A DNA stretch of 64,000 nucleotides. It comes from Sphingopyxis sp. YR583 (GTDB taxonomy: Bacteria > Pseudomonadota > Alphaproteobacteria > Sphingomonadales > Sphingomonadaceae). Position 1 is the stretch's first letter, and every line of letters starts with the position of its first letter. This document shows positions 1 through 64,000 of this stretch, in pieces. Below the pieces are notes generated by a model that was not told the origin of the DNA, did not search any database, and was given only the letters and a program-made list of their open reading frames with translations. Location: assembly GCF_900108295.1 (NCBI RefSeq), contig NZ_FNWK01000001.1, positions 1,426,001 to 1,490,000 on the forward strand. The letters are read 5' to 3'. Both the position numbers and the translations under genes were made by a program.

Positions 1-429
1 CGAGCCCGTGAACAGCTTGCTTCCCCTTGCGCTTTCCTGAGCCTGGCGCTGCCGTTCCTTCTCCGCATCGGCGGGATCGTGCGCCGGTGCTCGTGGAACG
101 GCGAGTGGCTCTGTGCCGGGTTCTGGCTCGACAGGGCCGGGCGGCAGCATATCCTTTGCTGCGCGTTCGGCAAGATCGCCATAGTCTTTCGGAGCGTCGC
201 TGAGTGCCTCGGCGTCGCGTGGGGCGCTGACCGCGACATTTTCTTGGGTGTCGCGACTGCGGCTTTGGCCGAGGCTCCAAGCCAGCGCGGCGGCGATGGC
301 GAGCGCGCCGGCTCCGCAAAGAATTGCAAGTGCCCTTCGGGAGAGCCGCTTCGGACGCGGCGGCGCGGCCCGCGTGTGGATCGGCGGGCGGTCGTGCGGG
401 TCTTGCTGCTCGTCGGCACGCGACGTCAT
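1..429 (-). CDS. trbI: TrbI, conjugal transfer protein, VirB10-like (N-terminal part; continues beyond the window)
   Basis: TrbI is the VirB10-like protein of P-type mating-pair systems; it spans both membranes of the transfer channel. Only the first 143 codons are present. The start ATG at 429 overlaps the trbG stop in an ATGA junction. The product has a short cytoplasmic N-terminus rich in Arg and Pro, one membrane segment around residues 37-55 and then the motif PKDYGDL followed by a Pro-rich stretch, the usual beginning of TrbI. The conserved C-terminal beta-barrel is missing because the window ends. It is the last visible gene of the trb operon. The call rests on this N-terminal pattern and on gene order. 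Confidence 0.85.
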   Translation of the reverse strand, partial: MTSRADEQQDPHDRPPIHTRAAPPRPKRLSRRALAILCGAGALAIAAALAWSLGQSRSRDTQENVAVSAPRDAEALSDAPKDYGDLAERAAKDMLPPGPVEPEPGTEPLAVPRAPAHDPADAEKERQRQAQESARGSKLFTGS

Positions 430-1265
430 GACTTCGGCCTTTGAGCGGCCACGCGATCGATACGGACGATCTGCTGCTTCTTCGTTCCGATCCGGAGTTC
501 GGCGCGGGTGAACAGCCGGTCGACGATCATCATGCGGTCGGTGACGCGGTAGTTTACGAGTTCGGCCTTGCCGTCGTCGCCGATCAGGAACAGCGGTGGC
601 AGTTCGCTCTGCGCGGTGGCAGCAGGAAAGAGGATATAGGTCTTGCGGCCATCGTCGAATAACTGGCTCGGCCGCCACGGCGGGCGGTGGCCGCTGATCC
701 GGTAATCGAAGTTCAGCTTCTGCGGATCGATGTCAGTTGCAACCTGCGTTGCGGCGACCTGAGCAGCTTGTTCGGCCTTGGCTTGCAGGGCGATCAGGCC
801 GTCCTGCGGATAGGACCAACGCGCGCTCGCCATGTAGCTGGATTGCGTCGATCTCAGTTCGACATAATAGGTCCGGCGGTTTGTGTTGATGACGAGATTG
901 GTAACCAGGCCGGGATCGGTGGGCTTCACGAGGATATGCGTTCGCCGCGTCGGCCCGCCGCCGCTGGTTGCTTCGCCGATCACCCAGCGAGCCGTATCGC
1001 CGGCGGCAACCGCACCGGTGTCGGAAAGCTGTTCGCCTTCCTGCAGCGCGATGTCGGTGACTTTGCCGACGGCGGTGGTGACTTGATAAAGGCCGCCCGA
1101 CGCATAGAGGAAATTCTGGGTTGCGCCCTGCCATCCGGCGTCGCGCGGCTTGATGCGCGCCTTGTCGGTGGCGTTGTTGATGCTTGTGAGGCTGCTTTCC
1201 TGCGCCGTGGTGGCGATCGGGGCGGCGGACGCCAGCAGGGCGAGGGCGAGAGCGATATGTCTCAT
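426..1265 (-). CDS. trbG: TrbG, conjugal transfer protein, VirB9-like
   Basis: TrbG is the VirB9-like periplasmic/outer-membrane component of the transfer channel and works with TrbI. The chosen start at 1265 gives 279 residues beginning with a clear signal peptide (MRHIALALALLASAAPIATT, cleavage near residue 22). It also overlaps the trbF stop by four bases (ATGA), which decides it over a longer upstream frame. The body contains the beta-rich segments typical of TrbG, including RTYYVELRS and NFDYRISGHRPPWRP, and ends shortly after KAELVNYRVTDRMMIVDRL. The length matches the family. It is translationally coupled to trbF before it and trbI after it. Confidence 0.93.
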   Translation of the reverse strand: MRHIALALALLASAAPIATTAQESSLTSINNATDKARIKPRDAGWQGATQNFLYASGGLYQVTTAVGKVTDIALQEGEQLSDTGAVAAGDTARWVIGEATSGGGPTRRTHILVKPTDPGLVTNLVINTNRRTYYVELRSTQSSYMASARWSYPQDGLIALQAKAEQAAQVAATQVATDIDPQKLNFDYRISGHRPPWRPSQLFDDGRKTYILFPAATAQSELPPLFLIGDDGKAELVNYRVTDRMMIVDRLFTRAELRIGTKKQQIVRIDRVAAQRPKS

Positions 1266-1957
1266 TCTTCTTCTCCAAGATCTTGGGACCAGTTGATCGC
1301 GTGGACGTAGAGGCCGAGTGGATTGCGGCTGAGCGTCTTGGCATCGGCGGGGGTGCGGACGACAAAGGTCAGGATTGCCGACCAGTGCGCGGTATGGGCA
1401 AGCTGGCCGCGGACATAGCGGCGCTCGTCCCACGCGATGCGGAAGCTGTCGGATGAGGCGCGCACCACTTGACGGACATCGACCGATATCTGCGTATCGT
1501 CGAGATCGGCGAACGGGTCTTTCCCCCGGGCATAGTCGTTGAGCACCGCGGTGCCGCGCTCGGTCGTAAAATCATAGGCGCTGGCGAGATTGTCGCGGAG
1601 CACGATCGGATCGGCGGGCCGAGCCCGGACATTCTCGATGAACCGCGCCAGATGCCACGCGATCTGCGGATCAGTCGGGCGATATTGGGCCTCGGCCCGC
1701 GTGACAGCGCGCGCGGCGCCGAGCCGGTCGACCTCGACCACATAGGGGACAATCTTGGCACCATAACGCAGGCGAAGATTGTCGGCGACGGCGAGCGACA
1801 GGATGAGTGTCGCGCCGAACGCCATCAACCGCCAGCTATGCGCCTGCGCGCGCGCCGAGCCGATGCGGTCGTCCCACGCTTGGCCCGCGCGCTGATACGG
1901 TGTTTCGGGAACAGGCTCGCGGCCGTAGCGCGACGAGGGACGGCGGAACGGGTTCAT
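1262..1957 (-). CDS. trbF: TrbF, conjugal transfer protein, VirB8-like
   Basis: TrbF is the VirB8-like inner-membrane assembly factor of the mating channel. The 231-residue product has a short cytoplasmic tail, one membrane helix at about residues 43-60, and a periplasmic domain that starts with the family-typical PYVVEVDRLG at 71-80. It ends with FVVRTPADAKTLSRNPLGLY, also typical of TrbF. The start ATG at 1957 overlaps the trbL stop by four bases. Gene order trbL-trbF-trbG-trbI is that of IncP and Tn4371-type transfer regions. Confidence 0.95.
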   Translation of the reverse strand: MNPFRRPSSRYGREPVPETPYQRAGQAWDDRIGSARAQAHSWRLMAFGATLILSLAVADNLRLRYGAKIVPYVVEVDRLGAARAVTRAEAQYRPTDPQIAWHLARFIENVRARPADPIVLRDNLASAYDFTTERGTAVLNDYARGKDPFADLDDTQISVDVRQVVRASSDSFRIAWDERRYVRGQLAHTAHWSAILTFVVRTPADAKTLSRNPLGLYVHAINWSQDLGEEE

Positions 1958-3333
1958 GAACGATCCTCCAGACTGATATGGGCGCTACCGCCGCCATGGT
2001 CGGCGGCGCGAAGGCTGTGAGCGGCAAGCGTGGCGCCCTGCGTCATCATCTGCTGACGGCGCAGCCGCGTCGCCCAGGCTGGCGCGCCTTCGGGCGCCGG
2101 CATGTTCGCGCTCGCCGGCGCGATGTCGGTGGGTGCCGTCGGCGTCAGCGGTTCGGGGGCGCCTTCTGAGGCTTCGGCTCTGTTGTTTGATGCGGACTCG
2201 GCGGACGAAGTCTGTCCCGATGCCGGTTGCGCGGAAGCGGATGATGCGGGGGCCGGGGCGGCGGGCGCATTCGCGCTGCCGCCCCCGGACCCCGACGCGC
2301 CGCTCGGGAGAGGGGCCGCAGGCGCGCCGCCCGTCGTCGCCGGGGGAGCCGATGGCGACGACGGGGATCCACCCCTGACATGGGGAGAGGGAGTGGACCG
2401 GGAAGGAGTGGAGCCGGACGCCCGCTTGGCGCCGCTGCTCGCGAGGCTCGCGGCGCCCGCAGCCCCGGCGCCGACGACCGCGCCGACGCCGGTGGCGACG
2501 AGCCCGGTTCCGACCGCGGCGCCCGCGCCAAGCTGCGGACCGCCCGAGATCAGACCGGCGGCGATGCCGGGACCGAAGATCGAGAGACCGAGGAGGGTGA
2601 GACTGGCGAGCGCGAGGCTGCCGACCTGTTCGAGCGTGGGCGGAACGCCGCCGAACTCCTGAACGAACTCGTCAAAGATCGTCGAGCCGATCCCGATGAT
2701 GATTGCGAGGACGAGAACCTTCACGCCGGTCGCCATCACATTGCCGAGGACGCGCTCGGCGAGGAAGGCGGTGCGGCCGAACAGCCCGAAGGGCACGAGC
2801 ACGAACCCCGCAAGCGTGACGAGCTTGAACTCGATCAGCGTCACGAAAATCTGGATCGCGATGATGAAGAAGGCGAGGAGCACGATCGCCCAGGCGAGGA
2901 GAAGGACTGCGATCTCGGCGAAGTTGGTGAAGAGGCCGACCGGTCCCGCAAGCTCCGAGGCCTGATCGAGCAGCGGGCGCCCGGCGTCGAGCCCGACCTG
3001 CGCGATTCTGCCGGGATGGAGCAGATCGTCGGGGCTGCCCGCGCCGGTGGCTCTCAGGCCGAGCCCCGAGAAGCTCAGGTAGATAATCTGCGCGAGCGCA
3101 TTCCAGTTGGTAAGGAGGAAGGCGAAGAAGCCGACCTGCAGGGTCTTCTTAACGAGGCGCGCGAGCACATCATCGCCTTCGCCCCATGTCCAGAACAGGA
3201 AGGCGAGCGTTACGTCGATGACGATGAGCGAGGTGGCGAGGAACCCGACGTCGCCGGCGATCAGCCCGAAGCCGCTGTCGATATAGCGCGCGAAGATGTC
3301 GAGAAAGCGGTCGATGACGCCGGGGCTCTGCAT
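1954..3333 (-). CDS. trbL: TrbL, conjugal transfer protein, VirB6-like
   Basis: TrbL is the polytopic VirB6-like inner-membrane protein of P-type conjugation systems. The 459-residue product has at least six hydrophobic segments in its first 290 residues, including LATSLIVIDVTLAFLFW and AEIAVLLLAWAIVLLAFFI, and the family-typical FKLVTLAGFVLVPFGLFG. From about residue 290 to 430 it becomes a low-complexity Ser/Pro/Ala/Gly-rich tail, which is common in TrbL and is probably disordered. The start at 3333 lies three bases after the stop of the TrbK-like gene. Its stop overlaps trbF. Confidence 0.94.
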   Translation of the reverse strand: MQSPGVIDRFLDIFARYIDSGFGLIAGDVGFLATSLIVIDVTLAFLFWTWGEGDDVLARLVKKTLQVGFFAFLLTNWNALAQIIYLSFSGLGLRATGAGSPDDLLHPGRIAQVGLDAGRPLLDQASELAGPVGLFTNFAEIAVLLLAWAIVLLAFFIIAIQIFVTLIEFKLVTLAGFVLVPFGLFGRTAFLAERVLGNVMATGVKVLVLAIIIGIGSTIFDEFVQEFGGVPPTLEQVGSLALASLTLLGLSIFGPGIAAGLISGGPQLGAGAAVGTGLVATGVGAVVGAGAAGAASLASSGAKRASGSTPSRSTPSPHVRGGSPSSPSAPPATTGGAPAAPLPSGASGSGGGSANAPAAPAPASSASAQPASGQTSSAESASNNRAEASEGAPEPLTPTAPTDIAPASANMPAPEGAPAWATRLRRQQMMTQGATLAAHSLRAADHGGGSAHISLEDRS

Positions 3334-3336
3334 GGC

Positions 3337-3702
3337 TCAGCGCTCCGCTGCGGTGTGAGGCTGATCGGGTGCGGCGCGGCGCGATCCGAGGAAGCGCTTG
3401 CGATGCGCGTCCCATACCGCCTGGCAGACGCCATCCTCGTCGGAGGTCGCGGTGCGGCAGTGCGCGAGATCGGCGGCGAGCGGATCGCGGCGCGGTTTTG
3501 CCGGTGGGGTCTGTTCGGTCACAGCATAGTGCGTCGGCGGCACCGGATCGCGCAATGCGATCAGTCCGCCGGTCACGAGCAGGGCTGCCGCGATAGCGAT
3601 CGCGAGCGCGCCGGTTCCGGAGGGGATGCGACTTTGCTTCGGGCGGCGGTCGCCGGCGACGGCCTTTGGGGCCGCCGCTTTTCTATCGAGCGCGTCAGTC
3701 AC
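3337..3702 (-). CDS. Putative entry-exclusion protein, TrbK-alt type
   Basis: This small gene sits at the trbK position between trbJ and trbL. The best start is a GTG at 3702, which overlaps the trbJ end by eight bases and gives 121 residues. Longer in-frame versions would run far into trbJ. The product has one membrane helix near residues 29-46 (ALAIAIAAALLVTGGLIAL). Its C-terminal part carries two cysteines (DLAHCRTATSDEDGVCQAVW) followed by DAHRKRFLG. A Cys pair followed by VWxxxRxRFL is the pattern of the alternative TrbK entry-exclusion family, so the role is exclusion of redundant mating pairs. That function is inferred from family and position only. Confidence 0.75.
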   Translation of the reverse strand: MTDALDRKAAAPKAVAGDRRPKQSRIPSGTGALAIAIAAALLVTGGLIALRDPVPPTHYAVTEQTPPAKPRRDPLAADLAHCRTATSDEDGVCQAVWDAHRKRFLGSRRAAPDQPHTAAER

Positions 3703-4438
3703 GGAAGATCGACACATTGGGGGCGACATAGGGCGTCCGCTCACCCCGGAAGCGCCGGCTGCGTTCGCGGGCGGTCGCTTCGTCGGCGGCGGCGCGGGCT
3801 GCGGCGATTGCGTCGGCGCGGCCCTGCGCCGCGACCAGCGCAGTGAGGTCAGCAATCTGGCGCGTCTGGAGCGCGACGAGCTGATTGCCTGCCTGTGCTG
3901 CCTGCAAGGCGCCGACCGCATCCTGGCTCGCGCCGACGAGCGTGTCGATCTGCGCGCGGGTGTCGCCAAGGTTGGTGACGATCGTCGCCTGCGTCTTCAG
4001 CGCGTCCTGAAATCCCGCGACCGCGTCCTGCCAGCGGGTCTCGGCGTTCGCGACGAGGCGACCGTTGGTCGTGCCCGCGAGCGAGCCTTGCGGGTAGCGC
4101 TGGTCGAACACGCGGTCGATGTCGCGCACTTCATAGGCGATCTGCCGCGCCTCGCCGATGAGCTGGCGGGTGCGATCCATCGACTGCTGGATCTCGCGAA
4201 GGCTGCTGGTCGGAAGCGAGGTGAGGTTGCGCGCATCGTTTATCAGGCTCGCGGCCTCATTCTGGAGCGAGCTGATCTGGTTGTTGATCTGGGTGAGCGC
4301 GCGCGCTGCCTGAAGCAGGTTCTGCGAATAGTTGGTCGGGTCGTGAACGGTGAGCTGCGCCTGCACGGGCTGCGCCGCGAGGAGCGCGAGCGCGGCGGCG
4401 CCGACGAGGAATCGGCGTATAGAGGGGGCAGGCGTCAT
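3695..4438 (-). CDS. trbJ: TrbJ, conjugal transfer protein, VirB5-like
   Basis: TrbJ is the VirB5-like periplasmic protein associated with the pilus and channel. The 247-residue product has a signal peptide (hydrophobic residues 10-24, then Ala-Gln cleavage near 28). Its helical body carries the TrbJ-typical NYSQNLLQAARALTQINNQI near the mature N-terminus and ends with a charged tail. The start ATG at 4438 overlaps the trbE stop in an ATGA junction. Confidence 0.94.
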   Translation of the reverse strand: MTPAPSIRRFLVGAAALALLAAQPVQAQLTVHDPTNYSQNLLQAARALTQINNQISSLQNEAASLINDARNLTSLPTSSLREIQQSMDRTRQLIGEARQIAYEVRDIDRVFDQRYPQGSLAGTTNGRLVANAETRWQDAVAGFQDALKTQATIVTNLGDTRAQIDTLVGASQDAVGALQAAQAGNQLVALQTRQIADLTALVAAQGRADAIAAARAAADEATARERSRRFRGERTPYVAPNVSIFRD

Positions 4439-6984
4439 TGCTCTTCTCCTTCGTTAAAGAGGTCGGGTTCGGTGATGGGGGCGGGCTCGCTCGGTGTGGT
4501 CGCGGCCAATTCGTGGGCGACGATGTCGGCCGCCCACGCGAGGCCGCGATGGCGGAGCCAGGCTTCGGCGAATTTCTCCGCGCTATGCGTTTCGATCAGC
4601 GTGCCGATCGCGTTCATGTCGCTGCGCGACGAGGCCGCGGTGAAGGCGAGCGCGAATGGGCCGAGCCCGAGGTCGAACAGGCGGTTGCCGAGCGCGGACT
4701 GGCAATAATAGTCGCGCTTGGGTGTCGCGCCGGCGATGATCTCGATCTGACGGTCGTTCAGCCCGAAGCGCCGGTAGATGCCGCCGATCTGCGGTTCGAG
4801 CGCGCGCTCGTTGGCAAGGAACAGCCGCGTCGGGCAGCTTTCGATGATCGCGGGCGCGATCGCGCTGCCCTCGATGTCGGCGAGGCTCTGCGTCGCGAAC
4901 ACCACGCTCGCATTCTTCTTGCGGAGCGTCTTCAGCCATTCCTTGAGCTGGCGGCCGAACATCTCGTCATCGAGCGCGAGCCAGCCCTCGTCGATCAGGA
5001 TCAGCGTCGGGCGTCCGTCGAGGCGGCGTCCGATGCGGTGGAAGAGATAGGCGAGCACCGCCGGCGCGGGCGGGGTGCCAACGAGGCCTTCGGTCTCGAA
5101 CGCCTGTACATCGCTGCTGCCGAAGGCTTCGCTGTCGGCGTCGAGCAGGCGGCCATAGGGTCCGGCGATCGTATAGGGGAGCAGCGCCTGCTTCAGCGCC
5201 GCGCTCTGGACGAGCACCGCAAGCCCGGTGAGCGTGCGCTGATCCTTCGGCGCGCAGGCGAGGCTGCCGAGCGCGCTCCAGAGATGATCCTTGATCTCCG
5301 GCGTGATCGACTGGCCTTCGCGTGCGAGGATTGCCGCGATCCAGTCGGCTGCCCAGGCGCGTTCGTCGGGCTTGTCGATTGCCGCGAGCGGCTGGAGGGT
5401 TGTCTGGGTGGCCGCACGGCCTTCGGTCGGCGCGATCGTCCCGCCAAGATCATGCCACTCGCCGCCCATGCCGAGCGTCGCGGCGCGGATCGAGCTGCCA
5501 TGATCGAAGGCGAAAATCTGCGCGTTCGGGTAGCGGCGGAACTGGAGCGCGATGAAGGCGAGCAGCACCGACTTGCCCGCCCCGGTCGGGCCGACGACGA
5601 GGCTGTGCCCGACATCGCCGACATGGAGCGAAAAGCGGAACGGGGTCGCGCCCTGCGTCCGCGCATGAAACAGCGCGGGGCCGTTCATGTGGTCGTCGCG
5701 CTCCTGTCCGGCCCAGACCGCCGACACCGGCATGATGTGGGCGAGGTTAATCGTCGAGACCGGCGGCTGGCGGACATTGGCATAGGCATTGCCGGGATGC
5801 GAGCCGAGCCAGGCTTCGAGCGCGTTTAGCGTCTCGGGGACGCAGGCGAAGTCGCGGCCGCGCACGATCTTCTCGATGGATTGGATCTTCGCATCGGCGT
5901 CGCGCGCAGTGTCGCCGAAGATGGTGATCGTCGTCGTGACATAGCAATAGCCGGCGACATCGGCGCCGAGATCCTGAAGCGCCGCATCGGCTTCGGCCGA
6001 CTTGTTCGTCGCGTCGCTGTCGACGAGTATGCTCGCCTCGTTGGTTAGTACCTCCTTGAGGATCGCGCCGAGGCTCTTGCGCTTCGAGAACCAGAGACGC
6101 CTGATCTTGGTCAGCGTCTTCTGCGCCGCGATCTTGTCCATCAGGATCGCGCGTGTCGTCCAGCGATAGCCGAACCCCAGCCGGTTGAGCTCGTCGAGCA
6201 TGCCGGGGATAGTCGACGCCGGAAAACCGGTGATGGTGAGGCAGCGAAGGTGCTGCTGCCCGAGCTGCGGTGCCAGCCCGCCGACGAGAAGTTCGTCGGC
6301 GAGCAGCGCGTCGAGATGCATCGGCGTCTCGGGCAGCGCGATCCGTTGGCCCTTGGTCGATATGGTCGAGTGGAGGTAGGTGAGCGTCTCTTCGGGGCCG
6401 AGCCAGCGGCACTCGGGCATCACGCCTTCGATCATGTCGAACAGCCGCGCGGTCTCGCGCGTGAAATCCTGCACATGGTCGGCGGCGTTCGCCTGTGTCT
6501 TCTCTCCGCCCTCGAACAGGAGCGAAGCGGCTCGGGCGCTGTCGTCCGCCGGCGGCAGCCATTGCAGCGTCAGATAATAGGCGCTCGTGAAATTGGGTTG
6601 ATGGGCTTCGATCGTACGGCGGTCGGCGCCATAGGTCGCGACGACGGCCCAGTCTTCGAACTGTGCCCGCCGTTCCTCGTCGACGAGCCCCGAGACCGGA
6701 TCGGGGAAACCCTCGGAGGCAGGATAGTCGGGTGAGGCTTTACGCTGCGCTTCGACATGGATCGCCCAGCCGCTTCCGAGCCGTTTCAGCGCTGCGTTGA
6801 GCCGCGCCGAGGTTGCGATCAGTTCGCTCTGCGTCGCGGAATCGAGATCGGGGCCGCGGAATCCCAGCGTGCGCTGGAAGCTGCCGTCCTTGTTGAGGAT
6901 GATGCCGGGCGCGATCATCGCGGCCCAGGGCAGGAAATCCGATAGGCGCGTGCGCGCCCTGGCATGCTCGCGAAGGAACATCAT
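4435..6984 (-). CDS. trbE: TrbE, conjugal transfer ATPase, VirB4-like
   Basis: TrbE is the large VirB4-type ATPase that energises assembly of the mating channel at the inner membrane. The 849-residue length is normal for the family. A Walker A motif GPTGAGKS lies at about residues 465-472 and a Walker B segment LILIDEGWLALD further on, followed by the VirB4-typical KKNASVVFATQSLADI. The N-terminal 430 residues form the CagE/TrbE/VirB domain. The start ATG at 6984 is followed by a second ATG and lies five bases after the trbD stop. The gene is intact. Confidence 0.97.
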   Translation of the reverse strand: MMFLREHARARTRLSDFLPWAAMIAPGIILNKDGSFQRTLGFRGPDLDSATQSELIATSARLNAALKRLGSGWAIHVEAQRKASPDYPASEGFPDPVSGLVDEERRAQFEDWAVVATYGADRRTIEAHQPNFTSAYYLTLQWLPPADDSARAASLLFEGGEKTQANAADHVQDFTRETARLFDMIEGVMPECRWLGPEETLTYLHSTISTKGQRIALPETPMHLDALLADELLVGGLAPQLGQQHLRCLTITGFPASTIPGMLDELNRLGFGYRWTTRAILMDKIAAQKTLTKIRRLWFSKRKSLGAILKEVLTNEASILVDSDATNKSAEADAALQDLGADVAGYCYVTTTITIFGDTARDADAKIQSIEKIVRGRDFACVPETLNALEAWLGSHPGNAYANVRQPPVSTINLAHIMPVSAVWAGQERDDHMNGPALFHARTQGATPFRFSLHVGDVGHSLVVGPTGAGKSVLLAFIALQFRRYPNAQIFAFDHGSSIRAATLGMGGEWHDLGGTIAPTEGRAATQTTLQPLAAIDKPDERAWAADWIAAILAREGQSITPEIKDHLWSALGSLACAPKDQRTLTGLAVLVQSAALKQALLPYTIAGPYGRLLDADSEAFGSSDVQAFETEGLVGTPPAPAVLAYLFHRIGRRLDGRPTLILIDEGWLALDDEMFGRQLKEWLKTLRKKNASVVFATQSLADIEGSAIAPAIIESCPTRLFLANERALEPQIGGIYRRFGLNDRQIEIIAGATPKRDYYCQSALGNRLFDLGLGPFALAFTAASSRSDMNAIGTLIETHSAEKFAEAWLRHRGLAWAADIVAHELAATTPSEPAPITEPDLFNEGEEQ

Positions 6985-6989
6985 GAGGT

Positions 6990-7253
6990 TCAGCTTTCGA
7001 AAATGGTGGGAAGCGCGACATGGCGCCGCGCGACGGGGAGGATCTGCGCGTCCTTGCGCGCCGCGAACACCGCGAGGCCGTGGCCGACCAGGGCGATGAC
7101 GACGCCGGCGATCCAGAGCCTGAGGCCAATCCCGACCGCGCCGGCGAGCGTGCCGTTGACGATCGCGAGCGCGCGCGGCGCACCCGCCAGTAGGATCGGC
7201 TCGGCGAGCGCGCGCTGGACCGGCGCCGCGAACCCCGGGAGGTCGCCTTCCAT
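6990..7253 (-). CDS. trbD: TrbD, conjugal transfer protein, VirB3-like
   Basis: TrbD is the small VirB3-like inner-membrane protein that works with TrbE. The product has 87 residues. It contains the family-typical ALAEPILLAGAPRALAIVNG at about 15-34 and then one or two membrane helices (VGIGLRLWIAGVVIALVGHG, AVFAARKD). The start ATG at 7253 shares one base with the trbC stop (TGATG), which indicates coupling and rules out the longer frame. Confidence 0.93.
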   Translation of the reverse strand: MEGDLPGFAAPVQRALAEPILLAGAPRALAIVNGTLAGAVGIGLRLWIAGVVIALVGHGLAVFAARKDAQILPVARRHVALPTIFES

Positions 7254-7567
7254 CAGACGAGCGCCCCGCCGCCGAAGCTGAAGAAGCTGAGGAAGAAGGA
7301 GGAGGCAGCGAAAGCGATCGAGAGGCCGAAGACGATCTGGATCAGCCGCCGGAACCCGCCCGACGTATCGCCGAACGCCAAGGTCAGCCCGGTGATGACA
7401 ATGATGATCACGCCGACGACGCGCGCGACCGGGCCCTGCACGCTGTCGACGATCGACTGGAGCGGGGTCTCCCACGGCATGCCTGAGCCGCCCGCGAGCG
7501 CGGGTGTGGCATGCAGGGCGAGCAGGCCGGCGATGGCGGCGAGGCGAAGGATATGGCTGGTCTTCAT
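7253..7567 (-). CDS. trbC: TrbC, conjugative pilin precursor, VirB2-like
   Basis: TrbC is the VirB2-like prepilin that forms the conjugative pilus. The 104-residue product starts at the ATG at 7567, which overlaps the trbB stop by four bases. It has a long signal region (residues 7-26, ending TPALA) and then two hydrophobic helices separated by a short loop (about 49-67 and 77-95), the usual pilin layout. The C-terminal FGGGALV resembles processed TrbC tails. A longer frame upstream lies inside trbB and is rejected. Confidence 0.93.
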   Translation of the reverse strand: MKTSHILRLAAIAGLLALHATPALAGGSGMPWETPLQSIVDSVQGPVARVVGVIIIVITGLTLAFGDTSGGFRRLIQIVFGLSIAFAASSFFLSFFSFGGGALV

Positions 7568-8535
7568 TCTGGAACTCCCTGTGGCTGGAGGATCGGAAGC
7601 AGGCGGTAGCTGCCGTCGGCGCCGAGCCCTTCGACGCGGACCAGTTCGGACAGGCGGCGCTCGGCGCCGCGGCCCGTCAGCACCGCGATGACGTCGATCG
7701 TCTCGGCGATGAGCGGGCGCGGGACATGCGCGATCGCCTCGAGAATGAGCTGTTCGAGGCGGTGGAGTGCGGCGCTCGCGGTTCCCGCGTGGATCGTGCC
7801 GATCCCCCCGGGATGGCCGGTGCCCCAGGCCTTCAAGAGGTCGAGCGCTTCTGGACCGCGGACCTCGCCGACCGGAATGCGATCGGGACGGAGACGGAGG
7901 CTTGAGCGGACGAGATCGGTCATCGTGACGCCCGGCGCGGTGCGCAGGCTCACGACATTGGCGGCGTCGCACCGAAGCTCGCGTGTATCCTCAATGAGGA
8001 CGATACGGTCGTCGCTCTTCGCTGCGAGGGCGAGCAGTGCATTGGTAAGCGTGGTCTTGCCGGTCGACGTGCCGCCGGCGACGAGAATATTGGCGCGGGT
8101 TTCGACGGCGCCCGCCAGATAGGTCGCAGCGATCGCGCTCATCGTGCCGGCGCGGACATAGTCGGCGAGCTCGAGCGGCAGGCTGGCGGGGCGGCGGATC
8201 GAGAAGACCGGCTGTGCCACGACGGGTGGCAGCAGGCCTTCGAAACGCTCGCCGCCTTCCGGCAGTTCGGCGGAGACGCGCGGGCTCGCGCGGTGGACTT
8301 CGGTGCCGACATGATGCGCGACGAGGCGGACGATGCGCTCGGCCTGCGCGGGGGTCAGCGTCTCTTCCGTGGGCGCCAAGCCGCTGTCGAGGTGGTCGAT
8401 CCAGAGCCGCCCGTCGGCGTTCAGCATGATCTCGGCGATATTGGGATCGCCGAGCCAGCCATCGATCGCCGCGCCGAGCGCGCTGCGCAGCATCGAGGTG
8501 CTGCGCGCATGGACGATGGCGTCGGGTTCGATCAC
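7564..8535 (-). CDS. trbB: TrbB, conjugal transfer ATPase, VirB11-like
   Basis: TrbB is the hexameric VirB11-type ATPase at the base of the mating channel. The 323-residue product has Walker A GGTSTGKT at 154-161, the Asp box LIEDTREL, a Walker B region [12 protein letters not shown] and the His box GIGTIHAG, so all catalytic elements are present. The start is a GTG at 8535. A good Shine-Dalgarno sequence, AGGAG, lies nine bases upstream (8545-8549 on the other strand) and supports it. This is the first gene of the visible operon. The coupling-protein gene traG, often found just upstream of trbB in related clusters, is not there; cargo genes are. Confidence 0.96.
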
Positions 8536-8956
8536 TTGGGGCGTCTCCTGAAGGCACCGCGGATCGGCGCCGGAGACGGGTAAAGAATGCCGATTATGGC
8601 TGGCCGCAACAGCTATTCATTGTCGTCGTGGGGGCGGCGGCGAATGGATACACAAGGGACGAGGCGTCTGCCGCGCCTCAGCGATCCTCGCTCAGAACTG
8701 TCTGTTGCCGTTTGTCGTTGCGAGTATCGTGCTCGTCGTAAACGCTGCCAGACCCCGTTGATTCTTGTCACCAACAGGCCCATGTTGCGCTCGTGCTTGT
8801 TGGTCTTCCTCCCCTGACCCGCCCGCCCTGTATCGAGCTGTGTGCCCTGGTCCTGAACCGGCCGGCATCCGCGCTTTCAGGCGGGACTACAGTAACCCGG
8901 TTTACACGAAGACCGGTTAGAGTTAGGCCATGACTCGGGCGGACAAAGGGGAAACA
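8536..8956. other. Intergenic region between the trb operon and the cargo genes
   Basis: About 420 bases with no convincing gene. It must hold the promoter of the trb operon (leftward) and of the cargo gene at 8957 (rightward). Near its right end there is an imperfect inverted repeat, TAACCCGGT at 8893-8901 and ACCGGTTA at 8912-8919, about 40 bases before the next start; this could be an operator. A small frame of 76 codons at 8587-8817 has no recognisable start signal or family pattern and is not called. Confidence 0.5.
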
Positions 8957-9574
8957 ATGGCGAGCGCTGTGCAGACGGCTTTCGATACCGCAGAGCGGGC
9001 ACGTCATTTCCGATTTAGCGATCTGGAAGCCGAAGGCTGGCAGCCTTTCGTTGCGCGGCACGCGGCGGGTCTTTCGCTTGCGGACATTGAAGCTCTCGCA
9101 GAAGCTATCGGAAAGCAAGTCGGTTACGAACCGGGCTCGGATCTTCGCAGTTTCGTCAGGCGCATCGGCGGAAATTTAAGCACGAGTTTGATCGGCGATC
9201 TCAGCGACGCTTCGCCAACAGGGCTATACGTACGCAGCGCTTCGACGGATTTCCTAATTGCTATTCCGGCGGCAAGTAGCTCGCGGTTCGACCAGTTCAT
9301 GGTAGCCAAGGCCCTTGCTCATTATTTTCTTCATTTCCGTTCAGCGGGGCACTCTTCGCGGCGCAAGGTAGAGAATGGCGACATCAGTGCCATCGAACAG
9401 GAAGCCGTGATTTTTGCGGTCACATTTCTGATGCCCAGCGCAGCTTTTGAACACGCTTTTGCCCGCACGGGCGGAGACATTGCGGCTTTGGCCGCTCATT
9501 TCCGCGTTCCAGTCGCGGTTGCCGAAGTTCGCGTTAAGCGTTTCTCTGTACCGATAGAACGAGCGCACGCTTAG
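8957..9574 (+). CDS. ImmA/IrrE-like protein with a degenerate metallopeptidase motif
   Basis: The 205-residue product has the layout of the ImmA/IrrE (DUF955) family, metalloproteases that often cleave phage or mobile-element repressors. The conserved block that normally reads AHELGHYFLH is AKALAHYFLH here (residues 117-126): the first zinc His is Lys118 and the catalytic Glu is Ala119, while the second His (122) remains. The downstream helix with IEQEAVIFAVTFLMP (146-160), typical of the family, is intact. The protein is therefore predicted to lack protease activity. The start at 8957 has AGGGG five bases upstream; an alternative ATG at 8930 has no good ribosome site. No HTH domain is visible. 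It is 45 bases upstream of the cyclase gene, likely in one operon. Confidence 0.7.
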   Translation: MASAVQTAFDTAERARHFRFSDLEAEGWQPFVARHAAGLSLADIEALAEAIGKQVGYEPGSDLRSFVRRIGGNLSTSLIGDLSDASPTGLYVRSASTDFLIAIPAASSSRFDQFMVAKALAHYFLHFRSAGHSSRRKVENGDISAIEQEAVIFAVTFLMPSAAFEHAFARTGGDIAALAAHFRVPVAVAEVRVKRFSVPIERAHA

Positions 9575-9619
9575 CAGCGGATTGCGGCGAAGTTCGACTT
9601 CCAGTGGTTCGGGGGGGCC

Positions 9620-10807
9620 ATGGCATTCGATTTAACCGGTTGTCCTGACGTATTGACGCCACGGCTGAGGATATTCCTGAGTGCCGATGTGGTGGGATCA
9701 ACAGCTCTAAAGCAGCCTGTTTTTCTCGAGACTCAGATCGACTGGCTGGAGATCATGCAGCGCTTTTATGGCGAAATGGTCGACGCGATGGAAACGGGCT
9801 GGGAACAGCTTAAGAGCGACCTCGATGAGGAACTTCATGATGTTTTCCTTGGACCGCCTCCACAATTCTGGAAGACCGTCGGCGACGAGGTCCTCTACTA
9901 CAAGGATCTGACGGACAGCCGCCAGATCACTCTCACCATCCTCTGCTGGAAGCGAGCGCTCGGGCTGGTGCGCACCTATTTTGAAAAGCAGAATAAAGGC
10001 CTTCTCCAGGAAGTTGGTCTGACGCTTGATCTAAAGTCGACGATTTGGACCGCGGGCTTTCCTCGTCGCAACAAAACGATCGTCAGTCCGGCAGGGCTAT
10101 CTCGCCAGCTGCGCGGAGGTAACTATTCCGACGCATTTCGACGAGCTCAGTCGCGGGCGCTGTCCCAACAGAAGCGCGATGCGAACGCCCGAGTTGAGTT
10201 TGATTTTATCGGTCCTGGTATCGACATCGGATTTCGTCTCGCCAACTTTGCCACCGAGCAGAAAATGGTGATCAGCCTCGATGTCGCATATATTCTTGCG
10301 CTCCGTGGCACGAATATCCTGCGGCGCCATATGAAGACGATCTCGGTCGATCCGATCCCCATTCATTATGACGGACGCGTTCTTCTGAAGGGTGTGTTCG
10401 GTCAGCGCAAATATCCCCTCTTCTGGATCGACAACTCTCCTGCGGGATCATTTGAAGCGGCCGAGGTGGCGGCGCGGACGCCGATACAAGATGCGGCGGT
10501 GCTGAAGTTTGCCCAGACATTTTATACCGAACATTATCGAGAATTTACCCACGAGCCCTTCATCATAAACGACCCCGCCAATGCTCTTACCAGCTATCCA
10601 CCCGAGTTCGCTCAATGGATGGAGGTTCAAATCAAGCTTTATAAGGATCTGGCACGCGAAGAGGCCTTGTTGCGCCGGAAGGCAAAAAGCGCGCTGGCCG
10701 CTTCTGAAGAGGATAGTATACCGCAAAAGCAGATCGCGTCAGAAGATGTGACAAAGCTTGCGCGGAAGCTCACTACCGGCATTCCTGCCGCGTCGAGCAG
10801 GCGATAG
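9620..10807 (+). CDS. Class III nucleotidyl cyclase-like protein
   Basis: The 395-residue product carries a class III (adenylate/guanylate) cyclase domain in its first 230 residues or so. Visible are the metal Asp in LSADVVGST (Asp23), the second metal Asp in WKTVGDEVL (Asp89) with the base-contacting Lys85, and the helix FDFIGPGIDIGFRLANFA. In that helix Asp195 aligns with the adenine-selecting Asp, Arg206 with the transition-state Arg, and Asp202 replaces the usual Asn. The last 165 residues or so match nothing I recognise. No signal peptide or membrane helix is seen. The next gene encodes an NTPase-nuclease, so a cyclic-nucleotide defence system, Pycsar-like in logic, is inferred but unproven. 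A G-rich Shine-Dalgarno precedes the ATG. Confidence 0.7.
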   Translation: MAFDLTGCPDVLTPRLRIFLSADVVGSTALKQPVFLETQIDWLEIMQRFYGEMVDAMETGWEQLKSDLDEELHDVFLGPPPQFWKTVGDEVLYYKDLTDSRQITLTILCWKRALGLVRTYFEKQNKGLLQEVGLTLDLKSTIWTAGFPRRNKTIVSPAGLSRQLRGGNYSDAFRRAQSRALSQQKRDANARVEFDFIGPGIDIGFRLANFATEQKMVISLDVAYILALRGTNILRRHMKTISVDPIPIHYDGRVLLKGVFGQRKYPLFWIDNSPAGSFEAAEVAARTPIQDAAVLKFAQTFYTEHYREFTHEPFIINDPANALTSYPPEFAQWMEVQIKLYKDLAREEALLRRKAKSALAASEEDSIPQKQIASEDVTKLARKLTTGIPAASSRR

Positions 10808-10880
10808 GTTCAATTTTGGGCTCGTATTCAGGGTATTCGCTTGCGGTCGGCAGTGGCATGTTGCGAATGATCGTCCGGCT

Positions 10881-11993
10881 ATGAATAAAGCGCTTCCTGC
10901 CCGGTGGGAAAGTCTGCTTGAGGGATCGATCGATCGTGGTCCGGAACTGGAGCGGCTGCTCAACACTTTGATCGAAAGCGATCAGCGCGCGATTGTTTTG
11001 GAAGGGCCTCCTGGCTCTGGAAAAACAACGCTAGCGGCGCAATTTGTCTACACTTTCAGAGAGCGATTTCCGGGCGGTATTGAATTTCGCACCGGCGCTG
11101 GCGAGCCCGACGAGTTTTTGGCCCCGGCTACTGGTACAGGCGATCGTCTGCTGATTTTTGATGCGCTCGACAATGTATGGCCGGGTGCGGATTGGGCGGC
11201 CGATTATTTGCAATCACGCCTTGCCGAAGACGCGCAGTTGAGAATCTTGATGACCTCGCGCCGGATACCGCAGATCGAGCGGTTCGAGCGGGTCGCCGTT
11301 CCTCCGATGGACATCGCCCAAATCAGCGAGATGCTTCGTCAGGGCATGCCCAGGGACGAACTTCCTCCACAACAGCTTCTTCTACTAGCGGACGGTAGTC
11401 CCATGATTGCAGCTGCGATTGTGGAGGCCGCACGCGTTTCGGCAAACTGGTCTGAACTTATAGCCAGACTTTCATCATTCAAACGGCCCGGCCTCGTTGA
11501 TCGCCACGGTAGGCCTCTGCGGAACGGGAGCGCTTCAGCAAAGACATTCCTCACCGGTGTTCGCGAAGTCAATGATTGGATCATGCAGCGATTGAAGCAG
11601 GATCCGGAGATTGTTCATCTTCTGAGTCCCCGCCAATTCGAGGAGCTGAGTGCCGAGCTTTTTACACGGCTTGGGTTCGACGTCGAACTCACGCCAGCTT
11701 CGAGGGACGGCGGGAAAGATCTGATACTTTTGAAACGCTCCGACTTGGGCACCATGATGACCTATGTTGAGTGCAAGCGGTACGCACCCAATCAGTCTGT
11801 CGGAGTGGCTGTGGTTCGCGCGCTTCACGGCGTAGTCGAAAGAGGGCGCGCAACCAGCGGTATTGTTCTGACCAGTTCACGGTTCACGAAAGGAGCGCTA
11901 GAATATCAAGAGGATATAAAATATCGCATTTCCTTGAAAGATTATGCCGATTTCAAGGGTTTAATCGATAAATCGATCAATGGCTCTATTTGA
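10881..11993 (+). CDS. P-loop NTPase fused to an Mrr-type restriction endonuclease domain
   Basis: The 370-residue product begins with a P-loop ATPase of NB-ARC/AAA type: Walker A GPPGSGKT at 42-49 and Walker B RLLIFD ending at Asp94. From about residue 249 it carries an Mrr-like endonuclease domain with FEELSAELFTRLGFDVE, then Asp280, Glu297 and Lys299 (GGKDLILL and YVECKRY), a complete PD-(D/E)XK active site. It is probably a cytoplasmic nuclease effector whose activity is gated by the ATPase. The chosen start ATG at 10881 lies 73 bases after the cyclase stop and directly before the first conserved residues. Earlier in-frame codons overlap the cyclase gene. No cyclic-nucleotide-binding domain can be seen. 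Confidence 0.78.
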   Translation: MNKALPARWESLLEGSIDRGPELERLLNTLIESDQRAIVLEGPPGSGKTTLAAQFVYTFRERFPGGIEFRTGAGEPDEFLAPATGTGDRLLIFDALDNVWPGADWAADYLQSRLAEDAQLRILMTSRRIPQIERFERVAVPPMDIAQISEMLRQGMPRDELPPQQLLLLADGSPMIAAAIVEAARVSANWSELIARLSSFKRPGLVDRHGRPLRNGSASAKTFLTGVREVNDWIMQRLKQDPEIVHLLSPRQFEELSAELFTRLGFDVELTPASRDGGKDLILLKRSDLGTMMTYVECKRYAPNQSVGVAVVRALHGVVERGRATSGIVLTSSRFTKGALEYQEDIKYRISLKDYADFKGLIDKSINGSI

Positions 11994-12044
11994 GTTCGTA
12001 ATCGGCGTTTCGCAGCCATGACCGGCTAAAAATTCGCCTATATC

Positions 12045-12122
12045 TTGATATTTGATGTCCAGTGAATATTGCCATTTTGTCGAATATGCGATATCGAATC
12101 ATATGTTTTCTGGACAGTGAAT
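12045..12122 (+). promoter_or_regulatory. AT-rich promoter region with inverted repeats before the AbiE-like pair
   Basis: This stretch is clearly AT-richer than its surroundings. It holds an inverted repeat TGTCCAG (12056-12062) and CTGGACA (12110-12116). Each is followed by the direct repeat CAGTGAATAT, and a near-palindrome TCGAATATGCGATATCGA lies between them at 12080-12097. AbiEi-type antitoxins are known to repress their own promoter by binding inverted repeats, so these are candidate operators. I could not assign a -10/-35 pair with confidence. Confidence 0.5.
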
Positions 12123-13211
12123 ATGCCGAGATTCGAAGAGAATGAAGCTGAACTGCTCGATCGAGCGCTGCTGGCAATCGAAGCACTTCCCAACGCTGGC
12201 GGGAAAATTATCGCCCAAAACGCGAGTTTGGGAGCCTATGGCCGCGTCGATGCGATCGCTGAATTATCGATATCGGGTCGCCCCTTTCGGCTCGTGATCG
12301 AGGTCAAGCGCGAGGTGTTCCCGCGCGACGTCCGAGAAACCATCTGGCAGCTTCGCAACTATCTGGCCCATATCGACGACGGCTCAGTCGAGATGTTGCC
12401 GTTTCTTGTCGCTCATTCGATTTCACCGGGCGCGCGACAAGTGCTCCAAGAGGAGGGCATCGGCTATTATGACTTTGGCGGCGCCCTCTTTATCCCCTCT
12501 CGCGAGACATATGTTTTTATTGACCGGCCTCCGCCTCGGAAGACGCAGAAAATCTTCACGTCAATTTTCGAAGGTCAACGTGCTCGGGTTGTTCGTGCCG
12601 TCTTCGACAAAGCACCTAATTGGCTAAGCGTCAAAGAGCTGGCCAAGGATTTGGATATCTCGCCTGCTACCGCTTCGGCAACGCTCAGCGAAATGGAGCG
12701 GCGCGACTGGGTCGAAGCAGAAGGATTGGGGCCAAGCAAGTTGAGGAGACTCAGCAACGGGCGCATGCTTCTCGACGAGTGGAGCGAATATATTGCCGAT
12801 CAGCCGACGCCAAAGATGAAGCGCTACTATGTGTCTATGAAGACCGCGGAGGGCCTTATGCGAAAGCTTGATGCCGCGTGCTGCGATGCTCAGATACGCT
12901 ATGCCGTGACCGGCGAAGCCGCTGCCCAGCTTTACGCTCCCTATCTATCGAGCGTGGCTCAGGTGCGCTGCCGGATGGCGCCCGGTCGGCATGCCGAAGA
13001 GATGCTTTCCGACATGGATGCCCGGCCGGTCAGTGAGGGGTGGAACTTGGGCATAATAGATGTCCGAAGCGCGAGCGACGTCGATGTAGGCCAGCGCTGC
13101 GACGGGATCGCGTTGGCACCTCCGATCCAGGTCTATCTCGATCTCCTCCAAGGAGCAGGGCGCTCAAAAGAAATGGCCGTTCATCTCCGCGCCGAGCGGC
13201 TCGATTTCTGA
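12123..13211 (+). CDS. AbiEi-like regulator (type IV antitoxin) with an N-terminal PD-(D/E)XK-like domain
   Basis: The 362-residue product has three parts. Residues 1-140 look like a PD-(D/E)XK fold, with Asp43 (GRVDAIAEL) and Glu60-x-Lys62 (LVIEVKRE), followed by a typical core ending GIGYYDFGGALFI. Residues 153-205 form a winged helix (LSVKELAKDLDISPATASAT). The C-terminal half resembles AbiEi-type antitoxins. The gene overlaps the following nucleotidyltransferase gene by one base (TGATG), the standard antitoxin-toxin layout. The start ATG at 12123 is preferred over an earlier ATG at 12069, which would place the inverted repeats inside the gene. Inferred role: DNA-binding antitoxin and autorepressor. 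Whether the nuclease-like domain cuts DNA is unknown. Confidence 0.65.
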   Translation: MPRFEENEAELLDRALLAIEALPNAGGKIIAQNASLGAYGRVDAIAELSISGRPFRLVIEVKREVFPRDVRETIWQLRNYLAHIDDGSVEMLPFLVAHSISPGARQVLQEEGIGYYDFGGALFIPSRETYVFIDRPPPRKTQKIFTSIFEGQRARVVRAVFDKAPNWLSVKELAKDLDISPATASATLSEMERRDWVEAEGLGPSKLRRLSNGRMLLDEWSEYIADQPTPKMKRYYVSMKTAEGLMRKLDAACCDAQIRYAVTGEAAAQLYAPYLSSVAQVRCRMAPGRHAEEMLSDMDARPVSEGWNLGIIDVRSASDVDVGQRCDGIALAPPIQVYLDLLQGAGRSKEMAVHLRAERLDF

Positions 13212-14116
13212 TGGCCAAGGCAAAATCCATCGGCGGTTACGACGCGCGTGTGACCGAGGCCTGCGAACGCGTCCTGGTTACGCTCCTCCGCCATCTGGGG
13301 CCCTGGCGTGAATCCGTTTTCCTCGTCGGAGGATTGACGCCCCGCTATCTGATCGAGGCCCGCCCGCCGGAGGTGCCAGCTCACGCCGGAACGGCTGACG
13401 TCGATGTCGTCGTCGATATCGCGATGCTAACCGACACGGAGGCCTATCGAACGCTGGAAGCCAATCTTCGCGAAATGAACTTTCATCGCGCAGTCAACGA
13501 AGACGGAATCAAACAATCCTGGCGATGGCAGACCGAAGTGGACGGGGCCACGATGATCCTCGAATTTCTCGTCGACGATCCCGACCGGCGCGGGGGCAAG
13601 GTCGAAGTCTTGCCGGTCGAGGGCAAGGTATCCGCGGTCAATATTCCTCATTCGTCCATGGTTGTGGATTTTCACAAGACCCGCGAGCTTAAAGCCGAAT
13701 TGCTTAACGGTAAGGGAGTGGCGGTCGAAAAAGTGCGTTTTGCCGATATCGTGAGTTTTACCTGTCTCAAATCGCTGGCGTACGACGATCGCATCGAGCC
13801 CAAGGACGCGCATGATCTCGTTTATTGTCTCGAGCATTATCCAGGCGGGGTCGAGGCGGCCGTGGACGAGTTTCTCCGAGGATTGGAAACGAAGCACCGC
13901 GAAGTCATCCTCGACGCGCTCGGACGCTTATCGAAGCGCTTTCGCGATGGCGACCCGGATCAAAGTTACCGCCTTGACGGTCCTGTCGCCGTGGCCGCTT
14001 TCGAGGGAAATGACGCGGGCATTGAAGAAGATGAAGGGGAGCGTGACAGTCGGATCCTGCGTCAAAGGCGAGCTGCAGATGTCGTCGCCCAGCTCTTGGG
14101 GCCGCTCATTGGCTAG
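13211..14116 (+). CDS. AbiEii-like nucleotidyltransferase (type IV toxin candidate)
   Basis: The 301-residue product has a DNA polymerase-beta-type nucleotidyltransferase core: FLVGG at 37-41 and TADVDVVVD at 61-69, giving the GG...DxD metal site with Asp63 and Asp65. A region typical of AbiEii/MenT-like toxins follows (FHKTRELKAELLNGKG, then KSLAYDDRIEPKDAHDL). Such enzymes add nucleotides to tRNA or other targets and arrest growth. The ATG at 13211 overlaps the regulator's stop codon by one base, so the pair is translationally coupled. The last 60 residues are acidic and charged. The family call is reasonably firm, but toxicity and target are inferred. Confidence 0.72.
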   Translation: MAKAKSIGGYDARVTEACERVLVTLLRHLGPWRESVFLVGGLTPRYLIEARPPEVPAHAGTADVDVVVDIAMLTDTEAYRTLEANLREMNFHRAVNEDGIKQSWRWQTEVDGATMILEFLVDDPDRRGGKVEVLPVEGKVSAVNIPHSSMVVDFHKTRELKAELLNGKGVAVEKVRFADIVSFTCLKSLAYDDRIEPKDAHDLVYCLEHYPGGVEAAVDEFLRGLETKHREVILDALGRLSKRFRDGDPDQSYRLDGPVAVAAFEGNDAGIEEDEGERDSRILRQRRAADVVAQLLGPLIG

Positions 14117-14191
14117 CCTCACTGGAAGGCGGTCGCGCGCCCACTGGCTGGGCGTCGTCAACGTCAACATCGAGCATGATGTGGGGGAATT

Positions 14192-15775
14192 ATGGACAGT
14201 CGCCATATAGGACGGAAAGGCGAAAAGCGCTTCAGCCTCCTGTGCACCGACGCCGGCGTTACCTGCAACCAGTCCCAGGAAGACGATAACGGATGGGACA
14301 TGCTGATCGAGTTTCCGCCAGCGGCTCAACCGCTCATCGCGCTCGACATGCGCAACGGTGTGACTGCTGCGTCCGTGCAGGTCAAAACCACAGAGACCCG
14401 CAGCCGATCTGTTTCCATCCGTCTGTCCAATGCGCTTCACTATACGCGCAACCCTCTGCCAACATTCATCGTCCTCGTCGCTATCGAGGGTGGGCAGCCT
14501 CGCTACTTCGCGAAGCACGTTTGGACTGAACTGATCGGGGCGTGGCTAAAAGCTGCGAGAGAAGCCGACGCTGCGGGGGCGACCGAGGCCAACCACGATG
14601 ACGTCACCTTGAGATTCGAGGACTCAGACGAACGAGGGGAGGCAGTTCTCGATTGGATGCAGCAGGAGATTCGCCTGGTCGGAAAAACTTATGCGGCGAT
14701 CAAGCAGAACATTGTCGACACGATCGGGTTTGAGAAAACACGCGGCACGATCGAGCTTGAGATGGCCATGGAGGATCTCAACGATTTTCTCGACATACAG
14801 CTTGGCCTGACCCCGCGCTTCAGGGCTAATCGCTTTACGGTCAGATCTGAGCGCTTCGGGATCGAGGCGAGCATTCCTGAAGTCGATTTGCGGGACGTCG
14901 ACATAATACTCACGCCGCTAGGTCAGGATGCCATGCTGCATTTCCAGTTTCCCAAAGGAGTCTCGGTCAGTCTTCCGGCCAAGCTTTACGGGGCAGAAGA
15001 CGAGGATCGACATGCGATGCGGGTCGTCACTCGATGCTTCGAGTGGACGAGGCGATCAGAGGGTGATGTTCGTGTTCGCGCTCTTCTATCAACCGAAGAG
15101 GCGATGCCGATCGCGGAAATAGCCCTTTTTGCCCTTTTAAAGGCCCATGACGCCGCGGACCGCTTCCATATCGAAATCGAGGTGGGCGGAAAATCATATG
15201 GTCGGATCTCCCTGTCTGTCGGTACGGATGACGAGCGCAAAAAAGCGTGGGGGTGGACCGCGCTAACGTTCCTCTCACTCCTCGATATCGAAAAGGAACT
15301 GTCGTCCCCACTGCCCGAACTCAGTCATAGCCAAGTCTATGGAGAGGACGGTGATCCGATGATATTATGCTCGATGGCGAGTGAGCGCTACTTGCGCTTC
15401 GAGCTTGATCGAAGCCCGGATATGCCGGACCGTTTCACCTCCTTTCTTGCCTATGGCTATGCTCGTGTCGGAAGCTTGATGATCGGTATCATATCCAGGC
15501 GTCCGATTATTGACGACCGTCTCAACGGGGAGAAGCGTCTCGTGGGGCTTGGCGTGCCAAAGCTCTTGCGTTGCTTCGCTACGGACGTCGCTCTCTGGTC
15601 AAAAGACGATCTTGAGGCGGTATTTGAAACTCAAAAAGAACTCATGGCGGCGGATGGCGAACTGTTGGCAGTCGGGGACATCAACTCGATCATTTCGAGC
15701 GGCAAGGGCGAAGCGCCGGCGAAACCGAAAGGGATAAAGTCAAAACGATCGGCTCGGCGCCAGAAATCGAGATAA
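14192..15775 (+). CDS. DUF4365-like PD-(D/E)XK nuclease with a large uncharacterised C-terminal region
   Basis: The first 110 residues of this 527-residue protein match the DUF4365 nuclease pattern: Glu11 in GRKGEKRF, Asp36 in NGWDMLIEF and Gln63-x-Lys65 in ASVQVKTT, a QxK variant of the PD-(D/E)XK site. Residues after 130 are not recognised. They are soluble, of mixed charge, and end in a basic tail (GIKSKRSARRQKSR) that could contact nucleic acid. The start ATG at 14192 follows a G-rich ribosome site. The gene stands alone, 75 bases after the AbiE-like pair, and converges with the next gene. A defence nuclease is inferred. Confidence 0.55.
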   Translation: MDSRHIGRKGEKRFSLLCTDAGVTCNQSQEDDNGWDMLIEFPPAAQPLIALDMRNGVTAASVQVKTTETRSRSVSIRLSNALHYTRNPLPTFIVLVAIEGGQPRYFAKHVWTELIGAWLKAAREADAAGATEANHDDVTLRFEDSDERGEAVLDWMQQEIRLVGKTYAAIKQNIVDTIGFEKTRGTIELEMAMEDLNDFLDIQLGLTPRFRANRFTVRSERFGIEASIPEVDLRDVDIILTPLGQDAMLHFQFPKGVSVSLPAKLYGAEDEDRHAMRVVTRCFEWTRRSEGDVRVRALLSTEEAMPIAEIALFALLKAHDAADRFHIEIEVGGKSYGRISLSVGTDDERKKAWGWTALTFLSLLDIEKELSSPLPELSHSQVYGEDGDPMILCSMASERYLRFELDRSPDMPDRFTSFLAYGYARVGSLMIGIISRRPIIDDRLNGEKRLVGLGVPKLLRCFATDVALWSKDDLEAVFETQKELMAADGELLAVGDINSIISSGKGEAPAKPKGIKSKRSARRQKSR

Positions 15776-15804
15776 TGATGGCAGCCAAATTCGACGTCGA
15801 CCGA

Positions 15805-16539
15805 TCAATCGTGCCGGATGCCGCCTTTTGTATATCCACCTTCTGAAAATGAGGCTCGCGCGGCATCGGCCGCGACCGAGGATTTCATGAAAATATCGAA
15901 ATTCAGCGGATGGCGTCCGATCTCCTCGCTGAACGTGGGATCGGCGGCTGCCGCAGCATTCAGCGCTTCGGTGATTTCTCCCAGCCTATCAAGCGCAAGC
16001 GCGCGCATCATGCCGAGCGCGAGTTCGATTTGCTTTCTTGCCCGATGGGCCAATTTGCGATCTACGGTCTGCCGCCGAGTGGCCACGGCGGGCTTCGCCT
16101 CGCTACCTTTGAACTGGAGAATGACCAACTCCGCTTGCCATTCCCCGCCATATTCTCCGCCTGAGCCGAAATGGGCGATCGCCGAATCCCGGAGATCGCA
16201 CAACTCCTTGTGAACGCGCTTCTGACCCTCGTCGAAGCGGGCTCGCAGATCAAAGCCGTCGCGCTCTCGGGAATCCGTCTTAGTCGCGCGCACATACAGA
16301 ATCAGCGCGTTGTTGAGCAGCGCAGATTCGGTGATCAGCTTGATGTGATCATCTGGGTCGGTCGGCTGCATTAGCTGCATGTCAAGCGCATCGAGGCTCT
16401 CGAGTGCCATAACGAGATCGGCCGCGAGGGAATGAAGATCTCGCGCGCGCCGTATTTTCCCTGCAAGCGGTAGCAATCGCTTCTCGCGAAACAACCGATC
16501 GGCGAGCGCACTGAGATTGAAGGTTGGATCGTGGGGCAT
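15805..16539 (-). CDS. Hypothetical protein with a HEPN-like R-x5-H motif
   Basis: A 244-residue, mostly helical, soluble protein. It contains ELCDLRDSAIAHFG, where Arg117 and His123 give the Rx(4-6)H signature of HEPN-type RNases or HEPN-like helical bundles. The helices around it (LITESALLNNALILYVRATK) fit a HEPN bundle. No other domain is visible. It lies 15 bases after the stop of the membrane-protein gene at 16555-17289, on the same strand, so the two are probably co-transcribed. HEPN proteins are common effectors in toxin-antitoxin and abortive-infection systems. Assignment rests on one short motif, so it is tentative. Confidence 0.45.
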   Translation of the reverse strand: MPHDPTFNLSALADRLFREKRLLPLAGKIRRARDLHSLAADLVMALESLDALDMQLMQPTDPDDHIKLITESALLNNALILYVRATKTDSRERDGFDLRARFDEGQKRVHKELCDLRDSAIAHFGSGGEYGGEWQAELVILQFKGSEAKPAVATRRQTVDRKLAHRARKQIELALGMMRALALDRLGEITEALNAAAAADPTFSEEIGRHPLNFDIFMKSSVAADAARASFSEGGYTKGGIRHD

Positions 16540-16554
16540 GAAACGCGCCCGATG

Positions 16555-17289
16555 CTATTCGGCCGCTGGCCTGGACGGCTGAGAATACATTCCCAGCAAC
16601 TCGCGAGCGAGCTCTGCCCTTGCCTTGTTTCGGGACGTAGCGTCGCCAGCTTCGATCGATTCAATGATGTTTATCGACATGCCCACTGCGTTGATGCGCT
16701 CCAGCACCACAACGTAATTTTTAGCTTGGTCCATGGTCGATCGGTAAATGATCAGGAAGGTGCCTCCTATCGCTTGAACCAATACACCGGAAGCTGCTGC
16801 AAGTATCGGCATCGTGATCGCGCCCGGCTCGTCGATTGCGCGCCAGACCCCTAGGCCGACGAGCGCCATTCCGAATAACATCACAACCGTCGTGAGCACG
16901 AAGATCGCCGTGACATGCCCGAGATTGCGGTCAAGATAACTTTCGAGCTTCAGCCGCGCGACATCCCAGGTATATTGCGAACGGTCGGGATTTTCGCGGG
17001 CACGTACCTCGGCAGCTTCGACCTTTTCTTCTTCTGCCGCGCGGCGGGCATTGGTGCTGAGAGAAGAAATCGTGACCAGGCCGATAAAGGCTATGCCGGC
17101 AGCCGGGGCGCCCACCACCTCGGAGTTCGATAAATTAAGCGCACCTGAAAAGGCCAGAAGCGCGATAATGAAACCCAGAACATACATGAACAGTCCCGCG
17201 ATGTAGAACTTCTGCAGTCGTGGGCTCAGATGGCGCCAGCCTCCGAGGAGCATTTGAGTTGCGTGCCTAATTGCAGGTTCGGTTTCCAT
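16555..17289 (-). CDS. Membrane protein resembling the TRADD-N-associated transmembrane domain
   Basis: The 244-residue product has four predicted membrane helices: two near the N-terminus (IAGLFMYVLGFIIALLAF and GAPAAGIAFIGLVTI) and two near residues 125-170. The second pair and its context (SYLDRNLGHVTAIF, then GGTFLIIYRSTMDQAKNY and LERINAVGMSINIIESI) resemble the two-helix membrane module associated with TRADD-N domains in bacterial conflict systems. No TRADD-N domain itself is visible. The start ATG at 17289 has a strong AGGGGG ribosome site. It is upstream of the HEPN-like gene with only 15 bases between. A membrane sensor or effector partner is a plausible role but unproven. Confidence 0.5.
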   Translation of the reverse strand: METEPAIRHATQMLLGGWRHLSPRLQKFYIAGLFMYVLGFIIALLAFSGALNLSNSEVVGAPAAGIAFIGLVTISSLSTNARRAAEEEKVEAAEVRARENPDRSQYTWDVARLKLESYLDRNLGHVTAIFVLTTVVMLFGMALVGLGVWRAIDEPGAITMPILAAASGVLVQAIGGTFLIIYRSTMDQAKNYVVVLERINAVGMSINIIESIEAGDATSRNKARAELARELLGMYSQPSRPAAE

Positions 17290-17343
17290 GTTGCCCCCTA
17301 GTTCGTTCGCTTCCGCGCCGCGGCTTCTCACTTCATCGCTTCG

Positions 17344-18258
17344 ATGATTGCAAGAAAATCTGTGGTGAAGCTCTATTGTGATGAGAAGGCGAGATTATGG
17401 GGTATTGACGCGATGCGAGATTGGAAGACCCGAGACGAGCCCACCAACGCCAATCTGCGCCTTCTCGAATCCATGTCGAGAGCATGGCCAAATATGAACG
17501 CGGATCAGGCCACGCAGCGGCTGACTACGATCATCAGTATCGACGATATGCTCCCCAAGGCCGTTCGAGCCCATTTCCGGTTGCCTTCGCTTTATATCGG
17601 CAACGCGCACTACAGCTGGTCGCAAGCCCGGCTCGACGAATGGTGGTCGGAACTGTCGTCGGCGATTGTTGTCGGTCTGGATGCGGTGGAAGCGGACAAG
17701 GATTTGCAAAAGGGAGGCGCTGCAACCCTCGACGATCGGCCACCCACTCGCGGTGAGGAGCTCAATGATGCCTGTCGCGCTTACAGCCAGCATGCAAACT
17801 CAACCACGCTCGATGACCTGCGTCTCGCCTGCTCTGCACCGGGGCTCGGCCAATATTTCGAGCGACTGACTTATTGGCTGGGGCGAAAGCGCCCGGCCCC
17901 CGGACGCAGGCCGATCGCTTCGGAACTCTGGATCGCGTTGAGCAACATCGAAGCCCGAGCGGACTATTATCATCACCACCGGGCCTCCTATCGGTACGAC
18001 GATAAGCGTCGTGCTGAAGCTGCATCGAGCGCTGATGAGCACCACCCTTCGCCGATAATCGAAGCTCTACATACCGTAAGCCGCGGGGGGCTCGTGCTCG
18101 GCCAGCGCGTGCGTCACGGGAAATTCGGCCAGGGCACGATCACGCATATCGAGGGCGATCGCATCGAAGCGGAGTTCGATGGATTGGGAGCGAAGCGTAT
18201 TCTGGAGACTTTTCTTACGGCCGAAACGTTACCCGAGGCACACCCTAGCCAGCAATAG
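17344..18258 (+). CDS. Hypothetical protein with a C-terminal UvrD/PcrA-type Tudor-like domain
   Basis: The 304-residue product is unrecognised over its first 240 residues. Its C-terminus (LGQRVRHGKFGQGTITHIEG, continuing to KRILETFLTAE) matches the SH3/Tudor-like domain at the end of UvrD/PcrA helicases, which binds RNA polymerase or nucleic acid. The helicase motor is absent; no Walker motifs are seen. The gene starts at 17344, 54 bases from the divergent membrane-protein gene. Its end overlaps the convergent OLD-nuclease gene by 14 bases. A DNA-repair or defence link is suggested only by that domain and by the neighbouring nuclease. Confidence 0.5.
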   Translation: MIARKSVVKLYCDEKARLWGIDAMRDWKTRDEPTNANLRLLESMSRAWPNMNADQATQRLTTIISIDDMLPKAVRAHFRLPSLYIGNAHYSWSQARLDEWWSELSSAIVVGLDAVEADKDLQKGGAATLDDRPPTRGEELNDACRAYSQHANSTTLDDLRLACSAPGLGQYFERLTYWLGRKRPAPGRRPIASELWIALSNIEARADYYHHHRASYRYDDKRRAEAASSADEHHPSPIIEALHTVSRGGLVLGQRVRHGKFGQGTITHIEGDRIEAEFDGLGAKRILETFLTAETLPEAHPSQQ

Positions 18259-20122
18259 GACCGACCAATCGAGGGTCGTCCGAGGCTCCGTTTGCGCCGC
18301 ACCATGTCGAAAGCTCACCCTGAAGGAAGGTACGGTAATCCTGGTCACCTGAGGGATCGAAATCGAGGCCGTAGTGGTAGGGTGAATCGCACACATCGAG
18401 CATGAAATCGAGAACCTGCTGCCGGAGCGTTTCATCCTCCTTGATACGAATATAAGCCTGCAGCGGCTTGTCTTTACCGAGCTCGTCTCCGCCAAGATGT
18501 CGTTCAAAATCAGGTACGCTACAGCGATGGCGCACCACAATATTGGCAGCTCGGCAGGCTTTCAGCTCATCCAATATCGTCTGATTGGTTGTCCACATCG
18601 GGTTGGCCTTCCGGTTCGAAGTATATGGCCAATCGATGTCGTGGATGATGCTGAACGGGATGCGGAAGTGCCGCAGCATCCGGATGAGACCGGGCAAAAT
18701 ACCCTTGCCTCGCGCACGGATGACGGCCGCTCGCGCTGCTAGTTCATGGTTCGTCTCCACAACGGCGGCGATGAAGGCGGCATGCTCGGTGTCGCCCTCG
18801 ACGAGGATCGGATAGGAGCCGAAGAATATTTCGGAGAATCCGACGTCCATCTGTTGCAGGGCGCTCAGATTTCTCTTGGTTTCGGGGTCGAAGGTGACTT
18901 CATCGGCACGGTAGGTCCGACTGTTCAGTGGGCCTTGATCGCCGCCGGCCCGTTCAAGTCGAACGATCGTGGTGTGATCCTCGAGCGGGTTGATGAAATA
19001 CGGAGAATGGGTGGTCATCATCACCTGCCAATCCGGATCGGCGGCGAGTTGATAGAGATGCTTTTGCGCGGCGCGAGCGGCCATGGGGTGGAGGGCGTTT
19101 TCAGGTTCGTCGATCAGCAAAAGATATCCGGGAAAGGCGGGATCATCCTCGGCGCCGGCAAGCTGTTCCCCCGCGTCGAGCGCCTCCAGCTTCGCAATCG
19201 CCGCCGCTTTGACTTCTTCTTTTTTGTTCTTGAGATCCTTGAGAATACCGTCCCGCACTTCCTGCTGCCGGGTCAATTGATTGTGAACCTGGAGCATCGA
19301 CCAGAAGAGCGCTCGCCGGGCTCCAGCGCCTTGCTGAGCCAAGGAGGTTTCTACCTGTCCGTCTTGGACACGAATTCCCGATCCCTCCTTGAGCAATTTA
19401 TCGAGACTGATCGTAGGCGCGGACATCGCTACTTCCAGCCGCACCCCAAGGGTCGGAAATACGCCTTTGAACCCCTCATGCACCTTGGTGGCAATGTCGC
19501 CGAACCGGTCTTCGTGCGTCTTGCTGAGACCGTCGACCACGCTCATCAGGCTTGCGACTGATTTGGACAGGTTCGAATTGGGATCGCCCTGCTCCGTCTT
19601 CATCTCCGCGACGAAGGGCGACAAGGCGAGTGTCAGCAACAGTTCTTCGGTCTTGTCGGCGTCTTCCAGCGATCCGATGCGCAGCGGCCGCGGCAGTCGC
19701 GATTTGAAAACATTATCCGCACCTCCGGCCTTGCCGTCTTCTGACCAATTGTTTTCGGCAGGACTCCAAGTCTTGCGGACCATGGCTCCGTCCGCCGCCC
19801 ATTCCCATCGACTTCGCAAAATGCGGTCGCTGCCATCGATAATCTTCCAGTCCTCTGCGATATTGGCGATCCCTTCCGGGATATGCACATCCAGTTCCAC
19901 GACGCATGGCTCCCCATCGGGAGCCCAGCGGCAGCGATCACGCGCGACGGAGAACTTGTTCGGGCTCTCGGCTAATTCATAAGCGCGGAGGATCGTCGAT
20001 TTTCCGGCATTATTCTTGCCGACGAGGCATACCACGTCGTCCAGCGCCACTTCGACGCCATCGGGTCCGATGCATCCGATATTCTGTACCACGAGCTTCA
20101 AGAGCTTCGAACGGTTCGCCAT
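18245..20122 (-). CDS. OLD-family ATPase with TOPRIM endonuclease domain
   Basis: The 625-residue product combines an ABC-type ATPase and a TOPRIM nuclease, the layout of OLD (overcoming lysogenization defect) proteins and of GajA. Visible are Walker A GKNNAGKS at 35-42, Walker B LLLIDEPENALHP, and TTHSPYFINP, then the TOPRIM residues Glu442 in ILVEGDTEH and Asp495/Asp497 in IIHDIDWPY. The start ATG at 20122 has GGAGGGG five bases upstream and is preferred to a longer frame. No GajB-type UvrD helicase is adjacent, so this looks like a stand-alone (class 1) OLD nuclease rather than a complete Gabija system. It probably acts on DNA ends or phage DNA. Confidence 0.85.
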   Translation of the reverse strand: MANRSKLLKLVVQNIGCIGPDGVEVALDDVVCLVGKNNAGKSTILRAYELAESPNKFSVARDRCRWAPDGEPCVVELDVHIPEGIANIAEDWKIIDGSDRILRSRWEWAADGAMVRKTWSPAENNWSEDGKAGGADNVFKSRLPRPLRIGSLEDADKTEELLLTLALSPFVAEMKTEQGDPNSNLSKSVASLMSVVDGLSKTHEDRFGDIATKVHEGFKGVFPTLGVRLEVAMSAPTISLDKLLKEGSGIRVQDGQVETSLAQQGAGARRALFWSMLQVHNQLTRQQEVRDGILKDLKNKKEEVKAAAIAKLEALDAGEQLAGAEDDPAFPGYLLLIDEPENALHPMAARAAQKHLYQLAADPDWQVMMTTHSPYFINPLEDHTTIVRLERAGGDQGPLNSRTYRADEVTFDPETKRNLSALQQMDVGFSEIFFGSYPILVEGDTEHAAFIAAVVETNHELAARAAVIRARGKGILPGLIRMLRHFRIPFSIIHDIDWPYTSNRKANPMWTTNQTILDELKACRAANIVVRHRCSVPDFERHLGGDELGKDKPLQAYIRIKEDETLRQQVLDFMLDVCDSPYHYGLDFDPSGDQDYRTFLQGELSTWCGANGASDDPRLVGPIAG

Positions 20123-20301
20123 ACATGCCCCTCCAGTTTTGCCCCTTACCACCGCTTGACGATCCGGACCGAGAATACACGCACATTTTTTCAGATATCG
20201 GCCACAATGGACCAAAAATCTGGCGATCGCCGTCAGCGTGCTTCGACTAGGCGCTCGCGATTTCCTGTGGAGCGCTTTAGAAGCGATCAGAGGGGGCTTT
20301 G

Positions 20302-21420
20302 GTGCGATTCATCCACACGTCCGATTGGCAGCTGGGAAAACCGTTCGGGCGGGCCACCGACGATGCGCGGGCGGCGCTAAGCGAGGCCCGGCTGGATGCG
20401 ATCGACACGCTCGCAGCTGCGGCTCGCAAAGAGAGTGCGACGACCATCCTCGTCGCAGGCGATGTATTCGACTCTCCGGAACCGGGCGACCGCGTTTACC
20501 GGCAAGCACTGACTCGTATGGCCGGTGCATCCGATATGCGCTGGGTTCTGGTTCCGGGAAATCACGATCCCGCGCGAGCCGATGGACTTTGGAGCCGCCT
20601 CGTCGGTGAAGCACCGAGCTCCGTAGTCGTTTTGCTAAAGCCTGAGCCATTTGATCTGGGCGATGGTGCGTGGGTTCTTCCTGCGCCCTTGCAGTATAAG
20701 CGCAGCACCGAAGATCCGACTGCCTGGTTCGATCACGCGGAAACGCCGCCGGGCGCAAAGAGGATCGGACTTGCACACGGCTCGATCCGTGATTTTGGTT
20801 CCTCGAATTCGACGTCAAATCTGATTGCCGTCGATCGTGCACAGCGGGCCGGTCTGCATTATCTGGCCCTCGGCGACTGGCACGCGCGGCTCGCGATCGA
20901 TTCGCTGACGCATTATAGCGGCACCCCTGAACCGGATGATTTCGGGCGCGATGTGACCGGGGTTGCGCTGCGCGTCGACATTTCAGGTGACCGCCCCGAC
21001 GTCACGGATTTGCCGATCGGCAAATATCATTGGGCACGCGAAGAGCATTCACTGTCCGCGTTGGACGATCTGGACGCTGTCCTTACCGGTCTCGCTCCCG
21101 GAATTGAACGGCGCAACCTGGTCGCACGGCTAAAGTTCTCGGGGTTGTTATCTCTTGCGGAACGCGTGGCGTTGCGGGACCGTCTTGAAGGCGAGTTTGC
21201 TCACGACATTCGCTGGCTCGATCTCAATCTCGACGACTTGTTCGCGCGCCCGACCGATGCAGATCTTGCGGACATCGATAGCAATGGCGTTTTGAGAGCG
21301 GCGGCAGAGCTATTGCAAGCCAAGGCTGGCGAAGACAGTCCAGACGGAAAGCGGGCAGCTGCCGCGCTTGAACGGCTTTATGTGGAGCAAAAGCGCTCCG
21401 AACGGCTGGAGCAGGGATGA
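20302..21420 (+). CDS. SbcD/Mre11-like metallophosphoesterase (YhaO type)
   Basis: A calcineurin-like phosphoesterase of the DNA-repair exonuclease group. Motifs in order are HTSDWQLG (residues 4-11; the usual DWH is DWQ), VAGDVFDS, VPGNHD, LAHGS and LGDWHARL. It has 372 residues from the GTG at 20302, which has AGGGGG five bases upstream; a TTG three bases earlier is less likely. Its stop overlaps the next start by four bases (ATGA), so it is coupled to the SbcC-like partner. Mre11/SbcD enzymes nick and resect DNA at blocked ends with a Rad50/SbcC ATPase. The Asp-Trp-Gln variant could alter one metal ligand. Confidence 0.8.
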   Translation: MRFIHTSDWQLGKPFGRATDDARAALSEARLDAIDTLAAAARKESATTILVAGDVFDSPEPGDRVYRQALTRMAGASDMRWVLVPGNHDPARADGLWSRLVGEAPSSVVVLLKPEPFDLGDGAWVLPAPLQYKRSTEDPTAWFDHAETPPGAKRIGLAHGSIRDFGSSNSTSNLIAVDRAQRAGLHYLALGDWHARLAIDSLTHYSGTPEPDDFGRDVTGVALRVDISGDRPDVTDLPIGKYHWAREEHSLSALDDLDAVLTGLAPGIERRNLVARLKFSGLLSLAERVALRDRLEGEFAHDIRWLDLNLDDLFARPTDADLADIDSNGVLRAAAELLQAKAGEDSPDGKRAAAALERLYVEQKRSERLEQG

Positions 21421-24053
21421 TGCGCATCCACGAGCTCCACATCGAGAACTTCCGCAAATTCCGGAGGCCGCTGCGCCTGGACGGGTTTGAGCCGGGGATC
21501 AATCTGATCTCGGATCAGAATGAGGCCGGTAAATCCACCGTCCTTGAAGCTTTGCGCGCGGTGCTGTTCGAGCGATCCGGTTCGAAGAGCGAACGGATAC
21601 GGTCCTTCCGCCCGCACGGCGATGAGGTCGCGCCGACCGTCGAACTGGTTTTCGAGGTAGCTGGCGGTCGTTGGCGACTGAGAAAGCGTTTCCTTCAAAA
21701 TCCATCGGTTGAACTCGAAGGCCCATCGGGCCGTGCGACCGGAGATGATGCGGAGGACCGACTTCAGGAGCTGCTTGGCTTTGCTCGCGCGGGCAATCGC
21801 GGCGCCGACGACGATAGCCGCGGCGCGCTTGGCCTGCTTTGGGTCGAACAGGGGCAGTCGTTTGTTATCGGATCGCCGGGCGAGGGCGCGCGACGCACGA
21901 TCGAGGAAGTGCTTGCCGGCGAGATCGGGGCGGTGACGGGTGGTCAGCGCACTCAGAAGGTATTGCAGTCGGTAGAGCGCAGCCTTGCCGAGTTGCTGAC
22001 GGCTACCGGACGGCCCACCAAACGTCTCCAGGCGGCACAGGACGCGGCGACCTCAGCGGTCGACGAGGCGCAGCGTGCGCAACAGGAATTGGAGCAGTTC
22101 GACGCGGTTCTCGATCGCTTGGAATCGAAGCGGAATGAGCAGCGACGCTTGCTCGAAGAACTTGATGATCCCGAACATGAGGAGCGTTTACGGGCGATCG
22201 AAGCCGATCTCGATCGGGCGAAGGCGGCAGGGCAAACATTGCGTACCGCCGAAGCGTTGCTTCGCGAGGCGGCCGGTGTTCGGACGGCCCTTGAAAAGCG
22301 GCAAACGGACCGACACGAGCTGCGTGCATCTATTACCGACGCCGAACGAACCGCAACTGCGGCCCAGACCGCTGCCAAGGAGCAAGCAACCGCAGCTAAG
22401 GAAGCGAGCACGGCCGAAAAGGAGGCCGCGAAGCTTCTGGAAACGGTGCGCAACACGCTTCGCGAGATCGACGAAAAGAGATTGGAAGCGGCAAAGGCTC
22501 ACCGCACGCGCGCCCGTGAGCGTGCGCTCGTCGCCGCGTTCGCGCGTCTGGACAAGGCGGAAGCTCTCAGCACGAACCTGGATCGCCGTCGCGAGGAGGT
22601 GGACGCCTCCCGCATGACGCCGGATGCGTTGCGAGAACTACAAGCACTTGAGCAGAGTTTGGTGGAAGCGCAGGCCGCTTCGAATGCCGGGGCCGCGCTC
22701 TTCGAAGTCTCCCTACAGCCCACCGCGCCGGCTGCGACGCTCGACGGCGAGGCGGTAGAAGGCGAAGCACGGGCTCTGGTCACGAAGCCGCTCGTCTTGG
22801 AGGTCGAGGGAGTAGGCAGGGTCGCAATCACGCCGCCGGCCTCGGGCGAGCCCGCACAGGCCCGGCTTCGCGCGGCAGAGCAGGATTTGGCCTCGTTTCT
22901 TGGAAAGATGAGGTGTCACGATGCCGAGGCGGCGCGCGAGGCCGGTCGAAAGCGCGAAGAAGCGAGCCAGGCGATCAGCCGTTTGGAAGCACAGCTCGAT
23001 GCGTCATGCCCCGAAGATAGTGTGCTCGATATCGCAGCCGGTCTGGATGCGCTTCGCGGGTCTCTTGCGACAGAATCATTGCCGAAAGTCGACGATGCCG
23101 AAGCGCAGTCGCAAGACGACGAACTTGATGTTATTTGGACGAACGCCCGGACCGCCGTGAGCGATGCCGAGGGCCGCCGCGAAGCCGCGCTCCAGACCCT
23201 TCAAGACGCTCAAAAGGAAAACGTCCGTCTGGGTTCGGATAGCGAACGTGCTGCAGCCGATCTTCAGCGGCTCAAAGATCAACTGCGGATTGATCTCGAG
23301 CAGGTCGATGATGAAAAATTGGGCGCTGATTTGGCGGAGGCCAAATCGGAGGAAGGGCGTGCAACCGTTGCTCGTGACGAAGCGAAGCGAGCGGTGGAAG
23401 GGCTCGACGAGGCACAGATCACGCAACGCCGGGATACGCTCCGGCGCCGACGCGAGCGTCTCGCCGAAGATCGACTCGATCTGGTCGGTGAAATTGCCCA
23501 GCTTGAGGAGCGTGCGAAGACTTTGGGCGGATCGGGACCGGCGAGCCGCGCTGCCGCTGCCGCCGAGATGGCGGAGAGCGTCGTCGCGGCTCATGACAAA
23601 CTGAAGGAAGAGGCTGCGACGTTGGCCCTGCTCGTCCAAACGATACGCGATGCGCAACGCGAAGCGTCGCGGCGATTTCTGACGCCGGTGACCGAGCGGG
23701 TCGCTCCCTACATCGCGCGGTTGCTCCCAGGTGCCACCTTGTCCTTCTCTGAAGATCTGCGGCCGGTCTTGTTGCAACGGGGCAGTCGCAGCGAGGATAC
23801 GGGCGACCTCAGCAAGGGCACGCAGGAACAGCTGGCGGTTCTGACGCGGATCGCCTTCGCCGATCTGCTGATTGAAAAAGGGAAGCCTGCTTCGCTTGTT
23901 CTCGATGACGTGCTGGTGTTCGCCGACGACGATCGCTTCGATACGATGCTCGAAATCCTGTCGGATGCAGCAAAGAGGATGCAGATCATCATTCTGAGCT
24001 GCCGCACGTCGGCATATCGAGGTTTGGAGGCGAAGAGAATTCCGATTGCCTGA
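21417..24053 (+). CDS. SbcC/Rad50-like ATPase (YhaN type)
   Basis: An 878-residue SMC-like ATPase. The N-terminal Walker A reads DQNEAGKST (33-41), with Asp in place of the usual first Gly. Long Glu/Arg/Ala-rich coiled coils follow. A small globular insert near residues 440-490 (VLEVEGVGRVAITPP) is typical of YhaN-like proteins. Near the C-terminus are the ABC signature LSKGTQEQLAV and Walker B SLVLDDVLVFAD. No CxxC zinc hook is visible. The start overlaps the SbcD-like gene, so the two form a nuclease complex by analogy with Mre11-Rad50 and YhaO-YhaN. Its presence in an ICE cargo suggests a defence or element-maintenance role. Confidence 0.82.
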   Translation: MMRIHELHIENFRKFRRPLRLDGFEPGINLISDQNEAGKSTVLEALRAVLFERSGSKSERIRSFRPHGDEVAPTVELVFEVAGGRWRLRKRFLQNPSVELEGPSGRATGDDAEDRLQELLGFARAGNRGADDDSRGALGLLWVEQGQSFVIGSPGEGARRTIEEVLAGEIGAVTGGQRTQKVLQSVERSLAELLTATGRPTKRLQAAQDAATSAVDEAQRAQQELEQFDAVLDRLESKRNEQRRLLEELDDPEHEERLRAIEADLDRAKAAGQTLRTAEALLREAAGVRTALEKRQTDRHELRASITDAERTATAAQTAAKEQATAAKEASTAEKEAAKLLETVRNTLREIDEKRLEAAKAHRTRARERALVAAFARLDKAEALSTNLDRRREEVDASRMTPDALRELQALEQSLVEAQAASNAGAALFEVSLQPTAPAATLDGEAVEGEARALVTKPLVLEVEGVGRVAITPPASGEPAQARLRAAEQDLASFLGKMRCHDAEAAREAGRKREEASQAISRLEAQLDASCPEDSVLDIAAGLDALRGSLATESLPKVDDAEAQSQDDELDVIWTNARTAVSDAEGRREAALQTLQDAQKENVRLGSDSERAAADLQRLKDQLRIDLEQVDDEKLGADLAEAKSEEGRATVARDEAKRAVEGLDEAQITQRRDTLRRRRERLAEDRLDLVGEIAQLEERAKTLGGSGPASRAAAAAEMAESVVAAHDKLKEEAATLALLVQTIRDAQREASRRFLTPVTERVAPYIARLLPGATLSFSEDLRPVLLQRGSRSEDTGDLSKGTQEQLAVLTRIAFADLLIEKGKPASLVLDDVLVFADDDRFDTMLEILSDAAKRMQIIILSCRTSAYRGLEAKRIPIA

Positions 24054-24064
24054 CTGGGCAGGCT

Positions 24065-24886
24065 CTATGACCCTATCCGGTACTCGGGTTCGACCCAATC
24101 GCTGCTCCAGTCCAAGCACTCGGAGAAGGTCAGAATCTGTCCAAACTCCTTCGCAAAGGCGCTGGCCACCTCTTCACTTTCGATGAGGATCGCATTTTCC
24201 CAAGAGTGCGTCGCGTTGTTGCTGATGTTGTAGCTTCCGGTCCAGACCCGCCGCGGAACCACATCAGTATCGCGATGCTCCGTTCCCGGCTCCAAATCGC
24301 AGAAGATCAGGAATTTATTGTGCATGCGCGGCCAAGCCGGCCGTTTCTCGCGGTTGTGATTTCCGACGCAGCGGACCGGTTCGATGCTGGGATCTCCCGC
24401 ATGGTTCAGGCTGGAGACCCCGCCGGGCAGATGGTATCTGAGCAATCTTGACGGCAGGGCGCTGTAAAGGGCGTGAAGGCTGGAATAGCGTGCGCCGCCG
24501 AGGTCGGGACGAAGGAAGTCCTCCTTCTGCACGACAATGCTGACATGATAACAGGAGGCGAGGGCGCGAAGCACGTCCGCGTCGGTCAGCCACGCGACGC
24601 ACCCCAGCACGACGGGTGAACGACCAATTTCGGCGATAAGCCTCGCGCGATGATCGCGAAAGATGACGTCAAGCCGAGCATTGGCGGTGATGCCAAAATC
24701 CCGCTGTGCCTCGGTCGTATGATCGACCGGAACACCAAGATCATTCAGATTTACCACGCCCCTCATCGCAACACGGCTAGCATATTCGTGTGCGTGGAGA
24801 CAGGTCGTTGCAAAATCATCCGACAACGGTAGATTGTAGCTAACGCCGCCATCGTCGGCGTGGCCGCTGCCATGGCGAAGGATCAT
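24065..24886 (-). CDS. Phospholipase D-like nuclease, single HKD motif
   Basis: The product carries one PLD/HKD motif near its C-terminus: RMHNKFLIFCD (His189, Lys191) followed by TGSYNISNNATHSWENA (Ser218, Asn220). Single-motif PLD proteins usually dimerise and act as nucleases. The start is uncertain. The ATG at 24886 gives 273 residues and is the most conservative. A frame open to a TTG at 25009 would overlap the divergent gene at 24981 and has no ribosome site. The gene faces the SbcC-like gene tail to tail, with 11 bases between the stops. Whether it works with the SbcCD-like pair is unknown. Confidence 0.68.
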   Translation of the reverse strand: MILRHGSGHADDGGVSYNLPLSDDFATTCLHAHEYASRVAMRGVVNLNDLGVPVDHTTEAQRDFGITANARLDVIFRDHRARLIAEIGRSPVVLGCVAWLTDADVLRALASCYHVSIVVQKEDFLRPDLGGARYSSLHALYSALPSRLLRYHLPGGVSSLNHAGDPSIEPVRCVGNHNREKRPAWPRMHNKFLIFCDLEPGTEHRDTDVVPRRVWTGSYNISNNATHSWENAILIESEEVASAFAKEFGQILTFSECLDWSSDWVEPEYRIGS

Positions 24887-24980
24887 TGATCCAACGAAAA
24901 TCAAACTCTGTTGTGACCGCACTTTATCCGGCCGCCAGAGAAACGAGCAGCGCGTTTTCAGGGCCGGGATAAAGGATGCG

Positions 24981-26096
24981 ATGATGTATTCCACGTTGGA
25001 TGGCGCCAAGAAGTGCGCAAAGCAGCTTAAGCGTCTGCTCGAGGCGAGCGCGCTGATTTTCCCATTGGCTCGGTGCCAAGCCTCAGTAGCTGAAGCGGGC
25101 GGATATCAAGATTGGCACGACCTTAACCGGCGCATAGGTCAGCGCCCACAGACCGGGCTGCCGTTCGACTATTGGGGCAATTTGCTCAAAGTCCTTCCGG
25201 CCCCCTGCCAATACCCCGTGCGGTCGCATCTGAGCGGCCGCGGTGGACCGGAACTTGCGCCGCCGGAAATGTGGGTCAGAGACATTCTTCCCTATGCGGT
25301 CAGCCTTGAAATCGTCCATCGCACGCACGCTGCGCCCCTGCGGCCGGGATCGGGAAAAGGGCAGCGGCTCCGTCTTGAACTTGTCTCCGGCCTCCTTCTG
25401 AACATCGAGGGCGGCTTAGATCGGTTGCCGAAACTCGACGCGGAGAAACTCCATCTCATATTCGATGGTGAGCCTGCTTCGCTCCTTCCCAAACTTGCGC
25501 GCAACGCGCAGTTCAGTGAAGCCGTAAGTTCGCTTGTCGATGCCGGCCTTCTCAGGATTGAACGCGGTTCTACTTATGTCTTGGCCCCCGAAAGCGATGT
25601 CTTGAAAGCCGAGCTATTGGAACGCGCTTTGACATGGCGGCGCGATCAAGAGCCGAAGATCGATTATATCGAAATGGACGAAGATCTGGCCGGGGCGCTT
25701 GCGCATCAGGAATCGCTGGATGTGCGCGATTCCGGGCCGAAAGTGCCTTATCATGAGATGAGCTATCGCGGAGTCGAACTTCAAAGCCGCTATGCCGTCG
25801 CGCATGAGTTTGAAGAGATGAAGGCCGTCGTCGACGCAATGCCCGATGATGTCAGGCTACGGGTTGAGTCAATCTGGTGCGATTCAAAGGCGTGTGCAGT
25901 CTATTCCATAACCATCCGGTTGGGCATGGATCGTAGCTGGTTGGGCGAGAATATCCGGGACAGTTTTCGCGCGGGCACGAACGGCTTCAACGGCCTATTC
26001 CTCTCTCATGGGAATGATGATCAATTCTTCGATCCGGAATGGCCGGAAGACGACGAAGATTTCCTGCCGATAAGCGAAACTACAGCAAACATTTAG
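24981..26096 (+). CDS. Hypothetical protein with an N-terminal GYxDWxxL helical module
   Basis: A 371-residue soluble protein of unknown function. Residues 4-52 (STLDGAKKCAKQLKRLLEAS, then ASVAEAGGYQDWHDLNRRIG) form a small helical module that recurs at the N-terminus of various accessory proteins, with a conserved GYxDWxxL. The remainder has no recognised motif. The C-terminal tail is very acidic (PEWPEDDEDF). Two consecutive ATGs stand at 24981. The gene is divergent from the PLD-like gene and is the last sizeable cargo gene before the integrase region. No function is proposed. Confidence 0.5.
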   Translation: MMYSTLDGAKKCAKQLKRLLEASALIFPLARCQASVAEAGGYQDWHDLNRRIGQRPQTGLPFDYWGNLLKVLPAPCQYPVRSHLSGRGGPELAPPEMWVRDILPYAVSLEIVHRTHAAPLRPGSGKGQRLRLELVSGLLLNIEGGLDRLPKLDAEKLHLIFDGEPASLLPKLARNAQFSEAVSSLVDAGLLRIERGSTYVLAPESDVLKAELLERALTWRRDQEPKIDYIEMDEDLAGALAHQESLDVRDSGPKVPYHEMSYRGVELQSRYAVAHEFEEMKAVVDAMPDDVRLRVESIWCDSKACAVYSITIRLGMDRSWLGENIRDSFRAGTNGFNGLFLSHGNDDQFFDPEWPEDDEDFLPISETTANI

Positions 26097-26115
26097 GTTC
26101 AGGCGAGCGGAGCCT

Positions 26116-26427
26116 TCAAGGTTTACTGGCAGAGGGTTTCCGCTCGCTCGGAGAGGCTTTCATGATAGAAAGATTGGGCGGCGTCACTACCACCTTCTTC
26201 GGTGAATGCTGACCTCCGACGGCATCGCGTTTATCGGACACGTGATCTATGAGAATCGCCGTTGCCAACAGCAGCGTCGATAAACCCCAGCACAACCAGC
26301 GGATACAGGCGGCCACATCCACCTTGATGTCGCTTCGTTCAACAACTCGTTCGAGCAACGTCAGATCCGAAGCTGCGCGACGCGCGCGCGGAGCAGCTGT
26401 AGCTTTCGATTTGCGATTGTTTTGCAC
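26116..26427 (-). CDS. Small hypothetical membrane protein
   Basis: A 103-residue frame starting with GTG at 26427. An AGGGAAG ribosome-site candidate lies about seven bases upstream, which supports expression. The product has a basic N-terminus (RKSKATAAPRARRAAS), one membrane helix at about 44-60 (WLCWGLSTLLLATAILI) and a basic, Ser/Pro-rich tail. No family is recognised. The opposite strand is open over most of the same interval, so this call is tentative. Confidence 0.35.
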   Translation of the reverse strand: MQNNRKSKATAAPRARRAASDLTLLERVVERSDIKVDVAACIRWLCWGLSTLLLATAILIDHVSDKRDAVGGQHSPKKVVVTPPNLSIMKASPSERKPSASKP

Positions 26428-26602
26428 GTCGAACTTCCCTGGGCCTGTTCACAGCGCATGCTCGGGTTACAATTCGAGCAGGCACCAAATGCCGCCAGAT
26501 GGCGGAGTGTTACAAGCCGCGTGTTATCGGAAGTCCTACGCGGTAACGCTTAATTAGGGATGGTCGCTTGCTGTTTCAAGCACGAGGCGCGATCCTCATT
26601 CA

Positions 26603-26989
26603 TCATGCTTTCAACTCGATCATTTCGACGGGGACATAACGATGAAAATCAGCATGTTGCCTCTTTAATGGGCATCGCCATTCGCCAGCCGGATATTGCG
26701 GGTTGTGCCAGCACATCTCCGCGTGAGAATATCGCGCGAATACCGGGAAAGGGATAGGCTCAACGGCACGTTTTAGCTCGTCACGCAATGCTCGACCCGC
26801 TGGTGTCAGATCAACACGGGCCAAGACATAGCAGTCTGGCGGGGTATCTAGAGAGGTGATGGTCACCAAGCCCGCGCGTTGGAGCGCCGCCATCGACGGC
26901 CGTGACCATCGTCCAAATCGCTGCGTCGTGCCTGCTCCTTCCGTCAGCGAGACGAGAACCCGCTGCTGCCGTTGGGTTAATGGCTTCAT
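26603..26989 (-). CDS. Small winged-helix-like protein coupled to the integrase
   Basis: A 128-residue protein whose ATG at 26989 overlaps the integrase stop by four bases, so it is translated with the integrase. The first 65 residues resemble a winged helix (LTQRQQRVLVSLTEGAG, SMAALQRAGLVTI, then LTPAGRAL). The remainder has His, Cys and Trp residues (AEMCWHNPQYPAGEWRC) of unknown role. It could be a regulator of integration or excision, but it is not a recognised excisionase. No other evidence for function is seen. Confidence 0.55.
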   Translation of the reverse strand: MKPLTQRQQRVLVSLTEGAGTTQRFGRWSRPSMAALQRAGLVTITSLDTPPDCYVLARVDLTPAGRALRDELKRAVEPIPFPVFARYSHAEMCWHNPQYPAGEWRCPLKRQHADFHRYVPVEMIELKA

Positions 26990-28371
26990 GGTTCAGCGCC
27001 CAAGGGTAGCGGTTTAATCAGACTGTTTTGCACTACGCTGATGGAGGAAGGCCCTGCTAGCCCAAAGCCTCCGGTCGTCAGGGGCGCCGTGAGAGTGAAT
27101 TTTGACACGCTTGGGGTTACGTCCTGCTTGCCGCTATCAAGCAATGACGCGATCTCTCTAGACACGCGTTCGGCAGCGGATTTTACGGCTTCGTCGAGAT
27201 GAACATAGCGTCCCGTTTTTGAACCCGCCGCATGGCCGAGCATCGCCGCGATCGTAAGTTCGGAGTAGCCCAAGTCGCCGGCGATGCTTGCGTAGGTATG
27301 GCGCAGGGTGTGGGCCGTCACATCCGACCATCCGAGGCGATGGCAAAGGCGTCCGAGTACACCGTCCGCCGCAATGAAGTGCGACTGTCCGCCGTCGGAC
27401 GGAAAGACATAAGGGTTGTCTTCTAGCGGAGCGCGCGCTCTGATTGCTTTCAGCGCCGGCGTTCCAACGATCCTGATTTGCTCAACGGTCTTTGTCTCCG
27501 GGTAAGCGACATATCCCTCGTCATGCACCCAGCTATGTTTGAGCGCTTGCGCCTCATTGAGCCGCATTCCCGAGAGCAGCAGAACCCGGATGATGGCGAG
27601 ACCAGTCGGGTGCTCTGTTTCCTCCACTTCGCGCATGAGGTTTCCGAGATCGACAATCTCGTTCGTGCTCAGCCGGCGAGTCCGCTTCTTGTCCGGAAAC
27701 TTTCGGACGCCGAGGGCGGGGTTCGACAATATCTGGCCGTCACGCAGCGCGTGATTGAAAATGGAATGGATGGTGGCGACCGAGCGTGCAGCTACGCCCT
27801 CGCCGCCTTTGGTCACACCTCCTCGCCCTTCCCCGCGGGGGCGAGCTGTTTTGCCATTTGCGATGTCGACCTGCATTCGCTCAATGTCCGTAACGCGAAG
27901 CGAGGCGACCTTGCGCCGACCGAGCAGCGGCCGGATGTGAGATTCGATCCGGCTCTCATCCATTGTAAGCGACGAAGCTCGGATTGGCCGACGCATACGC
28001 CCCAAAATCCTTCCTGCCTTCGCTTCAGTTAGATACCAGTCGCAAAGCTGCCCGACTGTCACGCCGTCGCGCGCCGCCTTCTTTTCGGCTGAAGGATCAA
28101 TCCCCTTCGCGACCTCTCCCAAGATGATGCGGGCTCCGGCTCGTGCCTGCTCGACTGTCATCACGCCAAATCGGCCTACTTCCACTCTACGTTGTTGCCG
28201 TTCCTGATTGCGGTACTGGACGACGAATACCTTGGAGCCGCTGGGATTGGCCTTCACGCCAAAGCCCTTCAGTTCGGCATCCCATAGCAGCGTCGGCGAT
28301 GCGCCCTTCGCCTCCAGTGCTTCGACTGCGCGTTTGGTCAGCTTGCCCGCGTGTTCCACTCGTAACTCCAT
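26986..28371 (-). CDS. int: Tyrosine-type site-specific integrase, P4/DUF4102 family
   Basis: A 461-residue tyrosine recombinase that would insert and excise the element at a tRNA gene. Residues 10-100 form the DUF4102 arm-binding domain (LTKRAVEAL, WDAELKGFGVKANPSGSK). A core-binding domain follows, and then the catalytic domain with Arg270 (LLSGMRLNEAQAL), Lys294, His354 and Arg357 (HTLRHTYAS), His380 and Tyr389 (GRYVH), so it looks intact. The start at 28371 lies 203 bases from the tRNA-Gly fragment. An inverted repeat sits just upstream and may be its operator or arm site. The gene reads away from the attachment site. Confidence 0.95.
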   Translation of the reverse strand: MELRVEHAGKLTKRAVEALEAKGASPTLLWDAELKGFGVKANPSGSKVFVVQYRNQERQQRRVEVGRFGVMTVEQARAGARIILGEVAKGIDPSAEKKAARDGVTVGQLCDWYLTEAKAGRILGRMRRPIRASSLTMDESRIESHIRPLLGRRKVASLRVTDIERMQVDIANGKTARPRGEGRGGVTKGGEGVAARSVATIHSIFNHALRDGQILSNPALGVRKFPDKKRTRRLSTNEIVDLGNLMREVEETEHPTGLAIIRVLLLSGMRLNEAQALKHSWVHDEGYVAYPETKTVEQIRIVGTPALKAIRARAPLEDNPYVFPSDGGQSHFIAADGVLGRLCHRLGWSDVTAHTLRHTYASIAGDLGYSELTIAAMLGHAAGSKTGRYVHLDEAVKSAAERVSREIASLLDSGKQDVTPSVSKFTLTAPLTTGGFGLAGPSSISVVQNSLIKPLPLGAEP

Positions 28372-28379
28372 CCCAATGT

Positions 28380-28424
28380 GGTTACCAGCTTACCAAACTG
28401 GCTTCTGGAAACCAACTGGTAACC
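28380..28424. promoter_or_regulatory. Perfect 9-bp inverted repeat upstream of the integrase
   Basis: GGTTACCAG at 28380-28388 and CTGGTAACC at 28416-28424 form perfect arms 27 bases apart. The related shorter pieces TTACCA and ACCAACTGG lie between and beside them. The repeat begins 9 bases upstream of the integrase start codon. It may be an operator for integrase expression or an arm-type binding site for Int or an excision factor. Both are inferences from position. Confidence 0.55.
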
Positions 28425-28573
28425 AGATCGACGGAAATCAACGGCGAAATTCGGATACGAGAGCGTTGCTCTGATGGCTTTTAATATACAGCAATATAAG
28501 GATAAATCGTAGATTAGCGCATTTTTGGCGATTTAGCAGATTGGATCGAATTCAAATTGCCAAGGTTGGGGTC

Positions 28574-28601
28574 GAGGGTTCGAATCCCTTCGCCCGCTCC
28601 A
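28574..28601 (+). repeat. attachment-site scar: 3' end of a tRNA-Gly gene
   Basis: The 28 bases are a T stem-loop (GAGGG, TTCGAAT, CCCTT), the 3' acceptor strand CGCCCGC, discriminator T and CCA. The matching 5' acceptor strand GCGGGCG is absent from the 80 bases upstream, so this is only the tail of a tRNA. A CGCCCGC acceptor with discriminator U fits tRNA-Gly. This is the duplicated end created when an element inserts into the 3' part of a tRNA gene. The intact tRNA should be at the other end of the element, left of the window. It marks the ICE/chromosome boundary. Confidence 0.8.
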
Positions 28602-28698
28602 GTTTTCGCAGCGATCCGGCTGCGTCAAATCCCGTTCATCGAAATCCGGCTGACAGCCCAACCTGCGGGAATTGTCGCCGGACTCCATCGTGGCGCGC

Positions 28699-29475
28699 TC
28701 AGACCGCCTCCACCGTCACTTTTTGCTCGATCAGCCGGATCTCGCGATAGGCAGTGAGGAAGGCGATATCGGCGGCATCGCGCCCAACGCAAATGCGGGC
28801 ACATTCAACGGAACGCGTCATTCCGGTCGCGTCGATCATGTGCCAGTCGCCGTCCAGATAGACTTCGGCGACCGCGTGGAAATCCTGCGGTTTCACGCCG
28901 AGCGCATAGACGCTCGCCATGCGCGCGGGGATATGCGCGGAGCGGGCGAGCGCGATCATCACATGCGCATAGTCGCGGCACACACCGCGCCGCTCGACGA
29001 AGCTGTCGAGAGCGCCTGTTTCCGACGTGCTGGAACCCGAGACATAGGTGAAGCGGCTTTCGATCCAGTCGCGCATCCGGCCAATCTTCTCGCCGCCCTC
29101 AAGCTCGCCGAACCGGCGGTCGACGAAGGCGTGGAACTTGTTCGACGGACAATAACGCGATTCGTTGAGATAGGGGACCGCAGCGGCGGGAAGGCGGTGG
29201 AGCGGAACCGCGGCGAGGGTACGGAAGTCGACATCGGGCCGGTCGATTTCGACCAGCGCGCGATACTCGGCGCTGAGGCTGCCTTCCGCGCGTAGCCAGA
29301 TCGGATCACAAATCCCGTCCGCCGTCGGAATGCGCGACACTTTTTCTGGCGTTCCGAGGTCGAGCGAGGCGTCAAGCACGCGCTGACCATGCCCGTTCGC
29401 CGCCTCGATCTGGAGCATCAGGTCGACGGGCTCAGGCAGCCGATAATTCAGGGAGGCGGAGATTTCGAGTTTCAT
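28699..29475 (-). CDS. Transglutaminase-like family protein
   Basis: A 258-residue protein with the transglutaminase/cysteine-protease triad: Cys166 in ERRGVCRDYAH, His200 in PQDFHAVAEVYL and Asp215 in HMIDATG. An N-terminal beta-rich region of about 90 residues precedes the domain, as in the bacterial transglutaminase-like group often encoded near circularly permuted ATP-grasp genes. No signal peptide is visible, so it is probably cytoplasmic. Substrate unknown. It is the first chromosomal gene right of the element, and its 3' end lies about 100 bases from the attachment scar. Confidence 0.85.
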   Translation of the reverse strand: MKLEISASLNYRLPEPVDLMLQIEAANGHGQRVLDASLDLGTPEKVSRIPTADGICDPIWLRAEGSLSAEYRALVEIDRPDVDFRTLAAVPLHRLPAAAVPYLNESRYCPSNKFHAFVDRRFGELEGGEKIGRMRDWIESRFTYVSGSSTSETGALDSFVERRGVCRDYAHVMIALARSAHIPARMASVYALGVKPQDFHAVAEVYLDGDWHMIDATGMTRSVECARICVGRDAADIAFLTAYREIRLIEQKVTVEAV

Positions 29476-29535
29476 CTATCGGCAACGCATGAAGGAGGAT
29501 TCGGTGGCGCTAGGATCGACAGGGGCAAAGAGCAA

Positions 29536-30771
29536 GTGACGGCAGCACGGACCATCCCGTTCATCGTCGCGACCATCTTCATGGACGCGGTCGGCTTTGG
29601 CATCATCATGCCGGTGTTGCCGCAACTCGTGATGGAGGTCGGCCGAATCGACCTGGCCGAGGCGATCGAGGTTGGCGCATGGATCGGCCTTGTCATGGCA
29701 GTCGCGACGTTCCTCGCCTCGCCCGTTCTCGGCAATCTGTCGGACCATTGCGGGCGGCGCCGTGTGCTGCTGCTCGCGCTCGGCGGGCTGGCGATCGATT
29801 ATGCACTGCTAACGATCGTCGAGACTCTGCCATGGCTGTTCATCGCCCGCGCACTGTCGGGGATTTTCGGCGGCAGCTATGCTGCGGCGCAAGCGGCGAT
29901 TGCAGACATTACCGCCCCTGAAGACCGCGCGCGCAACTTCGGGTTCGTCGGCGCAGCGTTCGGCATCGGCTTTGTTGCCGGGCCCGCCATTGGCGGCTTT
30001 CTGGGTGAAGTCGGTCCGCGCGCCCCCTTCGTCGCGGCGGCCATCCTCGCCGCCGCGAACATGCTCTACGGCTATTTCATCTTTCCCGAGACTTTGGCGG
30101 TCGAACGCCGTCGCCGCTTCGACTGGCGCCGCGCCAATCCGCTCGGCGCATGGCAGACGATGCGCACGCTACCTGGGATGGACGGTGTCGCAGGAGTGCT
30201 CGTGCTCTGGCAGATCGCAAGCCTCGTCTATCCGATGACATGGAGTTTTTACTGCATCGCGCAGCTCGGCTGGACGCCGGGGATGATCGGCGCGAGTCTT
30301 GCCGCAGTCGGCGTGATGATCGCGCTGGGTCAGATGTTTGTTGTCGGTCCCGCGGTCGCGCGCTTCGGCGAACGCGACGCGGCAACGCTCGGCATCCTCG
30401 TCGCTGTTGCGGTCTATGTCGGTTATGCCTTCACCACCTCGACGATCGGAGCCTTCCTGCTGCTAATCCCCGTCGCGCTGCAAGCGCCGGTGCAGCCGTC
30501 GCTGATGGCGATGATGTCTCGCCGCGCGACCGCAGAGACGCAGGGCGAGGTGCAGGGGATATCGGCGATGGCGATGGGCCTCGGCCAGCTCGTCGCGCCG
30601 CTGCTACTCACCGGCACCATGGCTTACTTCACCGCCGTCAGCGCGCCGGTGCATTTTCCGGGTGCCGCTTTCGTCGTTGCCGCGGTCTTCGGCCTGCTCG
30701 CGATCCTGATGCTTCGCCGCTTACCGCGCGCAGCGGCAACCGATCAGATGCCGCCGTCGGTCACCGCATAG
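29536..30771 (+). CDS. MFS transporter, TCR/Tet-like drug:proton antiporter group
   Basis: The 411-residue product has 12 hydrophobic segments and the MFS motif A GNLSDHCGRRRVLL between helices 2 and 3. It has a TetA-like beginning (IPFIVATIFMDAVGFGIIMP) and the motif-C-like helix GIGFVAGPAIGGFLGE. It probably exports a drug or metabolite in exchange for protons. The start is taken as GTG at 29536, just before the first conserved residues; the frame is open further upstream to 29389 but would overlap the transglutaminase gene. Its 3' end overlaps the convergent CinA-like gene by 28 bases. No tetR-type regulator is adjacent. Confidence 0.87.
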   Translation: MTAARTIPFIVATIFMDAVGFGIIMPVLPQLVMEVGRIDLAEAIEVGAWIGLVMAVATFLASPVLGNLSDHCGRRRVLLLALGGLAIDYALLTIVETLPWLFIARALSGIFGGSYAAAQAAIADITAPEDRARNFGFVGAAFGIGFVAGPAIGGFLGEVGPRAPFVAAAILAAANMLYGYFIFPETLAVERRRRFDWRRANPLGAWQTMRTLPGMDGVAGVLVLWQIASLVYPMTWSFYCIAQLGWTPGMIGASLAAVGVMIALGQMFVVGPAVARFGERDAATLGILVAVAVYVGYAFTTSTIGAFLLLIPVALQAPVQPSLMAMMSRRATAETQGEVQGISAMAMGLGQLVAPLLLTGTMAYFTAVSAPVHFPGAAFVVAAVFGLLAILMLRRLPRAAATDQMPPSVTA

Positions 30772-31505
30772 CCGAGCGCTTCGAACCCGGCGGTCAACAT
30801 GGCGACGCAGGCCGCCACCAATTCGCCATCGGTCGACCGAATGACGAAATTAGCGCCTGTCTTGCCCTCGCGAAAAAAGGGATAGCTGCCGATCGCAACC
30901 CCCGGATAATCCTTCTCACCTTGCCGCAGCAGGTCGGCAATTTCGCTTTCGGGCGCCCAGGCACCGATCGTTTGCGCGATCAGCGGCGCGCCACCCTCAA
31001 GCTCGCCAGTGAGCGCGTCGAGCATCCCCGCCGTGATATGCGGGACACCCGCCATCACGAACAAATTGCCAATGCGGATACCGGGTGCGCCAGACATGCG
31101 GTTCGGGATGAGGTCGGCGCCGTCGGGGACGCGCGCCATGCGAAGGCGCGCGTCGGTCAGTTCGGCACCGCGCGCGCTGTAATAGCGCTCAAGGATAGCG
31201 CGCGCTGCGGGATGGATCACCACATCGACACCGAGTGCCTTTGCCACCGCGTCGACCGTGATGTCGTCGTGCGTCGGACCGATGCCGCCGGTGGTAAAGA
31301 CATAGTCGTAGCGTGCGCGGATCGCGTTCAGCGCATCGACGATCTCATCCTCGACATCGGGAACGATCCGCACTTCGCGCAGGCGAATCCCCTGCACCTC
31401 GAGCCAGGTCGCGATCTGCGACACATTCTTGTCCTGCGTGCGGCCCGAGAGAATCTCGTCGCCGATCACCAGCACGGCGGCGGTCCATATGCGTTCGTCG
31501 CTCAT
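30744..31505 (-). CDS. CinA-like molybdopterin-binding (MoCF) domain protein
   Basis: A 253-residue protein containing only the N-terminal MoCF/CinA domain: VLVIGDEILSGRTQDKNVSQ at about 12-31 and TTGGIGPTHDDITVDAVAKA further on. The C-terminal nicotinamide-nucleotide amidase domain of full CinA is absent, a frequent architecture in alphaproteobacteria. Function is not settled: related domains bind molybdopterin or hydrolyse ADP-ribose or pyridine nucleotides. It is divergent from the glutathione-transferase gene, and a perfect SOS-box match lies in the shared intergenic region. Confidence 0.88.
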   Translation of the reverse strand: MSDERIWTAAVLVIGDEILSGRTQDKNVSQIATWLEVQGIRLREVRIVPDVEDEIVDALNAIRARYDYVFTTGGIGPTHDDITVDAVAKALGVDVVIHPAARAILERYYSARGAELTDARLRMARVPDGADLIPNRMSGAPGIRIGNLFVMAGVPHITAGMLDALTGELEGGAPLIAQTIGAWAPESEIADLLRQGEKDYPGVAIGSYPFFREGKTGANFVIRSTDGELVAACVAMLTAGFEALGYAVTDGGI

Positions 31506-31560
31506 GCCTTTGCCTTAACTCGGAACGATGACAAAACAAGCCCGATGGAATATTGCTATT

Positions 31561-31575
31561 GTTCCTGATATGTTC
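31561..31575. promoter_or_regulatory. Candidate alphaproteobacterial LexA (SOS) box
   Basis: The sequence GTTC, seven bases, GTTC matches the GTTC-N7-GTTC LexA operator described for several alphaproteobacteria. It lies between the divergent CinA-like gene (start 31505) and the glutathione-transferase gene (start 31608), 32 bases before the latter. Eight fixed bases occur by chance about once per 65 kb per strand, so the position, not the match alone, makes it of interest. Confidence 0.4.
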
Positions 31576-31607
31576 TCAAAGAATCGAGCCGATATGGGAG
31601 ATGTGCA

Positions 31608-32243
31608 ATGGCCGAAGACCTGATTTTCTATACCAACCCGATGTCGCGCGGACAGATTGTCCGCTGGATGCTCGAAGAAGTGAGCGCGCCCTATGAACAG
31701 CGCATTCTCGACTACGGCACGACGATGAAAGACGGGGCCTATCTGGCAGTGAACCCGATGGGCAAGGTTCCCGCGATTGTTCACAACGGCGACATCGTCA
31801 CTGAATGCGCCGCGATCTGCGCCTATTTGGCCGATGCCTTCCCCGAGGCCGGTCTTGCGCCCGCCCCCGCCGACCGCGCCGATTATTATCGCTGGCTCTT
31901 CTTCACCTCGGGTCCGGTCGAGCAGGCAATTACCGCCAAGCATTTCGGCGTCGAGCCCGATACCGAGCAGCAACGCATGGCGGGGTTCGGTTCGCTCCCC
32001 GCGGCGCTCGACGCGCTCGAAAGCGCTGTCGCGGGCCGGGCGTTCGTCGCGGGCGACCGCTTCAGCGCCGCCGATGTCTATGTGGGCAGCCAGATCGACT
32101 GGGGGCTGCAATTCGGCACCATCGCGTCGCGCCCGGCGTTCGAGGCCTATGTTGCCCCGTTTCGCGAGCGCGCAGCTTACAAGCGCGCAAAAGACATCGA
32201 CAATGCTCTGATCGCTGAAATGCAGGCGGCCAACCCGGCCTGA
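31608..32243 (+). CDS. Glutathione S-transferase family protein
   Basis: A 211-residue two-domain GST: a thioredoxin-like N-terminal domain (LIFYTNPMSRGQIVRWMLEE, then NPMGKVPAIVHNGDIVTE with the cis-Pro and the glutathione-binding Glu-Cys region) and an all-helical C-terminal domain containing AGDRFSAADVYVGSQ. Ser13 in the NPMSRG segment is the likely catalytic residue. It probably conjugates or reduces electrophiles with glutathione in the cytoplasm. GGGAGA seven bases before the ATG supports the start. A strong terminator follows. Confidence 0.9.
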   Translation: MAEDLIFYTNPMSRGQIVRWMLEEVSAPYEQRILDYGTTMKDGAYLAVNPMGKVPAIVHNGDIVTECAAICAYLADAFPEAGLAPAPADRADYYRWLFFTSGPVEQAITAKHFGVEPDTEQQRMAGFGSLPAALDALESAVAGRAFVAGDRFSAADVYVGSQIDWGLQFGTIASRPAFEAYVAPFRERAAYKRAKDIDNALIAEMQAANPA

Positions 32244-32280
32244 GACAGCGCGGCCCGCGACCCGGCCGCGAAAAAGAAAT

Positions 32281-32320
32281 GAGCCCGGCGAATTTCTCCG
32301 CCGGGCTCCCGTATTTTTTG
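32281..32320. terminator. Bidirectional rho-independent terminator
   Basis: A perfect 10-bp stem GAGCCCGGCG / CGCCGGGCTC (32281-32290 and 32299-32308) with an 8-base loop is followed by a run of T (to 32319) and preceded by a run of A. It can therefore stop both the GST gene (rightwards) and the BI-1 gene (leftwards). Confidence 0.92.
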
Positions 32321-32336
32321 CTCTTTGTCCGTCCGC

Positions 32337-33065
32337 TTATTCGCGGCTGCCCAGCAGGTTGAGCAGGAAGGTGAACATGTTGACGAAGTCGAGATAGAGC
32401 GTCAGCGCGCCCATGATCACCGACTTGCCGACAAAGTCGGTCCCGCGGACATAGAAATACATGCTCTTGATCTTCTGCGTGTCATAGGCAGTGAGGCCAG
32501 CGAACAGCAGCACGCCGATCACGCTGATCGCGAGGCTGAGCGCGCTCGACTGTACGAACAAGTTGATCAGCATCGCAACGAGGATGCCGACGACGCCCAT
32601 GATCAGGAAGGTGCCAAAACCCGACAGATCCTTCTTGGTCGTGTAGCCGTAGAGGCTGAGGCCAAGAAAGGCGGCCGCGGTCGCAAAGAAAGTCGTTGCG
32701 ATCGACGATGCGGTAAAGGCGAGGAAGATCGTCGACATCGACAGACCCATGACCGCCGCATAGACCCAGAACAGCGCCTGCGCAGCGCTGGTCGACAGCT
32801 TGTTGATGCCAAAGCTCAGCACCAGCACGAAGGCGAGCGGCGCCAGCGCCACCACCCACATAAGCGGGCTGCCGATCAGCGAGGCGGTAAAGCCGCTGTT
32901 ATACGCCAGCATCGCGACGATGCCGGTCAGCAGCACGCCCGAGCCCATATAATTGTAAACCGACAGCATGTACGACCGCAGGCCGGCATCGACGGCCTGG
33001 TCCATTGCGTTCGCGCCGGCGCCAAAACCGGAAGCCGCCATATTGGGGTCGTTCCAATTCGCCAT
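32337..33065 (-). CDS. Bax inhibitor-1/YccA family membrane protein
   Basis: A 242-residue protein with seven hydrophobic segments and the family signatures LFAGLTAYDTQKIKSMY near residue 190 and TLYLDFVNMFTFLLNLLG at the end. BI-1-like proteins are pH-sensitive membrane ion leaks or interact with membrane protein quality control (YccA with FtsH). The N-terminal 30 residues are hydrophilic. The gene ends about 17 bases from the shared terminator. It is monocistronic. Confidence 0.94.
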   Translation of the reverse strand: MANWNDPNMAASGFGAGANAMDQAVDAGLRSYMLSVYNYMGSGVLLTGIVAMLAYNSGFTASLIGSPLMWVVALAPLAFVLVLSFGINKLSTSAAQALFWVYAAVMGLSMSTIFLAFTASSIATTFFATAAAFLGLSLYGYTTKKDLSGFGTFLIMGVVGILVAMLINLFVQSSALSLAISVIGVLLFAGLTAYDTQKIKSMYFYVRGTDFVGKSVIMGALTLYLDFVNMFTFLLNLLGSRE

Positions 33066-33231
33066 TTTTCATCTCCATAACCGGCCAGCCCATACCGGCC
33101 GTGAACAGCAATATCGGGGGTTTGACCGGCCGTTTCAAGCGAAACCGGACATCAGCAACATTCCAGCAACATATTAGCCCGCGACCAGTTAAGGATCGCG
33201 GTTCCGAAGATTGCGCCCTATGCTGTTTCCG

Positions 33232-33849
33232 ATGTCCACACACCGCCTGTTCGTCGCGCTATGCCCGCCGCGTTCGGTCCACGATATTTTGATCGCCGCG
33301 ATGCACGGCATTTCGGGGGCGCGCTGGCAAAATGACGAACAGCTCCACCTGACGCTGCGCTTTATCGGCGAGGTCGATCATCATCGGGCAGAGGATATCG
33401 CGGCGGCGCTCGGCGCGCTTCACGCGTCCCCGGTCACAGCGCGAATCGCGGGGGTCAGCCTGTTCGAACGGCAGGGACGGCCACATATGGTCTGGGCAGG
33501 GATCGAACCACATGCGCCGCTCGCGGCGCTGCACCGCAAGGTCGACCATTTGCTCGCTCGCGTCGGCGTCGCGCCCGAGATGCGTGCGTTCGTGCCGCAT
33601 ATCACGCTCGCACGGTTGAACCGCGGATCCGGTCCGGTCGGCCCCTTCCTCGCGCTGAACAATGACCTGGCCGGCCCGACATTCGAATTCAGCTATATCA
33701 CGCTCTATGAAAGCGAGCTTGGCCACGGCGGATCGCATTATCACCCCGTCGTGCGCTATCCGCTGGGCGGCGAGAATTCGGCCACCAGTGCGTCGGAAAC
33801 GGCGGCGACATCGTGCCACGTCGCGGCGAAGCCGTCGTCTTCTCCATAA
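33232..33849 (+). CDS. thpR: RNA 2',3'-cyclic phosphodiesterase (ThpR, 2'-5' RNA ligase family)
   Basis: A 2H-phosphoesterase with both catalytic motifs, HLTLRF and HITLAR, about 80 residues apart, and the family start THRLFVALCPP. It opens 2',3'-cyclic phosphates on RNA. The ATG at 33232 is chosen because it precedes the conserved residues by two codons; an ATG at 33220 and a TTG at 33211 are alternatives, and no start has a clear ribosome site. The last 30 residues are unusually Ser/Ala/Thr-rich and are encoded where the gene overlaps the convergent phosphatase gene by 94 bases. Confidence 0.88.
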   Translation: MSTHRLFVALCPPRSVHDILIAAMHGISGARWQNDEQLHLTLRFIGEVDHHRAEDIAAALGALHASPVTARIAGVSLFERQGRPHMVWAGIEPHAPLAALHRKVDHLLARVGVAPEMRAFVPHITLARLNRGSGPVGPFLALNNDLAGPTFEFSYITLYESELGHGGSHYHPVVRYPLGGENSATSASETAATSCHVAAKPSSSP

Positions 33850-34256
33850 TAGGGATCGGTAACGCCTTCCCCGCCGCGTCCGGGAAGAAGGTCGAGCATC
33901 AGGCGGAGGTCCGCCGTCGCGTCGGCCGGGCGGATCGCCAGCGCGTCGCGCAAATTGCTTTCGTCGGCGGCGAGAATCAGGTCGAAGCGGTAGAAATCGT
34001 CGCGCGACAATTGGCGGGCGCGGAGATCCGATATGTCGGTGCCACGGCGGCGCGCCTCGGCCTGCGCACGGCGGTCGGGGGCGTGGCCGACATGCCAGTC
34101 GCCGGTTCCCGCCGAATCGAGCGTCGCATCGAGACCGGCCCGTGCGAAGGCGACCCGCGCCGCGCCCTCGGCGAGCGGGGAGCGGCAGATGTTGCCGAGG
34201 CACAGGAAAAGGATTGCGGGCTTCGTAACTTCTCGATCGTTGCGCATATCGGCCAT
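33756..34256 (-). CDS. Low-molecular-weight protein-tyrosine phosphatase
   Basis: The active-site loop CLGNICRS (Cys19 to Arg25, C-x5-R) and the general acid in VTDPYYGEDDGF identify a LMW-PTP, a cytoplasmic phosphotyrosine phosphatase. Length 166 residues from the ATG at 34256, just after GGGAGG; a second ATG at 34247 is possible. The 3' end lies inside the convergent thpR gene (94-base overlap). No tyrosine-kinase or capsule gene is nearby, so the target is unknown. Confidence 0.9.
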   Translation of the reverse strand: MADMRNDREVTKPAILFLCLGNICRSPLAEGAARVAFARAGLDATLDSAGTGDWHVGHAPDRRAQAEARRRGTDISDLRARQLSRDDFYRFDLILAADESNLRDALAIRPADATADLRLMLDLLPGRGGEGVTDPYYGEDDGFAATWHDVAAVSDALVAEFSPPSG

Positions 34257-34354
34257 GTCCTCCCGCAAAGTTGAACCGACTTTCAACTTGCGCCTGTGTC
34301 CGGCTCTGCTAGCCATGGGGCATAACGATAATGGGTCAGGGAGAGGGTTGCCAG

Positions 34355-35941
34355 ATGGCCGATGACGACATGAGCGGTGCCGAGGCTTTGGCCGAACCGA
34401 AAGCGACCGGATATAGCTGGTATGTCCTGTCGGTGCTGGTCGTCGTCTATATCCTCAATTTCATCGACCGGCAGATCATCAGCATCCTCGCGGTCGACAT
34501 CAAGGCCGACCTCGGGCTGACCGACGGCGATATGGGCTTCCTCGGCGGCGCCGCCTTTGCGGTCTTTTATGCGCTGTTCGGCATTCCGCTCGGCCGCCTC
34601 GCTGACAATTGGAGCCGCGTGAAGTTGCTGTCGATCGGCCTGACCCTGTGGTCGGCGATGACCGCGGCATCGGGCTTTGCCTATAACCAGACGACGCTGA
34701 CGCTCGCGCGGATGGGCGTCGGCATCGGCGAAGCGACCGCGAGCCCGACCGCTTACTCGCTGATCTCCGACTATTTTCCGAAGCGGCAGAAAGCGACCGC
34801 GCTCGCCATCTATTCGTCGGGACTCTACCTCGGCGGCGGCGTGTCGCTGTTTATCGGCGCGCTGATTGTCGAGGCATGGAACCAGGCGTATCCGGCGGGC
34901 GGACCGATGGGGCTGGTCGGCTGGCAGGCGGCCTTCCTTGCGGTCGGCATCCCCGGCCTGCTGCTCGCACTGTGGGTCGCCAGCCTGCGCGAGCCGGTGC
35001 GCGGCGCGATGGACGGAACGCCGGGTACCAGTTCGCCGTCACCCTTTTGGGAATTCTTCAAAGATCTGGTGATGATCGTTCCGCCTCTCACGCTGATCGG
35101 AGCACTGTTGCGAGGGCCCGGGGCGCTGCTGGTCAACATGGTCGTCGCCGCCGTGATCGCGGCCTTCGCGTGGTGGATGATCCGCCTGACCGGCAATTTC
35201 CCGCAATGGACGGCGGTAGGCCTCGGCTATTATGCGGTCTTTTCCTGGTCGAGCGCGCTCCGCGCAAATGATCCCGCAACCTTCCGCCTGATCTGGGGCA
35301 CCCCCGCCTTCATCTGCACGACGCTGGGCTATGGCCTGGTCGCGCTTGCCGCTTACGGGCTCGCCTTCTGGTCGGCGCCCTATGCCGAAGTCATACTTGG
35401 CCTGCCCAAGCAGGAACTGGCCTTCATCCTCGGCGCGAACGGCGCGGTCGCCGGTTTTGTCGGCGTGATCCTCGGCGGCCGCCTCGCCGATCATCTCCGC
35501 GCGAAAAATCCGGCGGGGCGTGTCCTGATGATCATCTTTGGCGTCGTCGCCCCGGTCATCCCGATCTGGGTCGGCTATACGACCGAAAATTCGACGCTTT
35601 TCTATAGCATGAACTTCCTCGCCGGGATGCTCGGCGCCGCCGCGCTCGGCGCCGCCGCCGCGACGACGCAGGATCTGGTGCTGCCGCGCATGCGCGGCAC
35701 CGCGACTGCCGCCTTCTTCCTCGGCACGACACTTGTCGGCCTGTCGTTCGGGCCGTACATGGTCGGGCAGATTTCGGATCTGGCCGGCACGATCGTCGAC
35801 GGCAAGCCGGTCGGCGACCTGCGCACCGGCATATTGTCGCTGATCGGCGTCGCCCCGATCGCGCTCGCGCTGCTCATCTATGCCTATCGCACAGTGCCGG
35901 AGGCCGAAGCGACGATCGCCGAACGCGCGGCGGGCGCCTGA
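34355..35941 (+). CDS. MFS transporter, spinster-like family
   Basis: A 528-residue MFS protein with about 12 membrane segments plus extra hydrophobic stretches in the middle. The beginning YILNFIDRQIISILAVDIKA is characteristic of the spinster (SPNS-like) group common in sphingomonads, and motif A is IPLGRLADNWSRVKLL. The substrate cannot be told from sequence. The start ATG at 34355 has AGAGGG seven bases upstream. The gene stands alone. Confidence 0.88.
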   Translation: MADDDMSGAEALAEPKATGYSWYVLSVLVVVYILNFIDRQIISILAVDIKADLGLTDGDMGFLGGAAFAVFYALFGIPLGRLADNWSRVKLLSIGLTLWSAMTAASGFAYNQTTLTLARMGVGIGEATASPTAYSLISDYFPKRQKATALAIYSSGLYLGGGVSLFIGALIVEAWNQAYPAGGPMGLVGWQAAFLAVGIPGLLLALWVASLREPVRGAMDGTPGTSSPSPFWEFFKDLVMIVPPLTLIGALLRGPGALLVNMVVAAVIAAFAWWMIRLTGNFPQWTAVGLGYYAVFSWSSALRANDPATFRLIWGTPAFICTTLGYGLVALAAYGLAFWSAPYAEVILGLPKQELAFILGANGAVAGFVGVILGGRLADHLRAKNPAGRVLMIIFGVVAPVIPIWVGYTTENSTLFYSMNFLAGMLGAAALGAAAATTQDLVLPRMRGTATAAFFLGTTLVGLSFGPYMVGQISDLAGTIVDGKPVGDLRTGILSLIGVAPIALALLIYAYRTVPEAEATIAERAAGA

Positions 35942-36029
35942 TCTTTCGATCGAGACGCCCGCCAGAAAAATCAGTCCGCCGTCCTGAACCGCTGCCCCGC
36001 TTTCGCCGGAGCGGCGAACCCGGGCGCTT

Positions 36030-36602
36030 TTACTTCGTACCCTCTTTGACGATCACGCCGCAGGCGACGCGGCCCCCGCTGTTGCCGCTGGGATCGGTCT
36101 TGTAATCGTCGGGCCCCGCGTGAATCACGAAGGCGGCGCCGTCGGCGTCGAGCAGCCCGCCATCACCCTCGAACCGCGAGCCGACGAGGCGCAGCGTGGC
36201 GCGGCCGATCTGGTCGGGTTCGATGGCAAGGTTGGGCAGGTCGCCATGGTGCGCACCCATCGGATTGTCGCGACCATGCTGGGCGCCGGTCGGGTTCCAG
36301 TGCGGACCCGCGCTGGCGAAATCGGGCGCGTTGCACTGGCCGACGGCGTGAACATGCATGCCATAGGTGCCCGGCGCGAAGCCGCGCGCGACGAGTTCGA
36401 TACGCAAGCCGGTGGTGTCGCGGTAGATGTCGGCGCGGCCGCGGTCGGCACCCTTATTGTCGGTGAGTTGGGCATAGGCGTCGGGCGCGGGCAGCGTCGT
36501 CGTCGACTTCTTGCCCATGCCGGCGCAGCCCGCGAGCGCGAGCGTGCCGATGACGACGGCCCCACAGGCCAATATGCTTTTATGGCGCGAACCGATCGTC
36601 AT
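36030..36602 (-). CDS. sodC: Cu/Zn superoxide dismutase, lipoprotein-type
   Basis: SodC dismutates superoxide outside the cytoplasm. The 190-residue product begins with a lipoprotein signal (LALAGC, lipid-modified Cys26). It then shows the copper ligands MHVHAVGQC, the zinc region GPHWNPTGAQHG and GAHHGDLPN, and the last His in VIHAGPDD. Cys in QCNAPD and GGRVACGV would form the disulfide. All metal ligands appear present. It is a single gene, divergent from nothing close by. Confidence 0.94.
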   Translation of the reverse strand: MTIGSRHKSILACGAVVIGTLALAGCAGMGKKSTTTLPAPDAYAQLTDNKGADRGRADIYRDTTGLRIELVARGFAPGTYGMHVHAVGQCNAPDFASAGPHWNPTGAQHGRDNPMGAHHGDLPNLAIEPDQIGRATLRLVGSRFEGDGGLLDADGAAFVIHAGPDDYKTDPSGNSGGRVACGVIVKEGTK

Positions 36603-36747
36603 TTTTCTGCTCCCTGTCGCAAGATTTGAAACCAGAACGTCACGGCGGCGCGTTTCGATCCCGGTTCGCCGGTGATGCCGATATTTGCCGCGCGTTCCAA
36701 GCCCTTATGGAGATCGTGCCGTGACAAAATGTTGCGGGCGCAAAAAA

Positions 36748-36780
36748 GGGGCCGCGAATTGCTTCGCGGCCCCGTATTTT
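36748..36780 (-). terminator. Rho-independent terminator after the exbD genes
   Basis: An 11-bp perfect stem GGGGCCGCGAA / TTCGCGGCCCC (36748-36758 and 36763-36773) with a 4-base loop. A run of A lies to its left (36742-36747), which gives a U tract on the minus strand, and GTATTTTT lies to its right. It lies 25 bases after the last exbD stop and can end the tonB operon transcript. Confidence 0.9.
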
Positions 36781-36804
36781 TGGCCTGACGGCTCTGATCG
36801 AGGA

Positions 36805-37230
36805 TCAGAAGACGCGGGCGTATTGCTCGTTTCCGACGAAGCCCAGCTTGCCGACGCCGCTGCGCTTGATCACCGCCATGACATTGTCGACGACGATATA
36901 GCGAGCATAAGGGTCGGGCTGAACCTGCAGTTCGGGTTCGACCGGCAGAGCCTTGGTCTGTTCCAGATACTGCGCCAGCTGCGCGAGGTCGACCGGCGAA
37001 CCGTTCCAGGTGATCGTTCCGGCCGGATCGATCATCACCTTGTTCTTTTCGGGATCGACGTTGCTTTTTGCATCGGTCGGAACCGGCAGATCGATCTTCA
37101 CCGCGTGGGTCTGGACCGGGATGGTGATGATGAACATGATGAGGAGCACGAGCATGACGTCGATCAACGGCGTCGTGTTCATGTCCATCATCGGTTCATT
37201 TTCGTCCCGATCTCCAACTGCCATGGACAT
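36805..37230 (-). CDS. exbD: ExbD/TolR-type biopolymer transport protein (second copy)
   Basis: A 141-residue ExbD: a short cytoplasmic tail and one membrane helix carrying the essential Asp (MNTTPLIDVMLVLLIMFIIT). A periplasmic domain follows, ending in the YARYIVVDNVMAVIKRSGVG helix region. ExbD forms the proton-driven motor with ExbB that energises TonB. It is the last of four genes tonB-exbB-exbD-exbD, 35 bases after the other exbD. Two ExbD genes per operon are usual in sphingomonads and xanthomonads. Confidence 0.93.
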   Translation of the reverse strand: MSMAVGDRDENEPMMDMNTTPLIDVMLVLLIMFIITIPVQTHAVKIDLPVPTDAKSNVDPEKNKVMIDPAGTITWNGSPVDLAQLAQYLEQTKALPVEPELQVQPDPYARYIVVDNVMAVIKRSGVGKLGFVGNEQYARVF

Positions 37231-37265
37231 GCGATTATTCCTTCGTTCCTAAACGGAGCGCGCCC

Positions 37266-37787
37266 TTACAGGCGGCCCACCGTACCCGAACCAGGAGCCG
37301 GTTCCGAAATGAACCCGATCTTCTGGAAGCCGGCATATTGCATCGTGTAGATCACGCCACCGATGCACTGGTACGGCGTGTTGACGTCGCCGCGGATGTG
37401 CACTTCGGGGAAGTTTTCCTCGGTGATGTTCTGCGGACCGCCGATATCTTCGAGCAGCTGCTCGAGCTTCTTCTGTCCACGCTCCAGCAACTGCTTGGAA
37501 TCGACCGGGGTCTGGCCCCAATATACTTCACACGCCGTGCTCTCGGGGTTGGGCTCGCCATCGCCGTCGGTGTCAGCCGAACGGATCGAGAGCAGCACAT
37601 TCTCAGGCTTCGTCGTCGTCACCTCAAACGCCACGTCGGGCAGCTTCAGGTTCACCGTCTCCAACACCACGGGAACCGTGATGAGGAAGATGATGAGCAA
37701 CACAAGCATGATGTCCACGAGCGGAGTCGTGTTGATTTCGGACATTGGGGCTTCTTCGCCGCCCTTGTCGCCTACACTCATCGCCAT
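37266..37787 (-). CDS. exbD: ExbD/TolR-type biopolymer transport protein (first copy)
   Basis: A 173-residue ExbD with the same membrane helix pattern (INTTPLVDIMLVLLIIFLIT, including the proton-carrying Asp) but a longer periplasmic domain. That domain has an insert with acidic residues (ADTDGDGEPNPES) and two cysteines (ACEVYWG, YQCIGG). The insert distinguishes it from the second copy, so the two may not be interchangeable. It follows exbB by about 130 bases, which contain a stable hairpin. Confidence 0.93.
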   Translation of the reverse strand: MAMSVGDKGGEEAPMSEINTTPLVDIMLVLLIIFLITVPVVLETVNLKLPDVAFEVTTTKPENVLLSIRSADTDGDGEPNPESTACEVYWGQTPVDSKQLLERGQKKLEQLLEDIGGPQNITEENFPEVHIRGDVNTPYQCIGGVIYTMQYAGFQKIGFISEPAPGSGTVGRL

Positions 37788-37867
37788 AGGATTAGCATCC
37801 TGTCACAAAATTTCTGTCACGGACATCGGGACGGCGTGCCTGGAGCGCGCCTTCCCTGTCCAACGGA

Positions 37868-37901
37868 CCCCGCCTTTTCGCCCGATGGCGACAAGGCGGG
37901 G
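37868..37901 (-). other. Stable hairpin between exbB and exbD
   Basis: CCCCGCCTT (37868-37876) pairs with AAGGCGGGG (37893-37901), and an inner TCGCC/GGCGA pair extends the stem. No T-run follows on either strand, so it is more likely an mRNA-stability or partial attenuation element than a terminator. It could explain a higher level of upstream tonB-exbB message, but that is inference. Confidence 0.5.
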
Positions 37902-37915
37902 ATCCATGAGACCGA

Positions 37916-38734
37916 TCAGGCCTTTTTCGGTGCCGCGGCCGGAGCAGCAGCCTTCGCCGGAGCGGCCGACGCCGGCTTCACCTGACCGTTCGACATGATC
38001 GAACCGAGAACGTCGTTCGAGAAGGTCGACAGGCGGCGAGCGATCGCCTTGTTGCGGCTCTGGAGCCAGTTGAATGCGAGAACCGCGGGAACGGCCACGA
38101 TCAGACCGATTGCGGTCATGATCAGAGCTTCACCGACCGGACCGGCGACGGTGTCGATCGAGGCCTGGCCCGATGCACCGATCTTCACGAGAGCGCGAAG
38201 AATACCGATAACGGTACCGAACAGACCGACGAACGGAGCGGTCGAACCGACGGTCGCGAGGAACGCGAGGCCCGAGTTCAGCTTCGAGTTGATGTGGTTC
38301 TGCGAACGCTCGAGCGTGCCGTGCATCCAGTCATGCGCTTCGACGGGGTCGGTCAGCTTGTTATGCTCTTCGTTGGCGCGCAGACCGTCTTCGACGACCT
38401 GACGATAGGCGCTGTTCTTTTCGAGCTTCGAAGCGCCGTCGGCGAGCGTCGGAGCGCGCCAGAAGTTGGCGTCGACGGCCTTGCCCTGGTTCATCACCTT
38501 GTTCTGTTCGAACAGCTTGGTGAACAGGATGTAGAGCGTGCCGACGAACATGATCAGCAGGACGAGGAAGGTCACCTGCGAGACGATGCCGCCTTCGCAC
38601 AGTGCGGGAACGAGACCGTAGGGGCTCGCGCCTTCTTCCTTCACACACATTGCGGCGGGCATCAGGCTGAGACCACCTTCACCATGGGCGGCTGCCGGCG
38701 CCGCAGCGGCGGCGTTTGCGATCAGATTAAACAT
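37916..38734 (-). CDS. exbB: ExbB/TolQ-family proton channel protein
   Basis: A 272-residue MotA/TolQ/ExbB protein. It has a first hydrophobic segment after the N-terminus (VTFLVLLIMFVGTLYILFT) and the paired helices around GLAFLATVGSTAPFVGLFGT and ALIMTAIGLIVAVPAVLAFN that line the proton path. It ends in an Ala/Lys/Pro-rich tail. It assembles with ExbD in the inner membrane to energise TonB. It lies 58 bases after tonB and is co-transcribed. Confidence 0.94.
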   Translation of the reverse strand: MFNLIANAAAAAPAAAHGEGGLSLMPAAMCVKEEGASPYGLVPALCEGGIVSQVTFLVLLIMFVGTLYILFTKLFEQNKVMNQGKAVDANFWRAPTLADGASKLEKNSAYRQVVEDGLRANEEHNKLTDPVEAHDWMHGTLERSQNHINSKLNSGLAFLATVGSTAPFVGLFGTVIGILRALVKIGASGQASIDTVAGPVGEALIMTAIGLIVAVPAVLAFNWLQSRNKAIARRLSTFSNDVLGSIMSNGQVKPASAAPAKAAAPAAAPKKA

Positions 38735-38792
38735 ACTGGAAAATCCCTCTCAAAATATTCGGTAAGTTTCGAAACACAGATCCGTCGCGCGA

Positions 38793-39449
38793 TCAGCGCG
38801 GAATCTGCCAACGGATACGATTGCTGTACGTGCCGCCCGTGGGGTTACCCGCGCGATCCTTGCCCGGATTGAACCGGCCACGGCGCTGGATAAGCTTGCA
38901 GGTTTCGGCATCGAGGTCGGCATGACCGCTCGACGCGGTCACGTCACACGAGGTGATGCGACCATCGGCGCCATAGGTGACGCGGAACCCGGTGGTGCCT
39001 TCACGCTCTTCACGCATGGCACGGGCCGGATAGTCGTCGTTCGTCGCCCAGCGACCCGGGTTGCCTTTCGGCGTACCGGCGGCACTGAGATCAGGCGTCG
39101 GCGGCGGCGCCGGCGGTGCCGGCGGCGTATAGACGGGCGGGGGCGGCGTCGGCGGCGCCTTCGGCACCGACTGGACCGTGTTGGTCGTAACCGGCGGCGG
39201 AATCGGCGACGGCGGCGTCACAACCGGCGGCGGCGGCGGCAACTTGTTGTCCGGCGGCGGCGGCGGCGGGGGTTCCTCCGGCGGCGGCGGCTCTTCCACG
39301 TCCACCACATCCAATTTTTCGGCGAGTTTCTTGACGATACTGATATTCAAGCCGTTGACCAGGCCGTAGCCCAGAACCGCTGTAAGCAGACCAACCAAGA
39401 CAATCGCCACTACCCTGTTTTTAGGGTCGACATTATCACCATAAGCCAT
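38793..39449 (-). CDS. tonB: TonB energy-transducing protein
   Basis: A 218-residue TonB: N-terminal membrane anchor at about 14-32, a long Pro-rich spacer (about 52-120, many PP and PPPP runs) that spans the periplasm, and a C-terminal TonB domain with YPARAMREEREGTTGFRVTY and CKLIQRRGRFNP. It passes energy to TonB-dependent receptors such as the one at 57723-60116. It is the first gene of the tonB-exbB-exbD-exbD operon. The spacer-coding DNA is a GGC/GGT-rich near-repeat. Confidence 0.94.
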   Translation of the reverse strand: MAYGDNVDPKNRVVAIVLVGLLTAVLGYGLVNGLNISIVKKLAEKLDVVDVEEPPPPEEPPPPPPPDNKLPPPPPVVTPPSPIPPPVTTNTVQSVPKAPPTPPPPVYTPPAPPAPPPTPDLSAAGTPKGNPGRWATNDDYPARAMREEREGTTGFRVTYGADGRITSCDVTASSGHADLDAETCKLIQRRGRFNPGKDRAGNPTGGTYSNRIRWQIPR

Positions 39450-39718
39450 TCAGGGACGACGCTCCTTGCTAGATCATCCTGACACCAATTCCCTGCCGAC
39501 GGGTTCGGTTGCCAAATGCCCGGATGATTTCCGATGCGTTGTGCGAGACCCGACGGCGCTGCATCCGGCTTATTATGTTTTTGCCGGACACTTCGGGCAC
39601 GTCCTATCGCGGTGGCGGCACATTCGCAAACCCTTTATCAGCGGTTAATGTGCCATGTCCCATGATAGGGATTTCAACGCCGATAACGGTGTCATAAATG
39701 ACGGAAAGTGGATCGATC

Positions 39719-40600
39719 ATGCGCCTCCCCCACCCGGCCGCCATCGCCGGCATATTTGCCTTAAGCCTTGGAATCCCGAGCGTTTCCGCGATGCAGGCGC
39801 CGGTCGCCGCGCCGGTCGCCAGTCCGTACAGCTATGCCGACATCGCCGATCTGGCGACCGCGGCGCCGATCGCGCTGCACGCGCGCATATATAAGTCCAC
39901 GGCGCTCAAAACGGCACAAGCCCCCGGAGTCGCGGCGGGTCGCGCGCGATTCTATGTCGAGGCGGACGTCGTCAGCCTGATTCGCGGCAAGGGACCGCTT
40001 GCGGCGCGAATCTCGTACCTTGTCGACCTGCCGCTGGACGCGAAGGGCAAGCCGCCGAAGCTGAAAAAGAAGCAGCCGGTCCTGCTCTTTGCCCGCCCCG
40101 TCGCCGGCGCCACCGCCGGAAGCAGCAACACCGGCAGCGTCCAGCTGATCGCGCCCGACGCGCAACTGCCCTGGGATCCGGCGACCGAGGCGCAGCTGCG
40201 CGCGGTGCTGACCGAACTCGTCAAACCCGGCGCAGCCCCCGCGATCACCGGCATCGCCAACGGCTTCCACGTTCCCGGCACCCTGCCCGGCGAGGGCGAG
40301 ACGCAATTGTTCCTCAACACCAGCACGGGCGAGCCGGTGTCGCTGACGATCCTGACCGCGGCCGACGGGTCGCGGCGCTGGGCGGCCGCGTTCGGCGAAA
40401 TCGTCGACGGGTCGGCCGCGGTCCCGCAGCGCGACACGCTTGCGTGGTATCGCCTCGCCTGCGGGTTGCCGCGCCAGCTGCCGCTCGGCAAGCTTGCCGG
40501 GACCGCGCCCGAGGATCGCCGCAAGGCCGCGTCCGATTACGGCATCGTCCTTGGCGCGCTCGGCGACTGCACGCGCACGCGCAAGCCGCCGGTGAGCTGA
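39719..40600 (+). CDS. Hypothetical secreted protein
   Basis: A 293-residue product with a signal peptide (MRLPHPAAIAGIFALSLGI, Ser-Ala cleavage near residue 24). No recognised domain. The mature part starts with an Ala/Pro/Val-rich stretch, then YSYADIADLATAAPIALHAR and a beta-rich region. Three cysteines in the last quarter could form disulfides. It is divergent from tonB across 269 bases that hold no other gene. An alternative ATG lies at 39698, seven codons upstream. Confidence 0.7.
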   Translation: MRLPHPAAIAGIFALSLGIPSVSAMQAPVAAPVASPYSYADIADLATAAPIALHARIYKSTALKTAQAPGVAAGRARFYVEADVVSLIRGKGPLAARISYLVDLPLDAKGKPPKLKKKQPVLLFARPVAGATAGSSNTGSVQLIAPDAQLPWDPATEAQLRAVLTELVKPGAAPAITGIANGFHVPGTLPGEGETQLFLNTSTGEPVSLTILTAADGSRRWAAAFGEIVDGSAAVPQRDTLAWYRLACGLPRQLPLGKLAGTAPEDRRKAASDYGIVLGALGDCTRTRKPPVS

Positions 40601-40713
40601 TCGCGTAGCTTTCGGCATCGCCGAAACAGAAAAGCTTCCTTGTTTCGCCGGCAAAAGCCGATAGGGCGCTCGCGATGACGGGGCGAGGCCCCGTGCTTTT
40701 ACGGAGTTGCTTC

Positions 40714-42033
40714 ATGTCGCCCTATTCCGCCCCGACCGCTGCCCGCCCGCCGCTTCGCGTCGCGCTCGCGGGTATTGGCGTCGTCGGTGGCGGGGTCGTC
40801 AAGCTGCTCGAGGCGAACCGCGACCTGATCGCCCGGCGCGCCGGGCGGCCGATCGAGATCGTCGCGCTGTCGGCGCGCGACCGGCACAAGGATCGCGGCG
40901 TCGACCTGTCACCCTATCGCTGGGAAGACGATATGGACGCGCTGGTCGCGGCCGATGATGTCGATGTCGTCGTCGAGATGATCGGCGGGGCCGACGGCCC
41001 GGCGCTGACGCTCGCGCGGCATACGCTCGGCGCGGGCAAGGCGCTGGTGACCGCGAACAAGGCGATGATCGCGCATCACGGGCTCGACCTTGCGCGGCTC
41101 GCCGAAGAGAAAGACACGCCGCTGAAATATGAGGCCGCGGTCGCGGGCGGGATTCCCGTCATCAAGGCAATCCGCGAGGGCGCGTCGGCGAACGAGATCG
41201 CACGCGTCTATGGCATCCTCAACGGCACCTGCAATTATATCCTGACGCAGATGGAGCGGAACGGCGCGAGCTTCGCCGATGCGCTGAGCGCGGCGCAGGC
41301 CGAGGGCTATGCCGAGGCCGACCCGACCTTCGACGTCGACGGGATCGACGCCGCGCACAAATTGTCGATCCTTGCCGCGCTGTGTTTCGGGACGAAGCTC
41401 GACATCGGGGCGGTGACCGCCGACGGCATCCGCGGGCTGATCGCCGCCGATATTCGCGAGGCCGAAGCGCTGGGCCACCGGGTCCGCCTGATCGGCATGG
41501 CCGAGCGCGACGGAAGCGGCCTGTACCAGCATGTCCAGCCGTGCCTCGTCCCCGCCGACCACCCGCTCGCCTATGTGCCGGGCGCATTGAACGCCGTGGT
41601 CGCCGAGGGCAATTTCGTCGGCCGCCTCTTCTTCGAGGGCGCGGGCGCGGGCGCCGGGCCGACCGCCTCCGCCATTGTCGCCGACATCATCGACATCGCG
41701 CGCGACGAATATGGCCCCGCTTTCGCGATGCCGGTCGACGCGCTCGACGCGGCCCCCGTCGCCGACGCGGGCGCGCGGATCGGCAAACATTATGTCCGCC
41801 TGATCGTCGAGGACCGCATCGGCGTGCTCGCCGAGATCGCGACGGCGATGCGCGATGCCGGCGTGTCGATCGAAAGCCTGATCCAGCGCGGCAGCGAGGA
41901 CGGCAGCGGCGTCGTGATCGTGCTCGTCACCCACGAGGGTCCGGCCAGCGCGATCCACGCGGCGCTCGCGTTTCTCGGCGCGTCGGACCATGTCGTCGGC
42001 GCGCCGATGCATATGCCCATATTGGCGCTTTGA
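40714..42033 (+). CDS. hom: Homoserine dehydrogenase
   Basis: Reduces aspartate semialdehyde to homoserine on the way to threonine, methionine and isoleucine. The 439-residue product has the NAD(P)-binding loop ALAGIGVVGGGVVKLL, the catalytic region GGIPVIKAIREG and YGILNGTCNYILTQM, and a C-terminal ACT domain (HYVRLIVEDRIGVLAEIATA) for feedback control by threonine. The start ATG at 40714 has ACGGAG seven bases upstream and is preferred to an earlier in-frame ATG at 40675. The next gene follows after 56 bases. Confidence 0.96.
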   Translation: MSPYSAPTAARPPLRVALAGIGVVGGGVVKLLEANRDLIARRAGRPIEIVALSARDRHKDRGVDLSPYRWEDDMDALVAADDVDVVVEMIGGADGPALTLARHTLGAGKALVTANKAMIAHHGLDLARLAEEKDTPLKYEAAVAGGIPVIKAIREGASANEIARVYGILNGTCNYILTQMERNGASFADALSAAQAEGYAEADPTFDVDGIDAAHKLSILAALCFGTKLDIGAVTADGIRGLIAADIREAEALGHRVRLIGMAERDGSGLYQHVQPCLVPADHPLAYVPGALNAVVAEGNFVGRLFFEGAGAGAGPTASAIVADIIDIARDEYGPAFAMPVDALDAAPVADAGARIGKHYVRLIVEDRIGVLAEIATAMRDAGVSIESLIQRGSEDGSGVVIVLVTHEGPASAIHAALAFLGASDHVVGAPMHMPILAL

Positions 42034-42089
42034 CCCGCTTGTAATCCCGCGCCTCCTTGTTACCCATGCCCGGGGAACAGGGGGCGGAC

Positions 42090-42926
42090 ATGGATATCGA
42101 AATCAGGCAGGGGCTGGCCGAGGCGCGCGCGCTGGCGGCAGGACATTGGCGCGCGCTGGCCGCCTATACTGGGATGGGCGTGCTGGTGCCGTTCCTGCTC
42201 CTGTCGAGCGAGCCGATTTTCGACCTGCGCACCATCATGGCGCTGATGGTCAACACCTATGGCACCTATGTCAGCGGATCGATCACGGGGCCGCTCTATC
42301 TGCTCGGCATCGTGTCGGTGATCGTCGCGGGGGCGATGTTCGCGGCGTGGAACGCCATCCTCGCCGAATTTCGCGAAGGCTATATTTCCGAGATCATGTA
42401 CGGGATGGTCGCCGGCGCGGCCTATCTGATCGTCAATATCCTGCTCTATGCCGGGATCGGCGTGATCGCGACGCTGCCGATCCTGCTCACGATCGGTATC
42501 GCCGAGTGGAACGCCTTGGCCGGGAGCCTTGCCGATGGCGCGTACCGGCTGGTGCTGGTCGTCCTCGGTACCTGGATCGAGGCGCGGCTGTGCCTGACCG
42601 GCGCGATCATGGGCGCCGGCGGGCGGCTCAACCCCTTTCCGGCCATCGCCGAATCATGGCGGGCGACCGGGCAGGCGCAAGGGCGACTCTTCGGCTTCTA
42701 TCTGGCTTTGGGCACGCTTTTCGGCCTTGCGGTCGGCGGGTTGATCCTCGTCCATGGCGCGGTCATCTGGAACAATGCGCAGGCGCCCGGCAGCGCGCTC
42801 GAAATGGCGATGAGTTTCGCGTGGGTCCTGCTGTTCGCAGCCTATTTTCTGGCGAAGATCCTGGTCGCGGCGGGGTTCCTCCGCGCCGCGCGCCCGCGCG
42901 CCGCAGCCGCCGAGGTCTTCGCCTAG
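42090..42926 (+). CDS. Hypothetical integral membrane protein
   Basis: A 278-residue protein with about six membrane helices (for example ITGPLYLLGIVSVIVAGAMF and YGMVAGAAYLIVNILLYAGI) and no family I can name. The ATG at 42090 has an AGGGGGCGGAC ribosome region just before it; the frame is open to a TTG at 42057. Its stop TAG shares the palindrome CTAG with the stop of the convergent gene, so the two genes overlap by three bases. Probably expressed on its own or with hom. Confidence 0.7.
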   Translation: MDIEIRQGLAEARALAAGHWRALAAYTGMGVLVPFLLLSSEPIFDLRTIMALMVNTYGTYVSGSITGPLYLLGIVSVIVAGAMFAAWNAILAEFREGYISEIMYGMVAGAAYLIVNILLYAGIGVIATLPILLTIGIAEWNALAGSLADGAYRLVLVVLGTWIEARLCLTGAIMGAGGRLNPFPAIAESWRATGQAQGRLFGFYLALGTLFGLAVGGLILVHGAVIWNNAQAPGSALEMAMSFAWVLLFAAYFLAKILVAAGFLRAARPRAAAAEVFA

Positions 42927-43405
42927 GGCTCGGGCTCGTCTTCGGGCGGGGCCGGCGTTCCCGTTTCGGGATCGGTCGCGCGCTTCATCGCTTCGAACTG
43001 CTCATTATATTCGGGGCCGGGCTTATAGCGGCCGCCGAACGAGATCCAGTTATAGGGCAGCTTGTCGAGCGTCATCGCCTGCGCCTCCGCCCGCGGCAGC
43101 TTCGGCGGCGCCTCGCGCCCTTCCTTGGCGATCGCGCGCAGTTCGGGCGACAGCCGGTGGCGTTCGGTATCGGTGCCGCACACGTTGATCGAACCGTCGT
43201 CGGCGGGTTTGCAGCGCTTGATCGGATCGACCATTTCCTTCGCCTTCGCCGCGGCACTTTCAGCATTGCGCGGTGGCGGCGGCGCGGGCGGCCCCTGCGT
43301 CTGCGTGGCGCCGGGCACGGCCGCGGTCATGGCGATGACACAGCTCATGGCGAAAGCGGCACCGAATCGGGCGAAGCGTTCTCGACAAGTGGCACGGGCG
43401 ACCAT
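42923..43405 (-). CDS. Hypothetical secreted protein
   Basis: A 160-residue product with a probable signal peptide (FGAAFAMSCVIAMTAAVPGA, about residues 14-33), a Pro-rich linker, then a small domain with two cysteines (IKRCKPADDGSINVCGTDTE) and a low-complexity acidic C-terminus (PAPPEDEPEP). No known family. The start ATG at 43405 is divergent from glpX. A much longer open frame continues upstream but runs antisense through glpX and is rejected. Confidence 0.65.
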   Translation of the reverse strand: MVARATCRERFARFGAAFAMSCVIAMTAAVPGATQTQGPPAPPPPRNAESAAAKAKEMVDPIKRCKPADDGSINVCGTDTERHRLSPELRAIAKEGREAPPKLPRAEAQAMTLDKLPYNWISFGGRYKPGPEYNEQFEAMKRATDPETGTPAPPEDEPEP

Positions 43406-43459
43406 ATGGCGCCCACCATGCCGACGGGGCGGAACAAGTAAAGACGGAGAGTGGCCGAG

Positions 43460-44428
<969 letters not shown>

Positions 44429-44457
44429 TAAGGTTTCGGCCGATTGTAGACGTTAAT

Positions 44458-44613
44458 CCTCCCTGTGGCGTAGCCATGGGGAGGTGGCAGCGCGAAGCGC
44501 TGACGGAGGGGCCAATGGCGCTAAGTCGCAGCCCCTCCACCACCGCCTGCGGCGGCGGTCCCGCTGGCGCTACGCGCCGTCTGCGACTCCCCCATCGCTG
44601 CGCGACAGGGAGG
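44458..44613. repeat. Large imperfect inverted repeat (intergenic mosaic element)
   Basis: Outer arms CCTCCCTGT (44458-44466) and ACAGGGAGG (44605-44613) enclose an inner pair GGAGGGGC (44505-44512) and GCCCCTCC (44531-44538) and a GC-rich CGCC-repeat segment. The architecture is that of dispersed REP/BIME-like intergenic elements frequent in sphingomonads. No gene is visible inside. Confidence 0.65.
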
Positions 44614-44628
44614 ATATATCACTCATCT

Positions 44629-44701
44629 CGTCACCCCGGACTTGATCCGGGGCCCATGACTTCGGCGCGGCTGCGGATCCCGGATCAAGTCCGGGATGAC
44701 G
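44629..44701. repeat. Inverted repeat of the alphaproteobacterial cgtca-cccggacttgatccggg type
   Basis: Two 23-base arms at 44629-44651 and 44679-44701 are reverse complements with a single mismatch, around a 27-base centre. Palindromes built on GGACTTGATCCGGG are a common intergenic repeat in alphaproteobacteria. The long stem could end or protect the glpX transcript. From here to 44817 I see nothing else. Confidence 0.7.
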
Positions 44702-44817
44702 AAGGTGAAATGCGGAAACGTCCGCGCCCCACCCCAATGCGGACCCCGCGCACTTGACCCGCGCACCATCCTTGCCGTATTATCTCAATAATACAGTTCG
44801 GATGACCCTTGGCATTG

Positions 44818-45303
44818 TCAGAAAATCCCCGCTGCCAGCCCCTCCGCCAGCGCGGCGCCGAGGTCGCGGGCTTCGGCGAGGCGATCCGGCGCGATCGTCT
44901 TGGGCGCCATAATCGCTTCGGGGGTCTGCGCGGCGGTGTTCACGATGACCGGATCGGCGACGCGCTTCAGCCGCCAGCCGGTCGCGATGCGGTCGAGCTG
45001 GCGCTGGGCGTTTTCGCCGTCGGATCCCGCGCAGATGATCGTCGCATAGGGGCGCCCCTCAAGCCGGCCGAGGCAGGGATAATAAGAGCGGTCGAACATC
45101 TCCTTCATCGCGCCCGACAGCGCGGCGAGATTTTCGGGGCCGACGAAGAGATAGCCGCCCGCGGCCTGCAGCGCGTCCGGGGTCACGTCGGCGACGGCGA
45201 CAAGCTTCGCGTTCCCCGCCCCTTCGGCGGCAGCGCGCGCGAGCGCTTCGCTGCCGCCGGTGCGGCTGTGCCATGCGATGAGGAGGTGCGGCGTGTCGGT
45301 CAT
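44818..45303 (-). CDS. Flavodoxin-family protein
   Basis: A 160-residue flavodoxin-like protein: the FMN-phosphate loop is AWHSRTGGSEALARA near residues 9-23, followed by YLFVGPENLAALSGAMKEMF and YATIICAGSDGE, typical of the flavodoxin/NADPH-dependent FMN reductase fold. It probably acts as an FMN-dependent electron carrier or reductase. The ATG at 45303 sits directly before the conserved residues; a frame open to 45339 is less likely. It is divergent from the alkyl-sulfatase gene with a 62-base gap. Confidence 0.8.
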   Translation of the reverse strand: MTDTPHLLIAWHSRTGGSEALARAAAEGAGNAKLVAVADVTPDALQAAGGYLFVGPENLAALSGAMKEMFDRSYYPCLGRLEGRPYATIICAGSDGENAQRQLDRIATGWRLKRVADPVIVNTAAQTPEAIMAPKTIAPDRLAEARDLGAALAEGLAAGIF

Positions 45304-45365
45304 GAGCCGATGCTTGCCAAGCACCGACACGCGGCGCAAGCTGCCCAGAAATATGGGGGAGACAT

Positions 45366-47330
45366 ATGATGCGCCGACTGACCGCCCTGCTGCTTGCGAG
45401 CAGCCTGCCCTTTGCCGCCACCGCGCAGGACGCCGCGAGCGAGGCGACGCGCACCGCGCAGGCCGAGATCGCGGGGCGCCTGCCGCTGGATGATCCGCGC
45501 GACGAAGCCAATGTGATGCGCGGCAAGCTCGCCGAGATTCCGGGCGGGGTCATTACGGACAAGAATGGCAAGACGGTGTGGGACCGGCGGCCCTATACGT
45601 TTCTGAACGCCAAAGAAGCGCCCGACACGGTGAACCCGTCGCTGTGGCGGCAGGCGCGACTCGACGCGGTACATGGATTGTTCGAGGTCGTGCCGGGCAA
45701 GATCTGGCAGGTGCGTGGTTACGATATTTCGGTGATGACGATCATCCGCGGAAAGAGCGGCTGGATCATCGTCGACCCGCTGCTGTCCGAAGAAGCGGCG
45801 GCGGCGAGCTGGAAATTGTTCGCCGACACGGTCGAGGCGAAATCGGGCAAGCTGCCGATCAGGGCGGTGATCTTTTCGCACAGCCACAGCGACCATTTCG
45901 GCGGCGTCGGCGGCATCGTCACCCCCGAACAGGTGAAGGCGCAGAAGATCCGCATCATCGCGCCGCACGGATTTTCGGAAGAAGCGACGTCGGAAAATGT
46001 CCTCGCGGGCGGAGCGATGGGGCGGCGCGCGCTTTATATGTTCGGCGCGATCCTGCCGCCGGGCGAAAAGGGACAGGTCGACACCGGGCTGGGCCCGAAG
46101 CTGTCGTCGGGCACCGTCGGCTATATGGAGCCGACCGAGACGGTGAGCGAAAAGGGCGGGACGCTGACGATCGACGGGCTGGCGTTCGACTTTCTCGACG
46201 CAGGGAGCACCGAGGCGCCGTCGGAATTCGTCTTCTACATCCCCGCCTATAAGGCACTCCATACCACCGAGGTCGTGACGCACACGCTGCACAATGTGCT
46301 GACGCTGCGCGGGGCGCAGGTGCGCGATGCGCTGCACTGGTCGAAGGTGATCGACGCGATGCTGCTGAAATGGGGCGGCACGGCCGAGGTCGCGATGGCA
46401 TCGCACCACTGGCCGACATGGGGCGCGGGCGAGGTGTCGTCGCTGCTCGCGAACCAGCGCGATGCCTATCGTTATGTTCACGACCGCACGCTGTTTCTGG
46501 CGAATCGCGGGGCGACCCTGCACGAGCTCGCCGACCAGACCGCCGAGGCGCCGGTGCAGGGCCGGGATTTCGCGACGCGCGGCTATTATGGAACGCTCAA
46601 CCACGACATGAAGGCGGTGTATCAGCGCTATTTCGGCTGGTGGGACGGCAATCCCGCGAATTTCAACCCGCTGCCGCCCGAGCAATCGGCACCCAAATAT
46701 GTCGCGCTGGCGGGCGGCGCCGACAAGCTGCTCGCGGCGGGGCGCGATGCGCTGAAAGCCGGCGATTATCGCTGGGCGGCCGAGCTTTTGAACAAGCTGG
46801 TGTTTGCTCAGCCCGACAATAAGGACGCGCGGGCGGCGCTGGCGTCGGCGTACGACCAGATGGGATATCAGGCCGAATCGGGGGCGTGGCGGAACTATTA
46901 TCTCGCCGGCGCGGCGAGCCTGCGCGGCAATGCGGTCGATGCCGCGACGGGCAATGGGCAGAGCCGCAGCTTTGTGAGCGCGATCCCGACCGCGGTGTTT
47001 TTCGATGCGCTGGCGACGCGTTTCGACGCAACCAAAGGAAGCGCGGTGAAAGGAACGTTCCAGTTCGTCCTGCCCGACAACAAGGAGACGGTCGCGGTGG
47101 TCGTCGGCGGCGGGGTCGAATTCCCGCGCTATGGCGTGACCGATCCGGCACCGACCGCGACAGTGACGATCGACCGCAAGATTCTGGACGAAGCGATGAT
47201 GGGGCGTGCGCAATTCCCGGCGCTGATCCAGTCGGGCGCGATCAAGATCGACGGCGACCGCATGGCGTTCCTGTCGTGGTTCGCGCTGCACCCGCCCGCC
47301 GACCCGCGTTTCAATGTGGTTGTGCCGTGA
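45366..47330 (+). CDS. Alkyl sulfatase, SdsA/YjcS type (metallo-beta-lactamase fold)
   Basis: Hydrolyses primary alkyl sulfates such as dodecyl sulfate. The 654-residue protein has a signal peptide (ending ATAQ near residue 21), so it is probably periplasmic. A metallo-beta-lactamase domain carries FSHSHSDHFGG (His172, His174, Asp176, His177). A dimerisation domain is around residues 380-520, and an SCP2-like C-terminal domain (TFQFVLPDNKETVAVVVGGG) binds the alkyl chain. The start is the first of two ATGs, just after GGGGGAGA. Together with the flavodoxin neighbour it gives no clear pathway. Confidence 0.92.
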   Translation: MMRRLTALLLASSLPFAATAQDAASEATRTAQAEIAGRLPLDDPRDEANVMRGKLAEIPGGVITDKNGKTVWDRRPYTFLNAKEAPDTVNPSLWRQARLDAVHGLFEVVPGKIWQVRGYDISVMTIIRGKSGWIIVDPLLSEEAAAASWKLFADTVEAKSGKLPIRAVIFSHSHSDHFGGVGGIVTPEQVKAQKIRIIAPHGFSEEATSENVLAGGAMGRRALYMFGAILPPGEKGQVDTGLGPKLSSGTVGYMEPTETVSEKGGTLTIDGLAFDFLDAGSTEAPSEFVFYIPAYKALHTTEVVTHTLHNVLTLRGAQVRDALHWSKVIDAMLLKWGGTAEVAMASHHWPTWGAGEVSSLLANQRDAYRYVHDRTLFLANRGATLHELADQTAEAPVQGRDFATRGYYGTLNHDMKAVYQRYFGWWDGNPANFNPLPPEQSAPKYVALAGGADKLLAAGRDALKAGDYRWAAELLNKLVFAQPDNKDARAALASAYDQMGYQAESGAWRNYYLAGAASLRGNAVDAATGNGQSRSFVSAIPTAVFFDALATRFDATKGSAVKGTFQFVLPDNKETVAVVVGGGVEFPRYGVTDPAPTATVTIDRKILDEAMMGRAQFPALIQSGAIKIDGDRMAFLSWFALHPPADPRFNVVVP

Positions 47331-47355
47331 CGGCCCGAGCGACTAACGGAGGAAC

Positions 47356-47886
47356 ATGACCGACACACCCGCCGCGCATCCGACCGACCCCTTCGCCCCC
47401 GACGCGCTCAATGCCAGCGAGGGGCTCGACCCGGTCGCGCCCGCCTATGCGCAGGTGCTCCGCATCGCGACGGCGCTCAACCTGATCCCGCTCGCGATCG
47501 GCGCGAGCGTGTTCGATGCGCTGCTGATCCGGCATCTGGAGGGGCCATATGGGCTGATCACCGCCGCGGCGTGGCTGATCGCGATCGTCGTGATCGTCAC
47601 CTTTCCGTCGCGGCGCGTGTCGCGCTGGGGGTATAAGATCGGCGAAGGGCAATTACGGGTCGCGCGCGGCTGGCTGTTCCGGACCGACACGATCGTGCCG
47701 TTCGTGCGCGTCCAGCATATCGACGTCGGGCAGGGGCCGATCGAGCGCTGGTTCGGGCTGTCGCACCTGATCGTCCACACGTCGGGAACGCATAACAGCA
47801 CGGTGACTTTGCCCGGGCTGCACGCAGACCTTGCCGCCGCGATGCGCGAGACGATACGCCGCCATATCCAGACCGATTTCGCATGA
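47356..47886 (+). CDS. Bacterial PH-domain membrane protein, YdbS-like
   Basis: A 176-residue protein with two membrane helices (about 45-80) and one bacterial PH_2 domain (WGYKIGEGQLRVARGWLFRT, VPFVRVQHIDVGQGPIER). Such proteins, paired with a YdbT-like partner, are inner-membrane proteins of unknown function, in some species linked to stress tolerance. The ATG at 47356 follows GGAGGAAC. Its stop overlaps the next start by four bases. Confidence 0.88.
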   Translation: MTDTPAAHPTDPFAPDALNASEGLDPVAPAYAQVLRIATALNLIPLAIGASVFDALLIRHLEGPYGLITAAAWLIAIVVIVTFPSRRVSRWGYKIGEGQLRVARGWLFRTDTIVPFVRVQHIDVGQGPIERWFGLSHLIVHTSGTHNSTVTLPGLHADLAAAMRETIRRHIQTDFA

Positions 47887-49400
47887 GCGACGCCGTCGCA
47901 GCGAATCCCGTCATGCCGGACGAGGCGAACTGGCAGCGGCTGCATCCCGCCACGCTGGCGCTGGCGGTCGTCAAGCTCGGGCCGCGCTCGCTCAACTTCC
48001 TGCCCGCGGTCGCCGCATTGGGCTTCACCGGGAACTGGGTCTATATCGTCCCGGCGATCGGCGCCTTTCTGCTGATCTCGCTGGCCGCCGCCTGGTTTCA
48101 ATGGCTGCGCTTTCGTTTCCTTGTCGGCGACGACGAGGTGGTGATCGAAAGCGGCGTCCTGTCGCGCCAGCATCGCACCATCCCCTTCGACCGCATCCAG
48201 GACGTCAGCATCGAACAGGGGCTCGTCTCGCGCGCGCTCGGCATCGCCAAGGTCGGGTTCGAGACGGGCGCCGGCGGCAAGGAAAATGACGCGAACCTCG
48301 ACGCGATCGCATTGGACGCGGCGCAAGCGCTGCGCACGACGATCCGCGCGCACCGCAGCGGCGAAGTCGCGGCACCGGTCGCCGCCGATGTGGCCGACGC
48401 CGCGCCGGCCGGCGAGGACCGGCTGCTGTTCGCGATGGGGCCGCGCCAGTTGCTGGTTGCGGGACTGTTCAACTTCTCGCTCGCCGCGCTCGCGGTCGTC
48501 GGCGCGGGCATGCAGTTTTTCGACGGGTTGCTGCCGTTCGATTTCAACGTCTTCAACCCGATGGACTGGATCGACATCGCCGAGGATTACGGGCTCGATC
48601 AGTGGCTGCTCGCGCATCGCTGGATCGCGGGTGTCGGCGCGGCGCTGTCGCTGCTGCTGATCGGGTTTGCGAGCGGGATCGCGACGATGGTGTTCGCCAA
48701 CTGGGACTTCCGCCTGACGCGCGAGCCGCGCGCGCTGCGCCGCACCCGCGGGCTCACGACACGCACCGACGTCGCGGTACCGGTGAAGCGCGTGCAGGCG
48801 GCGATCCTCGTCACCGGCTGGCTGCGCCAGCGCTTCGGCTGGCACGAGCTGCGCCTGCAGAGCCTCGCGAGCGACGGCGAGAAGGAGCGCGATCATCAGG
48901 TCGTGCCCTTCGGCAAGCTGGACGAGATCGACCCGGTGCTTGCCGAGGTTGCGATTCGGCGCCCCGATGCGGGTCAGGCGTGGCAGCATAGCCACCGTAT
49001 CGTCGCGCTGGGGCCGATCGTCGGCGCGCTATGCGCCATGATCGGCGGCGGGATCGGGCTCTGGCTCGGCAATGCGGTGGGCTGGCTGGGGCTCGTCGCG
49101 GCACCGCTGATCGCGCTGTTCGCTTTCTGGGCGGCGCGCTTTCACCGCTGGGCCGACCTCGGCGAGCAGGTCGCGATCCGCCGCGGCGCATGGAAGCCGA
49201 AGACGACGCTGCTGCCGCACGCGTCGGTGCAGAGCGTCGATCTCAAGAGCGACTTCATCCTCCGCCCGCTCGGCCTCGCGACTTTGGTGTTCGGGGTGCC
49301 CGGCGGCAGTTCGCTCGCGACGCACGAGATTCCCGCGATCCCGCTCACCGCCGCACTCGACCTGCGCACGCGCATCCTCGCCGCGAGGGCGCGGTCATGA
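47883..49400 (+). CDS. Bacterial PH-domain membrane protein, YdbT-like
   Basis: A 505-residue membrane protein with repeated PH_2 domains (DEVVIESGVLSRQHRTIPFD with DRIQDVSIEQGLVSRALGIA; a second after RTRGLTTRTDVAVPVKRVQA; a third near the end with LPHASVQSVDLKSDFI) separated by pairs of membrane helices. It is coupled by an ATGA overlap to the YdbS-like gene before it and by another to recJ after it. The function of the pair is unknown; the operon with recJ is a frequent chromosomal neighbourhood rather than proof of a shared role. Confidence 0.88.
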   Translation: MSDAVAANPVMPDEANWQRLHPATLALAVVKLGPRSLNFLPAVAALGFTGNWVYIVPAIGAFLLISLAAAWFQWLRFRFLVGDDEVVIESGVLSRQHRTIPFDRIQDVSIEQGLVSRALGIAKVGFETGAGGKENDANLDAIALDAAQALRTTIRAHRSGEVAAPVAADVADAAPAGEDRLLFAMGPRQLLVAGLFNFSLAALAVVGAGMQFFDGLLPFDFNVFNPMDWIDIAEDYGLDQWLLAHRWIAGVGAALSLLLIGFASGIATMVFANWDFRLTREPRALRRTRGLTTRTDVAVPVKRVQAAILVTGWLRQRFGWHELRLQSLASDGEKERDHQVVPFGKLDEIDPVLAEVAIRRPDAGQAWQHSHRIVALGPIVGALCAMIGGGIGLWLGNAVGWLGLVAAPLIALFAFWAARFHRWADLGEQVAIRRGAWKPKTTLLPHASVQSVDLKSDFILRPLGLATLVFGVPGGSSLATHEIPAIPLTAALDLRTRILAARARS

Positions 49401-51163
49401 GCGAGGCGGCACTGGGCATTACGCGCTCGATCAAGGGCCAGCCGTGGCACTGGCGCCGCGCGAGCGCCGACATGGCGGCGGAGAATCTGGCGCCCGACGA
49501 TCTGGTCACCCAATTGCTGCTGGCGCGCGGGGTGCCGCGCGACGACCTCGACCGCCAGCGGACGCCGACCTTGCGCGGTTTCATGCCCGACCCGTCGCTG
49601 TTCCGCGACATGGACGCCGCCGCGGCGCGGCTCGCCGATGCGGTCGAGCGCAAGGAGGCGGTGACGATCTTCGGCGATTACGACGTCGACGGCGCGACCT
49701 CGGCCGCCTTGCTTGTGCGGCTGCTGCGCGGGCTCGGGCTGCCCGCAGGCGCCTATATCCCCGACCGGCTGATGGAGGGCTATGGCCCGTCGGGCGCCGC
49801 GCTGGTCAAGATCGGCGAGGCGGGGTCGAAGCTGGTCGTCACGGTCGATTGCGGCGCGCAGGCGTTCGACGCGATTGCCGAAGCCAAGGCGGCGGGGGTC
49901 GAGGTGATCGTCGTCGACCATCACCAGTGCGCGACGACGCTGCCCGTGGCCCTCGCCTTGGTGAACCCCAACCGGCTCGACGAGGAGCCCGACGCCGCGA
50001 TCCATGGCAATCTTGCCGCGGTCGGGGTCGCCTTCCTGCTCGGCGCGGCGCTGCTCCGCACCTTGCGCGCGCGCGGATTTTTTGCGGGCCGCGACGAGCC
50101 CGCGCTGATCGATCTGCTCGACCTTGTCGCGCTGGGCACCGTCGCCGACGTCGCGCGGCTGACCGGGTTCAACCGCGCGCTGGTGACGCAGGGGCTGAAG
50201 GTGATGGCGCGGCGCGGCAACACCGGGCTCGCGGCGCTGATGGACGCGGCACGCCTGACCAAGCCGCCGAGCGCGAGCGACATGGGCTTTGCGCTGGGTC
50301 CGCGGATCAATGCCGGCGGACGCGTCGGCAAATCGGACCTTGGCGTGCGCCTGCTCACCACGAGCGACCCGCAGGAAGCCGCCGATATCGCCGTCGAACT
50401 CAACCGGCTGAACGAGGAGCGCCGCGCGATCGAGGCGGCGGTGCTCGAACAGGCGATCGAGGCCAGCGCGGCGTGCGGCAACGCCCCCGTCGCGATCGTC
50501 GCGGGCGAGGGCTGGCATCCCGGCGTGATCGGCATCGTCGCCGGGCGCCTGAAGGAACGCCTCCACCGCCCCGCGATCGTCATCGCGGTCGACGAAAATG
50601 GCGTGGGTAAGGGATCGGGGCGCTCGATCAGCGGGGTCGACCTCGGCGCCGCGATCCTCGCCGCGAAGGAGACGGGGCTGCTCGTCGCGGGCGGCGGGCA
50701 TGCAATGGCGGCGGGGCTGACCGTTGCGGCCGACAAGGTCGACGCGCTCGGTGCGTATCTGAACGACCGGCTCGCCGCCGATGTCGAGCGCGCGAGCGGC
50801 GACAAGTCGCTGCTGATCGACGCGGTGCTTGCGCCGAGGGGCATCAACCCGCTCTGGTGCGACGCGATCGAAAGCGCCGGCCCCTATGGCGCCGGCTGGC
50901 CCGCGCCGCGCGTCGCGACGGGGCCGGTGCGAATCGTCGAATCGGGGATCGTCGGGACCGACCATGTCCGGCTGATCGTGTCGGGCGACGACGGGGCGCG
51001 GTTCAAGGCGGTCGCTTTCCGCAGCGCCGAGACCGAATTGGGCCAGGCGCTGCTGCACGCGCGCGGGCGCAAATTATGGCTCGCAGGGCGCGCGAAACGG
51101 GATGATTGGGGGAGCCGGCCGGCCGCCGAACTGCATCTGGAGGACGCAGCCTGGGCCGACTAG
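49397..51163 (+). CDS. recJ: Single-stranded-DNA-specific exonuclease RecJ
   Basis: RecJ degrades single-stranded DNA 5' to 3' in recombination and mismatch repair. The 588-residue product has the DHH phosphoesterase motifs FGDYDVDGATSAA (92-104) and VVDHH (172-176), DCG in VTVDCGAQ, and the DHHA1 motif GGGHAMAAG, with the OB-fold region at the C-terminus. The ATG at 49397 overlaps the YdbT-like stop by four bases; a longer frame upstream runs inside that gene and is rejected. All catalytic motifs are intact. Confidence 0.96.
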   Translation: MSEAALGITRSIKGQPWHWRRASADMAAENLAPDDLVTQLLLARGVPRDDLDRQRTPTLRGFMPDPSLFRDMDAAAARLADAVERKEAVTIFGDYDVDGATSAALLVRLLRGLGLPAGAYIPDRLMEGYGPSGAALVKIGEAGSKLVVTVDCGAQAFDAIAEAKAAGVEVIVVDHHQCATTLPVALALVNPNRLDEEPDAAIHGNLAAVGVAFLLGAALLRTLRARGFFAGRDEPALIDLLDLVALGTVADVARLTGFNRALVTQGLKVMARRGNTGLAALMDAARLTKPPSASDMGFALGPRINAGGRVGKSDLGVRLLTTSDPQEAADIAVELNRLNEERRAIEAAVLEQAIEASAACGNAPVAIVAGEGWHPGVIGIVAGRLKERLHRPAIVIAVDENGVGKGSGRSISGVDLGAAILAAKETGLLVAGGGHAMAAGLTVAADKVDALGAYLNDRLAADVERASGDKSLLIDAVLAPRGINPLWCDAIESAGPYGAGWPAPRVATGPVRIVESGIVGTDHVRLIVSGDDGARFKAVAFRSAETELGQALLHARGRKLWLAGRAKRDDWGSRPAAELHLEDAAWAD

Positions 51164-51255
51164 GCGCGGACCTGTACGTTGCGGCGCAATATTTTTGCGC
51201 GGCGCGCTTGACCCTATGGGCATGCGAGTCTAATGCGCCGCTTCACCGATCAGAC

Positions 51256-51331
51256 GGCCCCTTCGTCTAGCGGTCTAGGACGTCGCCCTTTCACGGCGAA
51301 AACACGGGTTCGAGTCCCGTAGGGGTCACCA
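51256..51331 (+). tRNA. tRNA-Glu (anticodon TTC)
   Basis: A complete cloverleaf of 76 bases including CCA: acceptor GGCCCCT / AGGGGTC, anticodon stem TCGCC / GGCGA with loop CTTTCAC (anticodon TTC), T loop GGTTCGAGTCC, discriminator A. It reads Glu codons GAA and GAG. Confidence 0.96.
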
Positions 51332-51383
51332 TCGGTCACGGGAGCGGTCGGCTCCCCCTTTCCGCGAAATTTCCGACCCACAA

Positions 51384-51458
51384 GGCCCCTTCGTCTAGCG
51401 GTCAGGACGCGGCCCTCTCACGGCTGAAACACGGGTTCGATTCCCGTAGGGGTCACCA
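51384..51458 (+). tRNA. tRNA-Glu (anticodon CTC)
   Basis: A complete cloverleaf of 75 bases with the same acceptor stem as the first copy, anticodon loop CTCTCAC (anticodon CTC), T loop GGTTCGATTCC and encoded CCA. It lies 52 bases after the TTC isoacceptor and may share its transcript. High-GC genomes often keep this second isoacceptor for GAG. Confidence 0.95.
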
Positions 51459-51524
51459 ATCAACGGTCGGTGCGCGAACCCGTGCCCCCTTGTCGGAGTG
51501 GATCGGCAACAGCCGACCCACTAT

Positions 51525-51549
51525 GGTTCGAGTCCCGTAGGGGTCACCA
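51525..51549 (+). repeat. Partial tRNA-Glu 3' end (possible old attachment-site scar)
   Basis: The 25 bases from the T arm to CCA are identical to the 3' end of the tRNA-Glu(TTC) gene at 51307-51331. The preceding 40 bases do not form a normal D or anticodon arm; they hold a small hairpin (CGGC aaca GCCG), and only a weak acceptor-like CCCCCT is present, so a working tRNA is unlikely. This may be a remnant of integration at tRNA-Glu or of a degraded third tRNA copy. Confidence 0.6.
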
Positions 51550-51567
51550 TTCAGCGGCCGACGGCAG

Positions 51568-52671
51568 CTATATTCCAAACAGATCGGGAAACCGTCGCGG
51601 TTGCGACCGCAGATATTGCGGCGGCGCCGTCACGCGCGCGCCGAGGTGAGCGGCGGCATGCCAGGGCCAGCGCGGGTCGAACAGGATCGTGCGCGCCAGC
51701 GCAACCAGATCGGCGTCGCCCGTCGCGATGATCGCTTCGGCCTGATCGTAGCCGGTGATCAGCCCGACCGCGACCACGGGCATATTCACCGCCTGCTTGA
51801 CCGCGCGCGCGAGCGGAACCTGATAACCCGGGCCCACGGAAATATCCTGCCGCGGATCGAGCCCGCCGCTCGACACATGGATGGCCGCGCAGCCGCGCGC
51901 CTCCAATGCTTGCGCGAATGCCACCGTCTGTTCGATCGTCCAGCCGCCGTCGACCCAGTCGCTGCCCGATACGCGGACGGTGACCGGACGATCCGAAGGA
52001 AACACCTGCCGCACCGCGTCGAACAGCTCGAGCGGGAAACGCATCCGGTTTTCGAGACTGCCGCCATATTCGTCGGTACGCCGGTTCGAGAGCGGTGAGA
52101 GAAACTGGTGCAGAAGATAGCCATGCGCACCGTGCAACTGGACCGCATCGATGCCGAGCCGCGCCGCGCGCGTGGCGGCAGCGGCGAATGCGTCGCGGAC
52201 GCGGACCAGACCGGCACGATCGAGTTCGAGCGGCGCGACTTGCCCCTCGGCGAAGGCCAGCGGCGACGGCGCCTCGGTCTGCCAGCCGTTCGGATCGCCC
52301 GGCGGCAGTTGCGCGCCGCCCTTCCACGGCACTTCGGTCGACGCCTTGCGGCCGGCGTGACCGAGCTGGATCGCCACCGGCATATCGGACCAGCGGCGAA
52401 CCGAATCGAGCGTGCGCGCCATCGCGGCCTCGGTCGCATCGTCCCACAGGCCGACGTCGGCATGGCTGATCCGTCCTTCGGGCAACACCGCCGTCGCCTC
52501 GATCGTCAGCAGCGCCGCCCCGGATAGCGCGAGATTTCCGAGGTGAATCAGGTGCCAGTCGGTCATGCAGCCGTCGACCGCCGAATATTGGCACATCGGC
52601 GCGATCACGATGCGGTTGCGCAAGGCGAGACGGCCGACCGACAAGGGCGTGAACAGGGCAGGTTGGGACAC
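51568..52671 (-). CDS. NADH:flavin oxidoreductase, Old Yellow Enzyme (YqjM-like)
   Basis: A 367-residue FMN-dependent ene-reductase. The YqjM-type cysteine lies in IAPMCQYSA (Cys27), the substrate-binding His pair in QLHGAHGYLLHQFLSPLSN, and the FMN-binding end in DLVALARTILFDPRWPW. It reduces activated C=C bonds with NADPH or NADH. It is 35 bases after the SDR at 52707-53489 on the same strand. Within the catabolic cluster it could reduce an enone intermediate. Confidence 0.92.
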   Translation of the reverse strand: MSQPALFTPLSVGRLALRNRIVIAPMCQYSAVDGCMTDWHLIHLGNLALSGAALLTIEATAVLPEGRISHADVGLWDDATEAAMARTLDSVRRWSDMPVAIQLGHAGRKASTEVPWKGGAQLPPGDPNGWQTEAPSPLAFAEGQVAPLELDRAGLVRVRDAFAAAATRAARLGIDAVQLHGAHGYLLHQFLSPLSNRRTDEYGGSLENRMRFPLELFDAVRQVFPSDRPVTVRVSGSDWVDGGWTIEQTVAFAQALEARGCAAIHVSSGGLDPRQDISVGPGYQVPLARAVKQAVNMPVVAVGLITGYDQAEAIIATGDADLVALARTILFDPRWPWHAAAHLGARVTAPPQYLRSQPRRFPDLFGI

Positions 52672-52706
52672 GGCAGGCTCCGCTTTGGTGGTGACGGGCT
52701 CGCGCC

Positions 52707-53489
52707 CTAGACGCCCATCATACCGGCGGTCGTGGCGCCGTCGATGACATAGTCGGCGCCCGAGATAAACGCCGCTTCGTCGGAGGCAAGGAAGGCGACC
52801 AACGCGCCCACCTCATCGAGCTGCGCCATGCGCTTCATCGGCGCCATCCCCTCAAACGCCGCGCGCGCGGCGGCGGGATCGGGCGACCGGTCGATGACGC
52901 CGCGGATCATGTCGGTTTCGACCACGCCGGGGAGGACCGCATTGACGCGGATTTGATAGCCCTGCCCCGCGCAATGGATCGCCGCCGATTTGACCAGCGC
53001 GACGACCGCCGCCTTCGTCACCGAATAGGCGGCGTAATTGCCCATCGCGCGGTGCGCGTTCATCGACGAATTGACGATGATCGAACCCTTTGGTCCTTGC
53101 GGATTCTTCGCCATCGCGCGGATCGCATGCTGGACGGTGAGCATGACGCCGGTCTGGTTCACCGCGACTATATGGTTCCACGCGTCGATGCCGATATCCT
53201 CGACACTCGCGTCGCCTGCTTCGGTCCCGGCGTTGGCGAAGGCGATGTCGAGCCGGCCATATTCGGCGTCGATGTCGGCCATCAAGCCATCCCAGGCCAA
53301 AGCATCCTCGACGCGGTGCGCGCGAAAGACAGCGCCGGTCTTGCCTTCGACGACGGCGGCCGCTTCGGCGTTCGAGCCGGTGAAGACGACCTTTGCGCCT
53401 TCCTTCGTCAGCCGCTCCACCGTCGCCGCGCCGATCCCGCTTGTCCCGCCGGTGACCAAAGCGACCTTGCCGCCCAGCCTTTGCTGCAT
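52707..53489 (-). CDS. Short-chain dehydrogenase/reductase (SDR)
   Basis: A 260-residue classical SDR: cofactor loop TGGTSGIGAAT near residues 13-23, NAG motif in AFANAGTE, catalytic Ser in IIVNSSMNAHRA and YSVTK (Tyr/Lys). It oxidises or reduces an alcohol/ketone with NAD(P). It is encoded immediately upstream of the Old Yellow Enzyme gene and divergent from the ThuA-like gene at 53615. Substrate unknown. Confidence 0.9.
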   Translation of the reverse strand: MQQRLGGKVALVTGGTSGIGAATVERLTKEGAKVVFTGSNAEAAAVVEGKTGAVFRAHRVEDALAWDGLMADIDAEYGRLDIAFANAGTEAGDASVEDIGIDAWNHIVAVNQTGVMLTVQHAIRAMAKNPQGPKGSIIVNSSMNAHRAMGNYAAYSVTKAAVVALVKSAAIHCAGQGYQIRVNAVLPGVVETDMIRGVIDRSPDPAAARAAFEGMAPMKRMAQLDEVGALVAFLASDEAAFISGADYVIDGATTAGMMGV

Positions 53490-53614
53490 CGCACCTCTCC
53501 TCTCGCCGGTCCTTTTGCCAGTTTCGCGGGCGACAGGAACCTATCAATACAGCAAGGTGACGCCTGCAGATCGCGCCCGCATGATGGCGCCACAACAGGA
53601 GGAGAGGACCGGCG

Positions 53615-54376
53615 ATGAGCGACAGCGAACATCCACCCCGCATCGATTGCGTGCTGATCTGCGGCGGCGTCTGGCACGATATGGATTTCGCGCGGCTCGA
53701 GCTTTTGAAACTGCTTGCCGAAGATCAGCGCGTCCGCACCCGCGTGTTCGAGAATTACGACAATATCGAAGCGATCGAGGCGGCCGACCTCCTCATCACC
53801 TACACATGCGACGTTACGCCGTCCTTGCCCGCGCAGGAGGCGCTGAAACGCTGGCTCGCGAAGGGCGGGCGCTGGTACGCGCTCCACGGCACCAACTCGA
53901 TCCTCCGACTACTCGACACCGGCGTCTGGGATGCACCGCGCTGGGCACCGCTGATGATGGATTTGCTGGGATCGCAGTTCATCAGCCATCCGGCGATCGA
54001 GCCCTATACCGTTCGCGTGGTCGATCCCGATCACCAGCTTACAAAAGGCATCGAGCCCTTCGAGACGACCGACGAGCTCTACCATCTCGAAACTCACGGC
54101 GACCTGCATGTCCTGCTCGATACCGAATGCACGGGGCCGGGAACGGGCTTCGTCGAGGCCGACGATGCGCCGGGCACCTATCCGGTTTTCTACATCAAGC
54201 AGCATGGCGCGGGCGCCGTCCTCTATCTGACGCTCGGCCATTGCCGCGGGCATTATGATTTGCAGCCGATGATGGACTGGTGGCCTACGGTCGACCGCTG
54301 CGCGTGGGATCTGCCGGTCTTTTACGACCTGCTGCGGCGGGGCATCGGCTGGCTGAAAGAGCGCGAGAGCGCCTAG
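53615..54376 (+). CDS. ThuA-like domain protein
   Basis: A 253-residue protein of the ThuA-like (trehalose-utilisation, class I glutamine-amidotransferase-like fold) family. It shows LICGGVWHDMDFARLELLKL at the N-terminus, the KGGRWYALHGTN segment, and the end AGAVLYLTLGHCRGHYDLQP. Members occur in sugar and aromatic catabolic clusters, with poorly defined function. The ATG at 53615 has AGGAGAGGA upstream. Its stop TAG shares the palindrome CTAG with the stop of the convergent GMC gene. Confidence 0.82.
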   Translation: MSDSEHPPRIDCVLICGGVWHDMDFARLELLKLLAEDQRVRTRVFENYDNIEAIEAADLLITYTCDVTPSLPAQEALKRWLAKGGRWYALHGTNSILRLLDTGVWDAPRWAPLMMDLLGSQFISHPAIEPYTVRVVDPDHQLTKGIEPFETTDELYHLETHGDLHVLLDTECTGPGTGFVEADDAPGTYPVFYIKQHGAGAVLYLTLGHCRGHYDLQPMMDWWPTVDRCAWDLPVFYDLLRRGIGWLKERESA

Positions 54377-56010
54377 GCCACCGCGCGCAGTTTCCGCCGG
54401 TCCTCGCGAATCAGCCCCGCCGCGCGCAACGCGACCGCCATCGCCGGGGCATTGGTGTTGCCCGTCACCGGCGACGGCATCACCGAACAATCGACCACGC
54501 GCAGCCCCTGCACCCCGTTGACGCGCAGCCGTGCATCGGTGACCGCGCGATTGTCGCTACCCATGCGGCAGGTACCCACGCCGTGGAGCCCGCAGGTCGC
54601 GAGGCGGCGGAAGGCCGCGAGGATCTCGGCATCGCTCTGCACCGCCGCCCCGGGCAATAGTTCGCGCTCGACGAGGCCGACGAGCGCGGGCTGCGCCATA
54701 TAGCGCCGCATCGCATGCACGGCGGCGATCGCGGTGCGCTCATCCTCGCGCGTCGACAGCCAGTTGGGCTTGATATCGGCGGGTGCGTCGCTCCCCGCGC
54801 CGGTGATCGATATGCTCCCCTCGCTGGTCAGGCGAAGCAACTGACCATAGATGGTCATCCCCGGCTTGCGGTCGATGCTGTTCAGCGGCACCGGGTGTTT
54901 GTCGTCGCCCAGCGCGAAGGTGTAGCCGCCAAGATAGAGCTGTAAGTCGGGCCGCAGGTCGCGGCTCGTGAGGTTCAGGAAAGCGCCGACCTCGAACGGC
55001 CCCGTCGCCATGATCCCGCCGCGCGTCAGCATATATTGCGCCATCGCGCGCATCAGCCCGATCCCGAAAAAGCTACGGTTGCTGCCGACGTCGCGCGACA
55101 GGCGATGCGGCATCGAAAAGCCGAGATGCTCGCGCATCCGCGCGCCGACATCCGGTGCATCGACGAGGGGTTCGACCCCAGCGGCGCGCAGCACGTCGGC
55201 GGGACCGATCCCCGAACGCTGCAGGAGCAAAGGACTCTCCAGCGTGCCGCCCGACACGATCACCTCGCCATCGCAATCGAAGCGCTGCGGCTGACCGGCA
55301 ACCTTCGCCTCGACCCCGGTCACGCGCCCGCCCTCGACGATAAGGCGTTCGGCCATGGCATGGGTGACGACATGCAGGTTCGGCCGTTTCTTCGCGCGCG
55401 CAAGGAAAGTGGTCGCTGCGCTCTCGCGGCGCCCGCGGCGGACATTATGCGAATAAAATCCGACGCGATCCGACGTCGCGGCATTGAGGTCGTCGACGGG
55501 TCTCAGCCCCATCTCGACGCCCGCCTGCACCATCGTTTCGGCAAGCGGATAGCTGTGAATCTTTGGCGCGACGCCGACCGGCCCGCCCGCCCCGCGCATC
55601 GCGCTGGCGCCAAGGCCATGATCTTCGATCTGGCGAAAGGCGTCGGTCATCGCCTCGCCGTTCCAGCCGGTGCAGCCGAGTTTCTCCCACGCGTCATAGT
55701 CGGCGGGCTCGCCGCGGCTCCAGATCATGCCGTTGACCGCCGACGACCCGCCGAGCCCCTTGCCGCGAATCCACACCTCGCCTGGCGCGCCGCCGTCGCC
55801 GCGCGGCTGCGACACGCCATAGGCCCAGATATGATCGGGATTGGTGACGAGTTTGGCGACACCTTTGGGGATCGCGACCCAGCGGCTGTCGTTGGAGCCG
55901 CCCGCTTCGAGCAGCAGCACGCGGACATGCGGGTCGGCGCTCAGTTGCTCGGCGAGCACGCAGCCCGCCGATCCGGCGCCGACGATGATATAGTCCCAGC
56001 CTGTCGACAT
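54373..56010 (-). CDS. GMC-family flavin alcohol dehydrogenase (choline dehydrogenase-like)
   Basis: A 545-residue FAD-dependent GMC oxidoreductase: FAD loop DYIIVGAGSAGCVLAEQLS at the N-terminus, GMC signature 1 around GLGGSSAVNGMIWSRGEP, the active-site His in LHGVGTCRMG, and the C-terminal NTNAPAMAVALRAA. The start ATG at 56010 is preceded by GGAGAGGCGAT; the frame is open further upstream but lacks conserved sequence. It oxidises a primary alcohol to an aldehyde. Relatives include polyethylene-glycol and terpenol dehydrogenases. Confidence 0.92.
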   Translation of the reverse strand: MSTGWDYIIVGAGSAGCVLAEQLSADPHVRVLLLEAGGSNDSRWVAIPKGVAKLVTNPDHIWAYGVSQPRGDGGAPGEVWIRGKGLGGSSAVNGMIWSRGEPADYDAWEKLGCTGWNGEAMTDAFRQIEDHGLGASAMRGAGGPVGVAPKIHSYPLAETMVQAGVEMGLRPVDDLNAATSDRVGFYSHNVRRGRRESAATTFLARAKKRPNLHVVTHAMAERLIVEGGRVTGVEAKVAGQPQRFDCDGEVIVSGGTLESPLLLQRSGIGPADVLRAAGVEPLVDAPDVGARMREHLGFSMPHRLSRDVGSNRSFFGIGLMRAMAQYMLTRGGIMATGPFEVGAFLNLTSRDLRPDLQLYLGGYTFALGDDKHPVPLNSIDRKPGMTIYGQLLRLTSEGSISITGAGSDAPADIKPNWLSTREDERTAIAAVHAMRRYMAQPALVGLVERELLPGAAVQSDAEILAAFRRLATCGLHGVGTCRMGSDNRAVTDARLRVNGVQGLRVVDCSVMPSPVTGNTNAPAMAVALRAAGLIREDRRKLRAVA

Positions 56011-56132
56011 ATCGCCTCTCCTGTCCCGCGACGATGTGGAACCGGCAGGGCGTGCCCCGCACCTAGCGCAATAAATAGTCCCATCGCCCGTTCGGCGGCA
56101 TGATAGTGAAGATACAAAAGAAGGAGGACAGG

Positions 56133-56879
56133 ATGGCAGGGCAGGGCCGCATATCGGGCAAAATCGCATTCGTCACCGGCGGCGCGTCGGGGCTGGGCCT
56201 CGACATCGTCCGCCGTTTCGTCGCGGAGGGGGCGAGCGTCGTGATCGCCGATATCGATGCCGCCGCGGGGGAAGCGCTTGCCGCCGAATTGGGTCAGCGC
56301 TTCGTGACGCTCGACGTGTCGAAGGAAGATCAATGGATCGCCGCGCTGGATATGTGCGAGCGCATCGACATCCTCGTCAACAATGCCGGCATCACGACCA
56401 TGGGGTCTATCGAGGACCTTACGCTCGCGGCCTTTCGCCACGAATTCGCCGTCGATGTCGATGGGGTGTTCCTCGGCTGCAAGCACATCATTCCGAAGAT
56501 GAAGGACCATGGCGGTTCGGTGATCAACATGTCGTCGATGTGCGGGGTGCGGGCACAGGCCGACCTCGTCGGCTATAATGCGGCCAAGGCCGCGGTCACC
56601 CACCTCACCAAGTCGGTCGCGCTCCACTATGCCGCGAAAGGCTATGACATCCGCTGCAACTCGGTGCATCCCGGTGCGATACACACCGCCATGATCGACA
56701 AGGTGATGGCGCAGGTCGATGATCCTGAAGCGCTCTACGCCGGTTTTGTCGCCACGCACCCCGTCGGCAGACTCGGCAAGCCCGAGGAGGTTTCGTCGAT
56801 CGTCCTTTATCTCGCGTCTGACGAGTCATCCTTCGCGACCGGGGCAGAGTTCCGGATCGACGGCGGCAGTTCGCTCTGA
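56133..56879 (+). CDS. Short-chain dehydrogenase/reductase (SDR)
   Basis: A 248-residue classical SDR with TGGASGLGLDIV, NNAGITTMG, VINMSSMCGV (catalytic Ser) and YNAAK. The ATG at 56133 has AGGAGG six bases upstream and is preferred to an earlier ATG at 56100. Its stop overlaps the next SDR's start by one base (TGATG), so two SDRs are translationally coupled. It probably oxidises a hydroxyl group of the cluster's substrate. Confidence 0.9.
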   Translation: MAGQGRISGKIAFVTGGASGLGLDIVRRFVAEGASVVIADIDAAAGEALAAELGQRFVTLDVSKEDQWIAALDMCERIDILVNNAGITTMGSIEDLTLAAFRHEFAVDVDGVFLGCKHIIPKMKDHGGSVINMSSMCGVRAQADLVGYNAAKAAVTHLTKSVALHYAAKGYDIRCNSVHPGAIHTAMIDKVMAQVDDPEALYAGFVATHPVGRLGKPEEVSSIVLYLASDESSFATGAEFRIDGGSSL

Positions 56880-57592
56880 TGGCCGGGCGCCTCGACGGCC
56901 GTGCCGCGCTCGTCACCGGTGCCGGGTCGGGAATCGGGCTTGCGGCGGCGAAGAGGCTGGCAGGCGACGGCGCGCGTGTCGTTACGACCGACCGCGCAGG
57001 CGATGTCGACATCACCGCCGACGTCACCGAGCCCGGCATCAATGCAAAGCTGGTCGCCGAGGCCGAGGCGCGGCTGGGCAAACTCGATATCCTCGTCGCC
57101 TGCGCGGGCATCACCGGCATGGAAATGCTGGACGGCGCGAGCGACGAATTTTTCGACCGGATGATGGCGGTTAACGTCACCGCTGTTTTCCGCCTTATGC
57201 GCGACGCGCTTCCCCTGCTCAAAGGCTCGCCGCATGGGCGGATCATCCTGATCGGATCGGTGATGTCGAGCTTTGGCGAGGCCGGGATGACGGCGTATAG
57301 CGCGTCGAAGCATGCAGTGCTGGGCATGACCAAATCGGTCGCGGCCGAGGTCGGCGCGCACGGGATCACGGTCAACTGCATCCAGCCCGGCGCGATCGAT
57401 ACGCCGATGACCGCGCCCGCCTTCACCGCGATGCCCGAATTCAGACAGCGCTGGGTCGACAAGGCCGCATTGGGGCGCCTCGGCCAGCCCGAAGACATCG
57501 CCGACGTCGCCGCCTTTCTGGCCTCCGACGATGCGCGATTCATGTCCGGACACGGCATTTTCGTCGACGGCGGAGCGACACAACGCCAGTAA
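56879..57592 (+). CDS. Short-chain dehydrogenase/reductase (SDR)
   Basis: A 237-residue SDR: TGAGSGIGLAAAKRL, ACAGITG (Ala-Cys-Ala-Gly instead of the common Asn-Asn-Ala-Gly), ILIGSVMSS and YSASK. It follows the preceding SDR with a one-base overlap and precedes the TonB-dependent receptor by about 130 bases. The two coupled SDRs could act on successive alcohol steps or as a heteromer. Confidence 0.88.
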   Translation: MAGRLDGRAALVTGAGSGIGLAAAKRLAGDGARVVTTDRAGDVDITADVTEPGINAKLVAEAEARLGKLDILVACAGITGMEMLDGASDEFFDRMMAVNVTAVFRLMRDALPLLKGSPHGRIILIGSVMSSFGEAGMTAYSASKHAVLGMTKSVAAEVGAHGITVNCIQPGAIDTPMTAPAFTAMPEFRQRWVDKAALGRLGQPEDIADVAAFLASDDARFMSGHGIFVDGGATQRQ

Positions 57593-57722
57593 AATCAAAG
57601 CGTTTGCCTCCGCTACGGCATGCCTGATATTTTTGATGATTGTTGAATCGGGGCATAAAGCGGACCTTCCCATCCAACGTGACCGGCGAGCCTATGCGCC
57701 GGCGCGAGGAGGGAGGAACGCG

Positions 57723-60116
57723 ATGACCAAGCATGCCCGAATGCTGCCTGCCGTTTACGCCACCGTATCGCTCGCCGCATTGGCGATCGCCACCCCGGCC
57801 GCGGCTCAGGAGGCCCCCGTCGAGGAAAACAGCGGCGGCGCGATCCGTGAAATCGTTGTCACCGCGCAGAAGCGCGCAGAAAGCATCCAGTCGATCCCGA
57901 TCGCGGTGACCGCGCTCGACGAAAAGGCCCTCGAATCCGCCACCATCGACGACATCCGCGACATTGCGGGCCGCGTTCCCAGCCTCGTCGTCGACTCGGT
58001 CGGTGCGGGGCCGAGCGCCGCCGCCATCGCCATTCGTGGGATCAGCTTCGAGGATATCGAAAAAAGCTTCGACCCCGCGGTCGGCGTCGTCGTCGACGGT
58101 GTGTTCATCGGCACCAACACCGGCCAGCTGCTCGACAGCTTCGACCTCGAACGGCTCGAAGTGCTGCGCGGGCCGCAGGGTACGCTGTTCGGCCGCAACA
58201 CGATCGGCGGCGTGATCAACGTCATCCGCACCCGCCCGACCGAAGATTTCGGTGTGCGCGGCCAGTTCGCCTACAGCCGCTTCGACACGCGGCGCGCGCG
58301 TCTGGTCGTCAACACCGGCAAGCTTGGCGATTTCATCGCGATCAAGGCGTTCGGCTATTATGACGAAACCGACGGTTTCTATCACAATGTCACCAAGAAC
58401 CGCCGCGAGGGCAAATATGAGACGCTGACCGGCGGCGTTACCGCGCTGATCACGCCGAGCGATGCGATCACCGCGCAGGTCACCTATCAGCACACGCGCG
58501 AACGCGGCGAAACCGTCGCTTCGGCGCTGTCCGAAACCGGTCGCGACGTCATCTGCGCCGCGCCCGGCGCGCCCGGCTTTTCGCCGGCGGCCGAATGCAA
58601 CCGCTGGTCGCTGCCCGCGCACGGCCTCTACACGACGTACCAGAATATCGAGACGCCGGTCCGCAACAATGTCGACAGCGTGACGGGCAATATCGACATC
58701 GACCTCAGCGACAATCTGACGCTGTCGTCGGTCACCGGATATATCAAGAACCGCGAAGCGGTGACGCAGGACTTCGACGGCAGCTCGGCGAACTTCTTCG
58801 ACACGCGGCGCCAGCAGAAATACAAGCAGTTCAGCCAGGAATTGCGCCTGCTCGCCGATTTCGACACGTTCAACGTCCTGCTCGGCGGCTATTATTTCGA
58901 CAGCTCGTACACGCTCGACCAGTCGACCAATTTCGGTGTCGTGCTCGGTCAGGGTTCGACCGCCGTGCTGCGGCAATATGTCGATCACAGCGCGAAATCC
59001 TACGCCGGCTTTGCCGATGCACAGATCAACCTGACCGATGCGTTCAAAATCTCGCTCGGCGCGCGCTATACCAAGGACAAGAAGGAAATCTTCAACAACT
59101 ACGGCCGCATCGGCGCGCTCGTCCGCATCACGCAGCCGACCTTCGACGGGACGACATGCGTCGCCGTTACCGGAACGACCAGCCCCGCGCCGGGCGTCGT
59201 GATCCCGGTGTACAGCCCCGCCAACAACTGTTCGGGCAGCGACAGTTTCGACAAATTCACCTGGCGCGCCAACGCCGAATATACGATCGAGCCCGGCAAG
59301 CTCGTCTATGCGTCCTTCTCGCGCGGGTTCCGTTCGGGCGGCTTCAACGGCCGCGCCGCATCGCCGACCTCGCTCGGGCCCTATCAGCCCGAGACGGTCG
59401 ACGCCTATGAGGTCGGGCTGAAGGCCGACTGGCTCGACCGCACGCTGCGCACCAACCTCGCCTTCTATTACACCAAATATGACAACAAGCAGGAAGAGGT
59501 GGTGCAGCCCTCGCCCCCGGGTTCGTCGAGCCCGCAGGAAACGGTGGTGCGCAACGCGTCGTCGGCCGACATCAAGGGTTTCGAAGCCGAGGTCATCGCG
59601 CAGATGATCGACTCGTTCAGCTTCAACGCGTCGTTCAGCTACACCGATGCCAAGTACAAGAATTTCTTCAACGACATCGTCGGCCTCACACCGGGAAGCG
59701 CGGCCGACGGCATTGCGGACGATGTATCGACGCTCACGCTGCGCCGCGCGCCGAAGTTCCAATGGTCGGCGGGGCTCAACTATTCGAAGGAAATCGGATC
59801 GGGCCGCTTCGATGCGTCGACGCTGCTGCGTTACCAGAGCAAATATGTGACCTGTATCGCGCCGAACCGTCCGGTCGTCCCCGGCGCGGTGACCAACGAC
59901 AATCGCTGCTTCACCGAGGATCGCGAAAATCTGTCGGCGCAGATCGGCTACACCTTCCTGCTCGGCGAAGATCGCGAGGTCAGCCTGGCGCTGTTCGGCC
60001 GCAATCTCACCAACCACAAGGGCCTGTCGTCGACGCTGCCGGTCGCGGGCCTCTTCACCTTCGGCGCCGCACAGGCGCCGCGCACCTACGGGGTCGAGCT
60101 CGGCTTCCGTTTCTGA
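57723..60116 (+). CDS. TonB-dependent outer-membrane receptor
   Basis: A 797-residue receptor with a signal peptide (residues 1-28, ending PAAAQ) and a TonB-box-like IREIVVTAQKRAE. The plug domain follows, with IRGISFEDIEKSFDPAVGVV and LEVLRGPQGTLFGRNTIGGV, then a 22-strand-type barrel ending in the aromatic GVELGFRF. The start at 57723 has AGGAGGGAGG upstream. In sphingomonads such receptors import hydrophobic or bulky substrates other than iron complexes, and the flanking dehydrogenases suggest this one brings in the substrate they degrade. Energy would come from the TonB operon at 36805-39449. Confidence 0.94.
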   Translation: MTKHARMLPAVYATVSLAALAIATPAAAQEAPVEENSGGAIREIVVTAQKRAESIQSIPIAVTALDEKALESATIDDIRDIAGRVPSLVVDSVGAGPSAAAIAIRGISFEDIEKSFDPAVGVVVDGVFIGTNTGQLLDSFDLERLEVLRGPQGTLFGRNTIGGVINVIRTRPTEDFGVRGQFAYSRFDTRRARLVVNTGKLGDFIAIKAFGYYDETDGFYHNVTKNRREGKYETLTGGVTALITPSDAITAQVTYQHTRERGETVASALSETGRDVICAAPGAPGFSPAAECNRWSLPAHGLYTTYQNIETPVRNNVDSVTGNIDIDLSDNLTLSSVTGYIKNREAVTQDFDGSSANFFDTRRQQKYKQFSQELRLLADFDTFNVLLGGYYFDSSYTLDQSTNFGVVLGQGSTAVLRQYVDHSAKSYAGFADAQINLTDAFKISLGARYTKDKKEIFNNYGRIGALVRITQPTFDGTTCVAVTGTTSPAPGVVIPVYSPANNCSGSDSFDKFTWRANAEYTIEPGKLVYASFSRGFRSGGFNGRAASPTSLGPYQPETVDAYEVGLKADWLDRTLRTNLAFYYTKYDNKQEEVVQPSPPGSSSPQETVVRNASSADIKGFEAEVIAQMIDSFSFNASFSYTDAKYKNFFNDIVGLTPGSAADGIADDVSTLTLRRAPKFQWSAGLNYSKEIGSGRFDASTLLRYQSKYVTCIAPNRPVVPGAVTNDNRCFTEDRENLSAQIGYTFLLGEDREVSLALFGRNLTNHKGLSSTLPVAGLFTFGAAQAPRTYGVELGFRF

Positions 60117-60125
60117 CGGGCGATA

Positions 60126-60192
60126 CGGTCCCGCCAGGGGCACGGCGGGACCGAAAGGGGGGAGCAAGGGGCGGCGCAATGCACCGCCCCTT
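60126..60192 (+). terminator. Two tandem hairpins after the TonB-dependent receptor gene
   Basis: First stem CGGTCCCGCC (60126-60135) with GGCGGGACCG (60144-60153); second stem AAGGGGCGG (60166-60174) with CCGCCCCTT (60184-60192), followed by CTTCG. The T-rich tail is weak, so they may limit rather than end transcription into the oxygenase gene 42 bases downstream. Confidence 0.5.
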
Positions 60193-60233
60193 CTTCGATC
60201 AACCCCCGTCGTCGATCAACAAAGGGATCAAGG

Positions 60234-61691
60234 ATGACACAGGCCTTTTTCGATCACCCTTTCCTGTCGGGACATCATCAGCCCGTCCGGTTCGAGGCGA
60301 CCGCGCCCGACCTGATCGTCGAGGGCGAGATCCCCGCCGATCTCGTCGGCGTCTTCTATCGCAACGGTCCCGAGCCGCTCTATCCGACGCGCGAGGGTGA
60401 GTATCACTGGTTCGACGGCGACGGCATGGTCTATGCCTTTCACATCAATGATGGCCGCGCGTCGATGCTCAACCGCTGGGTGCGGACCGAAAAGTTCGAG
60501 ATGGAGAAAGCCGCAGGCAAACGCCTGTTCGGCATGTTCGGCAACCCGATGACCGCCGACCCGTCGGTGCAGGGCAAGCGGTACAACACCGCGAATACCA
60601 ATATCATCGTCCACGGCGGCAAGTTGCTCGCGCTGATGGAGGGCGCGCCCGCGGTCGAACTCGACCCGCGCACGCTCGAAACGCTGGGCGAGGAACATTA
60701 TGGCGGGACGATCACCACGACCTTCTCCGCCCACCCCAAGATCGACCATTATACCGGCGAGCTCGTCAACATCGGTATGGCGATCAACGGCCCGATGGGC
60801 ACGCCGCAATTGCGTTACGACGTGATCGCCGCCGACGGCAGCGTGCGCAAGGCCGAGATCATCGACATGCCGCACAACGCGCTGATGCACACTTTCTTCC
60901 TGACCGAGAATTGGGTCGTCTTCCCGGTGATTCCGATCGACGCCGACCTCGACCGGTTCATGAAGGGCGGACCGATGACCGCCTGGGTCAACGGCCGGCC
61001 GACCAAATTCGGCGTGATGCCGCGCGAAGGATCGGCGAGCGATCTCCGCTGGTTCGACTATGAGCCGCGCCATATGTTCCACGAACTCAATGTGTGGGAA
61101 CAGGATGGCAAGATCGTCGCCGACGTCGCCGCTGCAAACGGAACCGCGCTGTTCCCCGACGAAACCGGGATCAAGAAGACGCATGGCGACACGCAGCAGA
61201 GCCTCCGCCGCTGGACGATCGACCCGGGCACCAACGGCAACGGAACGTGGATCAGGGAAGAGACGCTCAACGACCGCGACATCCAGTTCCCGCGGCCCGA
61301 CGACCGCTTCATGACGCGCGCCTCGCGCCACAGCTTTGCGAATATCAACCTCAACAGCCGTGACGGCCGCGCCGAAGGCATGGACGGCGTGCTGCGGTTC
61401 GACACGGTGAGCGGCACGGAAGACTATTATCATTTCGGCAATGGTGCTTCGTGCGGCGAACTGATTTTCGCGCCAAGGATGGGTGCGACGGGCGAAGGCG
61501 ACGGCTATGCCATGACCCTCGTCCACCGCGCCGGCGCGGCGACGAGCGAGCTTGCGATCTTCGACGCGCTCGACATCGCGGCGGGGCCGGTCGCAACGGT
61601 GCATGTCCCGTTCCGCGTGCCGTCGGGTTTCCATTGCAATTTCTATGCGGCGGACTCCATGCTCTATCGGCAGGCGCTCGGCGCAGCATAG
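60234..61691 (+). CDS. Carotenoid oxygenase-family dioxygenase (lignostilbene/apocarotenoid cleavage type)
   Basis: A 485-residue enzyme of the RPE65/carotenoid cleavage family. The four iron-binding His are visible: His167 (FSAHPKID), His219 (NALMHTFFLTENW), His283 (RHMFHELNVWE) and His467 (PSGFHCNFY), with second-shell Glu in LTEN and HELN. It cleaves a C=C bond with O2 to give two carbonyls. Bacterial members act on stilbenes, isoeugenol-like phenols or apocarotenoids. The neighbouring acyl-CoA ligase could activate a product after oxidation. The substrate is not determinable from sequence. Confidence 0.9.
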   Translation: MTQAFFDHPFLSGHHQPVRFEATAPDLIVEGEIPADLVGVFYRNGPEPLYPTREGEYHWFDGDGMVYAFHINDGRASMLNRWVRTEKFEMEKAAGKRLFGMFGNPMTADPSVQGKRYNTANTNIIVHGGKLLALMEGAPAVELDPRTLETLGEEHYGGTITTTFSAHPKIDHYTGELVNIGMAINGPMGTPQLRYDVIAADGSVRKAEIIDMPHNALMHTFFLTENWVVFPVIPIDADLDRFMKGGPMTAWVNGRPTKFGVMPREGSASDLRWFDYEPRHMFHELNVWEQDGKIVADVAAANGTALFPDETGIKKTHGDTQQSLRRWTIDPGTNGNGTWIREETLNDRDIQFPRPDDRFMTRASRHSFANINLNSRDGRAEGMDGVLRFDTVSGTEDYYHFGNGASCGELIFAPRMGATGEGDGYAMTLVHRAGAATSELAIFDALDIAAGPVATVHVPFRVPSGFHCNFYAADSMLYRQALGAA

Positions 61692-61704
61692 GGAGAGAGG
61701 GGCG

Positions 61705-63267
61705 GTGAAGGTCGCAGCATTTGAACGCGTCGCCGACGTCGCGCGGCGCAATGGCCAGGAACGTCCCGACAAGATCCTGTTTCATTTCGAAGGGCGCGCA
61801 ACCAGCTATGCCGACTTCGATACGAACAGCAATCGTGCGGCCAACGCCCTGATCGCGATCGGGCTGAAACCCGACGACCGCGTTGCCTATCTCGGCAAGA
61901 ACGGCGACCTCTATTTCGAACTGGTGATGGCAGTCGCCAAAGCTGGCGGCGTGATGACCCCGGTCAACTGGCGCCTCGCAGTGCCCGAGATCGCGTGGAT
62001 CATCGACAATTGCGGCGCGCGCATATTGTGCGTCGGACCCGAGTTCACCGAGCTGGTCGCGGCGAACCGCGGCGCGTTTCCGGGGATCGAACATGTGATC
62101 GCGGTCGAGGGCGACTACCAGGCCTGGCGCGACAGCTTTCCCGCCACCGATCCCGACGTCCCGCGCGGCGAGAGCGACGCGGTGATCCAGATGTACACCT
62201 CGGGCACCACCGGCAAGCCCAAGGGCGCGGTGCTGACCAACGGATCGGTGCTGCGCTCGAAGCTCGACCGCGATCCCGCGCTGCAGGCCGATTGGGAACG
62301 CTGGGACGAGGATGACGTCGGCCTCGTCGCGATGCCCTGTTTCCATATCGGCGGCACCGGTTACGGCGTCACCGTGATGACCAACGGCGCGACCGGGGTG
62401 ATCACGCGCGAGTTCGATCCGGGCGGGGTGCTCGACCTGATCGAAGCCTATGGCATTTCGAAAATCTTCATGGTCCCGGCGGCGATGCAGATCATCGTCA
62501 ATCAACCACGCGCGCGCGAGGTCGATTTCTCGCGCCTCCGCCACATCGCCTATGGCGCGTCGCCGATCCCGCTCGACCTGCTGCGCCAGTGTATCGACGT
62601 CTTTCAATGCGGTTTCGTCCAGATGTACGGGATGACCGAGACGTCGGGCACGATCGCCGCGCTGCCGCCCGAGGACCATGACCCCGCGGGCAACGAGCGC
62701 ATGCGCTCGATCGGCAAGCCGCTGCGCGGGGTCGAGATGCAGGTGATCGATACCGACGGCAATGTCCTGCCCCCGCGCGAAATCGGCGAGATCGCGATCC
62801 GCACGCAGGCGAATATGCGCGAATATTGGGGCCGGCCCGAAGCGACGGCGGAGACGATCGACGCGGGCGGCTGGCTGCGCACCGGCGACGCCGGCTACAC
62901 CGACGAGGCCGGCTATTTCTACCTCCACGACCGGGTGAAGGACATGATCATCTCGGGCGGCGAGAATGTCTATCCGGCCGAAGTCGAGAATGCGATCTAT
63001 GGACACCCCGCGGTCGCCGACGTCGCGGTCGTCGGCGTGCCCGATGACAAATGGGGCGAGGCGGTGAAGGCCTGCGTCGTGCTGCGCGAGGGCGCGAGCG
63101 GCGACGCCGGCGAGATCATCGGTTGGGCGCGCGAGCGGATCGCGGGGTATAAATGTCCGAAATCGGTCGATTTCATCCCAGCGCTGCCGCGCAATCCGTC
63201 AGGCAAGATTTTGCGCCGCGAACTGCGCGCACCCTATTGGGAAGGGCGCGAGCGGCAGATCAGCTAG
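61705..63267 (+). CDS. AMP-forming acyl-CoA synthetase
   Basis: A 520-residue acyl/aryl-CoA ligase: phosphate loop YTSGTTGKPKGAVLT, adenine-binding YGMTETSGTI, LRTGDAGYTDEAGYFYL, hinge region DRVKDMIISGGENVYP and the catalytic Lys in NPSGKILRREL. It converts a carboxylic acid to its CoA thioester. The start is a GTG at 61705, with GAGAGGGG upstream, 13 bases after the oxygenase stop, so the two are likely co-transcribed. Its 3' end overlaps the convergent SDR by eight bases. Confidence 0.92.
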   Translation: MKVAAFERVADVARRNGQERPDKILFHFEGRATSYADFDTNSNRAANALIAIGLKPDDRVAYLGKNGDLYFELVMAVAKAGGVMTPVNWRLAVPEIAWIIDNCGARILCVGPEFTELVAANRGAFPGIEHVIAVEGDYQAWRDSFPATDPDVPRGESDAVIQMYTSGTTGKPKGAVLTNGSVLRSKLDRDPALQADWERWDEDDVGLVAMPCFHIGGTGYGVTVMTNGATGVITREFDPGGVLDLIEAYGISKIFMVPAAMQIIVNQPRAREVDFSRLRHIAYGASPIPLDLLRQCIDVFQCGFVQMYGMTETSGTIAALPPEDHDPAGNERMRSIGKPLRGVEMQVIDTDGNVLPPREIGEIAIRTQANMREYWGRPEATAETIDAGGWLRTGDAGYTDEAGYFYLHDRVKDMIISGGENVYPAEVENAIYGHPAVADVAVVGVPDDKWGEAVKACVVLREGASGDAGEIIGWARERIAGYKCPKSVDFIPALPRNPSGKILRRELRAPYWEGRERQIS

Positions 63268-64000
63268 CTTGCAATTTCGCCATCGCGGCGCCGACCGCGG
63301 CGGCGATGTCATGCTCCTGCGGGTTGCCGCGCAGCGCCAGCCCGCCGTTCGGCTGCAGATTCTCGCCGGTCACGAAGGCTTCGTCGCTTGCGAGCCACAG
63401 GCAAGCGTTCGCCACATCCTGCGACGTGTTGAGCCGCCCCAGCGGATAACGCGGCAGGAAAGCATCGACCAATCCCGGCGTCGCGAACGCCCCCTCGGTC
63501 ATCGGCGACTCGGTGAACGCAGGCGATACGATGTTCGCCCTTATCCCCGCCGCCCCGAAATCATTGGCGACGCAGCGGATCAGCGCCTCCGACCCCGTCT
63601 TGGTGCCGATATAGGCCGCATGATTGCTGATCGGTGAGCGCGTCGTCGCCGAGGAAATCTGGATGATCGACCCGCCGGTCGGATCGTTCGCCAGCATCGC
63701 GCCGACGAACGCCTGCAGGAAATGATGCACCCCGGTGAATTGCAGCGCGACGATGCTCGCGAGTTCTTCTTCGGTCACATCGAGCAACGGCTTGAGCAGC
63801 CCCCAGCCGCTGGCGTTGAGCGCGACATCGACCCCGCCCATTTTCGCCTTCGCGGCATCGGCCAGCGCAAAGACCGACGCCTTGTTGGTGATGTCGCAGA
63901 GCGCGGCATGGCCGTCGATCTCGCCCGCAAGCGCTTCGAGCGGTTCCGCCTTGCGCCCCGCGACCATCACCGTCGCGCCCTCGCGCGCGAACAGCCGCGC
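63260..64000 (-). CDS. Short-chain dehydrogenase/reductase (N-terminus beyond the window)
   Basis: A classical SDR truncated by the right edge of the window. Present are MVAGRKAEPLEAL (cofactor region), NASGWGLL (Asn-Ala-Ser-Gly in place of Asn-Ala-Gly), IIQISSATTRSP, YIGTK (Tyr/Lys) and the C-terminus. The cofactor-binding Gly-rich loop lies outside. The frame stays open to 64000. It is convergent with the acyl-CoA ligase gene (8-base overlap). It probably belongs to the same catabolic cluster. Confidence 0.88.
   Translation of the reverse strand, partial: ARLFAREGATVMVAGRKAEPLEALAGEIDGHAALCDITNKASVFALADAAKAKMGGVDVALNASGWGLLKPLLDVTEEELASIVALQFTGVHHFLQAFVGAMLANDPTGGSIIQISSATTRSPISNHAAYIGTKTGSEALIRCVANDFGAAGIRANIVSPAFTESPMTEGAFATPGLVDAFLPRYPLGRLNTSQDVANACLWLASDEAFVTGENLQPNGGLALRGNPQEHDIAAAVGAAMAKLQAS

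Follow-up and report, generated by a model that had tools for sequence, protein, structure and literature searches.

An unnamed gene pair of an ImmA/IrrE-type protein and a predicted class III nucleotide cyclase, found in several phyla and on mobile elements

Two adjacent genes of Sphingopyxis sp. YR583, encoding an ImmA/IrrE (M78) type protein and a member of an unnamed family of class III nucleotide cyclases, are, judged from their sequences and those of their relatives, one unit: an unnamed pair that was found across several phyla. The window (the whole stretch of DNA analysed, 64,000 nucleotides) carries them in ICE-like cargo together with a third gene. Gene 1 (P0001; 8957..9574, + strand) codes for the ImmA-like protein of 205 aa, a regulator or antitoxin candidate, and gene 2 (P0002; 9620..10807, + strand) for the cyclase of 395 aa with a C-terminal helical tail (approximately residues 275-395). 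Gene 3 (P0003; 10881..11993, + strand) lies outside the conserved module and codes for a neighbour of 370 aa that combines a P-loop (NB-ARC-like) domain with an Mrr_cat nuclease; PD-(D/E)XK-like residues (GGKD...ECK) and a Walker A motif (GPPGSGKT) can be seen in it by eye. The arrangement given by the first-pass annotation, three same-strand genes with gaps of 45 and 73 bases, was confirmed and all three of its domain calls were correct. We tentatively read the pair, with slightly less than even confidence, as a mobile two-gene toxin-antitoxin-like or abortive-infection module in which the ImmA protein would gate a cyclase that has no receptor of its own.

The pairing was observed well beyond the window. 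Of 122 cyclase ORFs 240 aa or longer (114 distinct, the total including the window and duplicate records), 92 are immediately preceded by an ImmA ORF (85 distinct pairs). In 89 of these 92 cases the ImmA ORF overlaps the cyclase or ends within 30 bases of it, bearing out the part of the earlier proposal that joins an ImmA-like protein to the cyclase. For this collection 80 of 295 genome relatives were retained and ORFs were called mechanically from the first possible start. A coarser tally that includes fragments and duplicates placed ImmA in 95 of 124 rows; the 92-pair tally is the cleaner of the two. In a separately drawn phylum sample ImmA was present at 19 of 26 non-window places and 15 of 21 new places, and at 15 of 16 among new places whose ORF reaches 300 aa or more. 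Four of the seven places without ImmA are interrupted or incomplete or show no recognised cyclase ORF. The class sample displayed ImmA at 8 of 13 further places, and at 5 of the 10 that were not identical to collected loci. The samples overlap the collection, with 5 of the 26 phylum-sample places and 3 of the 13 class-sample places identical to collected loci. Of the five class-sample places without ImmA, three have a short cyclase of 258-303 aa that comes closest to the TorF-linked type, and the other two hold ORFs of 527 and 584 aa that are only 23-25% identical to the collected cyclases. Divergence of the two partners was correlated over the 85 pairs (r = 0.656; highest of 1000 permutations 0.117), with r = 0.461 among row pairs with a cyclase distance above 0.5. 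Any two genes that travel together would be expected to show such co-divergence as well.

A cyclase without ImmA occurred in 23 of the 110 rows of the cyclase tree. Identical rows were omitted from this tree, as were four loci (L077, L098, L110 and L126) that are interrupted, truncated or have no upstream sequence. Two clades with recurring neighbours account for 21 of these rows, one of Caulobacterales (17 rows) and one of TorF-porin-linked sphingomonads (4 rows). An ImmA protein therefore does not hold the cyclase in every case, and the cyclase is perhaps non-toxic. When upstream ORFs alone were searched, the ORF before the L036 cyclase displayed a weak ImmA likeness (E 7e-6), and those before the cyclases of L015 (E 0.034) and L019 (E 0.99) were not recognisable as ImmA. 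No third gene recurred, as no Pfam family was present in more than 3 of 113 downstream neighbours (taken from 137 selected ORFs, not all of them necessarily genes, with the 25 commonest families shown). Among these neighbours there were isolated hits to RmrA, RmrT and 2TM Effector models, and two to capP/M78; NUDIX fusions occur in a few copies of the pair.

Gene 3 looks like a chance companion of the pair. No P0003 homologue was found among the ORFs of the 121 other cyclase loci (L015-L135, duplicates counted), 114 of which hold at least 1.2 kb past the cyclase and seven less, and no relative was found in the 1.5-kb flanks of L161-L209. All five full-length P0003 relatives lay without ImmA or cyclase nearby; two of them adjoin an ORF that is integrase-like by eye, and three, from the order sample, come from genomes that are not among the cyclase-bearing ones. 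The first-pass annotation had proposed a three-gene system, with the cyclase making a signal and the Mrr nuclease fusion as effector. The tight same-strand spacing and the correct domain calls speak for such signalling, and the closest relative of the window cyclase, L028, cannot be judged for P0003 because its contig stops 127 bases past the cyclase. Neither the three-gene system nor the effector role was borne out, however, since P0003 was not found with the pair elsewhere, its full-length relatives have neither ImmA nor cyclase nearby, and no cNMP-binding model was present among the 25 of its 32 families listed; we consider three-gene signalling very improbable.

The cyclase fold of P0002, on which the earlier reading had depended, was upheld by the structure model and its fold matches, which speak against a cyclase likeness by chance motif only. 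The link by sequence to known cyclases is very weak: profile searches against the PDB reached Rv1900c at E 0.15 and 1.9, a single-sequence search returned chance matches only, and Pfam (including Guanylate_cyc), NCBIfam and PADLOC did not detect the window cyclase. A BFVD structure search gave five matches at E <= 0.001, including guanylate-cyclase-domain and kinase/sensor proteins of phages and giant viruses. Among the 114 distinct cyclase sequences D23, K85 and D89 were each present in 113, D195 in 108 (Glu in the other six), and D202 and R206 in all, a conservation that is partly built in because the two peptide patterns used for the genome and viral scans lie within the active-site region. 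We take D23 and D89 to be the metal positions, K85 and D195 the base-selecting pair, D202 to stand at the place of the transition-state Asn and R206 to be the transition-state Arg. This register was derived from spacing and a weak profile alignment with Rv1900c (E 0.15), which agrees from D195 to R206. The transition-state Asn is replaced by Asp in 114 of 114 sequences (Rv1900c has His there in the weak alignment), so catalysis could be altered. P0002 would most likely cyclize an NTP, with ATP predicted from the K85/D195 pair. The C-terminal tail is longer in ImmA-linked cyclases than in the others (median 121 vs 88 residues after P266).

P0001 has the M78 fold (Pfam E 1.3e-11), and its predicted structure (pLDDT 73.1, from 5 sequences) matched PprI/IrrE and a M. 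tuberculosis transcriptional regulator at E 2e-4 to 1e-3. The HEXXH zinc site is absent and is replaced by KALAH, in which the first His and the Glu are gone. The description of P0001 as a dead ImmA protein therefore holds for the window but not as a trait of the system, as HEXXH is kept in 81 of 85 distinct partners, the Bradyrhizobium one of L048 among them. Its loss in the window is, from the sequence comparison, a derived state within a sphingomonad clade in which the motif decayed, and the partner alignment and tree indicate that the pair persists while HEXXH decays. Since most partners keep the protease motif, cutting, and not just binding, probably matters in most copies, whereas any gating in the window's sphingomonad clade would have to proceed by binding because the protease centre has decayed there.

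As the first-pass annotation had stated, the locus did not correspond to a named system, and no description of an ImmA-cyclase pair was found in the literature searched. The best PADLOC profile of P0001 was capP (E 5.1e-11), and CapP of CBASS, too, is a small regulator of metalloprotease fold that accompanies a nucleotide-signal system. Membership of CBASS was rejected, however, as P0001-P0003 had no CD-NTase match and the fold of P0002 is that of a class III cyclase; the pair holds neither a CapH-type partner nor a CD-NTase, and its ImmA protein adjoins a class III cyclase instead. This family shares its fold with the bacterial class III adenylyl cyclases CyaC, CyaB and Rv1900c, as well as D, D, K, D and R at the active site, and it differs from them in having no Pfam Guanylate_cyc match, Asp for Asn, the helical tail and the ImmA partner.

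RosmerTA (RmrA/RmrT) and the other ImmA-hub pairs (NetFlax node D25) also consist of two genes, an ImmA-fold protein and a likely acting partner, and ImmA-type proteins are described as a hub antitoxin in RosmerTA defence (PMC10440598). The RmrA profiles matched P0001 with E values from 1.1e-8 upwards. They span 357-400 positions and often include an N-terminal HTH, whereas P0001 has 205 aa and aligns to the M78 part only, and the partner in the window is a class III cyclase without an RmrT profile match (none of P0002 and 13 relatives matched any PADLOC model, RmrT included). With no full-length RmrA and no RmrT match, membership of RosmerTA was rejected. Pycsar (PycC with PycTIR or PycTM) is likewise a small gene module whose signal is made by a class III cyclase, and AnPycC (8jsz) was among the fold matches of P0002 (rank 35, E 1.6e-6). 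Its adjacent cyclic-pyrimidine receptor (CNBD with TIR, or TM) has no recurring counterpart beside the pair, although one of 113 neighbours matched 2TM Effector models, so single receptor cases are possible. AnPycC (clade D) and EaPycC (clade E) have Phe two residues before the first metal Asp (PMC11224242), a position that is Ser in 111 of 114 members of this family. K85/D195 resemble the canonical adenylate cyclase pair, and by spacing from the metal Asp this family has Lys at the clade E Arg and Val at the Gln/Lys position. Lacking a recurring receptor gene and differing from PycC clades D and E in its base-selecting residues, the pair was rejected as a member of Pycsar.

The mobile setting noted at first holds both for the window, with its ICE-like cargo, and for relatives on a plasmid and phages. 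The pair was found on the conjugative plasmid pTM3, in Leptospira phage LE1 and in two C. difficile phages, phiC2 and phiCD27, whose cassettes are identical and lie between the lysis genes and the integrase; IMG/VR yielded 28 cyclase loci, 26 with an ImmA neighbour. The pair profiles matched phiC2 ORF42-ORF41 at E 1e-38 and 9e-42 and LE1 Orf2-Orf1 at E 4e-49 and 1e-72, the profiles including L122, which is equal in length to LE1. The annotations of LE1 and phiC2 call these genes no more than transcriptional regulator/immunity-region or metallo-protease proteins and hypothetical proteins. Both LE1 and phiC2 appear in Makarova 2009 among ImmA-type (COG2856) operons, and of the two uses of the word cyclase there at least one concerns another family.

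Carriage by such elements could also mean that the ImmA protein is an anti-repressor that cuts the element's repressor, with the cyclase supplying its trigger, as in ImmA/ImmR-like control of excision or induction. ImmA of ICEBs1 acts so (PMC10440598 and PMC2701414), and in five Leptospira-type loci (L024, L120-L123) the pair is followed by an XRE-type HTH gene of opposite orientation, which the LE1 annotation names repressor CI. No regulator recurs near the pair outside those five loci, however, phiCD27 has next to its integrase a repressor with a metallo-protease that are distinct from its ImmA-cyclase pair, located elsewhere, and the window ImmA lacks the catalytic residues, which makes control of the element unlikely. 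Alternatively, the element's cyclase would raise host cAMP or another cNMP and shift CRP-type regulation its way, a lysogenic conversion tuned by ImmA without killing or defence. The cargo position in phiC2 and phiCD27, the stand-alone cyclase relatives, the lack of a recurring dedicated receptor and the 10 cNMP-binding domain hits in the window genome all fit this explanation, but it leaves the tight, frequent ImmA partner unexplained, and three further class III cyclases in the window genome would make a simple supply of cAMP redundant; we regard it as doubtful, though not far-fetched.

Under the toxin-antitoxin-like or abortive-infection reading, the cyclase would be the acting partner, converting an NTP, likely ATP, into a cyclic nucleotide, and the ImmA-like protein on or beside it would be the gate that senses infection or stress and either holds the cyclase off or switches it on. 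Once triggered, the cyclic nucleotide, or a drain of NTP, could stop growth or reprogram the cell via host cNMP receptors, for which the 10 cNMP-binding domain hits of the window genome are candidates, and the resident element and the population would be protected, as with toxin-antitoxin or abortive infection. If this is right, the pair, unnamed although its relatives sit as hypothetical genes in the long-known phages LE1 and phiC2, would join ImmA-hub toxin-antitoxin pairs to cyclic mononucleotide signalling, so far described apart, and would raise how a receptorless cyclase can protect a cell.

A broader proposal, possible but held with clear doubt, is an unnamed multi-phylum immune or stress system in which an ImmA-fold protein directly gates a receptorless adenylate-type cyclase that would act through the host cNMP network or NTP drain, with the few NUDIX fusions tuning the nucleotide. 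It would account for LE1 Orf1 and Orf2 and would tie mononucleotide cyclase signalling to sensing of the ImmA type. Most ImmA copies in such a system would be catalytically active, and some would be pseudoproteases. The copies found here form a natural series, from an intact ImmA motif through a lost motif to no recognisable ImmA, in which the role of proteolysis is directly testable.

Three ORFs on the plus strand, separated by gaps of 45 and 73 bases as in the first-pass annotation, encode an ImmA-like protein (P0001; 8957-9574), a class III nucleotide cyclase (P0002; 9620-10807) and a P-loop/Mrr nuclease fusion (P0003; 10881-11993). Pfam bore out the domains assigned earlier to P0001 (M78/IrrE; E 1.3e-11) and P0003 (P-loop plus Mrr_cat). 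P0002 had no match in Pfam, PADLOC or NCBIfam. None of 14 members of its family was matched by PADLOC, and five Pfam models each matched one member (E 0.0044 to 0.089).

Genes 1 and 2 are one unit. An ImmA ORF was located immediately upstream of the cyclase in 92 of 122 cases among the collected loci, with 89 of these 92 pairs overlapping or at most 30 bases apart, and an ImmA profile, made from the cyclase-linked copies themselves, gave only seven matches away from the cyclase in the 1.60 Mb of these loci. A sample of 398 Pseudomonadota genomes was drawn separately, although it was not disjoint from the collected loci (5 of 26 places identical), and contained cyclase relatives in 23 genomes, the window's own counted. 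ImmA adjoined the cyclase at 19 of the 26 non-window places, at 15 of the 21 new places and at 15 of 16 of the latter where the ORF reached at least 300 aa. In the class sample (relatives in 15 of 385 genomes) ImmA was found at 8 of 13 further places and at 5 of 10 new ones, those lacking it being mostly short, TorF-type forms; the order sample gave 8 matching genomes of 296, own genome counted. The distances of the two partners also co-varied (r 0.656, 85 pairs; maximum of 1000 permutations 0.117), with r 0.461 when restricted to pairs of rows with a cyclase distance over 0.5. The kinds of protein and the general plan are already known. The ImmA-cyclase combination and the cyclase family appear to be unnamed, in agreement with the earlier remark that no named system fits. 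No description of the pair was found in the literature searched.

P0003 is not part of this unit, and the three-gene system proposed in the first-pass annotation was not upheld. Neither the ORFs of 121 loci (L015-L135; 114 with at least 1.2 kb past the cyclase) nor the short flanks taken from L161-L209 contained a homologue besides the window's own, and all five full-length relatives (three genomes, two plasmids) lacked both ImmA and cyclase nearby. No Pfam family occurred in more than three of 113 downstream neighbours of other pairs; the module thus comprises two genes with no recurrent effector. In the window's closest relative (L028) the contig ends 127 bases past the cyclase, so the gene 3 position is unreadable there. 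An ORF judged integrase-like by eye adjoins two of the five full-length relatives. P-loop/Mrr proteins of this type with such a neighbour (L158, L159) are a candidate single-gene defence element in their own right.

The ImmA of the window lacks its active site, as noted earlier (KA..H), although HEXXH was kept in 81 of 85 distinct partners. The other altered forms were those of L028 (KQ..H), L058 (RV..N) and L069 (QM..H). In the cyclase tree the window grouped, at an SH-aLRT of 95, with L028, L058, L019, L015 and L036. All five lack an intact ImmA; in the last three a small ORF with an absent or weak match to the ImmA profile precedes the cyclase. L069 fell in a different group, so HEXXH was lost at least twice. 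The dead ImmA of the window is a derived state. Six examined cyclase positions were intact in rows with degraded or unrecognised ImmA, and a moderate-confidence structure model of P0001 matched PprI/IrrE and an M. tuberculosis transcriptional regulator.

Two further cyclase groups lack ImmA, one from Caulobacterales (17 rows) and one from sphingomonads, linked to a TorF porin (4 rows). Residues past P266 numbered 63-66 in the TorF group and mostly 81-100 in the Caulobacterales group, compared to a median of 121 (range 82-233) in ImmA-linked cyclases. This shorter tail in groups without ImmA makes the C-terminus a candidate contact to ImmA. The short sphingomonad cyclases (L020, L021, L022, L025) each lie directly downstream of a porin-type gene belonging to one and the same cluster (TorF in an annotated record, which also names a Crp/Fnr protein close by), with a large transporter-like ORF in common nearby. 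Ten stand-alone Caulobacterales cyclases (L051, L057, L061, L063, L066, L086, L087, L089, L093, L099), probably vertically inherited, have a gene close by that is RelA/SpoT-like by eye.

The mobile setting described earlier was confirmed. The three genes are flanked by minus-strand conjugation genes (TrbE-type, 4435-6984; VirB11-type ATPase, 7564-8535) on one side and by a series of further cargo genes on the other; a phage-type integrase is encoded at 26986-28371. Relatives occur on plasmids and phages. The pair was present on the conjugative plasmid pTM3 (Tistrella), on Leptospira and Mycolicibacterium plasmids and in 26 of 28 IMG/VR loci. Rows with the pair came from Pseudomonadota, Planctomycetota, Verrucomicrobiota and one MAG labelled Minisyncoccota; further members were found in Leptospira, in Mycolicibacterium and in C. 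difficile phages. Profiles confirmed it in phiC2 (ORF42 and 41), phiCD27 (gp38 and gp37) and Leptospira phage LE1 (Orf2 and Orf1), the last having the same length as L122, already in the profiles. phiC2 and LE1 are listed among ImmA-type operons, no cyclase being named in that listing (Makarova 2009; PMC2701414). In LE1 (L193, L194) the pair lies within the sequenced Orf1-Orf5 stretch beside a ParA-type gene, and the records give no function for Orf1.

One main rival explanation is that the pair controls its mobile element. The cassette is identical in phiC2 and phiCD27, with lysis genes on one side and integrase on the other, and phiCD27 carries its own separate repressor and metallo-protease pair, which favours cargo over control. 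An XRE-type gene repeatedly downstream of the pair in five Leptospira-type loci, however, counts against a cargo-only view. We prefer a toxin-antitoxin-like or abortive-infection module, by analogy with ImmA-fold proteins, which are described as a hub antitoxin both in RosmerTA defence and within NetFlax, a network of such pairs (PMC10440598). The ImmA protein would gate a signal-making cyclase, whose product may feed host signalling or whose reaction may drain NTP. No recurrent receptor gene was found beside the pair. In the host genome, cNMP-binding domains gave ten hits and three class III cyclases are present besides this one, so the product could enter host signalling. The second main rival is lysogenic conversion through host cNMP signalling. 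A few cyclases carry a C-terminal NUDIX domain (L125, 6914-8359, Pfam E 1.5e-4; L186, 1414-2883, E 1.3e-7; L191, 4830-6416; phiC2 ORF41, by alignment only), which points to nucleotide handling.

The window's cargo resembles a defence island. Beyond P0003 lie an AbiEi-like and AbiEii-like pair (12126-14116, plus strand), matched weakly by Pfam (E 4e-4 and 2e-3), and a DUF4365-like protein (14192-15775) whose E of 4.7e-5 lies just under the cut-off; these are more defence-like cargo. Within 16555-24053 one protein has a TRADD-N-associated 2TM domain, another (18245-20215) is an OLD-like AAA/TOPRIM protein, and a phosphoesterase and an SMC-type protein form a pair of SbcCD-like appearance (20299-24053).
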